IMG/VR virus record: IMGVR_UViG_3300044624_003021
Span: 1 to 64,000 of that record
Source: a virus
Length of the DNA: 64,000 nucleotides
Strand: one strand, 5' to 3'
Both the position numbers and the translations under genes were made by a program. Shown piece after piece: positions 1-64,000 of the stretch. The notes under the pieces were generated by a model. It made no database searches. It saw only the letters and a program-made list of their open reading frames with translations, and was not told the origin of the DNA. Position 1 is the first letter of the stretch. Each line of letters opens with the position of its first letter.

Positions 1-3000
1 TATGAAATTAACGCCTTCATAATATGAAACAAATATTATGTTGTTACTTATTGCAAAAATCGAAGTTGCATTATCAGTAGAACTAATATCAAATGTATCA
101 GAGAATGTAACATTTAATGGAGGACTTGTTAAATTATATTTAGTTATTTGGGTTGCAAAAATGTTTCCGTTAGATGTCAGATTTTTGACTGAATATAAAC
201 TATTTTCAGCCAATGTGAATTTTGTGGCCGAATTATAAATGAAATTAGGCTCCATCAAATAACTGTTTGAATTTTGTAGGTTAAACAAATACAAACTATT
301 GTTAAGAATATAATATATTGGACAATCAGGATATAAAGTTGGTATTGTTTGAGTAGGGGTTTTTGTTGGTGTTGGGGTGGGAGTTACAAAATTACAAGTT
401 ACTTGTTCATTTGTTAAAATATCAATACAATATACACAAGAGAAATTTTGTGGATAAGTAATAATTGCAAAAATCGCGGTATTATTTTCAAAATAAGATA
501 ATGGTAAGATAGTACTTTGTCCGTTACTTATGGAGGTTATAATTTGATATGTTGATGTTATTTGTATTAAATCATATCCAGATTCATTATTAACGAATCT
601 ATAATCACCTCCTGATATTTCAATATCAGAAATAGTAACACCGGTTAAACTCGGGCAATTACTTAGGACTGTTGAACTTGGAGTAAACGACGGAGTAGGA
701 GTTATTGCACTAAAACTTAATGACTTTGAACCTACAACGCTCGAACCCAACCAATAATCTAAAATTTCATATATTTCAGGCCCTCCAGTTGAGAATATTG
801 GCCCATCAGATAAAATTTTATCTATTTGAGTTTTATCCATTCCTTTTAAGAACACTCTATCTTGTTTTCCTTTTTCTCTAACTAATAATTTTACTTGGTA
901 AGTTTCTGAACACTCAGTACAACTACTATATTTTATTTTAGCATCAGTAGTATAGATTATAGTGTCTCCTGATGTAACCTCAGAACCTATGGTACCACAA
1001 ACTACTTCAGTTTTATTTACATAGGCTAAAACTATAGAACCAATTTCAGTATTTACCGGAGCATAAGTGAATCCGGTAATACCATCACAAGTCAGAAATT
1101 CATAAAGTCTTTCATTAGAACCTAAACTAACTTTAACTAAATTTTCAACAGGGGAAGTAAATGAACCTCCAAAAATCAAAGTTTTTTCTTCACAACTTTG
1201 TAACTGTGGTTGAGTTGTTAACTTTTTTACAGAAACTAATGGATTAGAACCACTTGTACTTCTACATCTAATATTTTCATTAATAAATGGGTTATCAGTT
1301 AAATTAGTACAAATTTGTCTATCTTGAGACCCTACAATTTCACTATTGTTTACGTATGTAACATTAGGCCCAACTGTTATTAATCTTTTTGTACATATTT
1401 TTTCGGTACCTACAAATTTAACGGTTTTTGTTGGGTATGAACGTAAAGGTGCATATGTTGTCAAATATTCAGGGTCTGTTATGCAACTGACATAACTTAC
1501 TATTTGAGGGGTAGTTCCACTATTATATAAGGTATAACAATCACAAGGGAAATTAAAAGTTACCTCGTTAACTGAAGTTATTCCATCTACACATGTGAAA
1601 GTAACTATAAATGTTATTGTTTGCACCCATTCAGAAAGATAACCGGTCAACCCAACATTATGAGGTATCCATGTATCTCCAGGTTCAATTCCAACATATT
1701 CAGAATTCTCACCTACTAAATACAATTGGAATCCTCCTGGTCTTTCAACCTTAATTGAAGATATGTTTTCATCCAATGGTTGCTCAAAATAAATCTTAAA
1801 TTGATTAGTTGGACCCACGTATTCAATATTAGAAACTGAATAGTTACATAAACTTCTATTTTTTGTTAAAGAAAGTACAGCATTAACCTGACCGTCAAGT
1901 GATAAATCGTTTGCAAATCCAGTATCACAAATACCTTCATTACTAATTCTTAATACGTTGTTTAATCCGCAATTATTACCATTGGTGTCTTCATAACAAT
2001 CAAAGTCACCAGTAATCACTATTTTTCCATCACAATCAGTTGTTATTGAATATGCGGAGCCATCTAAACCAGTTGTCGCTGAAAACTTGGTATCTAAAAT
2101 ACCTCTTGAATCTATTCTAACAATATTTGTTGGAATTGGTTGTTTTTTAAATGAGGTAATCCACGAACTTAGATTATCTCCTCCTCCAATAACTATTAAT
2201 GAATTATCTAATAATATTTCAATACCAGTAACATTTGGCGTCAGACCTGATAAATTAAACCCTCCTTCAAAATTGTCATATATTGTACCATCGGTATTTA
2301 ATATAATGATACCTCTAGCTGTTTGACCATTATATTGAGAGAAATTACCACCAATTATAATAGTATTATTTATATATTTTTTTATTATATTTACAGGTCC
2401 GTTAAATCCTTCACCTGAATTTTTAAAGAACTTATTATCTATTTGCCCTAAACTATTTATTTTTACAATGTTATCTGATGGTGTTTGAGTTATTGGACAT
2501 TTTCCATTAACACAATTACCAAGTAAAGTTTGAGAAATATTTGTTCCTAAAGATAATACATTTTGAACGCATAATTTTTTGGTTCCTTTAAATTTAATTT
2601 TTTTAGTTGTTGATGCACAATCAACATATGTCATACCTTGAGCCGTACTTCCGCTATTATAGAATTTATAACACTGGCAAGGTTCAGGAGGTCGAACTAA
2701 ATACGAAAAGATATTACAATCCTTCAAAGATGATGCCCCGACAAATGTTCTTTGGGGATGATGAGTTATGTTTGATTGATTGGCTGATTGTATATTATAA
2801 ACAAATGGAATAAATCCTATATTAGGGTCATTAATTTTAAATATAAACTCATTGTTAGATGGTGAGTCATAAAAATCGTTTGGATGACGCGTAAATGTAA
2901 GATACCAATAATTTTGAAAAGAAAACAACCCTCCAACTTCTAACCTAATGTCAATACCTCCATCATCTATATATTGCACAGGTGTTGTTGCTGAAAATAC

Positions 3001-5103
3001 TACACCCCCACTTACAATATCAATTTCATAAATAGTTGTATATGCGCTTTGTCCTAAAGACTCTCTCTCCGAAAAGGCGTAAACTATAGTATTATTATCT
3101 GTAACTAATACGTCAGAGTAAAATCTTGGGTTTGCGGGGTAATTAGAAAATATATCGGGATTTATACCCTCTATTGGAATTGGATTTACCGTTACATTTC
3201 CGACGCTATTTATAGGAATTTTTACAAAAGAAATATCATAGAAACTGTTAAATAATGTTGATATCAAATTTTCGCTATCAAATACTGCCAATCCTCTTCC
3301 TAAACCTACGAACTCTTCAGGCTCGGCTATGGTTATAGTTCTTACTAATTCTGAAACATCGTAGTTAGAATTTAAAATGTTATACTCATATATTGTTTTA
3401 GCATGTGTTCCAGTTCCTGGCGATTTGTAAAGTATCCAAATCTTACCTGTATTTGTATTATAATTAAAAGTATGTGCAATATCAACCGCCTGTTCACCCA
3501 CCGCTGCTTGCAAATTATTTTCGCTTTCGAATATAACTCTAGCCGTATTGGTTAAAATATTATAAGATACTATATTGAATCTTTTTTCAGCCGGGTCTCC
3601 TGGTAACACCACTCCTGGTATAGTGTTATATATGACATTTTCATGTTCTACAAACAAAATGTGTCTATCGCATGTGCTTGATTTTAAATCACCACCAACA
3701 AATATCGAATCTTTATCTGTGGATAAAATAGTTTTAACCTCTCCGCTTATATATAAATTATCTGAAAAAGTTAAATCTTGGATTCCGTTTTTGTCTAGTT
3801 TAACTAATGGACAAACCATTCTATCATTATAATAATTAAAATCTCCACCTACCAAAATACTATCACCAAATTCAACAATGGTATTTACAGAAGCTCCAGA
3901 AACTAATAAATCTTTAGTGAAACCATTTTTATTTATTATTGGTGAATTTTTAAATTGAGTGTTATTTTTATTAATATTTGCAAAATCAAATATGACTGAA
4001 CTTTCCGTATTAGTTAAAAAAGTTTCAGTATATGATGAAGTTCCATCACTTATACCGCCAAGTCTATTAACAGTTCCTGTGAAAGGATTAGACTCAATAT
4101 TTAAAACAAATTTATTCGGGTTATTCAAATAAAATTCGTAACTATATATTAAAGGTGAAGTATCATCGGCACAAGATACTGATGTTGACCACTTACCTCC
4201 ATTTTCGGCCGTTATTACAACAAAAATGAACTTAGGACCGGTACCGTCCAAATAAATAGAATTATCAATAGAGCTTCCTAAATCTGACATTCTCGTATCG
4301 GTATCATCTAATGTGAAAGTAAAATCAGGAGAGTTAGGATACAATGAGCTATAATAAACGTCAAAAGTAACCGGAAAACCTAATGATGGGTCAATTTCCG
4401 TATCCAAATAAACTAATCCTTTTGGTGTGTTTTCTTTTTGTTCACATAACTGTATTGTTGTATAAGAAATTACCGATTGATTTATATTTTGTTCAACTCC
4501 GCATTTTTCTGAATTACAAAAACAAGTATTATTAAGTACAACTTGTGGTAACTCTTCATTACAATTAACTTTTTCAAAATAAACGTAATCTCCTAAAAAT
4601 GATGTATTTGATTTATCACCTTGTCTGTAATTTATATTATAACATGTGCTTTCATAACTTTGATATGAGTCAGCATTGGTGTCAATTCTTATAATACCAG
4701 TTGTAAACTCTATTAATGGAAAGGTTTTAGTTTGTCCTATTTTAACGTTTAATCCAGTCCAACCATTTGAACCATCATATATATAAATGGTATTTTTTGT
4801 TAAGTTTTTTACATAAATTGTTGGTCCTTGGAACCCGTTTGGTCCTACTGTTACTTCGGCCAATTCTTCTGCAGGGCGGTTTGTTCTAGTTGGAGTATTT
4901 GTTGGAGTAATTCCAGAAGTTTTAGTAGGGGTTTTAGTATTAGTTGGAGTTTTAGTATTTGTAGGACTATTAGTTGGTGTTGGATTAACGAACCCGCTGC
5001 TAGGCGTTTTAGTTGGGGTTGGAGTGTTACTTGGTGTAGGTGTATTTGTTGGAAACGGGGTTAACACAAATCCCAAAGGAGGATTATAATTTTGACTTTC
5101 CAT
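1..5103 (-). CDS. Giant modular virion/adhesin-like protein, C-terminus cut by window edge
   Basis: The frame is open from the ATG at 5103 to the window edge (about 1700 residues), so the protein is partial. In order: a Thr/Pro/Asn stalk of PT-type repeats at about residues 12-65; a propeller-like segment at about 410-790 containing an IAHTFNYNTNTG motif also found in the neighbouring giant protein; a CxCYxFYNSG Cys module near 810; repeats near 875-1005 with the GGNF...NTDGTIYDNF pattern of Delta-60/DUF5122 propellers; a second Cys module near 1190 followed by a KTVKFVGTEKIC segment. There is no signal peptide, so it more likely reaches the cell surface in the virion than by secretion. A terminator separates it from the gene upstream. 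A tail fibre or adhesin role is inferred from architecture and size only. Confidence 0.75.
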   Translation of the reverse strand, partial: MESQNYNPPLGFVLTPFPTNTPTPSNTPTPTKTPSSGFVNPTPTNSPTNTKTPTNTKTPTKTSGITPTNTPTRTNRPAEELAEVTVGPNGFQGPTIYVKNLTKNTIYIYDGSNGWTGLNVKIGQTKTFPLIEFTTGIIRIDTNADSYQSYESTCYNINYRQGDKSNTSFLGDYVYFEKVNCNEELPQVVLNNTCFCNSEKCGVEQNINQSVISYTTIQLCEQKENTPKGLVYLDTEIDPSLGFPVTFDVYYSSLYPNSPDFTFTLDDTDTRMSDLGSSIDNSIYLDGTGPKFIFVVITAENGGKWSTSVSCADDTSPLIYSYEFYLNNPNKFVLNIESNPFTGTVNRLGGISDGTSSYTETFLTNTESSVIFDFANINKNNTQFKNSPIINKNGFTKDLLVSGASVNTIVEFGDSILVGGDFNYYNDRMVCPLVKLDKNGIQDLTFSDNLYISGEVKTILSTDKDSIFVGGDLKSSTCDRHILFVEHENVIYNTIPGVVLPGDPAEKRFNIVSYNILTNTARVIFESENNLQAAVGEQAVDIAHTFNYNTNTGKIWILYKSPGTGTHAKTIYEYNILNSNYDVSELVRTITIAEPEEFVGLGRGLAVFDSENLISTLFNSFYDISFVKIPINSVGNVTVNPIPIEGINPDIFSNYPANPRFYSDVLVTDNNTIVYAFSERESLGQSAYTTIYEIDIVSGGVVFSATTPVQYIDDGGIDIRLEVGGLFSFQNYWYLTFTRHPNDFYDSPSNNEFIFKINDPNIGFIPFVYNIQSANQSNITHHPQRTFVGASSLKDCNIFSYLVRPPEPCQCYKFYNSGSTAQGMTYVDCASTTKKIKFKGTKKLCVQNVLSLGTNISQTLLGNCVNGKCPITQTPSDNIVKINSLGQIDNKFFKNSGEGFNGPVNIIKKYINNTIIIGGNFSQYNGQTARGIIILNTDGTIYDNFEGGFNLSGLTPNVTGIEILLDNSLIVIGGGDNLSSWITSFKKQPIPTNIVRIDSRGILDTKFSATTGLDGSAYSITTDCDGKIVITGDFDCYEDTNGNNCGLNNVLRISNEGICDTGFANDLSLDGQVNAVLSLTKNRSLCNYSVSNIEYVGPTNQFKIYFEQPLDENISSIKVERPGGFQLYLVGENSEYVGIEPGDTWIPHNVGLTGYLSEWVQTITFIVTFTCVDGITSVNEVTFNFPCDCYTLYNSGTTPQIVSYVSCITDPEYLTTYAPLRSYPTKTVKFVGTEKICTKRLITVGPNVTYVNNSEIVGSQDRQICTNLTDNPFINENIRCRSTSGSNPLVSVKKLTTQPQLQSCEEKTLIFGGSFTSPVENLVKVSLGSNERLYEFLTCDGITGFTYAPVNTEIGSIVLAYVNKTEVVCGTIGSEVTSGDTIIYTTDAKIKYSSCTECSETYQVKLLVREKGKQDRVFLKGMDKTQIDKILSDGPIFSTGGPEIYEILDYWLGSSVVGSKSLSFSAITPTPSFTPSSTVLSNCPSLTGVTISDIEISGGDYRFVNNESGYDLIQITSTYQIITSISNGQSTILPLSYFENNTAIFAIITYPQNFSCVYCIDILTNEQVTCNFVTPTPTPTKTPTQTIPTLYPDCPIYYILNNSLYLFNLQNSNSYLMEPNFIYNSATKFTLAENSLYSVKNLTSNGNIFATQITKYNLTSPPLNVTFSDTFDISSTDNATSIFAISNNIIFVSYYEGVNFI

Positions 5104-5157
5104 TTACTTATATTTTTTTAATAGTGTATTCTAAATACAATTATTTATAGTTTTTAT

Positions 5158-5165
5158 ATAAATAT
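5158..5165 (-). promoter_or_regulatory. Phage ATATTTAT motif upstream of the partial giant gene
   Basis: Minus-strand ATATTTAT lies 54 nt before the ATG at 5103, a longer leader than most copies of this motif in the window. Confidence 0.45.
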
Positions 5166-5174
5166 CAATAAATT

Positions 5175-5203
5175 AAAAAGGAGGTTAAATAACCTCCTTT
5201 TTT
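5175..5203. terminator. Bidirectional intrinsic terminator
   Basis: GGAGGTT/AACCTCC stem with AAAT loop, A-run on the left and T-run on the right. It lies just past the stop of the 3998-aa gene read on the minus strand. Confidence 0.8.
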
Positions 5204-5224
5204 AATAATTATTTTTTTGTAATA

Positions 5225-8200
5225 TCAATATACATAGTTTGGGTCACTAAAAGTTACCACACCATTTACGTAGGTAAGAATCAAAATTGGTGTGTTTTGC
5301 CATATACCATTAACTATAGGATAAGCGTAAATGTTAAAATCTACTGTGTTACTATCTATAATCTCAAGTCTATATTTATACATATAGTAATCAACTATAT
5401 TGGGGAAATACGTATTAAACATTCCTACAAAATTAGTGCAAGTTGTTGAAGAAAATTCAGGTAAACTTTCATTTTGAGAATAGAATGGCAATGTGGCATT
5501 ACTGATTAAATTAGTATCAAACAAACCTGCTATATTATAAGAAACCCGTGGATTACATGACGTTAGATAAACACGTCTTGAGGTAGTGAATGGTGATTCA
5601 AATATTGCTCCTGTTTGTGAAGTAAATTGAACATCGTCACTGTAATATGAATTATTTATAAAATTAATGATATTAATACCAAAATTAGGTGAAGTAGAAC
5701 AAGTGAATGTATTTGATTCTAAAAATCCATAGTTCTCAATTTTTAAATAAAACTCTAAACCATCCATTGTTCCTGTAGTTACTACAGCTGAAACGTGGAT
5801 TTGGAATTTTAAAGCCGTGTCGGTAGTATTGCCAACAGTACCTGTTGAACCTCCAGTATCTCCCCCAAGAATTTCCCCACATAAAGTATTACCTGATGCG
5901 GTAGGAATACCAAATTCAATACTTCTATAATATCTATAATCTGTTGGGTCAGAATATGATGGTATACCATTGATTGACGTTCCTCCACTAAATGGACAAG
6001 TCTGCCCAACAACACCTGGAAAATCTTGATTACAATCCATATATCCGCAATATGAGATTTCATTCATCGCATTTAAGTATGATTGGTACATATAATCGAT
6101 TGGAATATTGGAGTTTGAGGTGACCTCGATAATCCAATAATCACCGTCAACATATTTGTTATAAGATATTGTGCTAGTTTGAGATAATGAAAGACAATTA
6201 TATGGTTGATTTCCAGGATTTAATTGTATGGTTTTTAAACCATCTAAAGTTAATTGTTCATTACCTCCAAATAAAACTGTGTCATTTGGTGGAAAATTAC
6301 ATAACGCATAACCTTTAGGACCCGTGTAAGGCGAAAACGCATATGGATAATAATTGAAAAGTGTCTGAGGTATTGATACTGTAGAACAGTCTTCATCACA
6401 CACTTTTATACCCAAAACAACTTTACTATAACAAGATGCTGAAAAATCTATAGGTTGATTATTACCATCATATGAGGTTGTACTTATACTACTTGAATCA
6501 ATTTTATACTTGTTTTCAATTTCCTGATTTTGAGGACAATTTTCACAATCAAATGTTTCCATACAATCATATTTTAAAATCCAATTGCTCGCACCTGATG
6601 GGGAGGTAATTTGGAAAATAATATTTTCAAACCCTGGACTTCTTAATAAACCAGTTAATGACGTGACTTTACTAAAAGATGGGGCGGCAACGTCTATTTC
6701 GTAATTTGTCCACATTGTTCCCATTGGAATCAGGGTACTACCTATGTTAAAATTGGCTAAAATAACTGGTTGTGTGTAGTTATTTCCATTATATATAATC
6801 TTAATATTATCATAAGCCGCAAATCCTGTGAATGCCCAAGCAATATGATTAACTGTAGATGGTAGAGACAAACAAGTTTGGAACGGTGGTGTTTGAGTTC
6901 CTACAATCGCACCATCGAATGAAAATTCATATGAATAAATAGGGTCATCAGAATTTCCATTTAAACAATCAGCACATGTAACTTCAATTGATTCAAAACA
7001 AGACAAGTTTGTGGCAATACTACCATTTGACCCATCTTGTGAATAAATAACACCACCTAAGTTGATTCTATCAATCACAGGTAAATATTCCCCTGATAAT
7101 ACAATTGGAGATTGTTCACCTGTTAATGGATGAGGATAATCATAAATAAATTGATTTCCTAAACCGCTGGTAAACGCAATTTCTGTTGTACTATTTGGTC
7201 CGTACCAATTAATAACATAATCTGAAATATTACCCTGACATGTCGACAATAAGTTGCCGGCTACTATGTAACCTATGTTACCGGTTTCAATTATGTCAAA
7301 ATAAAAACCACATTCTTCACACAAATCAGTAGTTAAAGCTATAGGTTCGCATAGTTGTAAAGATTCGGCGGTTGAATTTATTGAAGAAACTCCGTGAGGT
7401 CCAGTAACTCCATTGAATGTTAATCCTTGGTAGACAGAAGAAACACCATTTGGGAACGAAGTTTCATATTCAAATACAGACCAGTTAGTGTTTTCATTTC
7501 TAATCAAATAAACACCATTTTCCATTGTCATTGGGAAGTGCGAAACTGCGGGTTGGGTATAATTAGGACCTATTTCTTGAATCAACGATGGTGTAGCCCC
7601 AATCACATATGGATATTCTAAAATATACATTGGTGACGCTGAGACTAAAGTACTACCGTATTTTGCGGTGATAATCAGGCTATTATCCATAAAATACATA
7701 CCTGACCAAACAAGTAAGTTAGTAGTTCCATTGTAATTCACACTTCCAACAACCGGAAGATTAAACATCACAGTACAGTTAGTAAACGTAATGCTATTAT
7801 TTGTAATATTAACTTGTAAAATAACCCCTCTACAAGACGCTGTTGGACAACCGGCCCATCCTCCACCTACTATTGCTCCCATGGCAAGTGTGTTTGGAGA
7901 GATATACGCCATACCTTGGTCAATTCTTGAAATCACTCCGTTATTATTTGAAGTATTAAGTGTGATTAATCTACTCCAAGTTAAATTATAGTATTCATCA
8001 TTAATTGTCCATTCATTTATATACGTAACATTAGTGTTGGCGACTTTCTTAATCCATAAAAATCCGGTATTTGTTATAAAATCAAATGAATGTGCAATAT
8101 CTAATGTTTCAACTAAAGAGCCTAATCCTAAAATATTAGGATTGTAACTAGTACCTAAATTTAAGAAAGTAGGTTCTCCAAGACCTAATGCGTATCTTGA

Positions 8201-11200
8201 TACTCTTAATCTATGTGTTTGACTAGTAGGCGCCAACCATAACATCAAAGGATTACACAGTGATTGGAATGAGAAAGATGAACAGGATGGAGAGCTGGCC
8301 GCACCTGACACTCTACCCAAACCAGTGTCGGAATAAACCGATGTGGTATTACCATATATGTCAACTTCATAAATGTCAGACACATTTGATGAATTACTTG
8401 CATATGACGCGGCAATGTACAATCTATTTTGGTCGGTTAAAAATAAATCAATTCCACTACCGTAATCGGTTGACTCAGGAAAATTAAAAATAGTCACAGT
8501 TTCTTCAATCACCGCGTTAGTAAAACTACCATCCAAATAAATTTGTTTAATCATCCATCTAGTAGGATTAGTTACACCATAACCAATCAACATTCTATTA
8601 TTATTTACAACCGCAATATCCGTTGGGCTTTCATCGACGGGTAAAGTCAAAATAGCCGGAGTTATGAATTGCTGACTCACAGTATCAAATCTTCTAATAG
8701 ACCATGTGTTAGAATTTGAAGGTCTGGTTGATAAAAACACATTGAGTCCGTCCTCACTTACCCCTAATGCCGCAGCAAATAGTCCAGGGTTTCCATTAAC
8801 AAGTGGTTCTGGATTTTGTAGAGTTACTGAGGTTGGGTTTGGAGTTATAACAAATCCTGATATGAAATCAACATTCCACCATGTTAATCTTACATCAGTT
8901 GTTTGATTACTACCATGTAATAAATAAAGTCTTTGACTTACTGAATTATAGGCAATATCCCAAAATCTATCATTTGTAATAGTAGGTATATTTGGTAACT
9001 CAATTTCAATTGACTCATTATCATTAACATTATAATAAAAAACCCTGTTAGGATTTAAATCATTATTATCGGCTCTTGTGACAAAAAACACAGGACAAGT
9101 AGGTAATATAGTTGTTACTATTAAATTTGGTGTAAAAGTTAATGGATTACACAAGGCTATCGCTTCAGGACTTGAGTTTATTGAAGACGCTCCAAAAGGT
9201 CCTCGTCCGTTTGGGGGAGTCCAAAATTCATCAATATTTGAGCCAGTGACAAGGTAATTAGTTGGACTAAATAAAAGTTGACTGAAAGCATTTCCAAAAC
9301 CAGGAGCATTATTTGTTAATCTTATTGACCTTATTTCGTCTAAGAATGTTGCAATAAAATTTGTAACACCATTTCCCGGATTCTGAGGGTCAGGATATGG
9401 GAAATATACTTCAGGGAATGCAAAAAAGTTAGGATTTGTACTTTGGACGTACTCATATTGTAAAAGATATTTTATACCCGTCTGAGACAAATTGGTAGAA
9501 TCTCTAGCAAATATTACTAATTTATTATCAGGACCTAAATAAAAATTACTATAAATAACAGTTGAGCGTGTTCCGGTATATATCGAATCTCCTTGTGCCG
9601 GTAATCTGAACATTAATGTCATATTATTCACCAAAGATAAGTTATTACCTAATGCCGGAGTAATATCCAACTGACCAATAAACTCACGGTAATTCTGCTG
9701 ATTATTATAGGGGCCAGTACCACCTGACCAAGTTTCAATTATCAAGGTATTTCTGTCTAATGAAGCAATTCCAAGGTTGTGTCTAAAAGTAGTACCTGAT
9801 GCAGAAACGTTAATTACTCTATTAAAAGTTAAATTAAAATCTTCATCATCAATACTCCATTCGTATATTTGAAAATTAACATTAGTAATTGCGGGGGTTG
9901 GTCTACGACTAATCCACATCCAACCTGTGTTAAAATTGAAATCAAAAATGTGAGTAATTGACATACTTCTCTGTACAGAATTTCCAGGTGCCGGATATGT
10001 ATTTCCTAAGTCTAAAACTTGTTGCGGGTCCTCTGTTTCTCCATCCCATCTAATTGCGACAAATTGATTATTACCTGAAAATAATATTAACGGTCTACAT
10101 CTTGGGTCAGGGAATTCAAATTCAAATGAGTGACATGATGGATAAGATGCCGCCCCATTAATTGTTTGTAAATTAGTGTTATTCCACGATTGAGTTATTG
10201 TTAAATCAACATCAATTTTAAAAACTGAAGATGTACTATTTTGACTAGCAACTACATAAAATTCACTAACTCCTTCATTTAAACTTAAGAAAATATCCAA
10301 AGATTCATAAACATCAGGACCAAATTCAATTTCATTGTCAAAAATAGTGCCCTCTGGACTATCGTCACAAGTCCATTGTTCTATGTATATAGTTGTTCCG
10401 TCAGTTGTTGAAATAAATAATTTATCATTATTAGTTCTTATAAAATCACCTTTAACTCTTCTTCCATTTGTAAAGCTTATCAATTCTGTATAGTAGTTGA
10501 ATTGGCTAGTGTTGAAAACATCGTAAATTAGTACTCTTGGAGTTTGAGGTTCTCCGGGGATTGGAACTGTAGATAGGTATATTAAATTACCGTTAGGGCT
10601 AACTTCTAATCCTTCGCTAAGTCTAAGAGCTCCAAATGTTACTGGTGAAGGTAGTTGTATTAGGAACGGACCATCAATTAACTGTCCGGTCTCAAAATCA
10701 ACATTCCACCATATTAAATTATTGTCCCATGGAGATGATGGATTGGGTTGAGGTAAATCACTTAATGTTTGTAAAACATATAATCTATTATTAGTATTAC
10801 AAACCGCAACATCTCTATAGCTATAGATAGTTTCCGCAACATCTCCAAGCTGAGGTAATAAAATAAAGTTATGTGTATTATTTGTGACGTTATAATTCCA
10901 AAGACCCTCCAATCCTGAAGAATTCAAAAATACAGGGCAATTACTTAAAGTAGGAATGACCGGCGCTATATTTGGTACAAATCTAGTTAATTCACATTGA
11001 ATTTGGCTAGGTACAGTTACATTAATTGTTGAGGACGCTCTTAAAGCAGTATTAAAAAGTGGTGATAAAGTATATTGAGTTTGAGGTATGTCCAAATAAC
11101 CAGAAATACCATAGTTTGGCTCATTATTGAGTATATAACCGCCCCAATTCTGGTTAGCCCCAATATTCTGATTTCTATGTACAAAAATAAAATTATTATA

Positions 11201-14200
11201 GTTAACAACTCCAATTTGTTGTACATTATCACTAGTGGCGTTGCCATTTCCTTCGGCGTCTAATATAGTATTGATATATTCATATTGTGCATCTATTGCG
11301 TATGGGTATTGTAAAATGACTCTTGTTAAATTTATATTACTGCTTTCAGGTAATCCACTTCTCACAATTACAATTAATTTATTATCTACAGCATAATCCA
11401 TTGATTGAATAATTGCATTTCTCGGTAAAGTGTACCCTGGAGACCCTGCTGTAGGTAATGTAAACATAGTAGTTGTATTTGCGTTAAAAGTTAAATTCAA
11501 ATTCACATTACCAGGTGTTAAATTAAGTTGTACAATTCTGGACCTAAGAGCTGCGCTACTTGTCCCATATCCATTGCGGGTACCAATTATTAAAGTATTA
11601 TCATCAATTGCCGCTAATCCGGCAAAGAAACGAAGACTCGTAATTGCTTGATTGGTCTGCGTCAAAGTAATTTGTCTGTTATAAGTACCAATAAAATCTA
11701 TTTCACCATTAGGTAATGTTGTACCGTTTAAAGTAAATTCCCATATTGTTGTTACCCAAATTGATGATTGTGTGTTAAATAGAATCCATAATAAACCTGT
11801 ATTTGTTTCATAGTCAAATGTATGGGCAATTTCATTGGGTCCTACAGTAGGTACGGGGTGAGTTCCTAAATTTAAAGTGCTTATAGGTTGGAATGGTAAG
11901 AAGTTGAATCTGGATACAAAAAAGGTATTACTTAACCCTGAAAATAAAAGTAATGGTCTACATCTTGGGTCAGGATAAATAAAACTAAATGAATTACACT
12001 CAGGGAATGTGGCAGCTCCGTTAAATAATCCACCATATGTAGCATAATTGGTAAGATTAGTTATACTATCAACCGGCTCTAATCCATAAGGATAATCACT
12101 AATTACTTTATAAACAGGTATATTAAATTGATTATTATCTATACAAAATAACGAACCGTCTAATATATATAAATCTATTTGATTATCTCCGTCGGCGCTT
12201 AAACCTGTTACAATTTCAAACTCGAAAAGAGACCCCTCAGGTGTTCCATCGGTATGCCATTGTTCAATGAATACACGTTCACCATCTGTTGTTGTAATAA
12301 ATAATTTATTATCAGTAGTTCTACACATATCCCCTTGAACTCTTCTTCCTGGTAATAAATCAAATAATCTCTCACAAGGACATACTTGGGTAAGGATAGT
12401 ATCCTGACCAGAGTCAATAATTTCACATCTTAGAATTGATTGTACATCATCAAGTTCAGAATAGTTCATTGAGCTTACAAAAACATGGAATCCGTCCAAA
12501 TCAACTTCTAATCCATGGTTAACCGTAAAAAAATCATACGGGTCTTGGAAAGGTAAATCAGGGGTTACATTAATTGTTGCCCCTGATACGTAAGTTCCGG
12601 TTTGGAAATTAATAGTAAAATACCCAATATAACTGGCGGGATATGGTCCAACTTGATTTGTTTGATAGGTACCATTTGTTTTGAAATAAACTCTCTGAGA
12701 TGTTCTTGAAATTGCTATGTCGGTATAGGTATCCCCACTTGAATCCGCATTATTAAATATGTATGGACCTTGTAGTGAAATTGGTATTAAACTACCTTGA
12801 TTGGTGTCATATAAGAATATATCAAATTCGTCTGTAGATGAATTTAACATTACTATACAACCTTCAATCGGAGGTAATGGGTCAGGTAAAAGACGAGCTA
12901 AACAATATGCGTTATTTGCTGTACATGGACCTCTGTCTGTAATACTACTTTGAGATGATGTATTTATGATAGAAGTCATACATACAGTTCCTTGAACAGT
13001 AACCGACGGACCGTAATTATTCGTAATAAATCTATAATTACCATCACAATCTAAAAATTCGACAGTTAGATTATTACCTATTTTAAGTTCAAAACATGTA
13101 CAAGGAAAAACAGTGGGTTCAATACAATACTGAGAATTTGAAAGACCGCAAAATTCATTGGTATCCTCAACATAAGCATATTGTTCATTAGTACCTATCC
13201 CTGGTTGGTCAACAAAACTAAAATTATCATTTAGAATACAAGGGAATAAAGGATTTTGGCCAACAAAAGAACTATGTGGACTACCACTACAATCTCTCCA
13301 AGAAAATAAGAACCAAGTACTCTGAGGAGGATTTAGTCCTGCGTTTGTGTGACGTACTTCGTAACAAGTACAATCAGGGGCTGGTTCGGTTTGGATTGCA
13401 CAAATATTACTAATAGAAATTGGTATATTAGCAACACAATCTTCATGTGCCTGAAATCTTAGTAGTGTACTTGTTGCTACTAATGTAGTGGTAAATCTTT
13501 GGTATCCTCCGGAACCAAATGTACTAGTTGGAGTAAAAAATTCAGACCCATTAGAACCTGCAAAAACTCTAACCCATCTTTGCCCAGGAAATACAGTACA
13601 AGTGCCACCAAAATCGGTAAAAAATACAGGAAGTGATAAGTCAAAAGAAATTTCATAGGTTGCCCCAATAACCAAGCAGTTTTGTTGAAGATAATTATTT
13701 AAATCACCTCCCGTATATAGCGCGGCCGAGCCAAATGTACTATTATTACCAACTGTCTGCCATAGTGTTGAAGTTTGTCCGACTCCATTAACTGACTCCC
13801 ATGAAGGTATGGTTGTATTCGGTATTCCTTGAACTAAAAATTGTGGGTTAGCAACTACGTTATTTTCTTGACAAACCGCTATTGGGGAACATCCCTCAAC
13901 CCAACTGAAATCGTCTCCACAAACCCAATGAGAATTGGAGTCATCGGTTAATTTTCCGCACCACCCATCTACACTTATTGTTGTTACACTTGTTGGAGAT
14001 AGTTCGTTACTTAAACCACTGTTAACATTGGTTAATTCAAATAAATTGTTTCCATTAGAACTATCGATTCCTGCCAATATTGTAAATGTTCCAGTTGTAG
14101 AACCATTTACAGTTCTAGCAACTCGTATTCTTACTGCATCATTAATATTTAATTGAACGTTTTCAAATATACTTTCAGTTTCAAAATTAACTAAAGCGGT

Positions 14201-17200
14201 TGAAGGTCCATAAGTAAATGAGTCGTATAATACTCCATTAACAAAAAGACCCACAGTTAGGAAATTATTGTTCTGTTGAGACACGAATACAAATCTTGCT
14301 CTAAACGTATAATCACCATTTCCTGGCGAGGTATATACTCCAGTTGTAGGATTATATCCATTATAGTAATCAAAACTCTCCGTATTAAACGTAAAATCTG
14401 TCCATATATTAGGTTGTGCAATTTGTAAATTTTGAGCAACATTTCTGTAAGCTCTGAAGGATAATGGTTCTGCAAAATATGGATTAGAAGGTAAATCAGG
14501 AGACTCATTAGCACTCCAAACCGCACAAAAAGTATATTCATTCGACGGTAATACTGTTATAGTCACTTCTTCTGATAAATTATCACATTTTGTGTAATTT
14601 AAATAATTCACATTTTGTGATTGATTTGTCACGGTAATACATCTACAACAAAAACCTTGACCTCCACCCAAGAAATTTTTATAACCACCCTCAACACGGA
14701 CAATTAAAGATTCCCCATTTTCGGTATATCCGGTTGAAATTTTTCTAATATACGTATCGTTATCCGTAGTAAGTCCATCACCAACGGTTGAGATAAACAA
14801 ACCTGATGAACTTATTGATGAAGGAATATCCTCAGGTAAAATTAAATCTCCTGAATTACTTCCTTGTTCAAATGTTAAATAAGAATTTGTTCCTAAATAA
14901 ACTGTAGATATTTTTGTACCATAAGCATTCAAAGTGAACCCTTCAGGTAAATCTAGTTGAACAAAACTATTAGTTGGTTGTCCGTCATAAATTTCATTCA
15001 AGTCGGTTTTATTCACCGGTGAAAATGCTAAATAAGAAATTGTTGGTTTGTATGAATAAAAAACGTTAGAATAAATACTGTTATCAAATAGTATTGATGA
15101 TAAATTTTCAAAATTCATTAATAACGTGGTTGCGCTTGTTGGTAAATAAGACACATTACTATATGATGATTGGGTTATTGTTAAGGGAGTTGTTTGTGGT
15201 GTGAATTCACCAGTATAAACTGCAATTTTACAAATTCTAAGGTTACTAATATAGGCATCTAAATTAGTTGTCTTATCATAATTAGTTCCAATGTAGAATG
15301 ACGTGCCTGTTGTTGCGGTAATAGAATCTGTAATACCTGTGGTTACAATTGAATCTTGTTTTCCGTTAACATATAGGAAAATATCTCCTGAATTTCTAAC
15401 TATTGCAATATGAACCCATTGATATATATTAATCTGACTTTCAAAATTAATTACATTTTCGTTATACGTAAAATTAAGTTGACATAGTCCTGTAAATGAT
15501 AATTCCCACCCTTGGGTATTTGATGAATCATAAAAAGAAATAATCGAAGGATTTTCTAAGTTTGTACTACTATAATTTAGCCAAAATTCTACAGTGAAAT
15601 CTGAATCAAAATTAAACCCTTCGCTAAAGTCTGTATAAATGTAATTACCGTTATATAACGATAAACTACCTCCGTTATTTGAATTAAAATTAAGAACTAA
15701 TTCACCTTCAGGACTCATTTTTAAAATGTTTCCCGCACTATACAAAGAACCATTATTCACTTGTACTAAACCGTCTCCCCCAACTAATATTGACCCATCA
15801 TTTAATTGAGTAATCGTATTAATTTGAGATGTTGTGTATGAGTTATCTTTAAATGTTTCGTCAATACCGCTATTATTTATATAATTTGAACACTCATAAC
15901 AGTTTTCAAAAACTTTTGTACTAAATATTTCTGTAGTAACTCCTGATATTTCAGAATAATCACCTGAGGTTACGGCGTTTAAAACTTTCTTACATTTTGA
16001 TTCTCCAGTAGGTAAACTTATTATTTGTCCATATTTCTCAAAATATTGGTGACTTAATATCACACTTGTTGAACCGTTAACACAATCCTCAACTAAATAA
16101 TAGACACCTTTAGATTCAACCACTTGTTGGAACGAATCGTATGGTAAATAATTGACTTTTACTGGTATACTTGAGTTGATGCTTTTTCTAATAAATAAAC
16201 TAGAATTTCTACATTTGATATCTTCATTTATAAATGGTTGGTCGGTTAAATTAGAACATACCACACCTTCAGTTTCGGTATTATCTACATATGTAATATT
16301 TGACCCAACGTTTATTAATCTTTTAGCACATATTTTTTTGGTACCTACAAATTTTAGAGTTTTTACAGGATAAGTTTCTGTAAAAAATTCAGTAGTTACA
16401 CAACTGACATAAGTCACAGATTGTGCCGTGGCTCCGCTATTATTTAAAGTATAACAATTACACGGAAAATTAAAAGTAACTTCGTTAAATGTTGTAGTTC
16501 CATCAGTACATGTAAATGTTACATTAAAAGTTATGGTTTGTACCCATGTATCAGGATTCTGTAAAGGAACATTAAATGGTATACTAGTATATCCTGGTGC
16601 TATATTCAATGACTCAGATTCGGAATTAAGGGTATATGTATTAGTGACAATTTGATAATACCCCATAGGTGCCGCAACATTAATGGTGTATATATTGGTA
16701 TTTAAAGGTTGGTTAAAATGAATTATAAATGTGTAAAACGGACCCACGTATTCAATATTAGAAACTGAATAATCACAAGCCTTACTTCCAAACTTATATG
16801 GAAAAGTTTCAGTTATAATTGCTGGAGAATTTATAAATTTAGTAGTTCCAGAATCGTCATAAACTATGTTTACTCCTAAAACATCTCCCTTTTTAAATCT
16901 ACTATCGGCAATCAAATTTAAACTACTTAAATCAGGTTTTGTAATACCTGATACCGTAACAACTTGAGTATTGGCAGAAAGACATAAGTCACAATCAACA
17001 TACTTTGAAGCAACGTCAGTGTAATGAGTTGCAGCACTTGATGTTGATGCTGTGATATAAACCGCACAACTACGACTATTAGGTTCTTCAATAGGGTAGA
17101 TTAAATAAGGTGCGTCTAAGCTCAATTCTTCATTTGAACCTACCACATAGGTTAATGGGTTTCCTGAGAGGTCAAGTTGAAAACAGTCCTCGAAATCATA

Positions 17201-17221
17201 ATAATAAATAAAAGGGTCCAT
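5225..17221 (-). CDS. 3998-aa multidomain giant protein (LamG and triple propeller-like repeats)
   Basis: One uninterrupted frame of 3998 codons. The N-terminal third has Cys modules (CNCYTLNNSG...QSVTYVSC) and a KTLKFVGTKKIC segment nearly matching the neighbouring partial protein. A LamG/concanavalin-like domain sits at about residues 530-680 (FTVEFWLNY, WVHIAIVRN, LYVNG). Three tandem repeats of roughly 600 residues follow at about 1457-2090, 2100-2710 and 2715-3290. Each opens with (I/C)(V/P)(M/V)(L/F), carries DPRCRPL-type or CNPLMLW motifs and a HTFDYETNTGLLWI-type motif, and reads like a beta-propeller. The rest is Cys-rich beta-type sequence. There is no signal peptide or obvious membrane segment. 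It is probably a virion-attached receptor- or glycan-binding adhesin, by analogy with giant fibre proteins; no enzymatic motif was recognised. Confidence 0.85.
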   Translation of the reverse strand: MDPFIYYYDFEDCFQLDLSGNPLTYVVGSNEELSLDAPYLIYPIEEPNSRSCAVYITASTSSAATHYTDVASKYVDCDLCLSANTQVVTVSGITKPDLSSLNLIADSRFKKGDVLGVNIVYDDSGTTKFINSPAIITETFPYKFGSKACDYSVSNIEYVGPFYTFIIHFNQPLNTNIYTINVAAPMGYYQIVTNTYTLNSESESLNIAPGYTSIPFNVPLQNPDTWVQTITFNVTFTCTDGTTTFNEVTFNFPCNCYTLNNSGATAQSVTYVSCVTTEFFTETYPVKTLKFVGTKKICAKRLINVGSNITYVDNTETEGVVCSNLTDQPFINEDIKCRNSSLFIRKSINSSIPVKVNYLPYDSFQQVVESKGVYYLVEDCVNGSTSVILSHQYFEKYGQIISLPTGESKCKKVLNAVTSGDYSEISGVTTEIFSTKVFENCYECSNYINNSGIDETFKDNSYTTSQINTITQLNDGSILVGGDGLVQVNNGSLYSAGNILKMSPEGELVLNFNSNNGGSLSLYNGNYIYTDFSEGFNFDSDFTVEFWLNYSSTNLENPSIISFYDSSNTQGWELSFTGLCQLNFTYNENVINFESQINIYQWVHIAIVRNSGDIFLYVNGKQDSIVTTGITDSITATTGTSFYIGTNYDKTTNLDAYISNLRICKIAVYTGEFTPQTTPLTITQSSYSNVSYLPTSATTLLMNFENLSSILFDNSIYSNVFYSYKPTISYLAFSPVNKTDLNEIYDGQPTNSFVQLDLPEGFTLNAYGTKISTVYLGTNSYLTFEQGSNSGDLILPEDIPSSISSSGLFISTVGDGLTTDNDTYIRKISTGYTENGESLIVRVEGGYKNFLGGGQGFCCRCITVTNQSQNVNYLNYTKCDNLSEEVTITVLPSNEYTFCAVWSANESPDLPSNPYFAEPLSFRAYRNVAQNLQIAQPNIWTDFTFNTESFDYYNGYNPTTGVYTSPGNGDYTFRARFVFVSQQNNNFLTVGLFVNGVLYDSFTYGPSTALVNFETESIFENVQLNINDAVRIRVARTVNGSTTGTFTILAGIDSSNGNNLFELTNVNSGLSNELSPTSVTTISVDGWCGKLTDDSNSHWVCGDDFSWVEGCSPIAVCQENNVVANPQFLVQGIPNTTIPSWESVNGVGQTSTLWQTVGNNSTFGSAALYTGGDLNNYLQQNCLVIGATYEISFDLSLPVFFTDFGGTCTVFPGQRWVRVFAGSNGSEFFTPTSTFGSGGYQRFTTTLVATSTLLRFQAHEDCVANIPISISNICAIQTEPAPDCTCYEVRHTNAGLNPPQSTWFLFSWRDCSGSPHSSFVGQNPLFPCILNDNFSFVDQPGIGTNEQYAYVEDTNEFCGLSNSQYCIEPTVFPCTCFELKIGNNLTVEFLDCDGNYRFITNNYGPSVTVQGTVCMTSIINTSSQSSITDRGPCTANNAYCLARLLPDPLPPIEGCIVMLNSSTDEFDIFLYDTNQGSLIPISLQGPYIFNNADSSGDTYTDIAISRTSQRVYFKTNGTYQTNQVGPYPASYIGYFTINFQTGTYVSGATINVTPDLPFQDPYDFFTVNHGLEVDLDGFHVFVSSMNYSELDDVQSILRCEIIDSGQDTILTQVCPCERLFDLLPGRRVQGDMCRTTDNKLFITTTDGERVFIEQWHTDGTPEGSLFEFEIVTGLSADGDNQIDLYILDGSLFCIDNNQFNIPVYKVISDYPYGLEPVDSITNLTNYATYGGLFNGAATFPECNSFSFIYPDPRCRPLLLFSGLSNTFFVSRFNFLPFQPISTLNLGTHPVPTVGPNEIAHTFDYETNTGLLWILFNTQSSIWVTTIWEFTLNGTTLPNGEIDFIGTYNRQITLTQTNQAITSLRFFAGLAAIDDNTLIIGTRNGYGTSSAALRSRIVQLNLTPGNVNLNLTFNANTTTMFTLPTAGSPGYTLPRNAIIQSMDYAVDNKLIVIVRSGLPESSNINLTRVILQYPYAIDAQYEYINTILDAEGNGNATSDNVQQIGVVNYNNFIFVHRNQNIGANQNWGGYILNNEPNYGISGYLDIPQTQYTLSPLFNTALRASSTINVTVPSQIQCELTRFVPNIAPVIPTLSNCPVFLNSSGLEGLWNYNVTNNTHNFILLPQLGDVAETIYSYRDVAVCNTNNRLYVLQTLSDLPQPNPSSPWDNNLIWWNVDFETGQLIDGPFLIQLPSPVTFGALRLSEGLEVSPNGNLIYLSTVPIPGEPQTPRVLIYDVFNTSQFNYYTELISFTNGRRVKGDFIRTNNDKLFISTTDGTTIYIEQWTCDDSPEGTIFDNEIEFGPDVYESLDIFLSLNEGVSEFYVVASQNSTSSVFKIDVDLTITQSWNNTNLQTINGAASYPSCHSFEFEFPDPRCRPLILFSGNNQFVAIRWDGETEDPQQVLDLGNTYPAPGNSVQRSMSITHIFDFNFNTGWMWISRRPTPAITNVNFQIYEWSIDDEDFNLTFNRVINVSASGTTFRHNLGIASLDRNTLIIETWSGGTGPYNNQQNYREFIGQLDITPALGNNLSLVNNMTLMFRLPAQGDSIYTGTRSTVIYSNFYLGPDNKLVIFARDSTNLSQTGIKYLLQYEYVQSTNPNFFAFPEVYFPYPDPQNPGNGVTNFIATFLDEIRSIRLTNNAPGFGNAFSQLLFSPTNYLVTGSNIDEFWTPPNGRGPFGASSINSSPEAIALCNPLTFTPNLIVTTILPTCPVFFVTRADNNDLNPNRVFYYNVNDNESIEIELPNIPTITNDRFWDIAYNSVSQRLYLLHGSNQTTDVRLTWWNVDFISGFVITPNPTSVTLQNPEPLVNGNPGLFAAALGVSEDGLNVFLSTRPSNSNTWSIRRFDTVSQQFITPAILTLPVDESPTDIAVVNNNRMLIGYGVTNPTRWMIKQIYLDGSFTNAVIEETVTIFNFPESTDYGSGIDLFLTDQNRLYIAASYASNSSNVSDIYEVDIYGNTTSVYSDTGLGRVSGAASSPSCSSFSFQSLCNPLMLWLAPTSQTHRLRVSRYALGLGEPTFLNLGTSYNPNILGLGSLVETLDIAHSFDFITNTGFLWIKKVANTNVTYINEWTINDEYYNLTWSRLITLNTSNNNGVISRIDQGMAYISPNTLAMGAIVGGGWAGCPTASCRGVILQVNITNNSITFTNCTVMFNLPVVGSVNYNGTTNLLVWSGMYFMDNSLIITAKYGSTLVSASPMYILEYPYVIGATPSLIQEIGPNYTQPAVSHFPMTMENGVYLIRNENTNWSVFEYETSFPNGVSSVYQGLTFNGVTGPHGVSSINSTAESLQLCEPIALTTDLCEECGFYFDIIETGNIGYIVAGNLLSTCQGNISDYVINWYGPNSTTEIAFTSGLGNQFIYDYPHPLTGEQSPIVLSGEYLPVIDRINLGGVIYSQDGSNGSIATNLSCFESIEVTCADCLNGNSDDPIYSYEFSFDGAIVGTQTPPFQTCLSLPSTVNHIAWAFTGFAAYDNIKIIYNGNNYTQPVILANFNIGSTLIPMGTMWTNYEIDVAAPSFSKVTSLTGLLRSPGFENIIFQITSPSGASNWILKYDCMETFDCENCPQNQEIENKYKIDSSSISTTSYDGNNQPIDFSASCYSKVVLGIKVCDEDCSTVSIPQTLFNYYPYAFSPYTGPKGYALCNFPPNDTVLFGGNEQLTLDGLKTIQLNPGNQPYNCLSLSQTSTISYNKYVDGDYWIIEVTSNSNIPIDYMYQSYLNAMNEISYCGYMDCNQDFPGVVGQTCPFSGGTSINGIPSYSDPTDYRYYRSIEFGIPTASGNTLCGEILGGDTGGSTGTVGNTTDTALKFQIHVSAVVTTGTMDGLEFYLKIENYGFLESNTFTCSTSPNFGINIINFINNSYYSDDVQFTSQTGAIFESPFTTSRRVYLTSCNPRVSYNIAGLFDTNLISNATLPFYSQNESLPEFSSTTCTNFVGMFNTYFPNIVDYYMYKYRLEIIDSNTVDFNIYAYPIVNGIWQNTPILILTYVNGVVTFSDPNYVY

Positions 17222-17238
17222 ATTTAATAAGTTTTTTT

Positions 17239-17246
17239 ATAAATAT
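17239..17246 (-). promoter_or_regulatory. Phage ATATTTAT motif before the 3998-aa gene
   Basis: Minus-strand ATATTTAT ends 17 nt before the start codon at 17221. Confidence 0.5.
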
Positions 17247-17254
17247 CTATAAAA

Positions 17255-17281
17255 CAAAAAAGGAGGCTAATGCCTCCTTTT
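17255..17281. terminator. Intrinsic terminator after the subtilase gene
   Basis: GGAGGC/GCCTCC stem with TAAT loop flanked by A- and T-runs, downstream of the minus-strand subtilase stop. Confidence 0.8.
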
Positions 17282-17302
17282 AATTTTTAATTATTTTTTA
17301 TT

Positions 17303-19627
17303 TTAGTTTACAGAAATCTTTTTAATTTCTACCGTTCCATCAGAGTAATGAATGTGAATTACATTAAGTCCCTTTTCAAGTATTGCTTCATCAATACTAC
17401 CGTACCTAATTGGTTTTTCATATAAATTACTAAACTGTCTAACTTCAACAAATTTAACTTCAGGTGCATCAATAACCTCGTCATTGTTAACCGCAGTTGC
17501 AAGTCTTGTTACCGTACATTCAACTTGGTTATTTGCAAGGTTTTCATCACCTGCACCACCATTTACAGTAAGAATTCTTACTCTGAAAGTGTTTGTTGAA
17601 CCGAGTGGTAGAGCACAACTGTTTGTACTAAAACATACAGATGCCGATAAATAAGACACGCCTAATCGGTTTGTAGGTAATCCTCCACCTGGTAAATAAA
17701 TGAATTGACCTGGAAGTAATGGACCTTGCCAAGAACCTGGAAAACCTCCATTTGCAGGCATAGGCCAAGTTCTAGGTGCTTCAGGAATATTCACCCACAT
17801 TCTGTCCCAAGTAAATGATGTAATTGGAACTGTACCTGTATTTGTAACCTTCCATTGGAAAGTAATTTGAGTTTGTGTTGGTGAAATTGTTGCAGTTGGT
17901 GTTGACGGGATAGTCAGAGCAACTGATAAGTCACCACCTGATACAACAGGTTGAGTAACATTGAAACTTGTTTGTCTTGTATTATCATTTGTATTAGTTT
18001 CAGATATAGTACCCATATAATTAACTCTACTTATAATATATCTGAGTCCTGTAATGTTACCAACATTATAAGTTATTGTCTCAACGTCAGTTGCAACTCC
18101 ACCACCAAGATTGCCACTTGTTGTTCCTATAACAATATCATCAGAGTCACCCCAAGTTGTGTTGGTTGATAATCTGTGTTGAGTCATTACATTCACCGAT
18201 GGATATGTAGGATTTTGTGTCGCGACATTTGCAGTAATTGTAATATTAGAACCTACTGTAACCGCCGCAGGACTTACAGTTAAAGTATTAATTACAAAGT
18301 TATGAATGAGCGTCGGAGGAGGTGGAGGAGGAATTACACCACCTGGGTTTGGTGTTAGATTAATCGCATCTTTTAAATTAATTCTTCCATAACCAAGTTC
18401 ATTACTTCTTGTTGATAACGGCCAAGTAGGATTGTTAGAGTAAACATATCCACCTACTTTTTCAGCCGATTGAGCTAGTATCTGTAGTACTTGGTCGTCA
18501 GTAAGTTCCCAATTCTTGTAGAATACAAAAGCCGCAGCGGCTGCCGTAATAGGACAAGAGAATGAGGTTCCGTTTATAGAAGTGTAGTCACCTGCGTTAT
18601 AACCCGCAGCTCCCAATCTATCAGTAGTTCTAATACCAACACCAGGTGCCGATATGTCACAAATTTGACCGAAGTTAGAGAAACTTGCTCTAACATCTGA
18701 TTGTGATGTTGCCCCAATTCCCCATACAGCTGGGTAATTAGCCGGATATTGATTTGCAGTACCTGAAGCTCCATTTCCTGATGATGCTACTACCACCATA
18801 CCTTTTCCACCTCTTGCGGTTGTTCTTGCCGCCTGAAACGAAGCGTCAAGAGCCGCAGAGTATGATGACCCACCATAAGACATTGCAATTGCAACACAAG
18901 TTGGATTAGCCATCGCAGCATTTACACCATTAATCTGAATTACGTCCGATGTTCGGAAACTACCTCCAGCAAAAACTTCGGACATAATGTTAACCGGCAT
19001 TACCTTTACTTTGTTGTTACCAACACTACTAACACCAATACCATTATTTGTAACGGCCGCAATAGTTCCCGAACAAGTTGTTCCGTGTTTGTCCTCAGCG
19101 TTTACATAAGGAATATTTGTTGTGCTATTAACCGCATTGAATGGACTGTTTGTATTCCCAACGAGGTCAGGAATAGTTAAATCCAATCCTCCGTCGAACA
19201 TTGCAACACTAACAAATGGATTGTTTGCCGGAACTAAGTCCCATGCTTCATCGGCATCAATATCTTTATCAGTAGACTGACGTAGATGCCAACAAGATGC
19301 AAATTCAGCGTCGTTTGGAAGATAGTCCAACTTCATTTCTCTTGTCTCATCCTTGTAAAGATTTTGTACGAAACTTAAACTTTTGTTTCGATTAATAAAT
19401 TCGTCTTGGCTCGCACCATTCGGAATCAGGACAACATACCACCCAAGTTGGTCGAACTCGACAACAACTTTTGTATCACCTTGGTTAAAGTGATTTTTTG
19501 CTTGTAGTTCCATTCCTTTTTTTGGAACCACAATAATTTGTCTTTCAATATTCTTGGATAAGTCATATTGACCGTATCCGAGAATAAAGGATAGACAAAG
19601 TGTAAGTAATAAAACGATTTTTTTCAT
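17303..19627 (-). CDS. Secreted subtilisin-like serine protease (S8)
   Basis: 774 aa with a signal peptide (MKKIVLLLTLCLSFILGYG, then Gln at +1). The S8 triad is visible: Asp in VAMFDGGLDL near residue 144, His in EDKHGTTCSG near 180, Ser in NGTSFSCP near 355, plus the oxyanion-type ASSGN segment. After a Pro-rich linker come CARDB-like beta domains (LTVSPAAVTVGSNITI; LSVALTIPSTPTATIS). The C-terminus (GLNVIHIHYSDGTVEIKKISVN region) resembles the last strands of Bacteroidota sorting domains but lacks their PNP motif, so I do not call it T9SS cargo. It is followed 26 nt upstream by the secreted nuclease gene in the same direction. It would be exported to the periplasm or beyond, perhaps to degrade host surface or competitor proteins; the target is unknown. 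Confidence 0.9.
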   Translation of the reverse strand: MKKIVLLLTLCLSFILGYGQYDLSKNIERQIIVVPKKGMELQAKNHFNQGDTKVVVEFDQLGWYVVLIPNGASQDEFINRNKSLSFVQNLYKDETREMKLDYLPNDAEFASCWHLRQSTDKDIDADEAWDLVPANNPFVSVAMFDGGLDLTIPDLVGNTNSPFNAVNSTTNIPYVNAEDKHGTTCSGTIAAVTNNGIGVSSVGNNKVKVMPVNIMSEVFAGGSFRTSDVIQINGVNAAMANPTCVAIAMSYGGSSYSAALDASFQAARTTARGGKGMVVVASSGNGASGTANQYPANYPAVWGIGATSQSDVRASFSNFGQICDISAPGVGIRTTDRLGAAGYNAGDYTSINGTSFSCPITAAAAAFVFYKNWELTDDQVLQILAQSAEKVGGYVYSNNPTWPLSTRSNELGYGRINLKDAINLTPNPGGVIPPPPPPTLIHNFVINTLTVSPAAVTVGSNITITANVATQNPTYPSVNVMTQHRLSTNTTWGDSDDIVIGTTSGNLGGGVATDVETITYNVGNITGLRYIISRVNYMGTISETNTNDNTRQTSFNVTQPVVSGGDLSVALTIPSTPTATISPTQTQITFQWKVTNTGTVPITSFTWDRMWVNIPEAPRTWPMPANGGFPGSWQGPLLPGQFIYLPGGGLPTNRLGVSYLSASVCFSTNSCALPLGSTNTFRVRILTVNGGAGDENLANNQVECTVTRLATAVNNDEVIDAPEVKFVEVRQFSNLYEKPIRYGSIDEAILEKGLNVIHIHYSDGTVEIKKISVN

Positions 19628-19653
19628 TTTTTTATTGGTTTAATTGTTTATTA

Positions 19654-20229
19654 TCATTTGACCTTGTAATTGTTGTAGTCAGACGATTTCGGCTCTTCAT
19701 TTTTGAAGAAATATTTTTCTTTTTTATTTCCGTAAGTTATAATTTTTGTAAAAGAATCGGGTATAGTTGCTCCCGTAGGTAAGATTTTTGAATTTTTACT
19801 ATAATTCATCCTGATTTCAACTGAAACTGTGTTAGTTTTTGCGAGTTCTCTCTCGTAAGCCTCAAGAAGTCTCCATGTGCCTCGATTTAGTTTCTCGTGT
19901 TGTAGTGTACAATTAAGATATGAGAAACTTTGTTTTAAATTTTCTTTGTCACAATTAAAGTCAGCTGCCGGAGCCAAATGACCTTTATCGTATATATTAT
20001 TTTCATAGTCTTCCTCAGTTGAGGTGACAATTCCCTTTACAGGATAAAAATCAAGACCTTTACGGGATATTGTACCGTCAGTACATAACACCCTATATTC
20101 AACCCATTTTGGTTGTTGTAACTTTTCAGAATATACTACATTAAAAATAGAAGTTGTTACATAAACCGAATCCCTAAGTTGTGCATTTGTTAGTAATGGT
20201 AGAAAAAACAATAAAAATAAAAACCTCAT
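19654..20229 (-). CDS. Secreted DNA/RNA non-specific endonuclease (NucA/NUC1 type)
   Basis: 191 aa. The signal peptide MRFLFLLFFLPLLTNA is followed by Gln. The DRGH-type catalytic motif appears as YDKGHLAPAADF near residue 86, followed by the expected FSYLNCTLQHEKLNRGTW metal-binding and structural region, so the beta-beta-alpha-Me finger nuclease core is intact. The family cleaves DNA and RNA without sequence specificity and is usually periplasmic or extracellular. Export suggests it attacks nucleic acid outside the cytoplasm, for example released DNA or incoming competitor DNA; that role is inferred. It probably shares a transcript with the subtilase gene. Confidence 0.9.
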   Translation of the reverse strand: MRFLFLLFFLPLLTNAQLRDSVYVTTSIFNVVYSEKLQQPKWVEYRVLCTDGTISRKGLDFYPVKGIVTSTEEDYENNIYDKGHLAPAADFNCDKENLKQSFSYLNCTLQHEKLNRGTWRLLEAYERELAKTNTVSVEIRMNYSKNSKILPTGATIPDSFTKIITYGNKKEKYFFKNEEPKSSDYNNYKVK

Positions 20230-20248
20230 ATGTAAAAAACATTTACAT

Positions 20249-20256
20249 ATAAATAT
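20249..20256 (-). promoter_or_regulatory. Phage ATATTTAT motif before the nuclease gene
   Basis: Minus-strand copy ending 19 nt before the ATG at 20229. It would drive the nuclease-subtilase pair. Confidence 0.5.
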
Positions 20257-20263
20257 CGTTGTT

Positions 20264-20440
20264 TAAGTTTGATGCCTGTCCTATCAAACTAATTTATGTC
20301 GAATCATAATGAGGTTTCGTCTACATATTAAAATAAGATTAGAGTGAAACAATTCTAATCAATAAGGTGAGATGGAAGACGATTAAGATACAAGTCTCAC
20401 CTTTATAAAATAAAAAAGGTCAGATTTCTCTGACCTTTTT
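20264..20440 (+). ncRNA. Candidate small structured RNA with three hairpins
   Basis: This gene-free stretch between the nuclease and capsid genes holds an 8-bp hairpin (20266-20273 with 20283-20290), a 7-bp hairpin (20337-20343 with 20354-20360), and an 8-bp hairpin (20366-20373 with 20394-20401, outer G.U included) whose 20-nt loop 20374-20393 matches a loop at 42625-42644 (minus) at 18 of 20 positions. It ends at a T-tailed hairpin. A TAAGTTTG box at 20264-20271 gives weak promoter support and overlaps the first hairpin, so the 5' end is uncertain. The strand is chosen by analogy with the 42.6 kb copy. Confidence 0.5.
20412..20440. terminator. Bidirectional terminator after the major capsid gene
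   Basis: AGGTCAGA/TCTGACCT stem with a 4-nt loop, A-run left and T-run right. It serves the minus-strand capsid gene and any plus-strand RNA from 20.3 kb. Confidence 0.8.
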
Positions 20441-20459
20441 AATATTACTAAGATATTGA

Positions 20460-22325
20460 TTATCTCAATTCTCTTAAATCAAATGTACGAACACCATCAA
20501 TTGTAATTCTGCCATAGAAGCGGTTGTTGACCATCTTCTTCGCGTAACGTGTCATGATACCTTTGATTGGTGTGAAGTTGAATGGATTGTACATAGTTGG
20601 AGTTAATTGAAGTGGTACATACGGTGCGTAAATGTAACCAGTATCAAGTAACGATGTACCTTTGTGACCAATCAATATTTGGTTCGGTGGGAAGTATGGG
20701 TCACGATAAACCTGGTAACGACCAGCTAAAGTACCCACTCTTTCAATACCCATGTTGTATTGGTCTTGCTCAGGAGACGCATTTGAAACGTGGAAATATT
20801 CCAAGTCATCAAAGATTGCAGAAACCTCAGATGATACAACAATCCAGTTAGCACCACCACGAAGAGTTGACTTGTGGATTTGAGCTGACAATTGGTTGAT
20901 TGCAGTAATCAATGTTTGGTTCCAATCTTTCTGAGTGTAAGAAGTAGTTTGAGAAATTCTTCTCCAACCGTTGTAGTCCCAACGTAAGTTCCAAGCGGCA
21001 CCCTTACGAAGGTCACGAAGAATTTCACGGTCAATTTCCGCAGCTACTTGCTCTGACAATAAAGCCGTCAATTCAGCTTCAGCGTCAATGTTGTGGAATG
21101 CCGCAACGTCTTGAGCAAGTTCTGGAGACCACTGAGCTCTTAACTTTCTTTCAGTTACAGAAACAGTTACAGACTCAAGGTCGAAAGAAACTTCACCGAT
21201 TTGGTCTTCGAATTCTAAGTTCTTATAACGTCTGAATACTGCACTTAAGTTAGTTAAACCTAAAGTATCAATAGTCGTACCTGTATAACCATCTAAAGTG
21301 GTACCTGAACAAGTTGCACAAACAGGACAAGAAAGGTCAACTTCCAAATAAATGTCACCTGTTGGGCTACAAATATCGTTGAATGAACCTCCGTTACCTT
21401 GTGCTGGCCATGGAACTGGAGTGCGAGTGTTTAATCCGCTAACGATACCTTGACCATATTGTTGAGTCACAACTCTAAACAATAATGAATTTGGGTCTCC
21501 AGCATCGTCAAATACTACTGAACAAGGACTTTCTGCGTCAACGAAATCATTTGTTGCAAATACTCTTAAATCAGACAAGAAAGTTTCTGAATCGTATTCA
21601 TTACCATCAGGTCCAATTAATTTACCATTACCAACATTAGCAAAACCGCTAATTTTAACGATAACTTTTCTAACGTTCAAACCATCAAATTCGCCACCAT
21701 AGTTAACCAATGAACCATTTGACCAAACTTGAACGTCACCGGGTACAGTAACTGCAGACCACTGTCCTTTTGAATAGTCAAACAAACCTGGAGGGTCTAA
21801 TTGACCTTCATTACCTTCATAAAACAAATCATAAAGGTTCTTTTGGAATTGGTTACCAGTTGTATACCCTGATGTCGGTGAACCAGGATAAGCACCTGGT
21901 GACCCAACTGGACTCAAGTGACCACCTGAAGAACCATCGTAGTTATTTGATGGTAATTGTGGGTCAAAGTATGGATTACCCGCATTGTAAGCCTGAATCT
22001 TTGGTACGAAGTAGAACAACTTACCGATTGGTAAGTTCATAGCTTGTACTGATACGATTTCATTAGCAAGTAACTTAGAGAATACACGTCTAACGATTGG
22101 GAATACAACAGTTTCAAATGAACCTGAAGAACCGTCAGAAGTAGCTTCGTTAATCAAATGTGACGCTTGGTTTTCATATAACTGCGCTACATTTTCTTTT
22201 AGGTGGCCTTTAAGACCTTCAAGGAACCCTAATTTGTCCCATTTGTTGATAGTATCTTCTTTGATAACTTTAAGGTGCTTAAGACCGATGTTACCAACAA
22301 GACCTGATTCTAATAATGCTCCCAT
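20460..22325 (-). CDS. Major capsid protein, T4 gp23-like
   Basis: 621 aa. The gp23-family core is recognisable in AFHNIDAEAELTALLSEQVA followed by AEIDREILRDLRKGAAWN, and in the C-terminal NRFYGRITIDGV segment. The N-terminus is charged and helical, like the gp23 propeptide removed by the prohead protease. It lies downstream of scaffold and protease genes in T4 order. A Gly/Ser/Pro-rich insert at about residues 115-170 probably forms a surface loop. It assembles the icosahedral shell. A strong bidirectional terminator follows, consistent with high late expression. Confidence 0.93.
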   Translation of the reverse strand: MGALLESGLVGNIGLKHLKVIKEDTINKWDKLGFLEGLKGHLKENVAQLYENQASHLINEATSDGSSGSFETVVFPIVRRVFSKLLANEIVSVQAMNLPIGKLFYFVPKIQAYNAGNPYFDPQLPSNNYDGSSGGHLSPVGSPGAYPGSPTSGYTTGNQFQKNLYDLFYEGNEGQLDPPGLFDYSKGQWSAVTVPGDVQVWSNGSLVNYGGEFDGLNVRKVIVKISGFANVGNGKLIGPDGNEYDSETFLSDLRVFATNDFVDAESPCSVVFDDAGDPNSLLFRVVTQQYGQGIVSGLNTRTPVPWPAQGNGGSFNDICSPTGDIYLEVDLSCPVCATCSGTTLDGYTGTTIDTLGLTNLSAVFRRYKNLEFEDQIGEVSFDLESVTVSVTERKLRAQWSPELAQDVAAFHNIDAEAELTALLSEQVAAEIDREILRDLRKGAAWNLRWDYNGWRRISQTTSYTQKDWNQTLITAINQLSAQIHKSTLRGGANWIVVSSEVSAIFDDLEYFHVSNASPEQDQYNMGIERVGTLAGRYQVYRDPYFPPNQILIGHKGTSLLDTGYIYAPYVPLQLTPTMYNPFNFTPIKGIMTRYAKKMVNNRFYGRITIDGVRTFDLRELR

Positions 22326-22353
22326 TTTTTTTGGTTTTTTATTAATTTTAAGT

Positions 22354-23823
22354 TTATTTTAATTTTGCCATTAAATCTTTCATTCTAAGGAATTGAGGAT
22401 TTTCATAAGTTTTTGATTCAATTAAGTTAACCGCAGAACCTGTAGCCGGAACTGATTCAATTTTACGTTCGATTGACTCGTTCATTGGTTGACTTTGTAC
22501 CGTTGAAAGCTCATCCTTGATTGATTTATACAAATTCTTCGATTCTTTAAGAGTTTCAACACCATCAAATCTTTTCAAGATGTTAATTTTTTCTTGTTTA
22601 GATGTTGAATGTTCAGTAAACAAACGTGTTGCGTATGCCAAGTTTGAATTGAATACCGCTACCTCGTTTAATTTATTTCTGAACACGTTAAGTGCCTTTC
22701 TATACTCTTCGTTTTTCTCTCTAAGAATTTGTAACTCGTTTGAATCCACACCTTCAAAAGTTAGGTTTCTATTAGGAGTAATCCCTTTTCTTAGACCACG
22801 ACCTGATTTAGAACCATTACCATATGTACGTGCGGCTTCTTTTGTTTCCGTTTTCTTAGCGCCTTTTGGTTTAATTTTGAATTCGCCATCAAGAGTTTCC
22901 TTATCTTTGTATACATTAACTTTTTTAGCGTTACCTGTACCCATAGTTTTGTTAGCACTCTTTTTAACAACTTTAAACCCTTCACCTTGATTTGGATTTT
23001 TATTATATGAGAATTTTGGTTTACCCATGTTCTTACCTTTTGCTTTGAACGTCTTTTTAGACTCTTCTAAAGATTCATTGTATTCTTCCTCTTCTTCGTC
23101 TTCATCAGGCGTTTCAATTTCGTACACCATACCTTCAGTTTCCTCTTCCTCCTCTTCTTCATCGGAGTCGTCAGACATTTCGATTTCGTACATAATTTCG
23201 TCACCTTCTGAATATTCATCGCTAAATTCCATGTCTTCTTCAGAATCCATTTCTTCTTCGTCTGATTCTTCATCATCAAACATTTTAGAAACGATGTCTT
23301 CAATTGATTCGTCAGTAGAATATGATTTCTCCATTTCCATAGATTCTTCCATTTCTTCTGACTCATAGAATTCTTCTTCCATTTCTTCGTCAGATTCACC
23401 TACAATCATGTATTCATTTTCTTCATCTTTGATATTGATGTTTCCAGCATCGTCTTTTGTTACGATAATGTTATCATCAGGTCCCATAAGTTGAAATACA
23501 CGAAGTACTTCTTCATCTGACTTGTCGGTAAGGTCGATAGGTTCTTCCATATCTTCCATTTCGTCATCAGTATCCATTTCCATACCCATGTCCATTTCAT
23601 CAGAGTCCATTTCGTCGTCTGTTTCCATTTCAGGTCCTTCCATGTCTACATCAGTCATTTCAATCTCATCTTCTTCTTGTTCAGATAGAGATTCCTTTAC
23701 TAGCTCTTTGATTTCTTCCTTCATAGTAGAAGCAAGTATTCCTTTTGCATTTTCAGCAACCGCTTCTTCCAAATTTCTCATTTGGATGATTGCCTCTTCA
23801 ACAATTGATTTTTCTTTTGCCAT
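22354..23823 (-). CDS. Prohead core/scaffold protein (gp22-position, highly acidic)
   Basis: 489 aa. The N-terminus is helical (residues 1-50), followed by an extremely acidic Glu/Asp/Met/Ser tract from about 50 to 265, then a basic linker and a C-terminal coiled-coil (about 360-489, LREKNEEYRKALNVFRNKLNEV). Position between protease and capsid genes, helical content and acidity fit the T4 gp22 scaffold, though the acidic tract makes it far longer than T4 gp22. The scaffold guides shell assembly and is degraded by the prohead protease; LSE and LKE sequences could be cleavage sites. Function is assigned mainly by gene order. The long plus-strand Ser-rich frames opposite are antisense artefacts of the acidic codons. 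Confidence 0.75.
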   Translation of the reverse strand: MAKEKSIVEEAIIQMRNLEEAVAENAKGILASTMKEEIKELVKESLSEQEEDEIEMTDVDMEGPEMETDDEMDSDEMDMGMEMDTDDEMEDMEEPIDLTDKSDEEVLRVFQLMGPDDNIIVTKDDAGNINIKDEENEYMIVGESDEEMEEEFYESEEMEESMEMEKSYSTDESIEDIVSKMFDDEESDEEEMDSEEDMEFSDEYSEGDEIMYEIEMSDDSDEEEEEEETEGMVYEIETPDEDEEEEEYNESLEESKKTFKAKGKNMGKPKFSYNKNPNQGEGFKVVKKSANKTMGTGNAKKVNVYKDKETLDGEFKIKPKGAKKTETKEAARTYGNGSKSGRGLRKGITPNRNLTFEGVDSNELQILREKNEEYRKALNVFRNKLNEVAVFNSNLAYATRLFTEHSTSKQEKINILKRFDGVETLKESKNLYKSIKDELSTVQSQPMNESIERKIESVPATGSAVNLIESKTYENPQFLRMKDLMAKLK

Positions 23824-23843
23824 TTTTGGTTTTAATTTTTTAT

Positions 23844-23851
23844 ATAAATAT
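23844..23851 (-). promoter_or_regulatory. Phage ATATTTAT motif before the scaffold gene
   Basis: Minus-strand copy ending 20 nt before the ATG at 23823; expected to drive scaffold and capsid genes. Confidence 0.5.
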
Positions 23852-23903
23852 TATCGAGTTTTAAAAAATTTATTTATATTGACAAATCAAACCAAAATAA
23901 AAT

Positions 23904-23929
23904 AAAAAAGGAGGTATAAAACCTCCTTT
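23904..23929. terminator. Intrinsic terminator
   Basis: GGAGGT/ACCTCC stem with ATAAA loop and flanking A/T runs, just past the minus-strand stop at 23952. Confidence 0.75.
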
Positions 23930-23951
23930 AATTTAATCATTGATATATAGA

Positions 23952-24161
23952 TTATTCTATCACCTCATCTATTTTACTTTCAACAATTGCGGTTATTCTC
24001 CAATCTTCAGAATAATTTTCAAAAACTTTAGTCACTTTTGCTTCTACATCTGTTGGTGAATAACCTTTAACTAATTTTTCTTGTCTTAGTTTTTTAATTT
24101 TACCTGTCTCGGGGTCAGGCATGTCTGTTGTAATTTTTGCTACAAAATATTTTTCGTCCAT
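23952..24161 (-). CDS. Small conserved-type protein, DUF4494-like
   Basis: 69 aa. YFVAKI...EKLVKGYSPTDVEAKVTKVFENY...WRITAIVESKIDEVIE follows the strand-helix-strand pattern of DUF4494 proteins common in Bacteroidota, but the match is from memory and the function of that family is unknown. It sits 11 nt after the prohead protease stop on the same strand, so it is probably co-transcribed with head genes. No membrane segment or signal. Confidence 0.6.
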   Translation of the reverse strand: MDEKYFVAKITTDMPDPETGKIKKLRQEKLVKGYSPTDVEAKVTKVFENYSEDWRITAIVESKIDEVIE

Positions 24162-24172
24162 TTTAATTATTT

Positions 24173-24898
24173 TTAGTACTTCAAATAATCGTTCAATTTT
24201 TTCATTAAGTCAAGCGATTTGTTTGAACTTTCACCTGAAACTCTTTGTGCTTTCATTTTGTTCTCCTCCTCCAAGTTTTCTTCAAAGTTAAATCTGTCAT
24301 TTGGCTCCAAGAATAGATAAGCACCAGGTGTTGATGGTGACCATACAAGGTCAAAACAAATTAATTCAAAATCGTCCTGTACTTCGTTTTGTTCTCCAAT
24401 TTTTTTAAGTGACCCCACACCACGAGATGAGATACCAAGTGTTACACCTTGTCTTAAAAGATTTGCCGCTTGGTCTCCTTTTGTAGAAACAATTCCTCTT
24501 TCATGAAAACCTGGCGAAGTGAGTAATTTTAATTTACCCATCAAAACAGGACCTTCCCACCATATATCGGTAATTGCATGAGAAACTCTATCTAAATCGA
24601 CAAGTGATGACTCAGGGTGATTTAATTCAGACAAAGCAATACCTTTACCAATCATTTTTTTATAATTGTCGGCTTCTCTTTTTAATACTTTTTCAGGATA
24701 TATTCTACCGTTTCTATTTGGAGTATTGTATTTTTGTAGTACCGCATAAAACTCAAATGGTTTTGAGTGGTCCAACATTCCTTTAGACTCACGGATTAAA
24801 TTGGCGTTACGTTGTTCCGTAGGTGAAATATAACCCGCATCGTGTTCAACAAGTAATCCCTTACCTATTTGACCGGGTTGTATAATTTGATGATTCAT
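24173..24898 (-). CDS. Prohead maturation protease, T4 gp21-like
   Basis: 241 aa. Motifs of the gp21/herpes-assemblin-like serine protease family are visible: NRNGRIYP near the N-terminus, His in ALSELNHPESS near residue 95, and catalytic Ser in GVTLGISSRGVGS near 155. The family cleaves scaffold and capsid propeptides inside the prohead after (L/I)xE. Gene order (portal, two small genes, protease, scaffold, capsid) matches T4. Several other proteins in this window carry (L/I)xE near their N-termini and are possible substrates. Confidence 0.9.
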   Translation of the reverse strand: MNHQIIQPGQIGKGLLVEHDAGYISPTEQRNANLIRESKGMLDHSKPFEFYAVLQKYNTPNRNGRIYPEKVLKREADNYKKMIGKGIALSELNHPESSLVDLDRVSHAITDIWWEGPVLMGKLKLLTSPGFHERGIVSTKGDQAANLLRQGVTLGISSRGVGSLKKIGEQNEVQDDFELICFDLVWSPSTPGAYLFLEPNDRFNFEENLEEENKMKAQRVSGESSNKSLDLMKKLNDYLKY

Positions 24899-24912
24899 CT
24901 TTAATTTTCTTT

Positions 24913-24920
24913 ATAAATAT
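24913..24920 (-). promoter_or_regulatory. Phage ATATTTAT motif before the protease gene
   Basis: Minus-strand copy 14 nt before the ATG at 24898, touching the stop codon of the upstream gene. Confidence 0.5.
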
Positions 24921-25393
24921 TAAAGATTGTCGGTTTCTATTTTCTCTACCTTAGTTTTTTTGGTTTTTGTAAGTTGGAACTTGAAGTATTCGTTGTTTGT
25001 GAAGTTTTCCTGAAATAATTGTTTGCATATTTTTTTAAGTGACTCTTTGAGTCGTCTTGATTTAAAATCACCCTCATCTCCTGTCAAATAAAAATTTATT
25101 TCCAAATTTAAAAATGACTTTTTACCTTTTTGTAATCCGCTTGAACGTAAATCTAAATCAACAATAAATTTATTATCAAATAATGTTTTGTCTAAAGAAT
25201 CTAAGACCGAATGTTTTATAAACCGACTTAAGTTTAAAACTATTCTATTCCAATTTTCAGAATTTATCTTGGGTTCGACCCATGTTTGAATGTTTAAATA
25301 CAATGACTTGAAATTAACTGAATCTACCGTGCCATAAACTACTTTGGCCGTTTTAAACCCCTGAATCTGTGAGGTCTTTCCTTTTTTCATCAA
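24920..25393 (-). CDS. Unknown protein in the gp67/gp68 position
   Basis: 157 aa, basic, mixed alpha/beta, no signal or membrane segment. I do not recognise the family. It lies between portal and prohead protease, where T4 has the small core proteins gp67 and gp68, so a prohead core or head-assembly role is possible from synteny alone. A Lys/Thr-rich tail (KTKKTKVEKIE) ends the protein. Confidence 0.6.
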   Translation of the reverse strand: MMKKGKTSQIQGFKTAKVVYGTVDSVNFKSLYLNIQTWVEPKINSENWNRIVLNLSRFIKHSVLDSLDKTLFDNKFIVDLDLRSSGLQKGKKSFLNLEINFYLTGDEGDFKSRRLKESLKKICKQLFQENFTNNEYFKFQLTKTKKTKVEKIETDNL

Positions 25394-25432
25394 CTTTCCA
25401 TATTATACAAGTTTATTTTTAAAAAAAATAAG

Positions 25433-25440
25433 TATATTTG
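25433..25440 (+). promoter_or_regulatory. Host-type TATATTTG box for the bS21 gene
   Basis: Bacteroidota -7 box TAnnTTTG on the plus strand, 45 nt before the bS21 ATG, inside an otherwise minus-strand cluster. Confidence 0.55.
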
Positions 25441-25485
25441 TACCGATAGTCAAAAAAAAACTTATTTTAAAGATATTTGTAATAT

Positions 25486-25677
25486 ATGTTAATCGTTAAA
25501 TTAGATAAAAATATTAATATTGAGAAGGCACTTAAAATTCTTAAGAGCAAAGTTATTAAAACAAAACAAACCTCTGAGTTGGTTAATAGAAAAGAATATA
25601 CCAAAAAATCTATTAGAAAAAGAGATATTCTTAAAAAAGCCAAATACGTTCAAAAAAGAAAAGACTCTGAGGATTAA
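25486..25677 (+). CDS. rpsU: Phage-encoded ribosomal protein bS21
   Basis: 63 aa, full length for bS21. It shows the family pattern: N-terminal strand (MLIVKLDKNINIEKALKILK), then a basic helix-turn-helix (SELVNRKEYTKKSIRKRDILKKAKYVQKR). bS21 sits at the 30S platform next to the anti-Shine-Dalgarno. In Flavobacteriia it is known to help bury that sequence, so a phage copy could replace or compete with the host protein and shift start-site selection. No GGAGG precedes the ATG. It is the only plus-strand gene in the head region, with its own host-type promoter, which suggests earlier expression than its neighbours. It overlaps the 3' end of the convergent gene by 4 nt. Confidence 0.85.
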   Translation: MLIVKLDKNINIEKALKILKSKVIKTKQTSELVNRKEYTKKSIRKRDILKKAKYVQKRKDSED

Positions 25678-26396
25678 AGACTTTCGTTCAAGTTCTTTAA
25701 TCTGAAGTATGACAATTTATTATACGTCTCAGAATCAACTTTTGTTATTGTTTCTTCAACTCTGTCTAAAGTGTCATTATCTTGTGTGCCTTCCTTCAAA
25801 GAAGTTAATTTTGTTTTAACCTCATTTTTAATTGACTCAAACTGAGGTTCCAATTCAGAGTCTTCGGTCTTTAAAAATTTAATTAAATCTTGTCTGTCAG
25901 ACTCATTTAAATTTTCAACGTAATTTGAGAAAGTTTTATTTGCAATATTAATCATAGTTGAAATCGGCAAATTAACTGTTTCTGTTTTTTTGGTTTCAGT
26001 AGACTTAATTAAGTTTTCAGAAATAACCTTTTTACTTTTTAAACGAGACTCAATTGTTAAAACGTCAGTTGAAAACAAATTATCAATGTTCTCGTACTTA
26101 TTATCACATTTAACATCAGAAACCCATTTCTTTAGATTGTTGATTGTTGATTCATCAATTTTATTTACGGTGTTCTCATAAATTGTAACACATTCATAGA
26201 TGTAATCATTAACCAAAGATTCGTTTAAACCTTTATTTGAACTCATTTCATCGTATAGATAAAACAACTTACTAATATTCTTATTACCCAAAACTAAAGA
26301 CTTAAAATTCCTCATTTCAGATTTAAAAGTATTCTTAGAATAAGATTCAAGTAATTTTTCTTCAATCTTTGATTTAATATTTCCGAACTTAATCAT
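25674..26396 (-). CDS. Unknown helical protein between portal and protease
   Basis: 240 aa, mostly helical, Lys/Glu/Asn-rich, with no recognised domain. LLES, LNES and ISEN segments are frequent; such (L/I)xE or LxES sequences resemble T4 gp21 cleavage sites. Gene order is that of T4 gp67/gp68, so a prohead core protein is the best guess, inferred from position. It is preceded by a phage-type promoter motif. Confidence 0.6.
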   Translation of the reverse strand: MIKFGNIKSKIEEKLLESYSKNTFKSEMRNFKSLVLGNKNISKLFYLYDEMSSNKGLNESLVNDYIYECVTIYENTVNKIDESTINNLKKWVSDVKCDNKYENIDNLFSTDVLTIESRLKSKKVISENLIKSTETKKTETVNLPISTMINIANKTFSNYVENLNESDRQDLIKFLKTEDSELEPQFESIKNEVKTKLTSLKEGTQDNDTLDRVEETITKVDSETYNKLSYFRLKNLNESL

Positions 26397-26410
26397 TTTC
26401 TTTTTTTATT

Positions 26411-26418
26411 ATAAATAT
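26411..26418 (-). promoter_or_regulatory. Phage ATATTTAT motif after the portal gene
   Basis: Minus-strand copy 14 nt before the ATG at 26396; it overlaps the last base of the portal stop codon. Confidence 0.5.
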
Positions 26419-28259
26419 CAATCTCTCAGAAGTTTTTCTAGTTGAGACTCCATTTGACCTAATGAATTTTTAGCTTTAGATAAATCGATATAAGAATCCT
26501 CTTCAAATAATGAGTCCGATTCTAATAAAATATTTAAATTATCTCTATTAAACGATTCAGGAGTTATTCCACCCTCTTCACCACCTGGTGGAGGTGGTGG
26601 AGGAGGTAATTCAGCTCCTCCAGGTTCAGGACCCAAACCTCCCATTTCACCTCCCATATCACCTCCTGGAGGTGGTGGAGGAGTTGCAGCGGATGAAGCG
26701 GTTGCTCCTGAACCAGGTCCTCCATATAATTTATCCACATTATCAAATATACCTGTGTGAGCAATAATTGTGGCGGTGTTTGTTAACTCAGCTCCAACGG
26801 CCTTTTCAATACGTTGTTGTTGTAAATCAAGTTTAATTTCTTCATCACTGAATCCAAGAATATGTTTTTTAGCCCAAGACACAGACACTGGAGCAATACC
26901 TTCAATAGCCCCAACCGCATCTTTGTATAATAACATCTTTTCTTTCCAAACATCGATTTTAAGTAAGTCAGCTTGGGTCGATGGGTTAGTTAATCCTAAA
27001 GTAAAATTAGTTAACTCATCCTCAAAACCTAATAAGAAAAGGTGAATAATAGCAATTTTGTTCAATTCGGCAATCATACACTTTTGGATTCTGTTTATTG
27101 TACGAGCAAAACGAATATCTTGTAAAGATAAATTTTTACCTTCCCCTACAACTTCCTCAAAGCCTAAAAACGCTTTTGGAACACGAAGTGCAGTTAAAAG
27201 TTTCTTTTGGATATATTCAATGTCAGCTATTTCCGATAAGTTTTTAGCCCCGTCTAATGTTTCAATTGGTGACGCTTGAGCCGGGTCACGAACAGGAATA
27301 AAGTAATCTTGGTCAACCGCCATTTGATTGAATCTCAAATCGACATTACCTGTTTGGCTGTCAACAACCTGACTACGTTTAAATTTATTTGCAACACGTT
27401 GTACATACGCCTCAACATCTTTATCGTCCATATTACCAACAAACACTTTAAACACACGTCTTTCAGGTGCTCTTGATGTTCTATATATCAACATCGCATC
27501 CTCTGATAACAATAATTGTTTCCAAATACGACGAGCTTTTTCCAACATAGAAGTACCGTAAGGAAGTTTTCTATCATCACCCATTAATCTAAAGTGAGCA
27601 ATCTCCCATGAATTGAATTCCATGTCTTTTGCCTTCCACTTAAATCTTAAACCTCTATTTTCTTTTGGTTCCTCTACGTTTTGAGATTTTGCCGGCATAC
27701 CTCGTTCCAAACGTTCAATCTCAATGTTTGGGAGTTGCATACAACCGACAACACCCTTGTCCGAATCCAATTTTAAATAAACAAAATTATCACCATACTT
27801 ACAAGTGTTTCTTGTCCACATTGGTAAGTTAGTATTTACGTCTAATGCGTTATTGAACAAATCCGCAAGTATTCCTTTTATTCTTTTTGACTCAGAATAA
27901 ATCTGTAACATATAACCATATTGGTCAACAGTAGTTGATTCTTCCCCATAAATGTCCAAAGCTGCCGATATCTCAGGAGTATATTCCATAGATTCGTAAT
28001 CGTAAAATGAAGCCAATCTTGTTGGTTCATAATATACCGCTTGAGTATAAAGATTACTTTCAATTTTTGTCCATTGGTTGGCAAGGTAGTATGTTTGTTG
28101 AGCTTGTAATAACTCTTTTTCATATTCCTGCTTGGACGTAGTTTTTAATAATTCTTCTTTATCAAACTTATAGGTTGGATAGTCTTGGTTTAATAGTGCG
28201 TTTGGTCCAAACGCTCTTGTGAGTCTTTGCCAAACCGTAAATTGTTTATTATTTTCCAT
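26418..28259 (-). CDS. Portal protein, T4 gp20-like
   Basis: 613 aa. The gp20 family is recognisable: LPYGTSMLEKARRIWKQL, then LIYRTSRAPERRVFKVFVG, MAVDQDYFIPVRD, and AKNLSEIADIEYIQKKLLTA followed by LRVPKAFLGF. The dodecameric portal forms the DNA gate at one capsid vertex and nucleates the prohead. The C-terminal 110 residues are unusual: a Pro/Gly-rich linker with two PPPPP runs and GGDMGGEMGG, then an acidic helical tail with LLES and LLRD. The linker may reach into the core or be trimmed. Confidence 0.93.
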   Translation of the reverse strand: MENNKQFTVWQRLTRAFGPNALLNQDYPTYKFDKEELLKTTSKQEYEKELLQAQQTYYLANQWTKIESNLYTQAVYYEPTRLASFYDYESMEYTPEISAALDIYGEESTTVDQYGYMLQIYSESKRIKGILADLFNNALDVNTNLPMWTRNTCKYGDNFVYLKLDSDKGVVGCMQLPNIEIERLERGMPAKSQNVEEPKENRGLRFKWKAKDMEFNSWEIAHFRLMGDDRKLPYGTSMLEKARRIWKQLLLSEDAMLIYRTSRAPERRVFKVFVGNMDDKDVEAYVQRVANKFKRSQVVDSQTGNVDLRFNQMAVDQDYFIPVRDPAQASPIETLDGAKNLSEIADIEYIQKKLLTALRVPKAFLGFEEVVGEGKNLSLQDIRFARTINRIQKCMIAELNKIAIIHLFLLGFEDELTNFTLGLTNPSTQADLLKIDVWKEKMLLYKDAVGAIEGIAPVSVSWAKKHILGFSDEEIKLDLQQQRIEKAVGAELTNTATIIAHTGIFDNVDKLYGGPGSGATASSAATPPPPPGGDMGGEMGGLGPEPGGAELPPPPPPPGGEEGGITPESFNRDNLNILLESDSLFEEDSYIDLSKAKNSLGQMESQLEKLLRD

Positions 28260-28288
28260 TAAGATAATTTAATCACTTTATCAATAAT

Positions 28289-28296
28289 ATAAATAT
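28289..28296 (-). promoter_or_regulatory. Phage ATATTTAT motif before the portal gene
   Basis: Minus-strand copy 29 nt before the ATG at 28259, abutting the terminase stop codon. Confidence 0.5.
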
Positions 28297-30056
28297 TACC
28301 TACCTCCGAATAACCAATTATATTTCATATAATCGTCTCTGGTGACATTCTGTTGACCATATTGATTGATTTTTTCATTGATATTTGGTAATACCGGATT
28401 AAACGCAAGTTGGTTAGTTACATTATCATTATTACTTACAGACCACGAATCAATCATGGCCTTTGTTTGTTCTGTAACTTTGGTTAATTGACTGAAAGAT
28501 GACTCAGCAACATATGTTGCCATGGCGATTGACATAATTAAGTCATCGTGATGACCCTTTTGGTGGTCAGGTCTTCCGTTAATGTAAACAAATGTATTCA
28601 TCTCATTAAACAAACGACTACTATAAATTTTAAAATCATGTCTCATGACTTCCTCAAACGAGGCTATGATTTGAACTCTTTTGTTATTAAAATTAATACC
28701 CGGTATTTTTTCAGCGGCCTTTGGGTCCCACTTCCATTTGTTTGCAACATCAACACCATCAACATATAGATTTTTAAATCCAATCTCTTGCATTTTTCTT
28801 GCTGTTGATACCCCCATTCCTCCGGTTATATCTATTACGACAAAACAAGAATACATATTGGCCCATTTATAACAAATCTCAGCCATTGTATCAGGAGGTA
28901 ACTTACCAACGTACTCGGCAACTTGTTCTCTCTCATCAAAATCTATAATTTGAAATGAACTAAAGTCTTCACTATCTCCTCTACTAACGTCAACCCCCAT
29001 AACATATTTGTGACCAACAACTGGTTCTTTCCAAATCCAAAGAGCGTTACCCATCATCTTATTTTGAGGTTCTCTTATATAATTTTCTCTAACTCTTTGT
29101 AACAAATTAGAATCAAATACGTTATCACCCGAACCCAAAAAGTTACATTCTAACTCTTGAGATACTTTACGTTTATCGTATTTAAGTTTCTTAACCATAC
29201 CCTCAAACCAAGCCGAACAAGGTTTATAACCTGTATCCATAATAAGTTTAAGTTCTTCGTAGTTTCTATCGTCAAAGGGTATACTCTCCCAACTTATAAC
29301 ATCGTCCTTACTATACTCTTCTTTGTTTAGTAAGTAATGAATAATATCTTTAGTTTTAACCAAATATAAATCTCTGGTATATCTTGGGTCTCTAAACCAA
29401 TACATCTCAGAAATTTTGAAATCATTCATATTTCTTAATGCTTGGTCATAAATCTCATAATAGATTGGGTCATATCCATTAGGTGTTGAAACTACAATTA
29501 CTTTACCACCCGTAGATAGGGACGCCATACAAGCCGCCCAAAAATCAGAATCTGCGTCGATAAACGCGGCCTCGTCAAATATAAGTATCGTTGGGGTGAA
29601 TCCACGAAGTGCATCCTTTGATGTCGCAACCGCCTTTACTTCACATCCATTATTTAATTTATAGTGTTTTTGAGAGTCTTTCTCGACGGAAAATCCAACA
29701 CCAACCCACTCAGGCCATTGTGTTATAAACGCTCTTATTTTATTTGCCATTTCTTGAGATGTGTCAAGTTTGTTGGCGATAATTAGAATTTTTTCAGGTT
29801 TGTTTTTCTTTGCGAAGGCTAACTTTTTTGATACCCAAGCAGCGGTAACCGTAGAAACTCCTGCCTGTCTATATTTTAATGCAATATTTTCGTTAAAGTT
29901 TTCATAGTCATCAAGTAACGAAATTTGGTCAGGAAATAGTTCTAATGGAACATACTTCGAAACGGTATTGTCATAAGTTTGTAAATAGGTACGTAGTGCG
30001 TATGGAGTATCCTTCATGCACTTTACGTACTCAAGCATTAATTGTTCTTTTGTCAT
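28296..30056 (-). CDS. Terminase large subunit, T4 gp17-like
   Basis: 586 aa, close to T4 gp17 (610 aa). N-terminal ATPase: Walker A-like KYRQAGVSTVTA near residue 62, Walker B LIFDEAAF near 158, coupling motif VVSTPNG. C-terminal RNase H-like nuclease: GVDVSRGDSEDFSSF with the first Asp, VVIDITGGMG with the second, and KGHHDDLIMSIAMA with the third acidic site. It is the headful packaging motor that translocates and cuts concatemeric DNA at the portal. Confidence 0.95.
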   Translation of the reverse strand: MTKEQLMLEYVKCMKDTPYALRTYLQTYDNTVSKYVPLELFPDQISLLDDYENFNENIALKYRQAGVSTVTAAWVSKKLAFAKKNKPEKILIIANKLDTSQEMANKIRAFITQWPEWVGVGFSVEKDSQKHYKLNNGCEVKAVATSKDALRGFTPTILIFDEAAFIDADSDFWAACMASLSTGGKVIVVSTPNGYDPIYYEIYDQALRNMNDFKISEMYWFRDPRYTRDLYLVKTKDIIHYLLNKEEYSKDDVISWESIPFDDRNYEELKLIMDTGYKPCSAWFEGMVKKLKYDKRKVSQELECNFLGSGDNVFDSNLLQRVRENYIREPQNKMMGNALWIWKEPVVGHKYVMGVDVSRGDSEDFSSFQIIDFDEREQVAEYVGKLPPDTMAEICYKWANMYSCFVVIDITGGMGVSTARKMQEIGFKNLYVDGVDVANKWKWDPKAAEKIPGINFNNKRVQIIASFEEVMRHDFKIYSSRLFNEMNTFVYINGRPDHQKGHHDDLIMSIAMATYVAESSFSQLTKVTEQTKAMIDSWSVSNNDNVTNQLAFNPVLPNINEKINQYGQQNVTRDDYMKYNWLFGGR

Positions 30057-30072
30057 AAGACTATATTTGTAT

Positions 30073-30080
30073 ATAAATAT
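30073..30080 (-). promoter_or_regulatory. Phage ATATTTAT motif before the terminase gene
   Basis: Minus-strand copy 16 nt before the ATG at 30056, directly beside the terminator of the upstream gene. Confidence 0.5.
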
Positions 30081-30081
30081 T

Positions 30082-30107
30082 AAACCCCCAACTAAGTGGG
30101 GGTTTTT
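30082..30107. terminator. Intrinsic terminator
   Basis: AACCCCCA/TGGGGGTT stem with ACTAAG-type loop, just past the minus-strand stop at 30109. Confidence 0.8.
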
Positions 30108-30108
30108 A

Positions 30109-31434
30109 TTATAGACCTAAACTTGAAAGGTCAACATCGTCGATATCATCGTCTTCCCATTTGGAAGACTCTTGTTCATATTCTTGTTTCTTTAAATCTG
30201 AAACAATCTCATCAACCATTCTTTGCATGGCCTTTGCTCCTGATGGGTCTCCGTTTAACACCGCTTTAGCGAATTTGAAGAAATCCTCGGCCGGTAATTT
30301 AGAAAATCTCATGAACAAATAATGTTGAATATGTTTCTTATCTTCATCAAATAACTCAATTGGGTATGCTTCAGTGAATTTTTCCCAAAATATTGGACCT
30401 AATCTCATGTCCCATATTTCTGCGGGTAGAGTATCCTCAGACCCCATAACCATTTCGGCCTGACGTGGGTCATCTGGAAGTCCGTGAGTACCAAATATTT
30501 CATAAATACCCTTAATCAATTCGTGGATAAGAAGTGGGAATGTTGCGGCTCTTGCTTTTACAGTTGGTGGGTCGGTTTCAGGGTCAACACTTGTTTGTCC
30601 CATTTGACCTCCGCCACTTGCTGCCATACCTTCCATATCAGGCATTACCCAATAAAGGTGGTCCATAAGTGATTGGTTAACACCGTATAGATTTACCAAA
30701 TTAGGGTCAAGACGGTTTAGTTCATCTCTAACTAACTCAAACATATAGTGTCCTTTTTTAGACGCCCCTTGTATGAGTGAATTAATAAATCTTCTTTTTG
30801 ATTTTTCTAAATTGAATTTCTCAAACTCATCAGCAAAATCCTCAAGTTCTTCTTTATGTTTAAAGGCCTGTTTAACTTCCTCTTTACTTGGTTTCTGAGG
30901 CGTGGACCTCATTCCTTCTGCAGATGACATCGGTCCTTGGACCAATTTTGCATCAAACTGCATTGCCCCGTCAGGAATTCCCATTTCTTTTTTAACCAAA
31001 TCAACCGCCAATCTTTCGAGGTATTCTTTATTTTGAAATTCAATTCTCATTACTTGTTGTAACGACTGCATTGCCATTCCCATAAGTTGCATGAGGGGAT
31101 TACCTCCCTGTAAAGGTGCGGTAGTACCCAAATATCGTCTTACAGTGTCAACAGAATCTTTGAATCTTTTTGACGAAACTAACTCAACAAAGTCTCGGTC
31201 ACCCTTTGGTAATGCCGGATTTTCAGAATATGGAGTTTCTTTACTAGTTATTTTTCTCTCGATGTCACGACCCATCCTTTCAGGACCTTCGTAATCAATC
31301 GGAGCCTCGTTCAATTTTGATTTAAGGTTTTTCAATGTTTGTTTTTCTTTTGTCGTTAGACCCTCAGAAACCAATTTTTTTTCTAAATTGTTCCTTTCTG
31401 TAATAACTTTTTTCATATTAGGATTGAAACTCAT
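30109..31434 (-). CDS. Unknown virion-associated-type protein
   Basis: 441 aa, soluble, helical, with a short Met/Gln-rich segment (LMQLMGMAMQSLQQVMR) near residue 120 and an acidic tail (WEDDDIDDVDLSSLGL). I do not recognise the family. The start is only 1 nt from the stop of the upstream gene, so the three genes to 32.8 kb form one tight operon feeding into the terminase. N-terminal ITE and LNE sequences resemble prohead-protease sites. A structural or head-completion role is suggested by location only. Confidence 0.65.
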   Translation of the reverse strand: MSFNPNMKKVITERNNLEKKLVSEGLTTKEKQTLKNLKSKLNEAPIDYEGPERMGRDIERKITSKETPYSENPALPKGDRDFVELVSSKRFKDSVDTVRRYLGTTAPLQGGNPLMQLMGMAMQSLQQVMRIEFQNKEYLERLAVDLVKKEMGIPDGAMQFDAKLVQGPMSSAEGMRSTPQKPSKEEVKQAFKHKEELEDFADEFEKFNLEKSKRRFINSLIQGASKKGHYMFELVRDELNRLDPNLVNLYGVNQSLMDHLYWVMPDMEGMAASGGGQMGQTSVDPETDPPTVKARAATFPLLIHELIKGIYEIFGTHGLPDDPRQAEMVMGSEDTLPAEIWDMRLGPIFWEKFTEAYPIELFDEDKKHIQHYLFMRFSKLPAEDFFKFAKAVLNGDPSGAKAMQRMVDEIVSDLKKQEYEQESSKWEDDDIDDVDLSSLGL

Positions 31435-31435
31435 T

Positions 31436-32464
31436 TTATTTCAAATTAATACCAATGGACCCAAATGTTAACCATTGTGGAACATCCTCGGCCTTTGGAG
31501 CTGGTTTATGTTTTGGTTGATATGGAGTTTGTGGTTTTGGTCTTTCAGGTTTAACGTCAGGTTTGACAGGGGTTTCTACTTCTCTCTCACCGGCCTTTGG
31601 AGCTGGTTTATGTTTTGGTTGATATGGGGTTTGAGGCTTTGGTCTTTCAGGTTTAACATCCGGTTTAACAGGGGTCTCAACTTCTTTTCCGGCCTCATTA
31701 ATCATATTTACTAAATCTTTTTTGCTCATCTTAGGTGGTAAATGTTTTTCTACTAAATTACTAATTTTCTTTTCTAAAACACTTTCGCCAAATTTAACAT
31801 CAGGTTTCATATTATACGCAGCTTTTTCTAAATTATTTGCTAACACTGATGATAATTTTTTTGTGTAATCACCCATTCCAAATTCTTCTTTTGTTTCTTT
31901 TTTCTTTTTTTCAGGTAATTTACTAAAATTTTTAGTAGAATCAGAAAATTCTTTTGCCATCTTACACCACTTTTTCTGTTCTTTTGTTTTACCATCACCA
32001 CACTTGTACCAAAAATATTTTTGTTGTTTTTTTGATTCAAATTTTTCTCCTAAATCTTGAGCACCAAATGTAACCGCAATTTCAGGGTCATTCATTGCTA
32101 ATAAAATATCACCATCATTAGATTCTTGTTCATTGGTTTCTTTAGATTGTAAAGCCAATGCAATGTCAGTATCATCATCCTCATTCATTTCGCTCTCAGC
32201 TTTAATTGCCATACCTGCGGAAGTTGGAGTCATAGTGACAGGTTTTCCCCCGATTGTAGTTGTTCCTCCTTTGGGTCCAACAATTTGAACCGTGGTTGCA
32301 CTTGTTGTTATTTGTTCCTTATTTTCTTTTTTTGACTCTTCAAGTCTCTGATGTAAAGAATCAATTTGTCTCTCATTAAGATTAGAAAGCAAAGAATTAC
32401 TAAACCCGTGATTTAATAACTCCATTATTTTTTTATTGGCTTTCATAGAATATTTTTTTTTCAA
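31436..32464 (-). CDS. Unknown protein with duplicated Pro/Lys-rich repeat
   Basis: 342 aa. The N-terminal half is helical and Glu-rich; an internal YFWYKCGDGKTKEQKKWCKMAK patch (about residues 148-168) contains two Cys. The C-terminal region carries two near-identical 35-residue repeats built from VETPVKPDVKPERPKPQTPY and QPKHKPAPKA, nearly identical in DNA too, so recently duplicated. SVLEKKISNLVEKHLPPKMS and KDLVNMINEAG resemble short motifs common at phage virion protein ends. It overlaps the next gene upstream by 32 nt. Confidence 0.65.
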   Translation of the reverse strand: MKKKYSMKANKKIMELLNHGFSNSLLSNLNERQIDSLHQRLEESKKENKEQITTSATTVQIVGPKGGTTTIGGKPVTMTPTSAGMAIKAESEMNEDDDTDIALALQSKETNEQESNDGDILLAMNDPEIAVTFGAQDLGEKFESKKQQKYFWYKCGDGKTKEQKKWCKMAKEFSDSTKNFSKLPEKKKKETKEEFGMGDYTKKLSSVLANNLEKAAYNMKPDVKFGESVLEKKISNLVEKHLPPKMSKKDLVNMINEAGKEVETPVKPDVKPERPKPQTPYQPKHKPAPKAGEREVETPVKPDVKPERPKPQTPYQPKHKPAPKAEDVPQWLTFGSIGINLK

Positions 32465-32846
32465 ATTCTAATACGATGTCTCTTTCGTATAGTTTATTTT
32501 TTACAGTTTCTTCAGGTTCACCGAATCTAAAAACCAAACGCTTGTTTCTGTCAAAATCAATCGTTTCACTTTCATTTTCCCAACACAAAGCTATCACACC
32601 ATCAACCGCATCAACCATTGAAAAATAATCAGAGTTTTGAATCACAGACATTGTTATTATGTCGTTTTTCAAAACTCCAACCTTTTTTATATGTTCTAAG
32701 TCAGGTGGGAGGGGGTATCCGTTTGATGGTTTTGATTCCCATGAATCCCCCCACACACCTTCCAAATCGTCAGAAAAAATAAACTCGTATATGTTATCTC
32801 CCTTATAATTTGGTCCTAATTCATTTACAAATATCAAATAGCTCAT
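32433..32846 (-). CDS. Unknown 137-aa protein
   Basis: 137 aa, acidic, alpha/beta, no signal, no recognised domain. It starts with MSYLIFVNELGPNYKGDNIYEFIF and ends in a charged helix. The ATG overlaps the stop of the preceding gene in an ATGA arrangement (4 nt), indicating translational coupling in the 34.1-30.1 kb operon. The pattern ALCWENE...RLVFRFGEPEE is beta-rich. No function can be inferred beyond membership of a virion-type operon. Confidence 0.7.
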   Translation of the reverse strand: MSYLIFVNELGPNYKGDNIYEFIFSDDLEGVWGDSWESKPSNGYPLPPDLEHIKKVGVLKNDIITMSVIQNSDYFSMVDAVDGVIALCWENESETIDFDRNKRLVFRFGEPEETVKNKLYERDIVLEFEKKIFYESQ

Positions 32847-34132
32847 ATAACATCACCCTTTGGAGTAATCTTAATTTTAGACTCATTTACTTGGAAAACC
32901 AAATTTTTGTTCTTTGTTTTTCCTAACAATTTAGCATCAGGGTATTGGCTAATAAGTTTCTTTGATTTCAAATACTGAGTTTCACTTTCAGAAACATATT
33001 GAACTCTCTTAACTAATTTTTTACGTTCAACTTCTTCTGAAACCACTTTTGGTTTTTTATTTTGTATTTCTCTTTTTTCCGCTTCATCAATTTGGAAGTA
33101 TTTGGTTAAAATTTTGTCAATTTTAGATTCAGAGAAAATACCCTCAATCATTTCTTCCATTTTGTATGCACGGTCATCACTGATTCTTCTATCTTTAATT
33201 TTCCTATGTCTTGGTTCAGAAGGATAATCAAAATCATCAGACTCTTCATCATCAAACATTGAACTAATATCATCCATTGACATTCCCATATCTCCCTCAG
33301 CCATTTCACCTTCAGGTGCTGGTGGCATAGGTTCTTCCGAAGTGTCAGGTTCCATACCCATGTCTTCACCACCCATATCAGGTTCCATACCCATATCTTC
33401 ACCACCTTCAAACTTGGACATAATTTCTTCCTTGTCTTCGGGAGCTAAACCGTTTAAATCTAAAGCCGAAAGAATCGAATTTATAACATATTTTGTGTCA
33501 TCAGATGTCATTTTTGTTTCTTCATCAGCATTCAGTGTTCTTAATTTTTGACCTAATTTTCCTGTCAATTTTTGAATTACTTTAAAAGTAACAACTTCAT
33601 CATCAGGAGCCTCATCCGCCATGTCATCCATAGGGGGCATTTCCGCTTCAGGCTCAGCTGATGGTACAGGAATGTCCGCCTCGGGTGCGGGTGCAGGTGC
33701 CGGAGCAGGTGCGGGAGCTGGTGCTGGTGCGGCCTGTTCGTTGGTATTCAATTTCAAATAATATTTCTTTTCAGATTCTTCACTCTCAGTAAACAAAGAA
33801 ATATTTTTGTCTTGACCTTCATTGATATTAACTTCTTTAGCAATTAAATTAAGTCTTTTAAAGGCCGCAGAATATGAAGAATAATATTTTCTATTTTTCA
33901 TTGGTTCAAGATAATCAATTGACTCATTAAGTCCTTTTTTAATTACATAACCATTCTTTTCTTTAACTATTTGGTAATTAATACCATCAGCTAAAGTGAT
34001 TTTATATTCATTTGATGAATCTTCATTTATTGGTTGTGGGATATGTTCGTTATAACGAGCAATCTCCATAATACGGTTAATTTTATCCATACCATCTAAT
34101 TTTTCACTACCAATTGGTCTTAAGTTTCCCAT
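32843..34132 (-). CDS. Acidic structural-type protein with Ala-Pro linker
   Basis: 429 aa. Residues 130-150 are an alternating Ala-Pro linker followed by Glu/Met/Asp-rich tandem units (GGEDMGMEPDM repeated). A C-terminal helical domain (about 320-429) contains FSESKIDKILTKYFQIDEAE. The N-terminal half has PINED and GLNESID, again LxE-like. Composition resembles the scaffold at 22.4 kb, so it may be an internal core protein. It is the first gene of its operon, with an ATATTTAT motif at 34166-34173. Confidence 0.65.
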   Translation of the reverse strand: MGNLRPIGSEKLDGMDKINRIMEIARYNEHIPQPINEDSSNEYKITLADGINYQIVKEKNGYVIKKGLNESIDYLEPMKNRKYYSSYSAAFKRLNLIAKEVNINEGQDKNISLFTESEESEKKYYLKLNTNEQAAPAPAPAPAPAPAPAPEADIPVPSAEPEAEMPPMDDMADEAPDDEVVTFKVIQKLTGKLGQKLRTLNADEETKMTSDDTKYVINSILSALDLNGLAPEDKEEIMSKFEGGEDMGMEPDMGGEDMGMEPDTSEEPMPPAPEGEMAEGDMGMSMDDISSMFDDEESDDFDYPSEPRHRKIKDRRISDDRAYKMEEMIEGIFSESKIDKILTKYFQIDEAEKREIQNKKPKVVSEEVERKKLVKRVQYVSESETQYLKSKKLISQYPDAKLLGKTKNKNLVFQVNESKIKITPKGDVI

Positions 34133-34202
34133 TTTTTTTTCTTTTTAAAAAATTAATTTTTTTATATAAATATACGGCGAAATATAAATATTTCATTTTA
34201 AA

Positions 34203-35879
34203 TTACGCAGCATTAATTCCAAGAACGTCATCTATCTTTCTTCCGCTCTTAGCAATCAAACTATTACCACTATCAACTCTACTTCTTATTGCCTTTTTGG
34301 ACAATACATCAGTATTAAGTTCCCCATTTTCAACCGCTTTATTAATAACTTTAGCAAATTTTCTAAACCATCCTGGTCCGTTCCAAACCGCATAAGCAAA
34401 ATGGAAGGTCAATCTTGAATCACTATCAACTAATTTCTTTGCCGTTGGAGACAAGTATCTATTTTTAAATTCGTTATAAAAAGGTTGAATAATATCAACA
34501 ACTAAATCTGTGAGTTCTCCTTCAAGTTGTCCTCCTCTGTAGTTATATTTCCAAACCTGTTGACTTTTATTTTTGTCTATAATACCCCAAAACTTAATAC
34601 CTGCAGGACTTGTATTATAGTTACCTCCATGTCTTCTATCAATTCCAAACATAGTCTCACCTGACCTACCCATTCCTTTTGTATTGTGCCATTTTGGATT
34701 GTAATAACCTCCTTCCAAATTATTAATGACACTTCTTGTGATTTGTCTAAAATCAACTGAACCTGATGGTGATATAATTTTCGGTTCTTTTTTAACGATT
34801 AATTCAGTTTCTTTTGATTTTATTGGTTCTAAAGTTTTAACAGGTCTTCTTTTAAAAATAACTTCTGACATTTTTTTGAAGTCTTTAGAATCAACTTTAC
34901 CATCGACAGTTAACCCATTTTCAGATTCGAAGGACTCAACTGCGGTTTGTGTTTCTTTTCCAAATTTACCATCAACACCAAATTTAGGTAAAGGATAACC
35001 CATAAGTGTCAAAGCTGTTTGTAAAATTTCAGTATTTGGATTAAAGATTTTTTGACCTTTAGGTTTTGGTTCATTGATTAATGTCAGATTTTTATTTGAT
35101 AATTCGGTTAAACTATCGACAATATTTGAGTATTCATCACTTTCAGCCTGCTCCTTGAGTGATAATTGTTTATCAATGTGCTTGTCTTCAAAATTAAAAA
35201 GTTTTTCAATATACCCGTTTCTTCTAAGAACTTTAAATACCAAATTTTCATCTGAATATTCTCCATCTTTTTCAAGACCACAAGTACGATATTTTTTTAA
35301 CTTATCTTTGTATTTTTTAATTATTTTCTTAGCACTTTCAATTGGTTCATCTGAAGCATTTTCTATAACACTATCAATAATGTCCATCCATTGTTGAGAC
35401 TTGGTTTTGATTAATTCCTTATCAATTTTGACAGTTTCTTTTTCAGGTTTGTTACTCCATTCATCAAATAACACAGAATAAACACCACTACTAAAATGAA
35501 TTTCGGTTTCGTTTTGGACGTATAATTCAACGTCATAACCAAAAATCTTTATATTGTGTTTGTCGTTATATAAAGTTTTTTTGAGTTTGAATAACTCTTC
35601 GTATAGTGGTAATTGTTCTTCTGAAAACTGAGAAAAATTCGCAACAATATGTAAATCAATGTCTGAAAATTTTGACCAATTGTAGTTGGCAAGTGAACCT
35701 GTCATTATTACATCAGTAACAATAACGTCAACACCCAAAAATTCTATAAAATCATTGGTTATCTCCAATAGTCTCTCACGGACCTTTGGATTCATTTTTT
35801 GTCCGTCTTTGGACCAAATTTTTGGGTTCAGTTCATCTTGTAGATGAAAACTCGAAAGAATATCTTTTAAACTACTCAT
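34203..35879 (-). CDS. Nucleotidyltransferase + peptidoglycan-binding + lysozyme fusion
   Basis: 558 aa with three parts. Residues about 50-130 hold a Pol-beta/MNT-type nucleotidyltransferase core (TGSLANYNWSKFSDIDLHI, with GS and DxD, and a later DVELYV strand). Residues about 280-340 form a PG_binding_1 domain (LQTALTLMGYPLPKFGVDGKFGK). Residues about 380-558 form a lysozyme-like domain with Glu in NLEGGYYNP near 388 and an FGIDRRHGGNYN segment, as in GH108/TtsA-like muramidases. The C-terminal part would cut cell-wall glycan, in lysis or virion entry. The N-terminal enzyme is unexpected in a lysin. There is no signal peptide, so a virion-borne enzyme or a holin-dependent lysin are both possible. 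Confidence 0.8.
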   Translation of the reverse strand: MSSLKDILSSFHLQDELNPKIWSKDGQKMNPKVRERLLEITNDFIEFLGVDVIVTDVIMTGSLANYNWSKFSDIDLHIVANFSQFSEEQLPLYEELFKLKKTLYNDKHNIKIFGYDVELYVQNETEIHFSSGVYSVLFDEWSNKPEKETVKIDKELIKTKSQQWMDIIDSVIENASDEPIESAKKIIKKYKDKLKKYRTCGLEKDGEYSDENLVFKVLRRNGYIEKLFNFEDKHIDKQLSLKEQAESDEYSNIVDSLTELSNKNLTLINEPKPKGQKIFNPNTEILQTALTLMGYPLPKFGVDGKFGKETQTAVESFESENGLTVDGKVDSKDFKKMSEVIFKRRPVKTLEPIKSKETELIVKKEPKIISPSGSVDFRQITRSVINNLEGGYYNPKWHNTKGMGRSGETMFGIDRRHGGNYNTSPAGIKFWGIIDKNKSQQVWKYNYRGGQLEGELTDLVVDIIQPFYNEFKNRYLSPTAKKLVDSDSRLTFHFAYAVWNGPGWFRKFAKVINKAVENGELNTDVLSKKAIRSRVDSGNSLIAKSGRKIDDVLGINAA

Positions 35880-35909
35880 CAGAGATAAATATTTGAGTAG
35901 TGTTAATTG

Positions 35910-36152
35910 TTAAACTTTTCTATATTTATAAGTCTTTGAAATTTTTGTATTGAAAAATTTACCTTGAGACTCTGACATTCTAAATTGAGTATATAGTTGG
36001 TGGGGGACCTCACTATACTCATATTTTGCACCATTATTAAATTCAACCAACATTTTTTTGGTCTCAGTATCATATTCAGTTTTTTTCAAATTACTTGACT
36101 GAATTTCATTAATAATTTTTGTTCCAACAATTTCTTCTTTGATTATTCCCAT
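35910..36152 (-). CDS. KTSC-domain protein
   Basis: 80 aa. EYDTETKKMLVEFNNGAKYEYSEVP, then YTQFRMSESQGKFFNTKISKTYKYRKV, matches the KTSC fold, in which a strand pair ends in GxxFNxxI. The domain also occurs at the C-terminus of some lysyl-tRNA synthetases and as small stand-alone phage proteins; its molecular role is not established. It stands alone between the lysozyme fusion and the divergently transcribed Clp gene. Confidence 0.8.
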   Translation of the reverse strand: MGIIKEEIVGTKIINEIQSSNLKKTEYDTETKKMLVEFNNGAKYEYSEVPHQLYTQFRMSESQGKFFNTKISKTYKYRKV

Positions 36153-36199
36153 AACTTTTTTTTTTAAAAATAATTGTTATTATTAAAAAAAAAACAGTT

Positions 36200-38248
36200 A
36201 TGACTGAACCAATGGATAATGACGGAAAAAGCAAAAGCAAACCAAAAGGAGATTCGTCAACTCCAGTCCTTGATAATTTTAGTAGAGATTTGATAAAGTT
36301 GGCTGAAGAAGGTAAACTTGACCCTGTTATAGGTAGAGAAAGAGAAATAACAAGAATTGCCCAAATTTTATCTAGAAGAAAGAAAAATAACCCAATTATT
36401 ATTGGCGAACCTGGTTGTGGTAAAACCGCAATTGTTGAGGGTCTTGCCATTAAAATTTTTGAGGGAGATTGTCCAAGAAATTTGATGGACAAAAGAATTG
36501 TGTCTTTAGACATGACATCAATTGTTGCCGGTACAAAATACCGTGGTCAATTTGAAGAGAGAATGAAAGTTATTATTGAAGAACTACAATCCTCTCCAAA
36601 CATTATTGTCTTTATCGATGAGATTCATACAATAGTTGGGGCCGGAAATTCATCGGGTTCTTTGGATGCGTCCAATATCTTTAAGCCAGCACTTGCTAGA
36701 GGAGAAATTCAATGTGTTGGAGCAACAACATTGGATGAATATAGAAAGAATTTTGAAAAGGATGGTGCCCTCGAACGAAGATTCCAAAAAGTTGTTGTTG
36801 ATTCGGCAACAAAAAAAGAAACATTTTTGATTCTTAAGAATGCTAAGGATAAGTATGAAACTTACCATAAAGTGAAATACTCTGATGAAATTCTTAATCT
36901 TTGTGTTGATTTGGCAGAACGATATATAACCGACCGTGAGTTTCCTGATAAAGCTTTCGACATTATTGATGAAGTAGGAGCTCGTAGTCAAGTTGAGATT
37001 AAGGTTCCTGAAATTATCGACCAATTGAAACAACAAGCAACCGATATTAAACAACAAAAAATTGAGGTTGTTAAAAAACAGAACTATGAAGAGGCTGCAA
37101 ACTTACGAGATAAGGAAAAGAAAATTATTAGTAAGTTGGAAGATGAGAAAAAGAAATTCGAGGAAGAATTAATCTCACAGAAAAGAGAAATCACAACAGA
37201 ATTGGTTTATGAAACCGTTTCTAACATGACCAAAATTCCAATTTCTAAATTAGATTCTGACGAAACTAAGTTGTTAACTAAACTTGAGGAAAATTTATCC
37301 GGTAGGGTTATCGGTCAGGCACCGGCTGTTGCAAAAATTGCAAAATCTATCAGAAGAAATAGATTGGGTATCAAGGACCCAAACAAACCAATTGGTTCAT
37401 TTATATTCTTAGGTTCAACAGGCATCGGAAAAACATTACTAGCCAAAGAACTTGCAAAACAAATTTTTGGTAGTGAGGATAACCTTATCAGAATTGATAT
37501 GTCAGAGTTTCAAGAAAAACATACAATATCTCGTTTGATTGGAGCTCCTCCAGGATATGTTGGGTATGATGAAGGTGGTCAGTTGACAGAACAAGTTAAA
37601 AACAAACCATATTCTGTGATTCTATTTGATGAAATTGAAAAGGCAAACAAAGACATTTTCTCAACTCTATTACAGGTATTGGATGACGGTCACGTTACAG
37701 ATGGTTTGGGTCGTAAAATTAATTTCAAAAATTGTGTGATTATTATGACATCGAATATTGGGGCGAAAAAATTACAAGATTTTGGCGCTGGTATCGGATT
37801 TAAGAGTGTTAACACTTACGTTGAGGAGGAGTATAAAAGAGACGTTTTGAAAAAAGAACTTCAGAAGTTTTTTGCTCCAGAATTCTTAAACCGTATTGAT
37901 GAAGTTATTGTCTTCAATAGTTTGAAAAAAGAAGATATTCAACAAATTGTTAAACTTGAGCTTGATAAACTTTGTAATAGATTAGTTGGTCTGAAATACA
38001 ACATCACATATGAACAGAGTGTAACCGATTTAATTTCTGAGGTTGGTTTCGATGAACAATTCGGGGCTCGTCCTTTAAAGAGAGCAATCCAAGACAAGAT
38101 TGAGGACTATATTTCTGAAGAAGTATTAAAAGGTAACATTGTAGAAAATGGTGATTACCAATTGTATGTAGAAACCAAAGAAATTAAAATTAAACAGGTT
38201 ACCACAATAAGTCCTGTGAAAAAGACAAGAAAGAAAAAAGGGGAGTAA
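36200..38248 (+). CDS. ClpC-like AAA+ unfoldase without the N-terminal domain
   Basis: 682 aa. It starts at the D1 linker (LDNFSRDLIKLAEEGKLDPVIGR), so the Clp_N double repeat is absent. D1 has Walker A GEPGCGKT near 70 and Walker B VFIDEIH near 139. A UVR-like segment (NYEEAANLRDKEKK, about 296-308) marks it as ClpC-like rather than ClpB-like. D2 has Walker A GSTGIGKT near 406, Walker B ILFDEIEKA and the C-terminal GARPLKRAIQDKIEDYI. An IGF tripeptide near 532 sits where ClpA/ClpC insert into ClpP. It should unfold and thread proteins, probably into host ClpP. Loss of the N-domain would remove adaptor docking and change substrate choice. It is one of few plus-strand genes here and ends in a strong terminator. 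Confidence 0.9.
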   Translation: MTEPMDNDGKSKSKPKGDSSTPVLDNFSRDLIKLAEEGKLDPVIGREREITRIAQILSRRKKNNPIIIGEPGCGKTAIVEGLAIKIFEGDCPRNLMDKRIVSLDMTSIVAGTKYRGQFEERMKVIIEELQSSPNIIVFIDEIHTIVGAGNSSGSLDASNIFKPALARGEIQCVGATTLDEYRKNFEKDGALERRFQKVVVDSATKKETFLILKNAKDKYETYHKVKYSDEILNLCVDLAERYITDREFPDKAFDIIDEVGARSQVEIKVPEIIDQLKQQATDIKQQKIEVVKKQNYEEAANLRDKEKKIISKLEDEKKKFEEELISQKREITTELVYETVSNMTKIPISKLDSDETKLLTKLEENLSGRVIGQAPAVAKIAKSIRRNRLGIKDPNKPIGSFIFLGSTGIGKTLLAKELAKQIFGSEDNLIRIDMSEFQEKHTISRLIGAPPGYVGYDEGGQLTEQVKNKPYSVILFDEIEKANKDIFSTLLQVLDDGHVTDGLGRKINFKNCVIIMTSNIGAKKLQDFGAGIGFKSVNTYVEEEYKRDVLKKELQKFFAPEFLNRIDEVIVFNSLKKEDIQQIVKLELDKLCNRLVGLKYNITYEQSVTDLISEVGFDEQFGARPLKRAIQDKIEDYISEEVLKGNIVENGDYQLYVETKEIKIKQVTTISPVKKTRKKKGE

Positions 38249-38262
38249 AATCCCCTTTTTTT
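38234..38262. terminator. Terminator shared by convergent genes
   Basis: GGGGA/TCCCC stem with GTAAAA loop and long A and T runs; it covers the end of the Clp gene and faces the minus-strand gene at 38262. Confidence 0.75.
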
Positions 38263-38639
38263 TATTTTAGTGTTTGTGAAGTTAATTTTTCGATTTTGTC
38301 AATCGCATTTGCATATGACGTAAAATAATTTACCGCATCGTCTATTTCATTTTCTAAGTCGAACTTACTTTGTGCGGGCATTTTCGAGGCCTGAACCTTA
38401 CCTTTTAAATCGGAAAGTTGGGTCATTATTCTTGTATTCGGCTCGTCTAATTTTTTTAGTTTACGAGTAAGATTTCTTAAATTACTTGTGTATTTGTAGT
38501 AATCATAACCATATCCTCTCCATACACCTTTCAATCCTTGATACACGTCACTTATACCTTCTTGAGTTTCTTGTTCTTCAATAACTCTCTTAACTATTTT
38601 TTCTAAATCGGATTCTGTTAATCTTATAACTTTTCCCAT
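38262..38639 (-). CDS. Unknown helical protein with RLTESDLxxIVKRV N-terminus
   Basis: 125 aa, all-helical with heptad-like spacing. The N-terminus MGKVIRLTESDLEKIVKRV is a short motif I have seen on many unrelated proteins of large T4-like phages; LTE followed by S fits a T4 gp21-type site, so it may be a capsid-targeting peptide. The rest is a coiled-coil (LRNLTRKLKKLDEPNTRI, DAVNYFTSYANAIDKIEKL). A virion internal protein is the inference. An ATATTTAT motif precedes it at 38653-38660. Confidence 0.65.
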   Translation of the reverse strand: MGKVIRLTESDLEKIVKRVIEEQETQEGISDVYQGLKGVWRGYGYDYYKYTSNLRNLTRKLKKLDEPNTRIMTQLSDLKGKVQASKMPAQSKFDLENEIDDAVNYFTSYANAIDKIEKLTSQTLK

Positions 38640-38661
38640 GATATTTTTTTTTATAAATATC

Positions 38662-39486
38662 TTAAAAAAGTAAAAACTGAGAATCTTTACGAGGGGTCAA
38701 ATAATATTTTTTGTAACCCAATTCCTCAATCATTTTTTTACCAGTCTCAATCCCATTAAAGGTATCCTCAATTACAACATATTCTTCGGGAGTATGATAA
38801 TTGTAATACCCAATTGAAATGTTTATACAAGAGAAGTCAAATTTATTCTTTAATGCATAAACATCAGTATAAGGATGTGACCCATACTTTTGTCGTCCTT
38901 GGAAAGATTCATTTAGAACATTATCACATGTTTTAAAGAATTCGTCAGATTTTTCAAACAATTTAACACCCATGCAATATTCAGAAACCATCCAATTAAA
39001 CGGAGCATCGAACTGAATCACATAACCAACATCATAAAAGAAATTTGGGTCGGCCTTTCGTGACCCATGACAACCTGTTTCTTCTGAGACAAAAAACGCG
39101 GCTTTCAAAACCGGTAGTTCTTTAAGAAGTTCCAAACAAGCAAACACACCACATTTGTTATCACCACCAATGCCGGTTGGTCTACCAAAATCATTGTAGG
39201 CTTTGAGTGATTGTTTTAATTCTCCTTGAAAGTTTTCCAGTTCCTCTTCTCTAATGTTAATAACATCGATATCATGTACGGTATCGGTGTGAGCGACAAC
39301 ACATGGGTAAAATGAGTTTTCACTTATTTCACCCTTTGTTGCATAAACATTCCAATGTTCATCAACAGAATATTCAATGTTATTTTTGGTTAACCAATCA
39401 ATCAAAAACTCAATCATCAAATCTTCTTGATAAGTTTTTGTTGGTACGGATAAAACAGATTTAAGTAAATTTAGGTCTCTTTGCAT
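38662..39486 (-). CDS. M20-type metallopeptidase (peptidase T-like)
   Basis: 274 aa, shorter than peptidase T (about 410 aa), apparently lacking the lid domain. Zinc and catalytic residues are in place: His and Asp in VVAHTDTVHD, bridging Asp in GIGGDNKCGVFACLEL, catalytic Glu in FVSEETGCHGSRKA, Asp in QFDAPFN, and a distal His in YYNYHTPEEYV. Such enzymes hydrolyse short peptides in the cytoplasm. Next to a Clp unfoldase it could recycle proteolysis products, which is inference. A host-type TATCTTTG box lies 5 nt before ATG, implying a leaderless mRNA. Confidence 0.8.
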   Translation of the reverse strand: MQRDLNLLKSVLSVPTKTYQEDLMIEFLIDWLTKNNIEYSVDEHWNVYATKGEISENSFYPCVVAHTDTVHDIDVINIREEELENFQGELKQSLKAYNDFGRPTGIGGDNKCGVFACLELLKELPVLKAAFFVSEETGCHGSRKADPNFFYDVGYVIQFDAPFNWMVSEYCMGVKLFEKSDEFFKTCDNVLNESFQGRQKYGSHPYTDVYALKNKFDFSCINISIGYYNYHTPEEYVVIEDTFNGIETGKKMIEELGYKKYYLTPRKDSQFLLF

Positions 39487-39491
39487 ATTGA

Positions 39492-39499
39492 CAAAGATA
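39492..39499 (-). promoter_or_regulatory. Host-type promoter box 5 nt before the peptidase start
   Basis: Minus-strand TATCTTTG fits TAnnTTTG; transcription would begin at or beside the ATG. Confidence 0.55.
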
Positions 39500-39528
39500 G
39501 GTCAAGTTTGTGAATAAATAAAATTAAT

Positions 39529-40593
39529 TTAAAATAATTCAGGGTGATACAAAAAGTTATAGAAATCATCAACTTCTACATACATTTTTTCGACACCGTA
39601 ATAATTGTTTTTGTCAGGTTTATGTAAGATTTTAATTTTTCCATCTTCAAACCCTTCAATTCTGAATATTTTATTTTCGTTTTTCTTTCCAAAAGTTTTT
39701 TGTACTGGGAAATTATTCCACTGACCCGAACTGTAATTAAGTTTATCTAATAATTTGTAGAATTTTTGCATTTTTTCAAGTTCTTCAGGGTCAATATCTT
39801 CAACTAACCTATTATATAACCTATCCAAAATTCTGTTAACCTCTCTATTGAACCCATCTCCATCCCAATTCTCGTTGCTCCAATAATTGTAATAATCCTC
39901 ATATAAATTTTCGTCAAACTCTAAATTATTTTGTCCAACGAAATTCTTAAACATGTCAATCAAACTATCCTCGTGAGGAGTTTTGGTTTTGTCCCAAAAA
40001 TAAATTAAACTACTTACAGTTGTAAGGTATACTTCTTTACACTCTTTTTCAATAATTCCAAAATTATCAAATTTACCACATAAATTTTTATTGACATATT
40101 CTAAACAACCCGCCTTTAACGTTTCGTCATAATAATCAGCATAATAACCTCCAATTTCACTAGCCTCATTACTAAAATTCTGATAGAAAAATTCACCAAC
40201 ACCTTCATTATAACCAATTTGGAAATTAGCCAAAGGAGGATTAACCAATTTTATAATATTTTTAAATAAAGTTAAATTTTCTTCATTAAAATAATGAATC
40301 GGATAACCACCTCTCATCTCATCATCACCCCAATAACTGTCAACAAATAAGTTACCCGAATATCTACTCTCACAAGCGGCGATTATTGAAGCATTATTAT
40401 TGTAATTGTCTTTGTCATCTATGAATATATTCATATATTCTTCCTCAGTAAATCTTAATTCAACCAAAGACTTTCCTCTATTTTTTTCATTTACTCTTGT
40501 AACCTTTACAATTCTATCATCATCGGCCTCTTTAACAAATATAGGGTTTAAATTTGAATCACGAAATTGTAAAAGCGATTTATATAGTTCCAT
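39529..40593 (-). CDS. Unknown 354-aa acidic protein
   Basis: 354 aa, acidic and aromatic-rich (many Tyr/Trp/Phe/Asn), soluble, no signal or membrane segment, no domain I recognise. Clusters such as NNNASIIAACESRYSGNLFVD and GEFFYQNFSNEASEIGGYYAD are typical of globular phage proteins. It sits between the M20 peptidase and the tmRNA gene. An ATATTTAT-like copy ending in C at 40609-40616 lies 15 nt before the ATG and shares DNA with the divergent tmRNA promoter. Confidence 0.65.
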   Translation of the reverse strand: MELYKSLLQFRDSNLNPIFVKEADDDRIVKVTRVNEKNRGKSLVELRFTEEEYMNIFIDDKDNYNNNASIIAACESRYSGNLFVDSYWGDDEMRGGYPIHYFNEENLTLFKNIIKLVNPPLANFQIGYNEGVGEFFYQNFSNEASEIGGYYADYYDETLKAGCLEYVNKNLCGKFDNFGIIEKECKEVYLTTVSSLIYFWDKTKTPHEDSLIDMFKNFVGQNNLEFDENLYEDYYNYWSNENWDGDGFNREVNRILDRLYNRLVEDIDPEELEKMQKFYKLLDKLNYSSGQWNNFPVQKTFGKKNENKIFRIEGFEDGKIKILHKPDKNNYYGVEKMYVEVDDFYNFLYHPELF

Positions 40594-40616
40594 TAAAAAA
40601 CTTTTTATATAAATAC

Positions 40617-40647
40617 TTGGAATACCGATAAACTATTTATATCTTTG
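40617..40647 (+). promoter_or_regulatory. Host-type promoter of the tmRNA gene
   Basis: TTG at 40617-40619, 20-nt spacer, TATCTTTG at 40640-40647, 20 nt before the tmRNA 5' end. This is a near-ideal Bacteroidota sigma-ABfr promoter. Confidence 0.75.
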
Positions 40648-40667
40648 TATCACGTTATTTGATATAT

Positions 40668-41044
40668 GGGGGTAACTTGGAATTGACTAGCATGGTTGAT
40701 TACTCGGAGCATGTCGAGGCTGAACTAACCTTGTAAAACTGGTTCACACGATAAACGGCAACGTTATCAACAAACTCTCTGCAGTTGGTCTTATCCGTAC
40801 TGAGGAGAACATTTCAGTAGCCTAATCTAGGATTAGCCTACAAAACGGGTCGGTAAGCATACAACCTTGGAACAGAAGCTCGTACTGTGGTGTGGTTTCT
40901 ACCCGAAAAGAAGCACAACTCGTTTGTGGTTTTGAGAGCTCAAAAACCAATATTTCGGAACATTGAGAAGCGATGTTGACCTAAACATGTAGGGCTTAGT
41001 AGTTAAAATGAGTAGGAAGGGGTTCGACTCCCCATACCTCCACC
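40668..41044 (+). ncRNA. ssrA: Transfer-messenger RNA (tmRNA)
   Basis: The 5' GGGGGTA (40668-40674) pairs with TACCTCC (41035-41041), giving a 7-bp acceptor stem with discriminator A and CC; the terminal A of CCA is not encoded. A TTCGACT T-loop with GGGG/CCCC stem lies at 41019-41033. TTGGAATTGACTAGCATGG after the acceptor resembles the tmRNA D-arm region. A tag frame from GGC at 40757 to TAA at 40823-40825 reads GNVINKL...TEENISVA (22 aa); the resume codon is inferred. The gene has its own host-type promoter and a strong terminator. tmRNA rescues stalled ribosomes and tags the product for proteolysis; the -SVA end differs from the usual -LAA. Confidence 0.88.
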
Positions 41045-41050
41045 GTAAAC

Positions 41051-41078
41051 AAAAATCCCCTCCGAAGAGGGGATTTTT
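41051..41078. terminator. Terminator after tmRNA
   Basis: AAAAATCCCCTC/GAGGGGATTTTT hairpin with CGAA tetraloop, 6 nt past the tmRNA end; it also faces the minus-strand gene at 41095. Confidence 0.9.
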
Positions 41079-41094
41079 AATTTAATTTTATTAA

Positions 41095-41529
41095 TTATAC
41101 TTTCTGTTTACAAAGATTAATAATTTCTCTAATCAAAGGAATTAATTTATCAGTTGGAAAGGATGTGTATGGGTTCAAATATAACCCACTATGGGTACCC
41201 ATTTTTTTAACCGGAAAACCATATTTCTGAGTAAGGTCAAAAACTAATTTACCCTTTTGAGGGTCGTCACTTTGGAAACTGAATGTTCCTACTTTTGATA
41301 TTGACATTCCCCAATCATTTCCTGGCCCTGAGTGTGAACCCCAATTTAAACTATGGTCCCCGTCTTTCATTTTGATTTGTTTAGGACTTGTAGTCACTAA
41401 AGAAGAAACAATTTTAGACCAATTTTCATCCATTGATTGTTCTTCTTCATTTATCAATGGTTTAGCGTCACCCATTGTTGATTCCATCAAATTATAAAAT
41501 CTTTTTTTGTATTGTTCTATATTGTTCAT
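41095..41529 (-). CDS. Unknown protein with LMESTMG N-terminal motif
   Basis: 144 aa. The N-terminus RFYNLMESTMGDAKPLINEEE contains LME before Ser, a T4 gp21-like cleavage context, and resembles short leader motifs on other phage virion proteins. The remainder (SKIVSSLVTTSPKQIKMKDG, GSHSGPGNDWGMSISKVG) is a small alpha/beta domain I do not recognise. An ATATTTAT motif is 16 nt upstream. Probably an internal virion protein, by analogy only. Confidence 0.6.
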   Translation of the reverse strand: MNNIEQYKKRFYNLMESTMGDAKPLINEEEQSMDENWSKIVSSLVTTSPKQIKMKDGDHSLNWGSHSGPGNDWGMSISKVGTFSFQSDDPQKGKLVFDLTQKYGFPVKKMGTHSGLYLNPYTSFPTDKLIPLIREIINLCKQKV

Positions 41530-41562
41530 TGTACTATTTTTTTATATAAATATATGAAAAAT

Positions 41563-41586
41563 AAAAAAGGTGGGTTTCCCCACCTG
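41563..41586. terminator. Terminator of the first RNA cluster
   Basis: On the minus strand AGGTGGG/CCCACCT with GAAA loop then a T-run, about 10 nt past tRNA-Met. Confidence 0.8.
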
Positions 41587-41594
41587 TGATTTGT

Positions 41595-41665
41595 TGCAAC
41601 TGAAGGATTCGAACCTCCGACCTTCAGGTTATGAGCCTGACGAGCTGGCCTCTGCTCTAAGTTGC
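41595..41665 (-). tRNA. tRNA-Met (CAT)
   Basis: Sense strand has GCAACT acceptor, D-stem GAGC/GCTC, anticodon arm TCAGG CTCATAA CCTGA, and T-arm GGAGG TTCGAAT CCTTC. The anticodon is CAU. It is short (71 nt) with only one base between acceptor and D-stem and a mismatch at the seventh acceptor pair, so somewhat irregular. CCA is not encoded. It lies at the 3' end of the large structured RNA block, probably processed from the same transcript. An Ile2 (modified CAU) identity cannot be excluded. Confidence 0.85.
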
Positions 41666-41666
41666 G

Positions 41667-42556
41667 ATGTAATAGTTGAACTAAGCCTGAGATTACAGCT
41701 TTGAGTGAGAACCTTTTGAAGGATTATTGTTTCCCTTCTTATCCACTTCCTTTTGAGAAGTATTTCTCAGTCACGGTCTTTTAGGTTTACCACTCCTTGA
41801 GGTTTAAGTTACTCTCTTATTACTTAACTCTTTCCGAGGTTGCCACCCCAGTTCATCCTTGCGGGATTAAAGGTTTTTCGTAAAACTACAGTTAGACTTG
41901 GGGTCTTTCTGTGCCACGGACAACCCGTGACTGTGTAGTGACCTTTCACTCAAACCTGATGGACACTTTTCCTTTAATTATTGTTCATAATTTTAGATTT
42001 GTGTCGTGGATGTGTCAGAGTAGTGGTCCACCGTAAGCTCCGTCTCCTTTTGGGTGACGAAATACTAAACTACTCCGTGAGATATCCCTATCTCCATACT
42101 TTCAGATTACTTCATAAAGAGACCTTGGTAGGTCATCTTTAGGGGTAGTAGCGACACCACTCGTTCTCTACCTTACCTTTCGGTTTTAAATCCCCTTCGG
42201 TATTGGAATCCGCAATTGTGTAGTTGGAGCTACGTTTCTTACTTGATTCCTATGGGTTATTCTTGTTGGTGTTCCCACCTCAACTTGACAATCCACTTTG
42301 CCAAGTCACCTGACCACTTTCCCTACAGTGTTACCCTCGGTACTAAAGGTCTTGTGATATCCCACTTGTGTACTCGAGTTCCTTTCGAAACCGCAACCTC
42401 CTCAACACGGGGGAGGTCACTTTATCCTACTTTCGTAGTTTATTTAAGGACCATACACGGCCCATTATCTTTTATCAGTTGTCATCACCCGAAGGTTACT
42501 TTCACTGAATGGATAATCTTACTTTTCAAAGAACTTCTTCGGTCATTCCCGAATTG
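41667..42556 (-). ncRNA. Large ornate structured RNA, about 890 nt (GOLLD/ROOL-like class)
   Basis: No credible gene, but dense complementarity. Pairs include 41700-41708 with 41946-41954 (9 bp), 41768-41776 with 41925-41933 (9 bp), 42018-42024 with 42069-42075 (7 bp), 42079-42084 with 42089-42094 (6 bp), 42396-42401 with 42412-42417 (6 bp), and a CTAC/GTAG hairpin at 42427-42438; nested long-range stems build multi-branched domains. 41915-41919 can pair with 41925-41929 as an alternative to the second stem. A near-ideal host promoter starts it and tRNA-Met ends it. Size, phage location and tRNA linkage match the GOLLD and ROOL RNA classes; I could not align it to either, so membership is a hypothesis. 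The strand follows from promoter and terminator. Confidence 0.7.
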
Positions 42557-42561
42557 TTTTA

Positions 42562-42593
42562 CAAATTTAAGTCAAATTTTTCGTTCTGTCAAA
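42562..42593 (-). promoter_or_regulatory. Host-type promoter of the large RNA
   Basis: Minus strand: TTTG (42593-42590), 20-nt spacer, TAAATTTG (42569-42562). Confidence 0.75.
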
Positions 42594-42614
42594 TTTTTCT
42601 TAAACTTTTTTTAA

Positions 42615-42656
42615 GATTCGAGACTTGTATCTTAATCGTTGTCCGTCTCAAATCCT
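42615..42656 (-). ncRNA. Small hairpin RNA with conserved 20-nt loop
   Basis: Right after the middle tandem promoter, GATTTGAGAC (42654-42645) pairs with GTCTCGAATC (42624-42615), 10 bp with one G.U. The 20-nt loop 42625-42644 reads GGACAACGATTAAGATACAA on the minus strand, matching the loop at 20374-20393 (plus) at 18 of 20 positions although the stems differ. No clear terminator; an A-run follows, so it may be a 5' domain of a longer RNA. Confidence 0.6.
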
Positions 42657-42659
42657 TTA

Positions 42660-42691
42660 CAAATATATGGTGACTTTTTCAATCTACCAAA
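42660..42691 (-). promoter_or_regulatory. Second tandem host-type promoter
   Basis: Minus strand: TTTG (42691-42688), 20-nt spacer, TATATTTG (42667-42660). Confidence 0.75.
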
Positions 42692-42711
42692 TTTATTTGT
42701 ATTTTTTTTTT

Positions 42712-42758
42712 GATTTAACTTTCCGAGTATCTTTCATCACCTGTAGGTGTCAAATCTT
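42712..42758 (-). ncRNA. Second small hairpin RNA, possibly related
   Basis: GATTTGAC (42756-42749) pairs with GTTAAATC (42719-42712), 8 bp with one G.U. The 29-nt loop contains GATGAAAGATAC, similar to the GATTAAGATAC core of the neighbouring hairpin loop. It starts directly after its own promoter; on the minus strand the stem is followed by an A-run, not a T-run. Confidence 0.45.
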
Positions 42759-42761
42759 TTA

Positions 42762-42791
42762 CAAATATAAGGATAAATACTCACCAGACAA
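42762..42791 (-). promoter_or_regulatory. Third tandem host-type promoter
   Basis: Minus strand: TTG (42791-42789), 19-nt spacer, TATATTTG (42769-42762). Confidence 0.7.
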
Positions 42792-42808
42792 GCAAAATCG
42801 TAAAAAAA

Positions 42809-43492
42809 TTACAGATTCATCAAATTTTTAATTCTATCGACATCTTCTTTAACGATAGAATTCATACCAAATTGACCAAACGCCTTTTCAAACCCTTTCA
42901 TTAAAGGGTCCAATTTTCCACCAAACACATCAAGACCTTTAGAGCCCGGAGTTAAAGTTTTAAGTGATTTAGATAATTCAGGGCTAATTTCTTCTGAATC
43001 ATCATCAGGTGTTGGTAAATCTTCATCGTTGGTAGTTGTCGAATCTTTAGGAGGTTGTGTGGGTGATACCCCTGACTTATTTGAAATATGAACATGATTA
43101 TTATGATTTTTATAACCAAACCATAAAACAACTTTAGGATTACCTGATTCTTTAACATTCACCAAATACCCCAAATTTTTCAATTCATCAACAAATCGTT
43201 TAATACTATCATAAATCCCTTTGGTTTTTGCAGAACTTTCATCGCTCCAACCTTTACCGTTAATCATGGCAATATCAACAGCATTACCCGTTTGATGTCT
43301 AGTTCCTTTTCTATGTCCGGTCACTGCCGTAGTTACTGAAACTTGAACATTCGCCTTTTTAGCTGCAGTCTGAATGTCTGATAATAAAGAAATATTAATA
43401 TTATCCTTAGATGGCGTTGAATTACCTACCACTCTATCTCTAAATTCAACATTTGAGTACGTATCAACTACCTCATTTAATTTTTTATTCAT
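42809..43492 (-). CDS. M15-type peptidoglycan peptidase (endolysin candidate)
   Basis: 227 aa. The LAS/M15 metallopeptidase core is visible: TGHRKGTRHQTGNAVDIAM supplies the His and Asp zinc ligands and HNNHVHIS the distal His. An acidic Pro-rich linker follows and the tail FGMNSIVKEDVDRIKNLMNL is a short motif common at the ends of such phage proteins. M15 enzymes cut stem-peptide bonds in peptidoglycan. The start codon overlaps the stop of the spanin-like gene by 1 nt, supporting a lysis pair. There is no signal peptide. Confidence 0.75.
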   Translation of the reverse strand: MNKKLNEVVDTYSNVEFRDRVVGNSTPSKDNINISLLSDIQTAAKKANVQVSVTTAVTGHRKGTRHQTGNAVDIAMINGKGWSDESSAKTKGIYDSIKRFVDELKNLGYLVNVKESGNPKVVLWFGYKNHNNHVHISNKSGVSPTQPPKDSTTTNDEDLPTPDDDSEEISPELSKSLKTLTPGSKGLDVFGGKLDPLMKGFEKAFGQFGMNSIVKEDVDRIKNLMNL

Positions 43493-43827
43493 TATCCTTT
43501 AGTTCTCAAAAATTGATTTTCCGCTCTTAACTTTTCGTTTTCTTTTCTTAAGAAATCCACCTCAACTTCTAATCTTGAGAGTGAAGTGGTTAATACGATG
43601 ATGTTTTCTCTCATCTTATCTTTTTCTTTGGATGATTCGTCAAGTAATGTTTCTAATTTAACAATTCTTTCTCTTAAATCATCTCTATAAAGTTCCCCAT
43701 CTTTGTGTTGATTCTCTTCTTGCCTTTGCTTCAACAACATTCTTTTCTCATAATATTTCCAAGCCGCGTTTGAAGTTAAAACCGTTATTAGTGTAACGAG
43801 AATTGTAACCAAGTGTTGCTCCATCAT
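43492..43827 (-). CDS. Single-TM coiled-coil protein, spanin/holin-like
   Basis: 111 aa. One N-terminal membrane segment (LVTILVTLITVLTSNAAW) is followed by a long charged coiled-coil (LRERIVKLETLLDESSKEKDKM to LRKENEKLRAENQFL). This topology matches i-spanin-like or Rz-like proteins and some phage membrane scaffolds. Coupling to the M15 peptidase makes a lysis role most likely, inferred from context. An ATATTTAT motif is 31 nt upstream at 43859-43866. Confidence 0.65.
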   Translation of the reverse strand: MMEQHLVTILVTLITVLTSNAAWKYYEKRMLLKQRQEENQHKDGELYRDDLRERIVKLETLLDESSKEKDKMRENIIVLTTSLSRLEVEVDFLRKENEKLRAENQFLRTKG

Positions 43828-43873
43828 CAGTTTTTATTAAGTCAGTTATTATATTAAGATAAATATCAAAAAC

Positions 43874-43907
43874 AAAAAAAAAGTATGACATAGAGTCATA
43901 CTTTTTT
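43874..43907. terminator. Intrinsic terminator
   Basis: AAGTATGAC/GTCATACTT stem with ATAGA loop and A/T runs, past the minus-strand stop at 43928. Confidence 0.8.
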
Positions 43908-43927
43908 ACAAATATACGAATGTTTAA

Positions 43928-44380
43928 TTAAACCGTATGGTCAATATTAACCCTAATACAAGTTTGAGGTTTATTTTCATTCATCAAAAAATTATTAATA
44001 TACCCCATAATATTTGCCGAGCCGATAGGATTGGCCGAGTGTACGACTACCAAAGGAAATTTAATACTACTAGCACCCTTTTTGGAACGGCTCATCTCAA
44101 TCCTATCAGGATTCATTTCATAAAAATAATCTACAATCCATTTTGTACAATCATATCCGGTTTTTTCCTTAATATTATCGTAATCCAATTTGTAGTTTGG
44201 GGATACATTTGCAAAATACTCATTCACTGCGGTATCACCCAAATCATGGTCCAATGAGATTGTTTCAATTTCACCGAGACCAATCTCAGTTACTTTATTA
44301 ACAAAATCGTCGTAATTTCTAACAACAATCCAATCGTTAGATAGAGGTGTACGAATGTCATCCAAATAAATTCTTTTCAT
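43928..44380 (-). CDS. Cyclic-phosphate-processing receiver-domain protein
   Basis: 150 aa. IYLDDIRTPLSNDWIVVRNYDDF and ETISLDHDLGD match the cCpRec family: receiver-like folds with an LDDxR start and a SLDHDLG motif, predicted from comparative genomics to act with RNA ligases on 2',3'-cyclic phosphates. In a tRNA-rich phage it could help repair tRNAs cut by host anticodon nucleases; no RNA ligase gene is seen in this window. A host-type TATCTTTG box at 44385-44392 lies only 4 nt before ATG. Confidence 0.8.
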   Translation of the reverse strand: MKRIYLDDIRTPLSNDWIVVRNYDDFVNKVTEIGLGEIETISLDHDLGDTAVNEYFANVSPNYKLDYDNIKEKTGYDCTKWIVDYFYEMNPDRIEMSRSKKGASSIKFPLVVVHSANPIGSANIMGYINNFLMNENKPQTCIRVNIDHTV

Positions 44381-44384
44381 AGTA

Positions 44385-44392
44385 CAAAGATA
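44385..44392 (-). promoter_or_regulatory. Host-type promoter box 4 nt before ATG
   Basis: Minus-strand TATCTTTG; the spacing implies leaderless mRNA for the receiver-domain gene. Confidence 0.55.
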
Positions 44393-44398
44393 GGTGTT

Positions 44399-45523
44399 TT
44401 ATCTAACTCTCACAAATTTTTTGTACTTATTATCTTTTCCCTTAATAACTCTCATTTGTAAATCACTATTTGGTAAAATAGTTTGCCAATCAATTATCAT
44501 TTCGGTACAAGGACCAAGATAATCTCCGTGATTTAGGTGTGCCTGAACCGCATTTTGATTCACATAAATTGTATGATAAGAACCATTACCCGTTCCATGA
44601 CAAATCGCAACTTTGTGACAATCATCGTCATCTTCATCATCTTCATCCTCATCTTCATCGTCCTCATCTTCGTCCTCATCTTCATCGTCCTCATCTTCAT
44701 CCTCATCTTCATCGTCCTCATCTTCATCGTCCTCATCTTCATCGTCATCGTCATCACCAGGTGGGATAACAATATTGATTCCAATAATTTGTTCAAATGT
44801 TGACACATTACCACAAGCGTCAGTTGCGGTATAATTTCTTATAATGTTATTTGCTGAATATTCTAAATCGCTATAAATTAAATTTATTGATGAACAATTA
44901 TCTGTCACAGTTACAAACGAAGTATCAATATTATCATCTTCATTAACCTCCAAATAAATTGGACCTGTAATAACCGGCGGTGTCATATCAATAGATGTTA
45001 TTGTTTGTGACGAGATAGAAGTATTTCCACAAAAATCAACGGCCTCCCAAACCCTAGTATAGATTGTAGAACAACTATCAACATTTTGAATTATGTTATA
45101 ATAAGTTAGTACAAAATCACTACAGTTGTCTGTGACTTGGGGGTCATCGAATATAATTGAGTCACCACATTCCACTGTACGATTGACCAAAGGTACAAAA
45201 AGTGGCGAAGTTTCATCAACAACGTGAATTATTTGACTCTCCACTGATTGATTTCCAAAGTTATCAAAAGCTCGATATACTCTAAAAACATCATAATTGT
45301 TTTCACAAATACCGGTCGTAACTTCTTCATACCAAGCAATCTCAACACTATCATCACACTCATCAAGTGCTACAGGAAATACAACACTCAAATCAACATC
45401 ACAAGAAATGGTAACTTCAGGTTCAAAGTTGATAAAATAAGGATTAATGGAATCATTTTCACACTGTGAAAATAAATTTATCGTTAAAAAAGATAAACTG
45501 AGAAGTAAAATTAGGTTTTTCAT
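44399..45523 (-). CDS. Secreted HYR-like repeat protein with long Asp/Glu run
   Basis: 374 aa. The signal peptide MKNLILLLSLSFLTINLFS is followed by Gln. Three HYR-like Ig modules follow (VDETSPLFVPLVNRTVECGD; DMTPPVITGPIYLEV with TDNCS motifs and paired Cys). Then comes an uninterrupted Asp/Glu tract of about 45 residues encoded by tandem GAT/GAA/GAC units at 44620-44755. The C-terminal CHGTGNGSYHTIYVNQNAVQ followed by AHLNHGD is a module seen in secreted bacterial proteins. Likely host-derived and surface-located; the acidic run may bind Ca2+ or vary by slippage. An ATATTTAT motif is at 45586-45593. Confidence 0.75.
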   Translation of the reverse strand: MKNLILLLSLSFLTINLFSQCENDSINPYFINFEPEVTISCDVDLSVVFPVALDECDDSVEIAWYEEVTTGICENNYDVFRVYRAFDNFGNQSVESQIIHVVDETSPLFVPLVNRTVECGDSIIFDDPQVTDNCSDFVLTYYNIIQNVDSCSTIYTRVWEAVDFCGNTSISSQTITSIDMTPPVITGPIYLEVNEDDNIDTSFVTVTDNCSSINLIYSDLEYSANNIIRNYTATDACGNVSTFEQIIGINIVIPPGDDDDDEDEDDEDEDDEDEDEDEDDEDEDEDEDDEDEDEDDEDDDDCHKVAICHGTGNGSYHTIYVNQNAVQAHLNHGDYLGPCTEMIIDWQTILPNSDLQMRVIKGKDNKYKKFVRVR

Positions 45524-45606
45524 AGAATTTTAGTTTTAGAGTTAAATAATAATGTATAATTTGAGATATATCAAACATACTCAAGATAAATATTTTTATA
45601 AAAAAT

Positions 45607-45632
45607 AAAAACCACACCTATTGGTGTGGTTT
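45607..45632. terminator. Intrinsic terminator
   Basis: AACCACACC/GGTGTGGTT stem with TATT loop, past the minus-strand stop at 45655. Confidence 0.75.
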
Positions 45633-45654
45633 AACTCCATCCCCGACCTTAAAT

Positions 45655-46155
45655 TTATTTTTTACTCCCAAAGGTTTTAATGGTAAAATACCAACTTGGT
45701 TTTATATGTTTTGGGTCTTGTATGACCACATATATTCTACCATTTTCTAATCCCGTATAATCATCAGAAAACGCATCTTTACCAACAGTAACTGTCCAAA
45801 TATATCCATCTTCATCCTTTACCATACTTTGAATATACATTGAGTATTTGCTGAACCACTTCTCACCCATAAATCCATTATTGGGTAATCCTTCAGAACT
45901 TAACTTAACCTTATTTGGGTATTTGATTCCAATCAATGTTCCCTTTTTAGAGATGTCAACATATATGGCATGTTTATTTGGCCTAACTTTTTTAATATCC
46001 CAAGTTATTGAGATAGTATCAGGAGCGACGAATGTGCCTTCCTCAAAAGTTTGAACAAGCCATAAATCGGACTTAAAAGATACTGGGTCTTTAAAAGTTT
46101 GTGAAAAGGCATTGATACTCAAAATTGTACATAGTACAAAAAATACGTGTTTCAT
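45655..46155 (-). CDS. Small secreted protein of unknown function
   Basis: 166 aa. The signal peptide MKHVFFVLCTILSINAFS is followed by Gln. The mature part is beta-rich (SITWDIKKVRPNKHAIYVDISKK, YIWTVTVGKDAFSDDYTGLENG), and no domain is recognised. It ends in a strong terminator. A degenerate GTAAATAT (complement) motif lies upstream near 46172. Probably periplasmic or outer-surface; no further role can be inferred. Confidence 0.65.
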   Translation of the reverse strand: MKHVFFVLCTILSINAFSQTFKDPVSFKSDLWLVQTFEEGTFVAPDTISITWDIKKVRPNKHAIYVDISKKGTLIGIKYPNKVKLSSEGLPNNGFMGEKWFSKYSMYIQSMVKDEDGYIWTVTVGKDAFSDDYTGLENGRIYVVIQDPKHIKPSWYFTIKTFGSKK

Positions 46156-46222
46156 TGTTAGGTTTTATAGTAAATATCTTGAACAAAACGCGAGTTAGAT
46201 ATGAACTATAGTTTTTCAGTTG

Positions 46223-46296
46223 TAGTCGGAGTGGGAGTTGAACCCACGACCATCACGGTATAAGCGTGCAACTCTAACCACCTGAGCTATCCGACT
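46223..46296 (-). tRNA. tRNA-Ile (TAT)
   Basis: Acceptor AGTCGGA/TCCGACT, D-arm AGCTCAGGTGGTTAGAGT, anticodon loop CTTATAC with anticodon UAU, T-arm GTGGG TTCAACT CCCAC. The first anticodon-stem pair is G-A. It reads AUA, a codon favoured in AT-rich phage genes. It is the 3'-most element of the second large RNA block. Confidence 0.85.
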
Positions 46297-46508
46297 ATGT
46301 TTCCCCACCTTGAGATTATTGGTGAGTAGATTTATCGGTTTTCTATTTCTTAAAAACCTGCTGGTCTTACCCGTTAAAAACATCCAACACTACTGGGAGG
46401 GAATGTGTCTATCCCTTTATCCCACGATGTCCCACTCGCGCCGTAGACATTCTGCGGAATCATTCTTTAAGTCTTGATTCGAAGACTCTGAGTATCTCTT
46501 ACTCATTG
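46297..46508 (-). ncRNA. Structured segment between tRNA-Ile and the tRNA-like element
   Basis: No reading frame. On the minus strand GAATGTCTA pairs with TAGACACATTC (two-base bulge) around 46402-46454, and GAGTCTT/AAGACTT form a hairpin around 46470-46490. It probably continues the large RNA whose promoter is at 47272. Confidence 0.45.
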
Positions 46509-46617
46509 TAGTCAGGACAAGAATCGAACTTGTATAGTCACCTCCTTGATTCACGTCCGATTGGGAGGATTACTGAACTCGTGATACAACTACTGGCGCC
46601 AATTCCGCCACCTGACT
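46509..46617 (-). tRNA. Oversized tRNA-like element (109 nt), identity unresolved
   Basis: Acceptor AGTCAGG (46617-46611) pairs perfectly with CCTGACT (46516-46510). The T-arm is ACAAG TTCGATT CTTGT. The 5' part TGGCGGAATTGG resembles a tRNA-Leu D-arm. The middle is about 24 nt too long and does not fold into a standard 7-nt anticodon loop; TCACG/CGTGA and CCTCC/GGAGG are competing stems. It could be an expanded tRNA, one with a short insertion, or a tRNA-like domain of the large RNA. Confidence 0.5.
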
Positions 46618-46715
46618 ATTGGGTTATTTAACGTCACTACTTTATTAAACCTCGGTATCATTGAGGTATCTACACCCCTCATTTAATAAATCGTCACCCA
46701 TTTGACGAGCCTCTG
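46618..46715 (-). ncRNA. Structured spacer between tRNA-like genes
   Basis: 98 nt with TTATTAAA/TTTAATAA long stem, CCTC/GAGG inner hairpin and a TCGTCA/TGACGA hairpin near 46691-46708. No reading frame. Probably part of the same large transcript. Confidence 0.4.
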
Positions 46716-46788
46716 TAGTCAGGACAGGAATCGAACCTGTATTCCCTAATTAAGCGTTAGGTACTTTACCAGTTAAGTACACCTGACT
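46716..46788 (-). tRNA. tRNA, probably Lys (CTT), with G at position 33
   Basis: Acceptor AGTCAGG/CCTGACT, D-arm with CTGGTAAAGT, anticodon stem CCTAA/TTAGG, loop CGCTTAA, T-arm ACAGG TTCGATT CCTGT. A 7-nt loop places CUU at 34-36, but position 33 is G rather than the nearly universal U. Its acceptor is identical to that of the adjacent oversized element, so the two may be duplicates. Identity is provisional. Confidence 0.6.
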
Positions 46789-47271
46789 ATGTTGGGTGGG
46801 TTAATGAGTGGTTTCCCCCACCTCTTTTTACTCTGTATCAATCTACTTGCGAAGTAGTATCAACCTGCGCCACTCTGTGAATTTTTAGGGTGAGAAACCC
46901 TATGTGTTGTAGTGATGACTCTAGTGTCACTAAGCTCTACTCCTTTCCTTTCTCAAGGGAACAACACATTAAGTTTAGGTAAGGGGAAGATGGTCGAGTG
47001 GACAACCCCTTTTACGATTGGCATTACTTCAGGTGAATACCTGCCAACTCCGATTATACCAGTCGGTATCCACTCTCAAACTATTGGTATAATCATTCCC
47101 CAATCAACCTATAATGTGGTCGGTGGGGGAGGAATAAGAGCGACTTATTCCCTTAAAGCTCTACTTGTCGTTTATCCATCGTGTTTTAAAAACACCGTAG
47201 CTACGTTTGACTTGGATATATCTAACTTTCGTCTGCCACCCCACCTTTTAAATATTTTTAAAGAACTTCTA
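46789..47271 (-). ncRNA. Second large structured RNA block
   Basis: No credible gene. Pairs: 47122-47128 with 47239-47245 (GGTGGGG/CCCCACC), 47131-47138 with 47144-47151 (8-bp hairpin), 47052-47060 with 47086-47094 (9 bp), 47018-47023 with 47042-47047 (6 bp), 46902-46910 with 46961-46969 (9 bp) enclosing 46910-46915 with 46927-46932, and 47181-47187 with 47189-47195. The block begins at a host-type promoter and continues into the tRNAs, so the whole unit to 46223 may be one transcript of about 1 kb with tRNAs inside. This resembles GOLLD-type RNAs, which can enclose tRNAs; homology to the 41.7 kb RNA is not evident by eye. Confidence 0.65.
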
Positions 47272-47279
47272 CAAATATA
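47272..47279 (-). promoter_or_regulatory. Host-type TATATTTG box of the second RNA block
   Basis: Minus-strand TAnnTTTG just upstream of the structured region and just past the stop of the 47283 gene; no clear -33 element at the ideal distance. Confidence 0.5.
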
Positions 47280-47282
47280 CGA

Positions 47283-47615
47283 CTATTTTTCCAATTCACC
47301 TAATTCTTCTTTCAATCTTTTCAAAAAACTTTCTTCTCCATCATCGCCCGATAACAACCAATCAATACGTTGAGCATAAACTGCGGCGACTCTAAGAACT
47401 TTCATACCCTCCTTGAATTTTTCAATTACCTCATCAGGATATTTGTAATGACTTAAATCTTCAGGATATTTCTCATACCAATCATCCCCACGCCATCCTT
47501 CTTCTTTGAGTTCCTCTCGTGTTTTTTCACGACCATTTTTCTCAATCAGTTTCTCAACGTCATCGGCAATTTGTTCAATATGCCATTGTTTGTAGTCGAA
47601 TGCTCCTCCTGACAT
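47283..47615 (-). CDS. Conserved-type small acidic protein (MSGGAFDYKQ)
   Basis: 110 aa, charged and helical. The N-terminus MSGGAFDYKQWHIEQIADDVEKLI is a signature I associate with small proteins common in phages and bacteria, of unknown function. The start is 1 nt after the stop of the zinc-ribbon gene upstream, so the pair is co-transcribed from the promoter at 47804. No membrane segment or signal. Confidence 0.75.
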   Translation of the reverse strand: MSGGAFDYKQWHIEQIADDVEKLIEKNGREKTREELKEEGWRGDDWYEKYPEDLSHYKYPDEVIEKFKEGMKVLRVAAVYAQRIDWLLSGDDGEESFLKRLKEELGELEK

Positions 47616-47616
47616 T

Positions 47617-47799
47617 TTATATTTCTTTTAATTGTGATTTAGAACATGCTTTACCGAAACTGAATGCTCCTTGACTATCGTGACCACCAGGAATTTGATT
47701 ATAGTATTTTCCATCGGTCATTGATAATTCAAGCCATACAGCCTTTGATGGGTTAAGTTTTTCACCACATCTTTCACACCATATTGTTTCTTGTTTCAT
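47617..47799 (-). CDS. Small zinc-ribbon-like protein
   Basis: 60 aa. WCERCGEKLNP gives one CxxC knuckle and GKACSKSQL a third Cys; the fourth ligand may be one of the His residues, so a minimal zinc ribbon is plausible but not certain. A TAAATTTG box ends 4 nt before ATG. It is the first gene of a two-gene unit. Confidence 0.65.
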   Translation of the reverse strand: MKQETIWCERCGEKLNPSKAVWLELSMTDGKYYNQIPGGHDSQGAFSFGKACSKSQLKEI

Positions 47800-47803
47800 T
47801 GGA

Positions 47804-47811
47804 CAAATTTA
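47804..47811 (-). promoter_or_regulatory. Host-type promoter box 4 nt before ATG
   Basis: Minus-strand TAAATTTG, implying a leaderless transcript for the zinc-ribbon gene. Confidence 0.5.
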
Positions 47812-47822
47812 AGTATTTAATT

Positions 47823-47963
47823 TTAAACCACCAAATCTTTTTTTGAGAATTTCATAAACTCATAACCTTCTTGAAACATTCTATCCAATAACTCAACGGT
47901 TATCTCGTCAAGGTCAATCATTCCAATCATTTTGTTTTTCTTGTATACTCCGATGTATTCCAT
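47823..47963 (-). CDS. 46-aa small protein
   Basis: MEYIGVYKKNKMIGMIDLDE, ITVELLDRMFQEGYEFMKFS, then KKDLVV. Two strands then a helix; no known family. A TATCTTTG host-type box at 47984-47991 lies 20 nt upstream and the leader is A-rich, as in other genes here. The frame fills the gap between neighbouring genes exactly, supporting it as real. Confidence 0.6.
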   Translation of the reverse strand: MEYIGVYKKNKMIGMIDLDEITVELLDRMFQEGYEFMKFSKKDLVV

Positions 47964-48022
47964 AGTTTTTAGTTTTAAGTAGACAAAGATACAACAAATT
48001 AGGTTACGATAAGATTAAGTTA

Positions 48023-48505
48023 TTAACAAATTTTGAATGCGAAATTAATCACTCGTTTCTTCATTGTTGCGTCAGATGCGTTTCCAACGACTTGACCATC
48101 AATGATTGAAAATGCGTGACCACGAACAACCACAAGATACTTACCAACAGGATATTTCTTAATAAACGTACTGGTGGTCATATTACGTTTAACCATTTGA
48201 CCTTTGGACTTAACATCATATTTCATATGTCCGTACTGGTTACCCAAATTTGAGAATGATTTTCCATTAATCAGAATTTTATTGTCAACCATATGACGCA
48301 TACCACCGACAAAGTTTCTTGTTCCTTCAAAGTTTTTACGGAACCAAATCTTTGCAACAAACTTGTGAGCCTCATCATAATGCATTTCAAATGATGACGA
48401 GATGGCTCTTACGACACAATCATTTTTTTCGGTTTTGGCAATTGTTGAATCAGAGTATCCAATAATCGCCTCTTTTGTGGGTATGTATTTGATTTCGTTA
48501 TTCAT
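48023..48505 (-). CDS. Putative papain-fold cysteine peptidase-like protein
   Basis: 160 aa from the preferred ATG at 48505. An upstream in-frame ATG at 48532 is rejected because a TATATTTG promoter box (48510-48517) lies between them. KNDCVVRAISSSFEMHYDEAH resembles the Cys helix of C39/papain-like folds and YLVVVRGHAFSIIDGQVVGN the His strand followed by Asp. Such compact domains occur in phages and toxins. Catalysis is plausible from the Cys-His-Asp order but unproven. The box is 4 nt before ATG, so the mRNA is probably leaderless. Confidence 0.65.
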   Translation of the reverse strand: MNNEIKYIPTKEAIIGYSDSTIAKTEKNDCVVRAISSSFEMHYDEAHKFVAKIWFRKNFEGTRNFVGGMRHMVDNKILINGKSFSNLGNQYGHMKYDVKSKGQMVKRNMTTSTFIKKYPVGKYLVVVRGHAFSIIDGQVVGNASDATMKKRVINFAFKIC

Positions 48506-48509
48506 ACCA

Positions 48510-48517
48510 CAAATATA
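48510..48517 (-). promoter_or_regulatory. Host-type promoter box that decides the start at 48505
   Basis: Minus-strand TATATTTG followed by TGGT and ATG. Confidence 0.55.
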
Positions 48518-48554
48518 CGGCGAACAACTCATCCCACAAAATTAAGTTATTAAC

Positions 48555-48584
48555 AAAAAAAATACCACCCGAAGGTGGTATTTT
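48555..48584. terminator. Intrinsic terminator
   Basis: AATACCACC/GGTGGTATT stem with CGAA loop, past the minus-strand stop of the T9SS cargo gene. Confidence 0.8.
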
Positions 48585-48597
48585 CTTTTTTGGTCGA

Positions 48598-49626
48598 TTA
48601 TTGGACCACAAATTTGTTTGTGGACGTTATTGTACCATTTCGGTCAACCGTGTTAAGAACGTAGATTCCCGAAGAAAGTAATGATTTAACATCAATAACA
48701 ACTTTACTTTGGTTTACATTTTCTTCATATACAATTTGACCTGACAAATTCATAATTCTTAGTTTTTGACCACTATAATCGTTCAGACCAGACAAATCAA
48801 TATTAATAACATCTGTAGTTGGGTTGGGGAATACATCAATGTTTATAACTATGTTGGGGTTATCAGTATTAGTTGGGTTTTGGGAATTTGAATCTCTATA
48901 AAGTTTAAAAACTTCATCCTCATTCAAATCTCGATTCCACATTCCTACATCATCTAAATTACCTGATAAAAATCTGTACATATTACCTTGGAAATTATCA
49001 GCTCCAAAAAATAAATTATTTTCAGATGGACAAATATCACCATATGTAGTTTGTTCACCGGTTAATACTCCATTAACATACATTTTTCCACCATTTACAG
49101 GACTATGAGTAAAGACTAAGAAATGCCATTTATCATCAGCAGTACAAGTTCCACCATTAACATTATTACCATTAATTGTATTCATATTAGTTGATGATAT
49201 AAAGTTATTATCACCTATCAACATTGTATATGAATCAAAAGACCCTCCATTACATACATCAAAGTATGAAAAAAACCATTTAGTAACAATTCCTTGGTAA
49301 TCATCTACACTACTACCGACAGGTTTTTTTAACCATACAGAAATTGATAACGATGGGACGTTAGAAATACTTTCAGAATTATCGACCAAAATAAAATTAT
49401 CAATTCCATTAAAATTATAGGCCATATCAGAATTACCAAATCTATCCATAGTTAAAGACGAACCAAAAACCTGTCCGTGGTTTTGATTTCCACTTTCATC
49501 ATTGGCATTACCGTCAAACGGCCACCAACCGATAAGACCATTTGTTGGTAAATAATTTGGTACTTGAGATACAATCAAGTTGTAATAAAAAAGAGAAATT
49601 AATGTAAAAAAAATTGTTTTTTTCAT
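48598..49626 (-). CDS. Secreted LamG protein with T9SS type A sorting domain
   Basis: 342 aa. The signal peptide MKKTIFFTLISLFYYNLIVS is followed by Gln. A LamG/concanavalin domain spans about residues 28-240 (GLIGWWPFDGNANDESGN, LSISVWLKKP, WHFLVFTHSPVNGGKMYVNG, LDDVGMWNRDLNEDEV). The last 80 residues are a type IX sorting domain: VFPNPTTDVINIDL, GQKLRIMNLSGQIVYEEN, SSGIYVLNTVDRNG. In Bacteroidota this domain carries cargo across the outer membrane through T9SS and usually leads to surface attachment. A phage gene with this tail implies exploitation of host T9SS, for example to decorate or mask the host surface. It is bounded by its own terminator. Confidence 0.9.
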   Translation of the reverse strand: MKKTIFFTLISLFYYNLIVSQVPNYLPTNGLIGWWPFDGNANDESGNQNHGQVFGSSLTMDRFGNSDMAYNFNGIDNFILVDNSESISNVPSLSISVWLKKPVGSSVDDYQGIVTKWFFSYFDVCNGGSFDSYTMLIGDNNFISSTNMNTINGNNVNGGTCTADDKWHFLVFTHSPVNGGKMYVNGVLTGEQTTYGDICPSENNLFFGADNFQGNMYRFLSGNLDDVGMWNRDLNEDEVFKLYRDSNSQNPTNTDNPNIVINIDVFPNPTTDVINIDLSGLNDYSGQKLRIMNLSGQIVYEENVNQSKVVIDVKSLLSSGIYVLNTVDRNGTITSTNKFVVQ

Positions 49627-49795
49627 GTTATATATATTTTAAATTATTGAATACAAATTAAAGTCATTTTTTTTAAACTGCCAAATTTTTTATGTGTTTG
49701 GTTAAATGTTGATTCCAAAGTAAGACGTAAATAAAATGGAATTATTCCATCTTTTCTTACATAAGTTGATATTACGATTGCTAATTTAATAATTA

Positions 49796-50581
49796 TTAAT
49801 CTTGATTTTTTTTATAAAATCTATTTTCTTCAGGTTGATACCATTCATCTAATGAAGCCGGTACCCTTGAAGAATATCCCAGAAATTGTTGCATTTTAGG
49901 AGTAAAGGTGTTCATAATATCATACCCTAAAGCTCTTGGGTAATCAAGTAATTGTTTCATAAATGACCTACTTATAGTTATTGGTATTGCTCGTCTATTT
50001 TTATTAGTTTTGTTAGGTGATGACGAATGCCATACATTAGAATTAAATATTAATATGTCTCCTCTATTTCCTGTCGCCTGATATGAGTTTGAAAAAAATT
50101 CTGAATCGGATGGTTTTTCCTCACTTAAATGAGAACCTGATAGTAAAAAAGTTCCACCATTTTCTAAAGTAAAATCGTCAACCATAACTAAACAATTAAT
50201 CATAATTGGGAAATCTCCCGAGTAAAACCTCAAATCTCTGTGGATAATTGATGAAAAATTTGGTTTAAATGGTAGGTTATTTAACGCACTAAATGAATTT
50301 AAGATACAGTTACTTTTAAAAAAATTATTTTGTAGTGAATCAATAAATCCATTGTCAAGTAATACTTGTAAAAATTCAATGAAAATCTTACTGTCTAAAA
50401 TAGCGTGGAGAGCAACTCCATCTGAGTTTATTTCATTATTATTACTTATTTGAATATTTCTATGTTTAACAAAAGATTTATCCATCTCTTCAGAAAGCAT
50501 ATCTAACCATTCTGTGCTAACTTGATTTTTAATTATAGTATGACCTTTCATACTTAATTCATTTAATTGGTCAATTGTCAT
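49796..50581 (-). CDS. PhyH-type Fe(II)/2-oxoglutarate dioxygenase
   Basis: 261 aa. Phytanoyl-CoA dioxygenase-like cupin: HxD in SSIIHRDLRFYSGD near residue 112, FTLENGGTFLLSGSH strand, distal His in NSNVWHSSSPNK and Arg in RRAIPITISR. The family hydroxylates small molecules, sugars or peptides using 2-oxoglutarate. The start overlaps the NeuD-like gene stop by 4 nt (ATGA), and DegT-like and NeuD-like genes precede it in the same operon, so a nucleotide sugar or glycan substrate is likely; the exact substrate is unknown. Confidence 0.8.
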   Translation of the reverse strand: MTIDQLNELSMKGHTIIKNQVSTEWLDMLSEEMDKSFVKHRNIQISNNNEINSDGVALHAILDSKIFIEFLQVLLDNGFIDSLQNNFFKSNCILNSFSALNNLPFKPNFSSIIHRDLRFYSGDFPIMINCLVMVDDFTLENGGTFLLSGSHLSEEKPSDSEFFSNSYQATGNRGDILIFNSNVWHSSSPNKTNKNRRAIPITISRSFMKQLLDYPRALGYDIMNTFTPKMQQFLGYSSRVPASLDEWYQPEENRFYKKNQD

Positions 50582-51243
50582 TTTAAAAATTTTTCTCCTT
50601 TTATTCTTTTTCTAATTATTTTAGCCGGATTACCATACGCTAAAACATCGTCAGGTAAAGATTTAATTACTAAACTTCCAGCACCAACAACAGTATTATC
50701 TCCTATTTCTAATCTATCTAAAACAGTGACTCCCAGAGTAATTGCCGAATATTTACCAATTTTTACATAACCTCCAGTAATTGAACCCGCGGAAATACTT
50801 GCAAAGTCTGATATTATATTATCATGTTCAACCTGAGCCCCTGTTGCAAAAAAAGTAAAGTCACCAATTTTTGATTTTGGGTTAAATATACATCCGGCCA
50901 TAGCCACAATCCCAACACCCATCTCAGTTGTATTACCAATGATTACTGATGGATGTATTGCGTTAACAAATTTGAAATTAGGAACCATTGAAATTATTTT
51001 TTCATGTACGTAATACCTAGTCCAATTCTCACCTATTGATATTACACCTCCATAAACTTCATATTCATTTATTATTTGTTTTAAATTTTCTTCTCTTCCT
51101 AAAATTTTATATCCATATTTAATACTACCAATTTCATTTATCGAATCAATAATACCTACAATTTTATATTTATTTTCTTTTTCAATAATGTCGATGGTAT
51201 AATGAGATTGATTACCCCCACCAAATAAAACAATATTTTCCAT
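50578..51243 (-). CDS. NeuD/PglD-like sugar O/N-acyltransferase
   Basis: 221 aa. An N-terminal Rossmann-like segment (IVLFGGGNQSHYTIDIIE) precedes a left-handed beta-helix of hexapeptide repeats (IIGNTTEMGVGIVAMAG, KIGDFTFFATGAQVEHDN, LEIGDNTVVGAGSLVIKSLP). The His in VEHDN is the expected catalytic base and AYGNPAKIIR is the usual family end. These enzymes acetylate sialic acid-like or UDP-amino sugars. Tight coupling to DegT-like and PhyH-like genes indicates a small glycan-modification cassette. Confidence 0.85.
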   Translation of the reverse strand: MENIVLFGGGNQSHYTIDIIEKENKYKIVGIIDSINEIGSIKYGYKILGREENLKQIINEYEVYGGVISIGENWTRYYVHEKIISMVPNFKFVNAIHPSVIIGNTTEMGVGIVAMAGCIFNPKSKIGDFTFFATGAQVEHDNIISDFASISAGSITGGYVKIGKYSAITLGVTVLDRLEIGDNTVVGAGSLVIKSLPDDVLAYGNPAKIIRKRIKGEKFLK

Positions 51244-51245
51244 AA

Positions 51246-51890
51246 TTAATTAATTTTAGTGTAGATTTTAAATTTAGATAAATCAGGATAAGGTAATTCT
51301 AAATCTTCGTTGATAATAGGAATTCCCTTCGAATCATAGAACTGACTAATTAAAAGTAATCCTCTTGCCGCAATTTCAGGCATCATGTAGAAATTCCATC
51401 CGATTACCGGATTTTTATCAAAATCATCATCATGATAACTACATTCATCACGACCGCTAAATCTAGCCTTTTTAAACCACTTGTAGGCATTTTCATCATC
51501 AGTTAAAATAGCACCACCTTTGCCCAATTTTAAATGTTTGTATGGTCCTGTGAAAGATACACACATATGTGTGTTTGGAATGTACATGTTATGAGTAAAT
51601 CTTAACGCACTATCCCAAACTTTAGTTGGATATAACTGATATGCCCCTTTAATCGTATCTCCTTCCACATTAAAGAATTTAACTTTACCTCCTGCGTGAA
51701 TTATTTCACAAGGGACCGATGGATATGTCCTACAAGGAATTTCAATATCCATTCCCTTCACATTTTCATACATCAGAGATAAAAAAAGTGCATTACTTTG
51801 ATTATCTACTGTAACTACAAACGGAGCTCCGGTATAGTCTGATAATTTTTTTTCAAATTCTTCAGTTATTTTATGAACGCCTTGTGCCAT
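51246..51890 (-). CDS. Short DegT/DnrJ/EryC1-type aminotransferase-like protein
   Basis: 214 aa, against about 370 for the family. The N-terminus (ITEEFEKKLSDYTGAPFVVT, DNQSNALFLSL) and the PLP-lysine region (VSFTGPYKHLKLGKGGAILTDDEN) are DegT-like, followed by KARFSGRDE, while the C-terminal small domain is largely missing. Either a compact phage version or an enzyme with altered function. These enzymes transfer amino groups to keto-sugars; the Lys in YKHLK would bind PLP. The stop is 2 nt from the NeuD-like start, so the three genes form one operon. Confidence 0.75.
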   Translation of the reverse strand: MAQGVHKITEEFEKKLSDYTGAPFVVTVDNQSNALFLSLMYENVKGMDIEIPCRTYPSVPCEIIHAGGKVKFFNVEGDTIKGAYQLYPTKVWDSALRFTHNMYIPNTHMCVSFTGPYKHLKLGKGGAILTDDENAYKWFKKARFSGRDECSYHDDDFDKNPVIGWNFYMMPEIAARGLLLISQFYDSKGIPIINEDLELPYPDLSKFKIYTKIN

Positions 51891-51975
51891 TTTTCTTATA
51901 AAAATCTTTTGTTATTAAGTACCCAAGTCCCATTCCGACCCAAATACCAATTAATAATAATTCTAACCCATTCAT
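51871..51975 (-). CDS. 34-aa membrane peptide
   Basis: MNGLELLLIGIWVGMGLGYL then ITKDFYKKNGTRRS: one membrane segment with a basic cytoplasmic tail. It overlaps the DegT-like start by 20 nt and lies just downstream of the tRNA cluster. The size is borderline and no homologue comes to mind, so it may be a short leader or not translated. Confidence 0.4.
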   Translation of the reverse strand: MNGLELLLIGIWVGMGLGYLITKDFYKKNGTRRS

Positions 51976-51993
51976 AGTAAATTAAAAAAATTG

Positions 51994-52138
51994 TAGTCAA
52001 GGAAGGATTCGAACCTCCACGGGCTGCCATTATAGTGACCACACGCATTGTGCTTTTTTACCCCTAGTGCTATAACCATCTAGTACGTCTACCTTGAGAG
52101 TATGTTTCCGGAGACTCTCAATATTCCGCCACTTGACT
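51994..52138 (-). tRNA. Expanded tRNA-Leu-like element (145 nt) with D-loop hairpin
   Basis: Acceptor AGTCAAG (52138-52132) pairs with CTTGACT. The T-arm is GGAGG TTCGAAT CCTTC. The D-arm reads TGGCGGAATA...GGTAGACG, as in tRNA-Leu, but is split by a perfect 8-bp hairpin TTGAGAGT/ACTCTCAA. The anticodon region ACTAG...CTAGG has a 12-nt loop, and a TTATAG/CTATAA stem forms an enlarged variable region. It is about 60 nt longer than a class II tRNA. It may be an insertion-bearing tRNA, a decayed intron or a repurposed tRNA-like RNA. Confidence 0.5.
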
Positions 52139-52150
52139 ATGTTTAACTAG

Positions 52151-52224
52151 TGCACCCTGCAGGATTCGAACCTGCCACCCAGTGATTATGAGTCACTTGC
52201 TCTAACCTAATGAGCTAAGGGTGC
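52151..52224 (-). tRNA. tRNA-Met (CAT)
   Basis: Acceptor GCACCCT/AGGGTGC, D-arm AGCTCATTAGGTTAGAGC, anticodon arm AGTGA CTCATAA TCACT, T-arm GGCAG TTCGAAT CTGC-type. Canonical 74-nt elongator-type structure with anticodon CAU; the anticodon arm differs from the other CAT tRNA. CCA not encoded. Confidence 0.9.
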
Positions 52225-52229
52225 TTTGG

Positions 52230-52516
52230 TACTGGGTGTGGGACTCGAACCCACACGGACGCAATGTCCACAGGATTTTCTTACCACTATAGTTTTCACT
52301 ACCAACTAAAAGTTGTTTGTGGTCTGGACTATACCTTCACCATATCTTACGATTTAGGTGCTCCGTGTCTAGTCTCTACACCTTCCTTTTCAGGCTTGGC
52401 TCGGGGTTCCCACTTTCGGAGGGTTCACCGAATTTACGGAGTTCTACATTCTTGATTTCTCAAGACGCACTCAAATAGTTAAAGTCCTGAATGTCTACCT
52501 ATTCCATCAACCCAGC
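52230..52516 (-). tRNA. tRNA-Leu (TAA) split by a group I intron
   Basis: Exon 1 is 52482-52516 (35 nt) and exon 2 is 52230-52279 (50 nt). Joined they give an 85-nt class II tRNA: acceptor GCTGGGT/ACCCAGT, D-arm ATGGAATAGGTAGACAT, anticodon stem CAGGA/TCCTG with loop CTTAAAA, variable arm, T-arm GTGGG TTCGAGT CCCAC. The anticodon is UAA and the intron follows U34, the same site as the cyanobacterial/plastid tRNA-Leu intron. It reads UUA, a very frequent Leu codon in AT-rich genes. A host-type promoter at 52534-52564 drives it. Confidence 0.9.
52280..52481 (-). other. Group I intron in tRNA-Leu(UAA), 202 nt, no ORF
   Basis: The 5' exon ends in T and the intron ends in G, as group I splicing requires. 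The core is recognisable on the minus strand: AATTCGGTGAACC near P3-P4, GTAGAGACTAGACACGGAG for the P7/R region, and AAGATATGG...AAGGTATAGTCC downstream. GACTTTAACTA at the 5' junction can pair to form P1. No homing endonuclease frame is present, so it should be immobile unless helped in trans. Confidence 0.85.
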
Positions 52517-52533
52517 ATTTCAAATAACTTTTA

Positions 52534-52564
52534 CAAATATACAGGTAAAACCTTAACCAATCAA
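52534..52564 (-). promoter_or_regulatory. Host-type promoter of the second tRNA cluster
   Basis: Minus strand: TTG (52564-52562), 20-nt spacer, TATATTTG (52541-52534), 17 nt before tRNA-Leu. Confidence 0.75.
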
Positions 52565-52774
52565 CTTTAAAACCAAAATAATTAGATTTAAAGTAATCAC
52601 AGTGATTCCAAAGACAACCGCAAAACGGTACATAAATTCTTCAAAAGGTGTATTGTTATTGTATCTCATTTTTGTAATTGGTTTTTTATTGGTGTTAAAC
52701 ATATCTCTAATTACCTGATTTCTTGTCTCATCAGTTTTATCGATATAAGGTTTTTTTAATTTGATTTTTTTCAT
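52553..52774 (-). CDS. Small C-terminally membrane-anchored protein
   Basis: 73 aa: a basic cytoplasmic part, then one membrane segment (AVVFGITVITLNLIILVLKLIG) at the C-terminus. The start overlaps the upstream gene by 4 nt (ATGA), so they are translationally coupled. No family recognised. Its 3' end contains the tRNA-cluster promoter. Confidence 0.65.
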   Translation of the reverse strand: MKKIKLKKPYIDKTDETRNQVIRDMFNTNKKPITKMRYNNNTPFEEFMYRFAVVFGITVITLNLIILVLKLIG

Positions 52775-53139
52775 TGGAGTTCTATCTTCATACTCTCCAA
52801 AATCTCACTAATCATATTATCCATTTCATAAGTGCTCGGAGGCTCAACAAGACTTTCAATTTCATCAGAAATACCAGTGGAATCAATTGAAGCAACGATT
52901 ACATTGTCCTCAAGTTCTAATTGAACATAATCACTTGAAAATTCAATTCCAGAAATTGAGGAGTTTTGTAATTGAACAAAATTATCATACAGTGCGTCTG
53001 AAAATTCCTTGAGTTGTTGTTTCGTGAAGGAATAGGTTTGTTCACCCATAACTTCTTTCTTTAATTGTTCTACTTGTTTTGCAATTAACATAGTTTGTTC
53101 ATACAATGAATCAATAGAGTTCTTTTTTTCTTTAGACAT
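52771..53139 (-). CDS. Unknown helical acidic protein
   Basis: 122 aa with an N-terminal coiled-coil (IDSLYEQTMLIAKQVEQLKKEV) and an acidic C-terminal half ending in a short helix (MDNMISEILESMKIEL). No signal or membrane segment. A TACATTTG host-type box lies about 24 nt upstream. It is coupled to the small membrane protein, with which it may interact. Confidence 0.6.
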   Translation of the reverse strand: MSKEKKNSIDSLYEQTMLIAKQVEQLKKEVMGEQTYSFTKQQLKEFSDALYDNFVQLQNSSISGIEFSSDYVQLELEDNVIVASIDSTGISDEIESLVEPPSTYEMDNMISEILESMKIELQ

Positions 53140-53194
53140 ATTTTATCGTTTTAATTGTGATTACAAATGTAAGTGTGTTTTTCCGACTTTCAAA

Positions 53195-53202
53195 ATATTT
53201 AT
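53195..53202 (+). promoter_or_regulatory. Plus-strand ATATTTAT motif before the holin-like gene
   Basis: Sense-oriented copy 26 nt before the ATG at 53229. This plus-strand example shows that the motif follows gene direction. Confidence 0.55.
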
Positions 53203-53228
53203 AGTAAATAAATTTTAATTTTTAAACA

Positions 53229-53393
53229 ATGGTACAAAAAGAACAAATTTTGGGTTTAGTTAGACACGGACTTACTTTTTTAGGGGGAATTTTAGTTGCT
53301 AGGGGCTTAGCATCAGAAGGTCAAATTATGGACATAATTGGTATGACTGTAACTTTCGTTGGGACCGTATGGTCAATTTTATCCAACAAATAA
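53229..53393 (+). CDS. 54-aa two-helix membrane protein, holin-like
   Basis: MVQKEQILGLVRHGLTFLGG, ILVARGLASEGQIMDIIGMT, VTFVGTVWSILSNK. Two hydrophobic helices with small residues and a short charged turn, a layout I associate with small holin-like proteins of several phage groups. It has its own ATATTTAT motif and terminator, so it is an independent late transcript. Holins time lysis by opening the inner membrane. Assigned by size and topology. Confidence 0.65.
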   Translation: MVQKEQILGLVRHGLTFLGGILVARGLASEGQIMDIIGMTVTFVGTVWSILSNK

Positions 53394-53413
53394 TATTTCA
53401 AATATTGGGAATT

Positions 53414-53441
53414 AAGGGGAGTTGTTAACTCCCCTTTTTTT
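53414..53441. terminator. Terminator after the holin-like gene
   Basis: AGGGGAGTT/AACTCCCCT stem with GTT loop and T-run; it overlaps the end of the convergent 54-aa gene. Confidence 0.85.
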
Positions 53442-53589
53442 GTATATAGTCGTCGTAAACCTCCTCAACAGTGAAACACTTGGTCATTTCATCTGAATTT
53501 TTTGGATACCTATATTTCCAATCATGTTGGCCACATGGTTCATATACCGTCGGTATCCAATATGCAAAATCTTTAGCTTCTTTACTCAT
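53425..53589 (-). CDS. 54-aa soluble protein
   Basis: MSKEAKDFAYWIPTVYEPCG, QHDWKYRYPKNSDEMTKCFT, VEEVYDDYIQKKGS. The ATG overlaps the TGA of the upstream gene in ATGA fashion, which supports translation. Two Cys and aromatic content suggest a small folded domain. The last codons lie inside the terminator stem of the convergent gene. Confidence 0.6.
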   Translation of the reverse strand: MSKEAKDFAYWIPTVYEPCGQHDWKYRYPKNSDEMTKCFTVEEVYDDYIQKKGS

Positions 53590-53870
53590 AAATTAACTTT
53601 TAAAATTGGTTCATTATCGTATTTCTGAATTAAATCAGTGATTTCATGTTTGATTTGGTACCCTAAAACTTGGTCGGTTTCTTGAAGCATTATCATTTCT
53701 CCCATTCTGTCAAACACCGCAACTTCAAAAGTGTTAATACCATCTCCGTAAAAGAATTCATCTCCACCAACTACTGAAATTTCGTATCCGTTGTTAAGGG
53801 TCATTAAAGCTTGAACTCCTCCTCTTAAATTGGGGTGGGGTTCAAATACCAAATCATTGAATGTTTTCAT
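53586..53870 (-). CDS. Phage protein of unknown function, 94 aa
   Basis: FEPHPNLRGGVQALMTLNNG then YEISVVGGDEFFYGDGINTFEVAVFD resembles a short beta-sandwich protein common in large marine phages; its role is unknown. It overlaps the metzincin gene upstream by 17 nt and the 54-aa gene downstream by 4 nt, so all three are one coupled unit. Confidence 0.7.
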   Translation of the reverse strand: MKTFNDLVFEPHPNLRGGVQALMTLNNGYEISVVGGDEFFYGDGINTFEVAVFDRMGEMIMLQETDQVLGYQIKHEITDLIQKYDNEPILKVNL

Positions 53871-54525
53871 CTTGTTTCAATCTTTTTTTACATTTATCAC
53901 AAAAATCCATAGTTACCTCGGCGTCATTATTAATGGCCATCAAACATTTTGGGTTATTACAGTGAACAAGACCTAACGTATGACCAACTTCGTGTAAAAC
54001 CGTAGTTTCATCGTAATCAGTATGTTCCACAATCACAGTATTACAACGTAAGAACGTACCCCCACGAATTTGTTGACCTTTATTAACAACGTTTTCATTG
54101 GTCACATAAATTGTTTTAACTCCGTGACGATTAAGTTCAAATATACATTGGGAAACATCTAAGTTATTTCCATTGTAATACATCTTACTTGTCGTTGGAA
54201 CTCCTTCCTCAACTATACATCGATAACCAAAAAACTTGTTAACATATTCCGCAACTTTGTTAACATCCTTTTGGTTGTAATTACCCAATCCTTTAATTCG
54301 GACCGCAGATTCAACTTTAGGTTGGACTTCGTCTAATTCTTTTTCTTTAAGAATTTTTACATAATGCTGAGACAAAGTGTCGTCTATGTCAGGCATTTTT
54401 TCGAGTTTTCGACCAAGACTTTCAAGTTCAGGAATTCCACTTTCGGACCATGGAACGACTTTAGTTGGTTCGTTGTTACAAGAAAATAAAGAAATAATTG
54501 TGAGGGTTATAAGTATGTGTTTCAT
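53854..54525 (-). CDS. Archaemetzincin-like zinc protease, lipoprotein
   Basis: 223 aa. A type II signal (MKHILITLTIISLFSC) gives a lipidated Cys at 16. The metzincin core is HEVGHTLGLVHCNNPKCLM followed by a CDKC knuckle, i.e. the HExxHxxGxxxCx4CxM...CxxC layout of archaemetzincins. Catalytic Glu and three His ligands are intact. A lipid-anchored envelope protease is expected; its substrate is unknown. Archaemetzincins are usually cytoplasmic, so the export signal is unusual. A TATATTTG box at 54530-54537 lies 4 nt before ATG (leaderless). Confidence 0.85.
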   Translation of the reverse strand: MKHILITLTIISLFSCNNEPTKVVPWSESGIPELESLGRKLEKMPDIDDTLSQHYVKILKEKELDEVQPKVESAVRIKGLGNYNQKDVNKVAEYVNKFFGYRCIVEEGVPTTSKMYYNGNNLDVSQCIFELNRHGVKTIYVTNENVVNKGQQIRGGTFLRCNTVIVEHTDYDETTVLHEVGHTLGLVHCNNPKCLMAINNDAEVTMDFCDKCKKRLKQDENIQ

Positions 54526-54529
54526 GGTA

Positions 54530-54537
54530 CAAATATA
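54530..54537 (-). promoter_or_regulatory. Host-type promoter box 4 nt before the metzincin start
   Basis: Minus-strand TATATTTG then TACC then ATG. Confidence 0.55.
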
Positions 54538-54591
54538 CGGTAACTTTTTTGATTTTACAAAATTTACTTATCAACATTGTCTTCAATCTTT

Positions 54592-54972
54592 TTAATATAA
54601 AACCTCATAAATTATACATACGTCATCATATTCAACCATAACAATGTCCCCACCTTTATAGTAAAGATAAACCTTGCATCTTTTCCTATCTTCGTCAACC
54701 GCATACCAATAAGAACCATTACCATCTTCGGTAAAATATTCAGGTTTAAGTGTCTGATAGAATTGAATATCTTCGGTGTATATTGTAATTTCCTGAGCGT
54801 CAAATTTGACAAGAATATCACCCGACAATTTTTTCGTTTCTCCCCACGTAAATTTGGAATAAGCATCATCTCTAACACCAATTGTTAGACTGACGGCCCT
54901 TGCCCAAACTTGTGAGAATGAGATGATTGTCAAAAGTGATAGGACTAAAGTTAGGATTAGTTTTTTCATCAT
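54592..54972 (-). CDS. Small secreted protein of unknown function
   Basis: 126 aa. The signal peptide MMKKLILTLVLSLLTIISFS is followed by Gln. The mature part is all-beta (LSGDILVKFDAQEITIYTED, KRCKVYLYYKGGDIVMVEY), and the fold family is not recognised. It lies directly downstream of tRNA-Arg on the same strand and could be read through from it. Confidence 0.65.
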   Translation of the reverse strand: MMKKLILTLVLSLLTIISFSQVWARAVSLTIGVRDDAYSKFTWGETKKLSGDILVKFDAQEITIYTEDIQFYQTLKPEYFTEDGNGSYWYAVDEDRKRCKVYLYYKGGDIVMVEYDDVCIIYEVLY

Positions 54973-54982
54973 AAAAAATTAG

Positions 54983-55056
54983 TACTCCCGAAGGGATTCG
55001 AACCCCTGGCCCACAGATTAGAAATCTGTTGCTCTATCCAACTGAGCTACGGGAGC
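54983..55056 (-). tRNA. tRNA-Arg (TCT)
   Basis: Acceptor GCTCCCG/CGGGAGT, D-arm AGCTCAGTTGGATAGAGC, anticodon arm ACAGA TTTCTAA TCTGT (anticodon UCU), T-arm AGGGG TTCGAAT CCCTT. A canonical 74-nt tRNA. It reads AGA, the dominant Arg codon in AT-rich genes. Confidence 0.92.
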
Positions 55057-55074
55057 ATTTGTTGTTTGTGATTA

Positions 55075-55105
55075 CAAATATAGGTAGAATTTTCGAATTG
55101 ACAAA
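55075..55105 (-). promoter_or_regulatory. Host-type promoter of tRNA-Arg
   Basis: Minus strand: TTTG (55105-55102), 19-nt spacer, TATATTTG (55082-55075), 18 nt before the tRNA. Confidence 0.75.
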
Positions 55106-55150
55106 TAAATTATTTTTTTACAGGTTATTTTTTATGTGACTAAAATTTCG

Positions 55151-55158
55151 TATATTTG
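55151..55158 (+). promoter_or_regulatory. Host-type promoter box for the HNH gene
   Basis: TATATTTG on the plus strand, 5 nt before the ATG at 55164, implying leaderless mRNA. An out-of-frame ATG at 55160 precedes it. Confidence 0.55.
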
Positions 55159-55163
55159 AATGG

Positions 55164-55655
55164 ATGGAGAAAGTTTTAGTTCTAAACTCAGATTTTACCC
55201 CCATTAATGTGACATCCGTTTATAAGGGGTTCAATTTGGTAAATAAAGGTAAGGCTGAGATATTAAAATCTCACGAAAAACCTATACTTGCTGGTTTACA
55301 AACATTTGTTAGACCTCTTATTATACGTCTTTTCAATTATGTCAAATTCAGATACCACAAATTAAAAATTAATCGTCATAGACTTTTTAGACGAGATGAC
55401 TATCAATGTGTTTATTGTGGTAGTAAAAAAAATTTAACGGTTGACCATGTCATTCCTAAATCACGAGGTGGGGACAATACTTGGTTAAATCTTGTTACTT
55501 GTTGTTCGTCATGTAACCGTACAAAAGATAATTGTACACCTGAGGAAGCGGGTATGAAGTTTTTAAAAAAACCATACGAACCAACAATATTTTCAGATGT
55601 TGTTAACCCTCAGGTTGAGTTTGTGTGGGAGGAGTTCAGAAAATCCTTCATATAA
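55164..55655 (+). CDS. HNH endonuclease
   Basis: 163 aa. The HNH core lies in the second half: CVYCGSKKNLTVDHVIPKSR followed by GGDNTWLNLVTCCSSCN, with both CxxC zinc knuckles, the catalytic His in DHV and the Asn. This family is widespread in Bacteroidota and their phages. There are no intron-homing signs nearby (the group I intron is 2.6 kb away), so either a stand-alone homing nuclease or a DNA-metabolism enzyme is possible. A strong terminator follows. Confidence 0.88.
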   Translation: MEKVLVLNSDFTPINVTSVYKGFNLVNKGKAEILKSHEKPILAGLQTFVRPLIIRLFNYVKFRYHKLKINRHRLFRRDDYQCVYCGSKKNLTVDHVIPKSRGGDNTWLNLVTCCSSCNRTKDNCTPEEAGMKFLKKPYEPTIFSDVVNPQVEFVWEEFRKSFI

Positions 55656-55657
55656 AA

Positions 55658-55686
55658 CAAAAAGGTGTCTCTCGACACCTTTTTGT
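55658..55686. terminator. Terminator after the HNH gene
   Basis: AAAAAGGTGTC/GACACCTTTTT hairpin with TCTC loop. Confidence 0.85.
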
Positions 55687-55752
55687 TAGATTTGGAATAC
55701 CCCCTTTCTTTTAGTGGTTTATCCCATTGCAGAAACTACTCTGCTAGGTTTC

Positions 55753-57435
55753 TTAAGAAAAAACTTTGTCCTTTAAACCTTGTTCTGTATCGGTAAATTT
55801 TTGTCTAACATCAGATAACATAGGACAAATTGAATTTGCTAATTTTTCTTCAACCGATTGGGCAAAATCACCCTTTTCAATCATATCAACTAAAGTGTTT
55901 GAAAGAATATCATAGAAACCTCCAGATACTCCAACACCTAATCTAACTTGGTTAACGGCTTCTTCAGCGATTGATTTTGACAATAATTTTGTTGTAAAAC
56001 TACAATCGGTAAATACTTTAGGAATATCACTTAATGCCAAGTTACCAATAGTTGTTGATACTACACCTCCAACCCAGCTATCAGGATTTACTCCCAAAAT
56101 TGATAGGACCTTATCAACCAATTTTTCCTTAAAGAACTGACTCACACCTTCAGTTGAATGTCCTAAAACTCCACCTAAAAAGTCAAATAAACCTTCATTT
56201 AATATCGGAGAATTAAAACCTTGTGAACGAAGGTACATAACTTCCTCGAATAATTCTGAACCTACCTTTTTTTGGTTCTCAACTGAATCTAAATTTATGT
56301 CTTCAGTTATGAATTTAATTCTATTTTTAATTATTTTGGTCTCGTTCTCGTTAACTTTTTTTTTTGACCCTTTATAATTCTTAAGCCCTTCTTTAATTGA
56401 TTTTTTTAAATCAATCTCGTAACTATCAATGACTTCTTTTTGTTCGATACTTTCATTTTTTCCCTTAACCGGCATACATACTTTTAATTCGTTTAATTTG
56501 TATCCTGCCGGACATCTCAAACTATAAGAATTTCTATAAGGGTTCAAACCATATAATTCCTCATATTTACTCTTGGCAAACATTGGAATCTTATCTTGAG
56601 CTGCACATCTTCTAACATAAATCTTCATGTTATTCTTCATAGTATCTTCCATCGCCTTATTTTGAGACATGTGAGTATATAAAGATTGAATATATTGTCT
56701 ACATAAAGATTTTTCAACATCTTGACTTTGACTATCAATTTCAACTTGTTTAATGTCTTCGTCCGCAAGTTTTGTATCTTGGACTCTCTGATACATGAAA
56801 AATGGTGTTGAAAAATATTCTGAGTATTTACCATCTTCAGCGGTTCTTAAATTAATTGAGTTCCAAAATAAACTTTCGGTTGCAGGCGGTCTTTCAATTT
56901 GGTAACCTCTATCTTTATATGATTGTATAATTTGGTCTTGTTGTGGTTTATCAATATTAATTTCACCTTTTTGTTTATAAACCATCGCAACTCCGACTTT
57001 AGGGAATAAAGTTGGGTTTTTAGAATTTAAATCTATAACTTCATATTTTCCTTGATTTGTTTCATAATCAGATGGTTTTTCTCTAACAACACCTTCATAC
57101 TTAACCAAATCTTCAATGTATTTTTGTTGGTCAGGAGTAAATTGTTCCATTGGTGCTTCAACACCAACTGTTTGTTCTAATGCCTGACATTTCCATTTTC
57201 CAGTTTTAGAAGGTTTATCTGTATCTTTGAACTTAACTTCTGCGGTCATATCCGCATAGAAGATAACGGTATTTCCTTTATCGTTTGTGCCATACCAAAC
57301 TTTTTTACCTTTATAGTTACCTAATCTTCCATTTTTTAACCATTTAGGATAACATCCATTTTCGGCAGCGGTTTTTAGTTTTGTTCTGTCATCCATGACA
57401 GCGGCTTGTTCCGTTATAATATTTCTTTTTTTCAT
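55753..57435 (-). CDS. Unknown 560-aa virion-type protein
   Basis: 560 aa. The N-terminus MKKRNIITEQAAVMDD has ITE before Gln, a T4 gp21-type context. Central region alpha/beta with Trp/Tyr (WLKNGRLGNYKGKKVWYGTN); C-terminal region helical with Gly/Val hydrophobic patches (FLGGVLGHSTEGVSQFF, GVGVSGGFYDILSNTLVDMI). A Cys pair occurs in SLRCPAGYKLNELKVCMP. No family is recognised. It is transcribed with the annexin-like gene upstream (13 nt gap), suggesting a shared structural or internal-virion role. Confidence 0.65.
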   Translation of the reverse strand: MKKRNIITEQAAVMDDRTKLKTAAENGCYPKWLKNGRLGNYKGKKVWYGTNDKGNTVIFYADMTAEVKFKDTDKPSKTGKWKCQALEQTVGVEAPMEQFTPDQQKYIEDLVKYEGVVREKPSDYETNQGKYEVIDLNSKNPTLFPKVGVAMVYKQKGEINIDKPQQDQIIQSYKDRGYQIERPPATESLFWNSINLRTAEDGKYSEYFSTPFFMYQRVQDTKLADEDIKQVEIDSQSQDVEKSLCRQYIQSLYTHMSQNKAMEDTMKNNMKIYVRRCAAQDKIPMFAKSKYEELYGLNPYRNSYSLRCPAGYKLNELKVCMPVKGKNESIEQKEVIDSYEIDLKKSIKEGLKNYKGSKKKVNENETKIIKNRIKFITEDINLDSVENQKKVGSELFEEVMYLRSQGFNSPILNEGLFDFLGGVLGHSTEGVSQFFKEKLVDKVLSILGVNPDSWVGGVVSTTIGNLALSDIPKVFTDCSFTTKLLSKSIAEEAVNQVRLGVGVSGGFYDILSNTLVDMIEKGDFAQSVEEKLANSICPMLSDVRQKFTDTEQGLKDKVFS

Positions 57436-57448
57436 TCGGTTAAATTTT

Positions 57449-58402
57449 TTAAATATTCAATGAATCAATGTCATCTTCATCAGGTGTCGGTAAATCCATA
57501 TCAGGTTCAGGCATTGTTTGAGTCTGACAAATTTTATCTACATCAGAATCTTTAAACCCTGAGCCAAATCCTGCCCCTTCTAAAGCTGCTTGTGTTTTAG
57601 GTCCATATTTACCATCCGGTACCAAATCTAAACATGTTTGAATTTGTTTGATAGCGTCTGAATAACATCCTTGAGTGTAAGTACCTTCACACGCCTTATA
57701 TTTACCAACAGAAGGTACGGGAACTACTTCTCCGCCTCCTGTAGTGTCTCCACCGTCAGTAGTTGTACTTGCCGATAATTTAGTTTCATCAATAACTTTA
57801 GTTCTTTTCATAACTTGTTTGAGAGGTGTATATATATATTCTTGCCAATCCCCTGGTAAATCAAAATCACCATCCAACGCATCTACTAAAGTTTCATTAT
57901 AATTATCTAAATAAATTTCAGACATCCTACAAAAATCAGGAAATGTATCACAAGATGAAATAGCGTTTTTGATAGCTTCCTCGTCAGTTCCAAGACCTTC
58001 TATTGCGGTATATATTTGATTTACAATTCCTTCTAATTCACTATCACTTTGTGAAGGGGAACCAACACCACCAGATGTACAAGTTTTAATAATTTTTATT
58101 GTATTATCGGCAGAACCAGTGTTATTTGAGAGTGCTAGAACTATTCCAATGGTGGCCCCTACTGCGGCTCCAATCGCAGTACCTAATCCAGGTACGAATG
58201 AACCTGCGGTAGCTCCCGCTCCCATTGCTGTCGCTACAGCCCCTAAACCAACGGCGGTACCGGCTCCTGCAAGTCCCGCCCCTGTTAAATATCCTGTATC
58301 TACTTCATTTATATTTTCAGTTAATGTCTTTTTACTATCGTATTTCATCATAAGAAGGGCTCTTTTTAATTCCTCTTCTCCTATTTTTCTCTTATTATCC
58401 AT
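57449..58402 (-). CDS. Virion-type protein with glycine zipper, annexin-like repeat and PG-binding domain
   Basis: 317 aa. The N-terminus contains KTLTENINE (LTE before Asn). Residues 38-95 form a Gly/Ala-rich hydrophobic zipper (GAGLAGAGTAVGLGAVATAM, GLGTAIGAAVGATIGIVLAL) able to enter membranes. Residues about 125-195 resemble one annexin repeat (IYTAIEGLGTDEEAIKNAIS). Residues about 240-290 form a peptidoglycan-binding-type fold (IKQIQTCLDLVPDGKYGPKT, QAALEGAGF), then an acidic Pro tail. Membrane zipper plus wall-binding domain suggests an ejected or internal protein acting at the envelope during entry. An ATATTTAT motif lies at 58427-58434. Confidence 0.65.
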   Translation of the reverse strand: MDNKRKIGEEELKRALLMMKYDSKKTLTENINEVDTGYLTGAGLAGAGTAVGLGAVATAMGAGATAGSFVPGLGTAIGAAVGATIGIVLALSNNTGSADNTIKIIKTCTSGGVGSPSQSDSELEGIVNQIYTAIEGLGTDEEAIKNAISSCDTFPDFCRMSEIYLDNYNETLVDALDGDFDLPGDWQEYIYTPLKQVMKRTKVIDETKLSASTTTDGGDTTGGGEVVPVPSVGKYKACEGTYTQGCYSDAIKQIQTCLDLVPDGKYGPKTQAALEGAGFGSGFKDSDVDKICQTQTMPEPDMDLPTPDEDDIDSLNI

Positions 58403-58442
58403 AATTTAGTTTTTTAATAAATATATCTTAGTTATATTAAAT

Positions 58443-58691
58443 TCATAATAAAGTATTAGCTTTACCTCTTGTTAATTTAACAATTTCACTCCACTTCGTA
58501 AGACCTATTTGATTAGCGGGTCCTGTTCTTGCAACACCACTTTCCCATTTTGTGACTGTGGGATATGCGGGTTTTGCTCCTCCACCTCCAGAGGCAGGAG
58601 CTGCTGCGTCCTGTTCTCCCATTTCTTCTTTATCTGATGACGGAGTAAACGATTTCATCAGAGAAATGATTGAATCAATGTCGTTTTTCAT
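58443..58691 (-). CDS. Small Gly/Ala-rich protein
   Basis: 82 aa: helical N-terminus (DIDSIISLMKSFT), flexible Ala/Gly linker (AAAPASGGGGAKPA) and a basic C-terminal domain (WESGVARTGPANQIGLTKWS, EIVKLTRGKANTLL). Probably a small structural or adaptor protein; no family recognised. An ATATTTAT motif ends only 5 nt before ATG. Confidence 0.6.
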   Translation of the reverse strand: MKNDIDSIISLMKSFTPSSDKEEMGEQDAAAPASGGGGAKPAYPTVTKWESGVARTGPANQIGLTKWSEIVKLTRGKANTLL

Positions 58692-58747
58692 ATAAAATAA
58701 ATATTTTGTTATTCAAAAATTTCCTATATTTGTAAAATATTACTATT

Positions 58748-59254
58748 ATGAGAAACATATTTTTGATTTTTATATTATCAAGTGTATTAGTATCTTGTTA
58801 TAGATACGAAGAACCTTCATTGGTTAGTCTAAGTGGTGAATACATCATCGATAAAATAGTTGTTAATATTACTGAGGGTCCTAACACTGGGTCTGATACT
58901 ACATACCTGCCTGGTGATGTTTTTGTAAACGAAACCGATAGTTTTCCTCTCAATTACATACATGTTGGTTATACCAAATGGCATTTTGACTATAGTGTGG
59001 TTTCTTTTTTACCTTATGTTAATCCTGTGGGTCAATTAGAATGGTCCGAACAATATTTTTATAGTTTGGTGCCAGCATATAATCAATATGACTTGGGTTA
59101 TATTGATATTAATTTGATGGAACGAAAATTGGTTCTAAAAGTTGTGGACGATTCCGCAGAAAGTTTAACATTCAGAACCACAGGTCAATGGGTGTTTCCA
59201 AATATTTGGCAACAATCATCAATGACAATACATATGACAAGGGTTGGACCTTAA
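58748..59254 (+). CDS. Predicted lipoprotein
   Basis: 168 aa. The lipobox in MRNIFLIFILSSVLVSC places the lipidated Cys at 17, followed by YRYEEP; an acidic stretch just after Cys resembles the Bacteroidota signal that sends lipoproteins to the cell surface. The mature part is all-beta (lipocalin-like pattern, WHFDYSVVSFLPY, SLTFRTTGQWVFPNIW). A surface lipoprotein made by a phage could act in superinfection exclusion; that is inference. A TATATTTG box at 58725-58732 lies 15 nt upstream. Confidence 0.75.
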   Translation: MRNIFLIFILSSVLVSCYRYEEPSLVSLSGEYIIDKIVVNITEGPNTGSDTTYLPGDVFVNETDSFPLNYIHVGYTKWHFDYSVVSFLPYVNPVGQLEWSEQYFYSLVPAYNQYDLGYIDINLMERKLVLKVVDDSAESLTFRTTGQWVFPNIWQQSSMTIHMTRVGP

Positions 59255-59589
59255 TAAATTTCAGATTTTGGTAATCTAGAATTATAAATCAGATAGTATT
59301 CATTTAAGAATGAGACAATCTCGTGTTCATCGATTTCTGAGTCAGAAAATATATCTTCAAAAATATCTGAATCAAACTCTTCTTCATCTTCGAAAGACTC
59401 ATCTTCAAAAAGAGTTTTATATACATCTATTTTGTCGTCCAAAAAGTTATACCCAAAACCTTTAATTTCATCAAACCCAATTTGGTCGGTTCTTACTTCA
59501 TCATCTCTATCTGAATCTAATCTAAACGTAACATCTAGTGTGTGAGTAGATTCATTCACATAAAATGAAACTAAATCTTTGATTTCCAT
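59251..59589 (-). CDS. Small acidic protein
   Basis: 112 aa from MEIKDLVSFYVNESTHTLDV. A longer start at 59682 is rejected because it would overlap the preceding gene by 89 nt with a Lys-rich, non-family-like extension, whereas the ATG at 59589 lies 4 nt from that gene's stop. It contains an Asp/Glu-rich middle. The end overlaps the convergent lipoprotein gene by 4 nt. No domain recognised. Confidence 0.6.
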   Translation of the reverse strand: MEIKDLVSFYVNESTHTLDVTFRLDSDRDDEVRTDQIGFDEIKGFGYNFLDDKIDVYKTLFEDESFEDEEEFDSDIFEDIFSDSEIDEHEIVSFLNEYYLIYNSRLPKSEIY

Positions 59590-59593
59590 AAAT

Positions 59594-60145
59594 TTATAAA
59601 TTCTTAAATCTCTTGAACATATCAAGAGTTTTATTAATCTGTTCTTGTAGTGGCTCGATTTTTTCTTCTTCAATTTCTTCAAACATTGAGGTTATATCAA
59701 TCTCATCAAAATCATCTTTATCATTATCTACAAACATTTCCATTTTACCTTCGGGACTTACCAACATCTCCGTTTCATCATCCTCAAATGTTCCATGGTC
59801 TAAATCATCAGAACCGTCTCCAATCATATCTAATTGTTCACCTACACTAACCATGAATTCTTCATCTTCAAATGTTTCATCAGGGCCACCAAAATCGAAA
59901 GTTCGTTCGGGGGTTCCCATCGAACCGGTAAAAACATCTTCATTAATATTCATATTTGTGTATCCCTTAACATTACCTTTATTACTTACAGTAATTCCGT
60001 TTTTGTCATTGGCAAAATCTTGAGTATATAATGGTTGTTCTTTTGGTTGACCATATTGTGTTGCAAACCCATCATAAATTGTTTTATGTTGGTCAAGAAT
60101 ATTATTTTTCTCGGCTTGGGTCATTTTGAAAAAATATGAATTCAT
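59594..60145 (-). CDS. Acidic virion-type protein
   Basis: 183 aa. The N-terminus MTQAEKNNILDQHKTIYDGF (after MNSYFFK) is a leader-like helix followed by an acidic, Gly/Met-rich disordered region and a C-terminal helix (PLQEQINKTLDMFKRFKNL). Composition resembles the scaffold-like proteins at 22 and 33 kb. Probably a core or assembly protein. An ATATTTAT motif is 16 nt upstream. Confidence 0.6.
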   Translation of the reverse strand: MNSYFFKMTQAEKNNILDQHKTIYDGFATQYGQPKEQPLYTQDFANDKNGITVSNKGNVKGYTNMNINEDVFTGSMGTPERTFDFGGPDETFEDEEFMVSVGEQLDMIGDGSDDLDHGTFEDDETEMLVSPEGKMEMFVDNDKDDFDEIDITSMFEEIEEEKIEPLQEQINKTLDMFKRFKNL

Positions 60146-60205
60146 AGTTTTGTTTTTCTAAATAAATATATTGATTGATGGGAAATTATTTTTTATATTT
60201 CGAAT

Positions 60206-60703
60206 ATGAAAACTCCAAAAAAATTCAATATTTCTGTTTTTAAAGATAATCGAGGTTCATTTACGCCAATTCAAATTGAAGACCGTTGGGTTCAATCAAA
60301 TTTAAGTATTAATGATAACCCATTTACTTGGAGAGGACTTCACTTTCAAACAGAACCAAGAAAACAATCCAAATATGTTTCAGTAATAAAAGGACGAATA
60401 GTTGATATTATAGTATGTTTAAAAGGTGAAAATATAGGTGAAGTTGAAGTGTATGAATTAAAAGAAGGTGAAGGCGTATTTGTTCCTAAAGGATATGCTC
60501 ACGGGTTCTTAACTTTGGAGTCAGGAACTATCGTTAGTTATTTTGTTGATGAGATTTATTCAAAGGAACATGAGGTATCGATTCATTGGATGAGTATACC
60601 TGGAGTTAGAAAAAGAATTGAGTCACTACTTGGTAGTCACCAATTAATTATTAGTGACAAAGATGATACTGCTATAGATTTTAACGAATATATTAAAAAA
60701 TGA
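60206..60703 (+). CDS. rfbC: dTDP-4-dehydrorhamnose 3,5-epimerase-like (RmlC)
   Basis: 165 aa, a cupin slightly shorter than host RmlC (about 180 aa). Key motifs: VFKDNRGSFTPIQ, WRGLHFQTEPRKQSKYVSV with the catalytic His, GRIVDIIVCL, FVPKGYAHGFLTLE. RmlC epimerises dTDP-keto-sugars in rhamnose and related sugar synthesis. With DegT, NeuD and PhyH genes about 9 kb away it supports phage modification of an activated sugar or surface glycan. A TATATTTC box 4 nt before ATG implies leaderless mRNA. Confidence 0.87.
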   Translation: MKTPKKFNISVFKDNRGSFTPIQIEDRWVQSNLSINDNPFTWRGLHFQTEPRKQSKYVSVIKGRIVDIIVCLKGENIGEVEVYELKEGEGVFVPKGYAHGFLTLESGTIVSYFVDEIYSKEHEVSIHWMSIPGVRKRIESLLGSHQLIISDKDDTAIDFNEYIKK

Positions 60704-61005
60704 CAATAGATATTAACGAATACGCCGAAGGTGCGGTAATACTTTCAGATTTAGATACCGCTATTATTGGTATTGTTGAAGATTTTAACGGAAGAAGAAT
60801 TTTATATTCAAAAGAAAAAATTTTGAATATTTTAATGGTCAGAGATGGTATGACTATGGATGAAGCCGAAGAATATTATGATTATAATATTTTGGGACTT
60901 TATGCCGGAGACCAAAATCCCGTTTTTTTGGATTTAAATATAACCCCTATTCCTGATAATGATAAAATAATTTATTACTCAGAATATATGCATGTAAACA
61001 TCTAA
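60700..61005 (+). CDS. Unknown phage protein, 101 aa
   Basis: Coupled to the epimerase by a 4-nt ATGA overlap. VILSDLDTAIIGIVEDFNGR, RILYSKEKILNILMVRDGMT, MDEAEEYYDYNILGLYAGDQ is a layout I associate with a small family in large phages, function unknown. The 3' end overlaps the convergent gene by 27 nt. Confidence 0.7.
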   Translation: MTIDINEYAEGAVILSDLDTAIIGIVEDFNGRRILYSKEKILNILMVRDGMTMDEAEEYYDYNILGLYAGDQNPVFLDLNITPIPDNDKIIYYSEYMHVNI

Positions 61006-61581
61006 AACTTTTTGAGAGTATCTTTGGAGATATCTGTTAATTTTATTTAACTCAACCTCTTTTCCTTCGCTTTCTAAAACCTTAATAACCCCTGATACCA
61101 TTTCATGTTGTGCCATGTTTGCCATATCCAAAACTTCTTCACAAATATCACTTTCAATATCCTGATAACGAAACATATGTTCCATTCGGTCTCTTCCCAT
61201 GTAAAGAAAATGAGCCGCGGTAAACATATTTACGGCACCACACTCTCTAACTTTTTTTAAATACTCTTGTAAGTACCTCATTTTAAAATTGGTAAACACA
61301 TCCATATTGCCATACAAGGCATTATGTCTTTCAATTTCACCCTGCTCAGTTATTTTTTTCTTTTTGAATTTACCTCTATTTTCTTCGGTGTCCCAAACAT
61401 CGGAGGTTGATAAAATGTTTAAAGTTTTACCATTATCCCATTTAACACCATAAATGTCTTCGTCCATTACATTAGAAACTCTTTCTACTATTCCCCATGT
61501 TCCCATAGGAATTATATCCATCTCATCCTCCATATGTAATATCTGGACCCTATCTCCGACCTTTAATTTTGGATTTATCAT
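60979..61581 (-). CDS. Unknown protein with SH3-like N-terminal domain
   Basis: 200 aa. Residues 1-60 look like a small beta-barrel (KLKVGDRVQILHMEDE, MGTWGIVERV, DIYGVKWDNGKTLNIL) as in KOW/SH3-like regulators; the rest is helical (MFTAAHFLYMGRDRMEHMF). Function unknown. It shares a divergent promoter region with the gene at 61626: a minus-strand ATATTTAT lies at 61597-61604. Confidence 0.6.
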   Translation of the reverse strand: MINPKLKVGDRVQILHMEDEMDIIPMGTWGIVERVSNVMDEDIYGVKWDNGKTLNILSTSDVWDTEENRGKFKKKKITEQGEIERHNALYGNMDVFTNFKMRYLQEYLKKVRECGAVNMFTAAHFLYMGRDRMEHMFRYQDIESDICEEVLDMANMAQHEMVSGVIKVLESEGKEVELNKINRYLQRYSQKVLDVYMHIF

Positions 61582-61611
61582 ATTTTGACTTTAACAATAA
61601 ATATATTTCAA

Positions 61612-61619
61612 GTATTTAT
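61612..61619 (+). promoter_or_regulatory. Plus-strand TATTTAT motif 6 nt before ATG
   Basis: GTATTTAT on the plus strand, back to back with the minus-strand copy at 61597-61604, so each divergent gene has its own copy. Confidence 0.5.
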
Positions 61620-61625
61620 TATTGT

Positions 61626-62255
61626 ATGAAATTAACTGTAGTAATAAACGAAAGTCAAAAAAAAGTTTTAATCACTGAATCAATCGTTGATGAATTGATT
61701 GGTGTTTTAAAAACTAACTACGAAACTGTTAAAAATATTATTGAGGAAACCTCTAAGGAATTTGGGGGTCATTTTAATATTTTGATATCGTGGGGGGCGA
61801 CTATTGGTGGTTTAATTGAGCCATTATCAAGATTTATACGTGGTAACTATTCAGGGCTATCTGACACAGAGTTGAGTATAGTATTACTTGGGGTTATTGC
61901 AATATACTTCCAAGACAATAAATCAAAAGTTAAAGAAGTTCTTAATGTTATTAAAGAAAAAGGTTTAGAAGAACCATTCAAAATGGCATTATATAAAAGT
62001 CAGGAATTTAAAACCGCTTTTATGGATTTCATGGGAAGTTTAAATTTACATTTATATAAAGTGACAAACTTGATGTCATATGCGTTTTTAGCCCCGATTT
62101 TATTCTATTTGGCCCAATACGCCACAAGTGGTGAAATTGATAGTTCTACTGTTAAGGAAATTTCAGATAGATTGTTAACTTCAGGACTACTAACTGTATC
62201 ATCAATAGGTCTTAGAAATTCAATTAGTAAAATAATTAAGAGATTTTCTTCTTAG
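61626..62255 (+). CDS. Unknown membrane-associated protein
   Basis: 209 aa from MKLTVVINESQKKVLITES. The in-frame ATG at 61569 is rejected because the promoter motif lies between the two. The N-terminus has INES and ITES, i.e. LxE/IxE-type contexts. Hydrophobic segments at about 50-70 (ILISWGATIGGLIEPL), 85-105 (LSIVLLGVIAIYF) and 155-175 (LMSYAFLAPILFYLAQYA) suggest two or three membrane helices. It could be a holin-like or internal virion membrane protein; no family recognised. Confidence 0.6.
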   Translation: MKLTVVINESQKKVLITESIVDELIGVLKTNYETVKNIIEETSKEFGGHFNILISWGATIGGLIEPLSRFIRGNYSGLSDTELSIVLLGVIAIYFQDNKSKVKEVLNVIKEKGLEEPFKMALYKSQEFKTAFMDFMGSLNLHLYKVTNLMSYAFLAPILFYLAQYATSGEIDSSTVKEISDRLLTSGLLTVSSIGLRNSISKIIKRFSS

Positions 62256-63246
62256 GATAGTTCATAATAGCGGATTTTATCTTTGCAACGTCCTTATCAG
62301 ATAACCTAAATCTTTTTGCATTATTTTCAAACCAATCATCAACAACATCAATCATAGGTAATCCCATAATCTTCGATTTTCTTTTGAGTCCTCTATATTG
62401 AGCCTCAATTTCATCTGGTTGTAAAAAATATCCAACATTTGACCCTTTATAATCGGTAATATCGAGTCTACCTTCAACATCCTGTCTCAAATGTTGTAGT
62501 TCGTGTGCAATATCGTCATTAAGATTTCCAACTATAGAATGTAATGATTTTTGTAGTCTCTCAGGTACATACTGAATTAAAATTTGTAATTGTTGCCCCT
62601 CAGACACATAACCTGACTGTATTAAAAAGTCAGCACCTGATTTAATCTCTTCAAAATCAACCTGTCTAACATCCAAAAAAACGTCAAACTCAGGAAAATT
62701 CATTATCTCATAACTTTCTTGACCATTTAAGTCATAAGGTAACATAATTTCATCAGTTTTACCTGATTTTAAAACCGTTACAATATCTCTAATTACAGTT
62801 CTAACTGCCAAAGTGGGTACTTTTTGTTCCCTTAAATCCCTTACAAGTTCATCCTCGTCAATATCATAATCAAAAACAAATTCATCAATAACAACATTTT
62901 CATAATTTTCTGTGTCGAAGAATTGGAGTACCGAAGATAAGTAATTTTGAACTCCACGTTTGAACGTCCACATATTTCTATCTAAATGACGTAATATATC
63001 TTCCTTTTCTACTTTTTTAAGTTGTAAAAGAACAAGTCTACTAACTCTATCTTTGATATCGGTAATAGTTATTTTTACCCTCATGTATGGGTATGGCTCA
63101 CCAACTCTTATCATATTTCTATAACCCAATAACTCAATCTTGAAATTAATATTACCGTTTAAATTTTGTATAAGTTCCCCGGTATAATTGAAAGTATTAT
63201 CTTTTAATAGACCATTAATCCTATCTATCGCTTTTTCACTTAACAT
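62236..63246 (-). CDS. Putative HExxH metallopeptidase domain protein
   Basis: 336 aa. NDDIAHELQHLRQDVEG near residue 245 contains HELQH, a zinc-peptidase HExxH motif in a helical context; a downstream Glu in QPDEIEAQYRGL could be the third ligand. The N-terminal region is helical/beta, with an acidic DYDIDEDELVRDLREQ stretch. A phage protein with an internal gluzincin-like site could be a virion protease or an anti-host factor. It overlaps the convergent membrane gene by 20 nt. TATTTAT at 63251-63258 is 4 nt before ATG. Confidence 0.65.
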   Translation of the reverse strand: MLSEKAIDRINGLLKDNTFNYTGELIQNLNGNINFKIELLGYRNMIRVGEPYPYMRVKITITDIKDRVSRLVLLQLKKVEKEDILRHLDRNMWTFKRGVQNYLSSVLQFFDTENYENVVIDEFVFDYDIDEDELVRDLREQKVPTLAVRTVIRDIVTVLKSGKTDEIMLPYDLNGQESYEIMNFPEFDVFLDVRQVDFEEIKSGADFLIQSGYVSEGQQLQILIQYVPERLQKSLHSIVGNLNDDIAHELQHLRQDVEGRLDITDYKGSNVGYFLQPDEIEAQYRGLKRKSKIMGLPMIDVVDDWFENNAKRFRLSDKDVAKIKSAIMNYPKKKIS

Positions 63247-63309
63247 ATCAATAAATACTCTTTGACCGATAATAATTTTTCACTTATATTTTAGTGTTAA
63301 ACAAATAAT

Positions 63310-64000
63310 ATGGATAAAAAGTTCGATTTCAAAGATATCACATTGGTTCCTGAAACCATATCATCAATTTCGTCTCGTAGTGAAATTGATATTTTGACTG
63401 ATTCGCGTCATTTACCCCTTATGGTATCACCAATGGATACTGTCATTGATTATACAAGTTCTATCGATTTTTGGCAAGAAAACATGGTTCTATGTTACCC
63501 AAGAGGTTTGGAACCAACTTATACAGGTTTCAAATCAATATCATTAGATGAATTTGAGAAATTGGTAAATACCAAGTGTTCGGTACTACCAAAAATACTG
63601 GTTGATATTGCCAACGGTCATATGGAAAAACTATACAATTTATCCAAAAAGTTTATGGAACAATACCCATATGGTGAATTAATGATTGGAAATATTGCCA
63701 ACCCAAAAACATATGAAAAATTTGCCGAGATTGGTGTTAAGTATGTTCGTGTTGGTATTGGTGGTGGTAGTGGTTGTTTAACATCGGCAAATACTGGTGT
63801 CCATTACCCAATGGCGTCTTTAATTAAGGAATGTTTTGAAATTAAAAAACAGTGGGGGTATAATTCTAAAATTGTTGCAGATGGAGGCTTCAGAAATTAC
63901 GATGACATTATTAAAGCTCTCGCTTTGGGTGCTGACTATGTAATGTTAGGAGGTATGTTGAATAAAACTTTGGAGTCATGTTCAGACACTCTGTTGTTTG
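63310..64000 (+). CDS. GMP reductase/IMP dehydrogenase-like protein, partial at window end
   Basis: The frame from the ATG at 63310 stays open to the edge (230 residues visible). TIM-barrel hallmarks: FDFKDITLVPETISS and PLMVSPMDTV near the N-terminus, the catalytic Cys loop VGIGGGSGCLTSANTGVHYP, and the phosphate-binding VADGGFRNYDDIIKALALGA then DYVMLGG. No CBS domains appear in the visible part, which favours the GMP reductase-like type; which reaction it performs cannot be decided. It would rebalance purine nucleotides during replication. Confidence 0.85.
   Translation, partial: MDKKFDFKDITLVPETISSISSRSEIDILTDSRHLPLMVSPMDTVIDYTSSIDFWQENMVLCYPRGLEPTYTGFKSISLDEFEKLVNTKCSVLPKILVDIANGHMEKLYNLSKKFMEQYPYGELMIGNIANPKTYEKFAEIGVKYVRVGIGGGSGCLTSANTGVHYPMASLIKECFEIKKQWGYNSKIVADGGFRNYDDIIKALALGADYVMLGGMLNKTLESCSDTLLF

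Follow-up and report, generated by a model that had tools for sequence, protein, structure and literature searches.

A giant protein of a T4-like phage carries six abutting predicted beta-propellers with paired terminal cysteines and may be a modular adhesin

What is a phage protein of 3998 residues built of, when three stretches of it resemble one another, and what might it be used for? The question is raised by a single ATG-start open reading frame (ORF) at 5225..17221 (−) of a window of 64,000 nucleotides, the start of the 81,665-base virus record IMGVR_UViG_3300044624_003021. An initial annotation had pointed out the ORF and a triple repeat in it, and both are confirmed, the ORF by its listing and the repeat at residues ~1450–3300 of the product, P0001, which is identical in a further locus (L002). 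In a dot-plot-type check, comparison of overlapping 300-aa fragments of P0001 with one another by BLASTP gave clear off-diagonals at a step of ~620 aa, with copies 24–38% identical (best E 6e-40); the units align as 1454–2085, 2092–2700, and 2706–3300, at 33% identity to the middle one. Copies so far diverged are not assembly duplicates and, the identical protein being present on a second contig as well, misassembly was rejected as the source of the repeat. The two motifs said to mark the units are less regular than had been claimed: (D/N)PxxxPL is exact in two of the three and deviates in the third (DPRCRPL, DPRCRPL, SLCNPL), and HTFDY(E/N)TNTG is exact in one, the others reading HIFDFNFNTG and HSFDFITNTG and the version of a neighbouring giant protein HTFNYNTNTG.

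The step and the homology of the three ~600-residue repeats thus stand, but the true unit is smaller. Each copy consists of two homologous domains, an A part of ~280 aa and a B part of ~320 aa (~280–330 aa overall), and the reading as three copies of one ~600-aa domain was rejected. An iterated profile seeded with the A domains only finds six family domains, predicted below to be beta-propellers, that tile P0001 from 1450 to 3300 head to tail with gaps of at most about 5 aa, all on the (−) strand: A1 (aa 1450–1748, 11978..12874, E 2.6e-62), B1 (aa 1749–2085, 10967..11977, E 1.1e-52), A2 (aa 2088–2369, 10115..10960), B2 (aa 2370–2702, 9116..10114), A3 (aa 2703–2985, 8267..9115), and B3 (aa 2986–3300, 7322..8266). 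This profile recruited first the propellers of three more giant proteins encoded by this phage, then a second domain of the neighbouring protein and, weakly, that protein's B domain, and was stable at 22 domains, A1–B3 included, once loci of three other phages had been added. That A and B might be unrelated to each other was rejected on a profile of 11 domains taken only from other phages, which matches both types: A1 at 2e-13, A2 at 1.5e-9, and B2 at 3e-4, together with the A and B domains of the neighbour at 8e-17 and 2e-5. The values for B1 (only 0.097) and B3 (0.28) are noise, the best shuffled or reversed decoy reaching 0.037, and A3 has no match below E 1 to this profile. In the reverse search, a B-only profile found one other-phage domain at 3e-4 and the propeller of a 1064-aa protein at 0.83. 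Against homology, direct comparison of the A and B profiles (4+4 domains) with hhalign returned a probability of just 9.4%; as this comparison is not significant, the homology of the A and B domains rests on intermediates, their shared layout, and the two structural models.

The domains also have a pair of terminal cysteines in common. With Cys counted within the first 15 and last 22 residues of 77 non-redundant family domains, fixed windows find both in 69/77; the N-terminal Cys of the neighbour's B domain falls just before the profile boundary and that domain was counted as having both, which gives 70 of 77 with both, 7 with neither, and none with a single one. Random interior windows of equal sizes contain Cys in both in 1.4% of draws, and the Fisher value for the co-occurrence is 4e-10, a figure that overstates independence because the domains are related. 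Within P0001, residues 1754 and 2076 are the only Cys in B1 and residues 2709 and 2980 the only ones in A3, and B2, with its pair at 2375 and 2691, is likewise without further Cys. Joint loss of both residues is what a disulfide predicts, and the pattern suggests that the pair is the signature of a clasp in which the two cysteines would be bonded.

A beta-propeller is a ring of antiparallel beta-sheet blades closed by pairing of its N- and C-terminal strands, and a protein may have this fold without resembling any known propeller family in sequence. Structure prediction with AF2, run on A2 (7-row alignment; pLDDT 73.3, pTM 0.79) and B2 (55-row alignment; pLDDT 77.2, pTM 0.84), gave beta-propellers in both cases, and the listed structural matches of the models (Foldseek, VIA-align) are propellers nearly throughout; at this moderate mean pLDDT of 73–77, we regard the array domains as predicted beta-propellers. 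The DSSP strand lists, as we read them, suggest five blades, the C-terminal strand completing blade 1, with some uncertainty in the number. The best VIA-align match of B2 is the receptor-binding protein (RBP) of the S. aureus phage 80alpha (Z 15.2, 246 aligned, 3.7 Å), followed by that of phi11, also a phage of S. aureus (Z 14.8, 241 aligned, 3.8 Å) and E. coli YjiK (Z 14.2), with others at 12.6 or below. The two RBPs are absent among the listed matches of A2, whose top ones are an endo-levanase (Z 14.5), paraoxonase, and LRP-type propellers; nor is the phi11 RBP among 16 PDB profile matches up to E 10, and the likeness is one of fold, without detected sequence homology. The PDB profile search of the family mainly returned repetitive designed propellers (Pizza6, E 1.8e-5), and these and other WD40-type matches were given no weight as support for the fold because an unrelated 487-aa control alignment likewise matches repetitive WD-40 chains (E 3e-9).

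Since the endo-levanase is joined by GH43 enzymes among the top structural matches, one might take the propellers for glycan-degrading enzymes (GH32/43-like) and P0001 for an array of depolymerases. The 55-row family alignment holds no invariant acidic residue, and indeed no invariant column at all, and none of the 55 members matches Pfam or the PHROGs at E ≤ 0.01, which makes an enzymatic role very improbable. The same lack of an invariant residue means that the alignment marks no shared binding site.

The repeated duplication within the gene that had been proposed from the letters is supported by a maximum-likelihood tree of the 77 family domains, in which A1–A3 form one clade and B1–B3 another (100/98 each). 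The B copy of the neighbour adjoins B1–B3 (89/78), and constraining it together with them raised the likelihood of a quick tree; a joint grouping of A with B has weak support (87/5). In the multi-propeller proteins of three other loci (L159, L130, L155), many domains cluster by position across phages, and the separate A and B clades within P0001, set against this positionwise grouping, therefore support a duplication of A–B pairs particular to this lineage and, judging by sequence divergence, old. The array would have arisen by duplication of such pairs inside the gene.

Sharing of modules with the neighbouring giant protein, P0002, is supported as well. The window holds the first 1701 of its 2668 aa (1..5103 (−), an ORF cut by the contig end), and the remainder comes from another contig, IMGVR_UViG_3300042555_002820, for which a comparison across 27,221 bases gave 99.99% identity. 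The earlier description of this neighbour, a single related copy with the same Cys modules, holds for the B-type copy (aa 477–805, 2689..3675 (−), by profile) and for the Cys module but misses an A-type copy (aa 1589–1852), which starts at 1..339 (−) and continues past the window; doubtful by simple alignment, the latter was accepted only on its profile match (E 2e-7 before inclusion). The Cys-rich module, of 190 aa, lies at aa 149–341 of P0001 (16199..16777 (−)) and 1086–1284 of P0002, with 57% identity (E 3e-64). Further along P0002, residues 2493–2605 match gp120 of Cellulophaga phage phi19:3, labelled a structural protein, a label that is itself "based on similarity".

P0001 has more parts on either side of the array. 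Its N-terminal domain (aa 1–139, 16805..17221 (−)) is 79% identical in L003, and its profile matches genes that relatives carry in this same region, of 1244 aa in L012/L109 (E 4e-9), 1252 aa in L042 (E 3e-8), and 590 aa in L112 (E 1.6e-4). A LamG (concanavalin-like) domain at aa 526–667 (15221..15646 (−); PF13385, E 2.5e-18, above cut-off) has phage structural and baseplate proteins among its matches, alongside others, and a weak C1q-like jelly roll may lie at aa 937–1043 (14093..14413 (−); PF00386, E 0.015, below the Pfam cut-off). The C-terminal module (aa 3301–3998, 5228..7321 (−)) corresponds to genes that stand alone elsewhere: aa 3275–3935 match a separate 737-aa gene in L129/L176 (E 5e-35) and aa 3300–3996 a separate 732-aa gene in L139 (E 3e-33). 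In L139 the matching gene immediately follows a gene with a single propeller; in L129 it lies two genes further on from such a gene. P0001 may have recruited parts that other phages encode separately.

The gene lies on the same strand as, and directly downstream of, a T4-like major capsid protein (MCP; 20460..22325 (−), phrog_138, E 2.3e-66), a DNA/RNA non-specific endonuclease (19654..20229 (−), PF01223, E 2.6e-24), and a subtilase (S8; 17303..19627 (−), PF00082, E 4.6e-31), that is, in a virion structural gene cluster; the capsid, portal, and terminase of this phage are all T4-like. Subtilase and endonuclease, which here lie between the capsid gene and the giant gene, are kept in relatives, with matches at 10 and 9 loci. 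The locus is hypervariable: upstream, the DNA is 94% identical to that of L003, whereas starting inside the subtilase gene, part of which has no counterpart there, identity drops to 79% or no match is left, and the stretches downstream of the MCP in 17 relatives contain no ORF longer than 1244 aa. By capsid, the nearest isolates are Flavobacterium phage immuto and Microcystis phage Mel-JY01, at 41–43%. A DnaK encoded on the record has its best matches in Flavobacteriales and other Bacteroidota, being 71–80% identical to the 80 loci listed, of which 79 are titled with Bacteroidota taxa by our reading of the titles, and the host is probably a member of the Flavobacteriales or a Flavobacteria-like bacterium. 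The part of the record that holds it (64001–81665, L001) also carries genes resembling FKBP, NusG, an asparagine synthetase-like enzyme, a PAS histidine kinase, and a response regulator, identities read from sequence by eye, with a database search for DnaK alone.

From the gene context and from domains common to proteins annotated as structural, we infer that P0001 is part of the virion, and its position after MCP, nuclease, and subtilase fits a head or neck fibre equally well. It could then be a fibre on the capsid or neck surface by which the virion adheres to glycans in its environment, such as algal mucilage or biofilm, instead of to the infection receptor; LamG domains and propellers alike are folds of general use in glycan binding, and the other giant single-propeller proteins with Thr/Pro linkers, ~40 kb away, could serve as tail fibres. 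We nevertheless hold this to be rather unlikely, as B2 matches RBPs best and the N-terminal domain occurs in relatives' genes that adjoin a conserved three-gene run with a possible baseplate function. The conserved 487-, 537-, and 637-aa genes have weak PHROG matches, one of seven for the 537-aa gene reading "baseplate protein" (E 0.0058), and the 637- and 537-aa genes have no match among isolate phages.

How widely such propellers occur bears on a further reading, in which they bind nothing. A scan of IMG/VR with a 5-row alignment found the family at 49 loci, this phage's own included; besides P0001 and its neighbour, the phage has propellers in three more giant ORFs (1064, 1232, and 2098 aa, ~40 kb away). 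The 65 propeller-bearing ORFs, some of them cut, reduce to 42 distinct groups, of which three belong to this phage, and repeat number compared across these ranges from one to seven copies per ORF: 1 (26 groups), 2 (8), 3 (2), 4 (2), 5 (2), and 7 (2). Thr/Pro-rich windows are found in 34 of the 42 groups, and P0001 has none; the longest abutting run elsewhere is two propellers (3/42 groups) versus six here, and the linker-free fusion of six is unique among the family ORFs seen. The propellers might be a passive spacer that lengthens or stiffens a fibre whose binding parts are the LamG, C1q-like, or C-terminal domains: their linker-free end-to-end packing and crosslinked ends would suit a mechanical role, and they have diverged strongly without a conserved site. 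Elsewhere, however, propellers are single or sit between Thr/Pro linkers, where stiffening makes little sense, and we give the spacer reading only a small chance.

Of 24 other propeller records compared, three, including contigs of 322 and 308 kb, encode an MCP 79–83% identical to that of this phage, and a fourth one that is 49% identical over part; the other 20, many of which are fragments, have no such match. Direct scans with the A or B profiles found this phage's own contig only, as did the B-type and A-type profiles on the relatives' whole records (1/37 each); a wider A profile gave 0/22 on relatives' records, an empty answer that by itself is uninformative. No match to the array or to a compact family member was found in a collection of phage isolates, and a one-pattern scan of bacterial and archaeal genomes gave 18 pattern matches, none confirmed as a propeller domain. 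In each of two giant ORFs of this phage (L096 5253–8951 and 8965–15261), a single propeller and Thr/Pro linkers occur together with an M12-like metallopeptidase domain, which PF13688 matches at E 2e-10 in the larger ORF and, short of the cut-off, at 5e-5 in the smaller one. Propeller proteins at L139 7463–10717 and L171 6921–10409 have repeats (PF13573, E 6e-18 and 1.6e-10) of SprB, a gliding adhesin of Flavobacterium, possibly a capture of host adhesin parts; a conserved ~1000-aa gene beside them has no PDB match. In L140 (8762–15778), a phage protein with four propellers has a Fib_succ_major domain as well (PF09603, E 1.5e-36).

Taking these results together, we think it rather probable that P0001 serves this T4-like phage as a giant modular adhesin exposed on the virion, with propellers that would bind host glycans. 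The N-terminal third, with its LamG jelly roll and Cys modules, would attach the protein and add lectin-like domains, followed by a rod of six disulfide-clasped propellers and, at the end, the C-terminal module of ~700 aa. Each propeller may have a pocket or a face to which glycans of the host surface bind, by analogy with phi11 Gp45, whose five-bladed propeller cavity has been proposed to bind the GlcNAc of wall teichoic acid (PMC4901313), and if each does so, binding by the array would be multivalent and diversified. The receptor-binding diversification suggested in the initial annotation is plausible given the fold match of B2 and the hypervariable locus.

Phage RBPs with propellers and Bacteroidetes phages with tandem lectin-like repeats are already known; the unnamed propeller family, its terminal Cys pair, and the linker-free six-propeller array are new, searches of open-access full text, with subscription literature mostly outside their scope, having found no prior description of family or array. 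The closest parallel in fold, phi11 Gp45 and 80alpha gp61, is likewise a phage-encoded five-bladed propeller (PMC4901313, PMC7048315), but forms a trimer, with a coiled-coil stem and tower domains, in which each chain has a single propeller, against six per chain in P0001; no sequence relation to it was detected, and a terminal Cys pair is not described in the passages cited from those papers. PMC4901313 also names phiKZ gp131 and PRD1 P2 as putative RBPs with propellers, a likeness by description alone and with a single propeller domain each. BACON repeats of crAss-like phages are tandem carbohydrate-binding-type domains of tail-associated proteins in Bacteroidetes phages, sequentially duplicated in one lineage (PMC6949934); likened by description alone, they are a different domain family. 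DUF5122 (PF17164) propeller repeats occur in the neighbour (E 4.7e-7) and recur in the N-terminal-domain-bearing proteins of L012 (1244 aa, E 7e-106) and L042, yet none of the 55 members of the P0001 family matches them.

More tentatively, and with doubts prevailing, we propose that a phage-specific superfamily of clasped propellers serves as an interchangeable lectin cassette, usually mounted on Thr/Pro linkers and here fused without them into a six-propeller rod that would read several host glycans together; its bearers would be large environmental phages, many of them probably of Bacteroidota. The family provides a searchable domain for many unannotated giant phage proteins, connects this array architecture with a fold that phage receptor-binding proteins are known to use, and allows tests, across dozens of contigs, of how copy number and the exchange of modules bear on host recognition. 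Several unrelated proteins, finally, open with a similar N-terminal tag, e.g., MGKVIRLTESDLEKIVKRV or MSKIIRLTESDLKRII; a pattern scan places it in ORFs at 38262–38639 (−) of the window, 318–722, 1323–1853, and 4843–5883 of L001, and 8089–8592 of L094. The pattern is present in 6 of 193 ORFs versus one at a shifted control position, and our guess is that it is a targeting or packaging tag.
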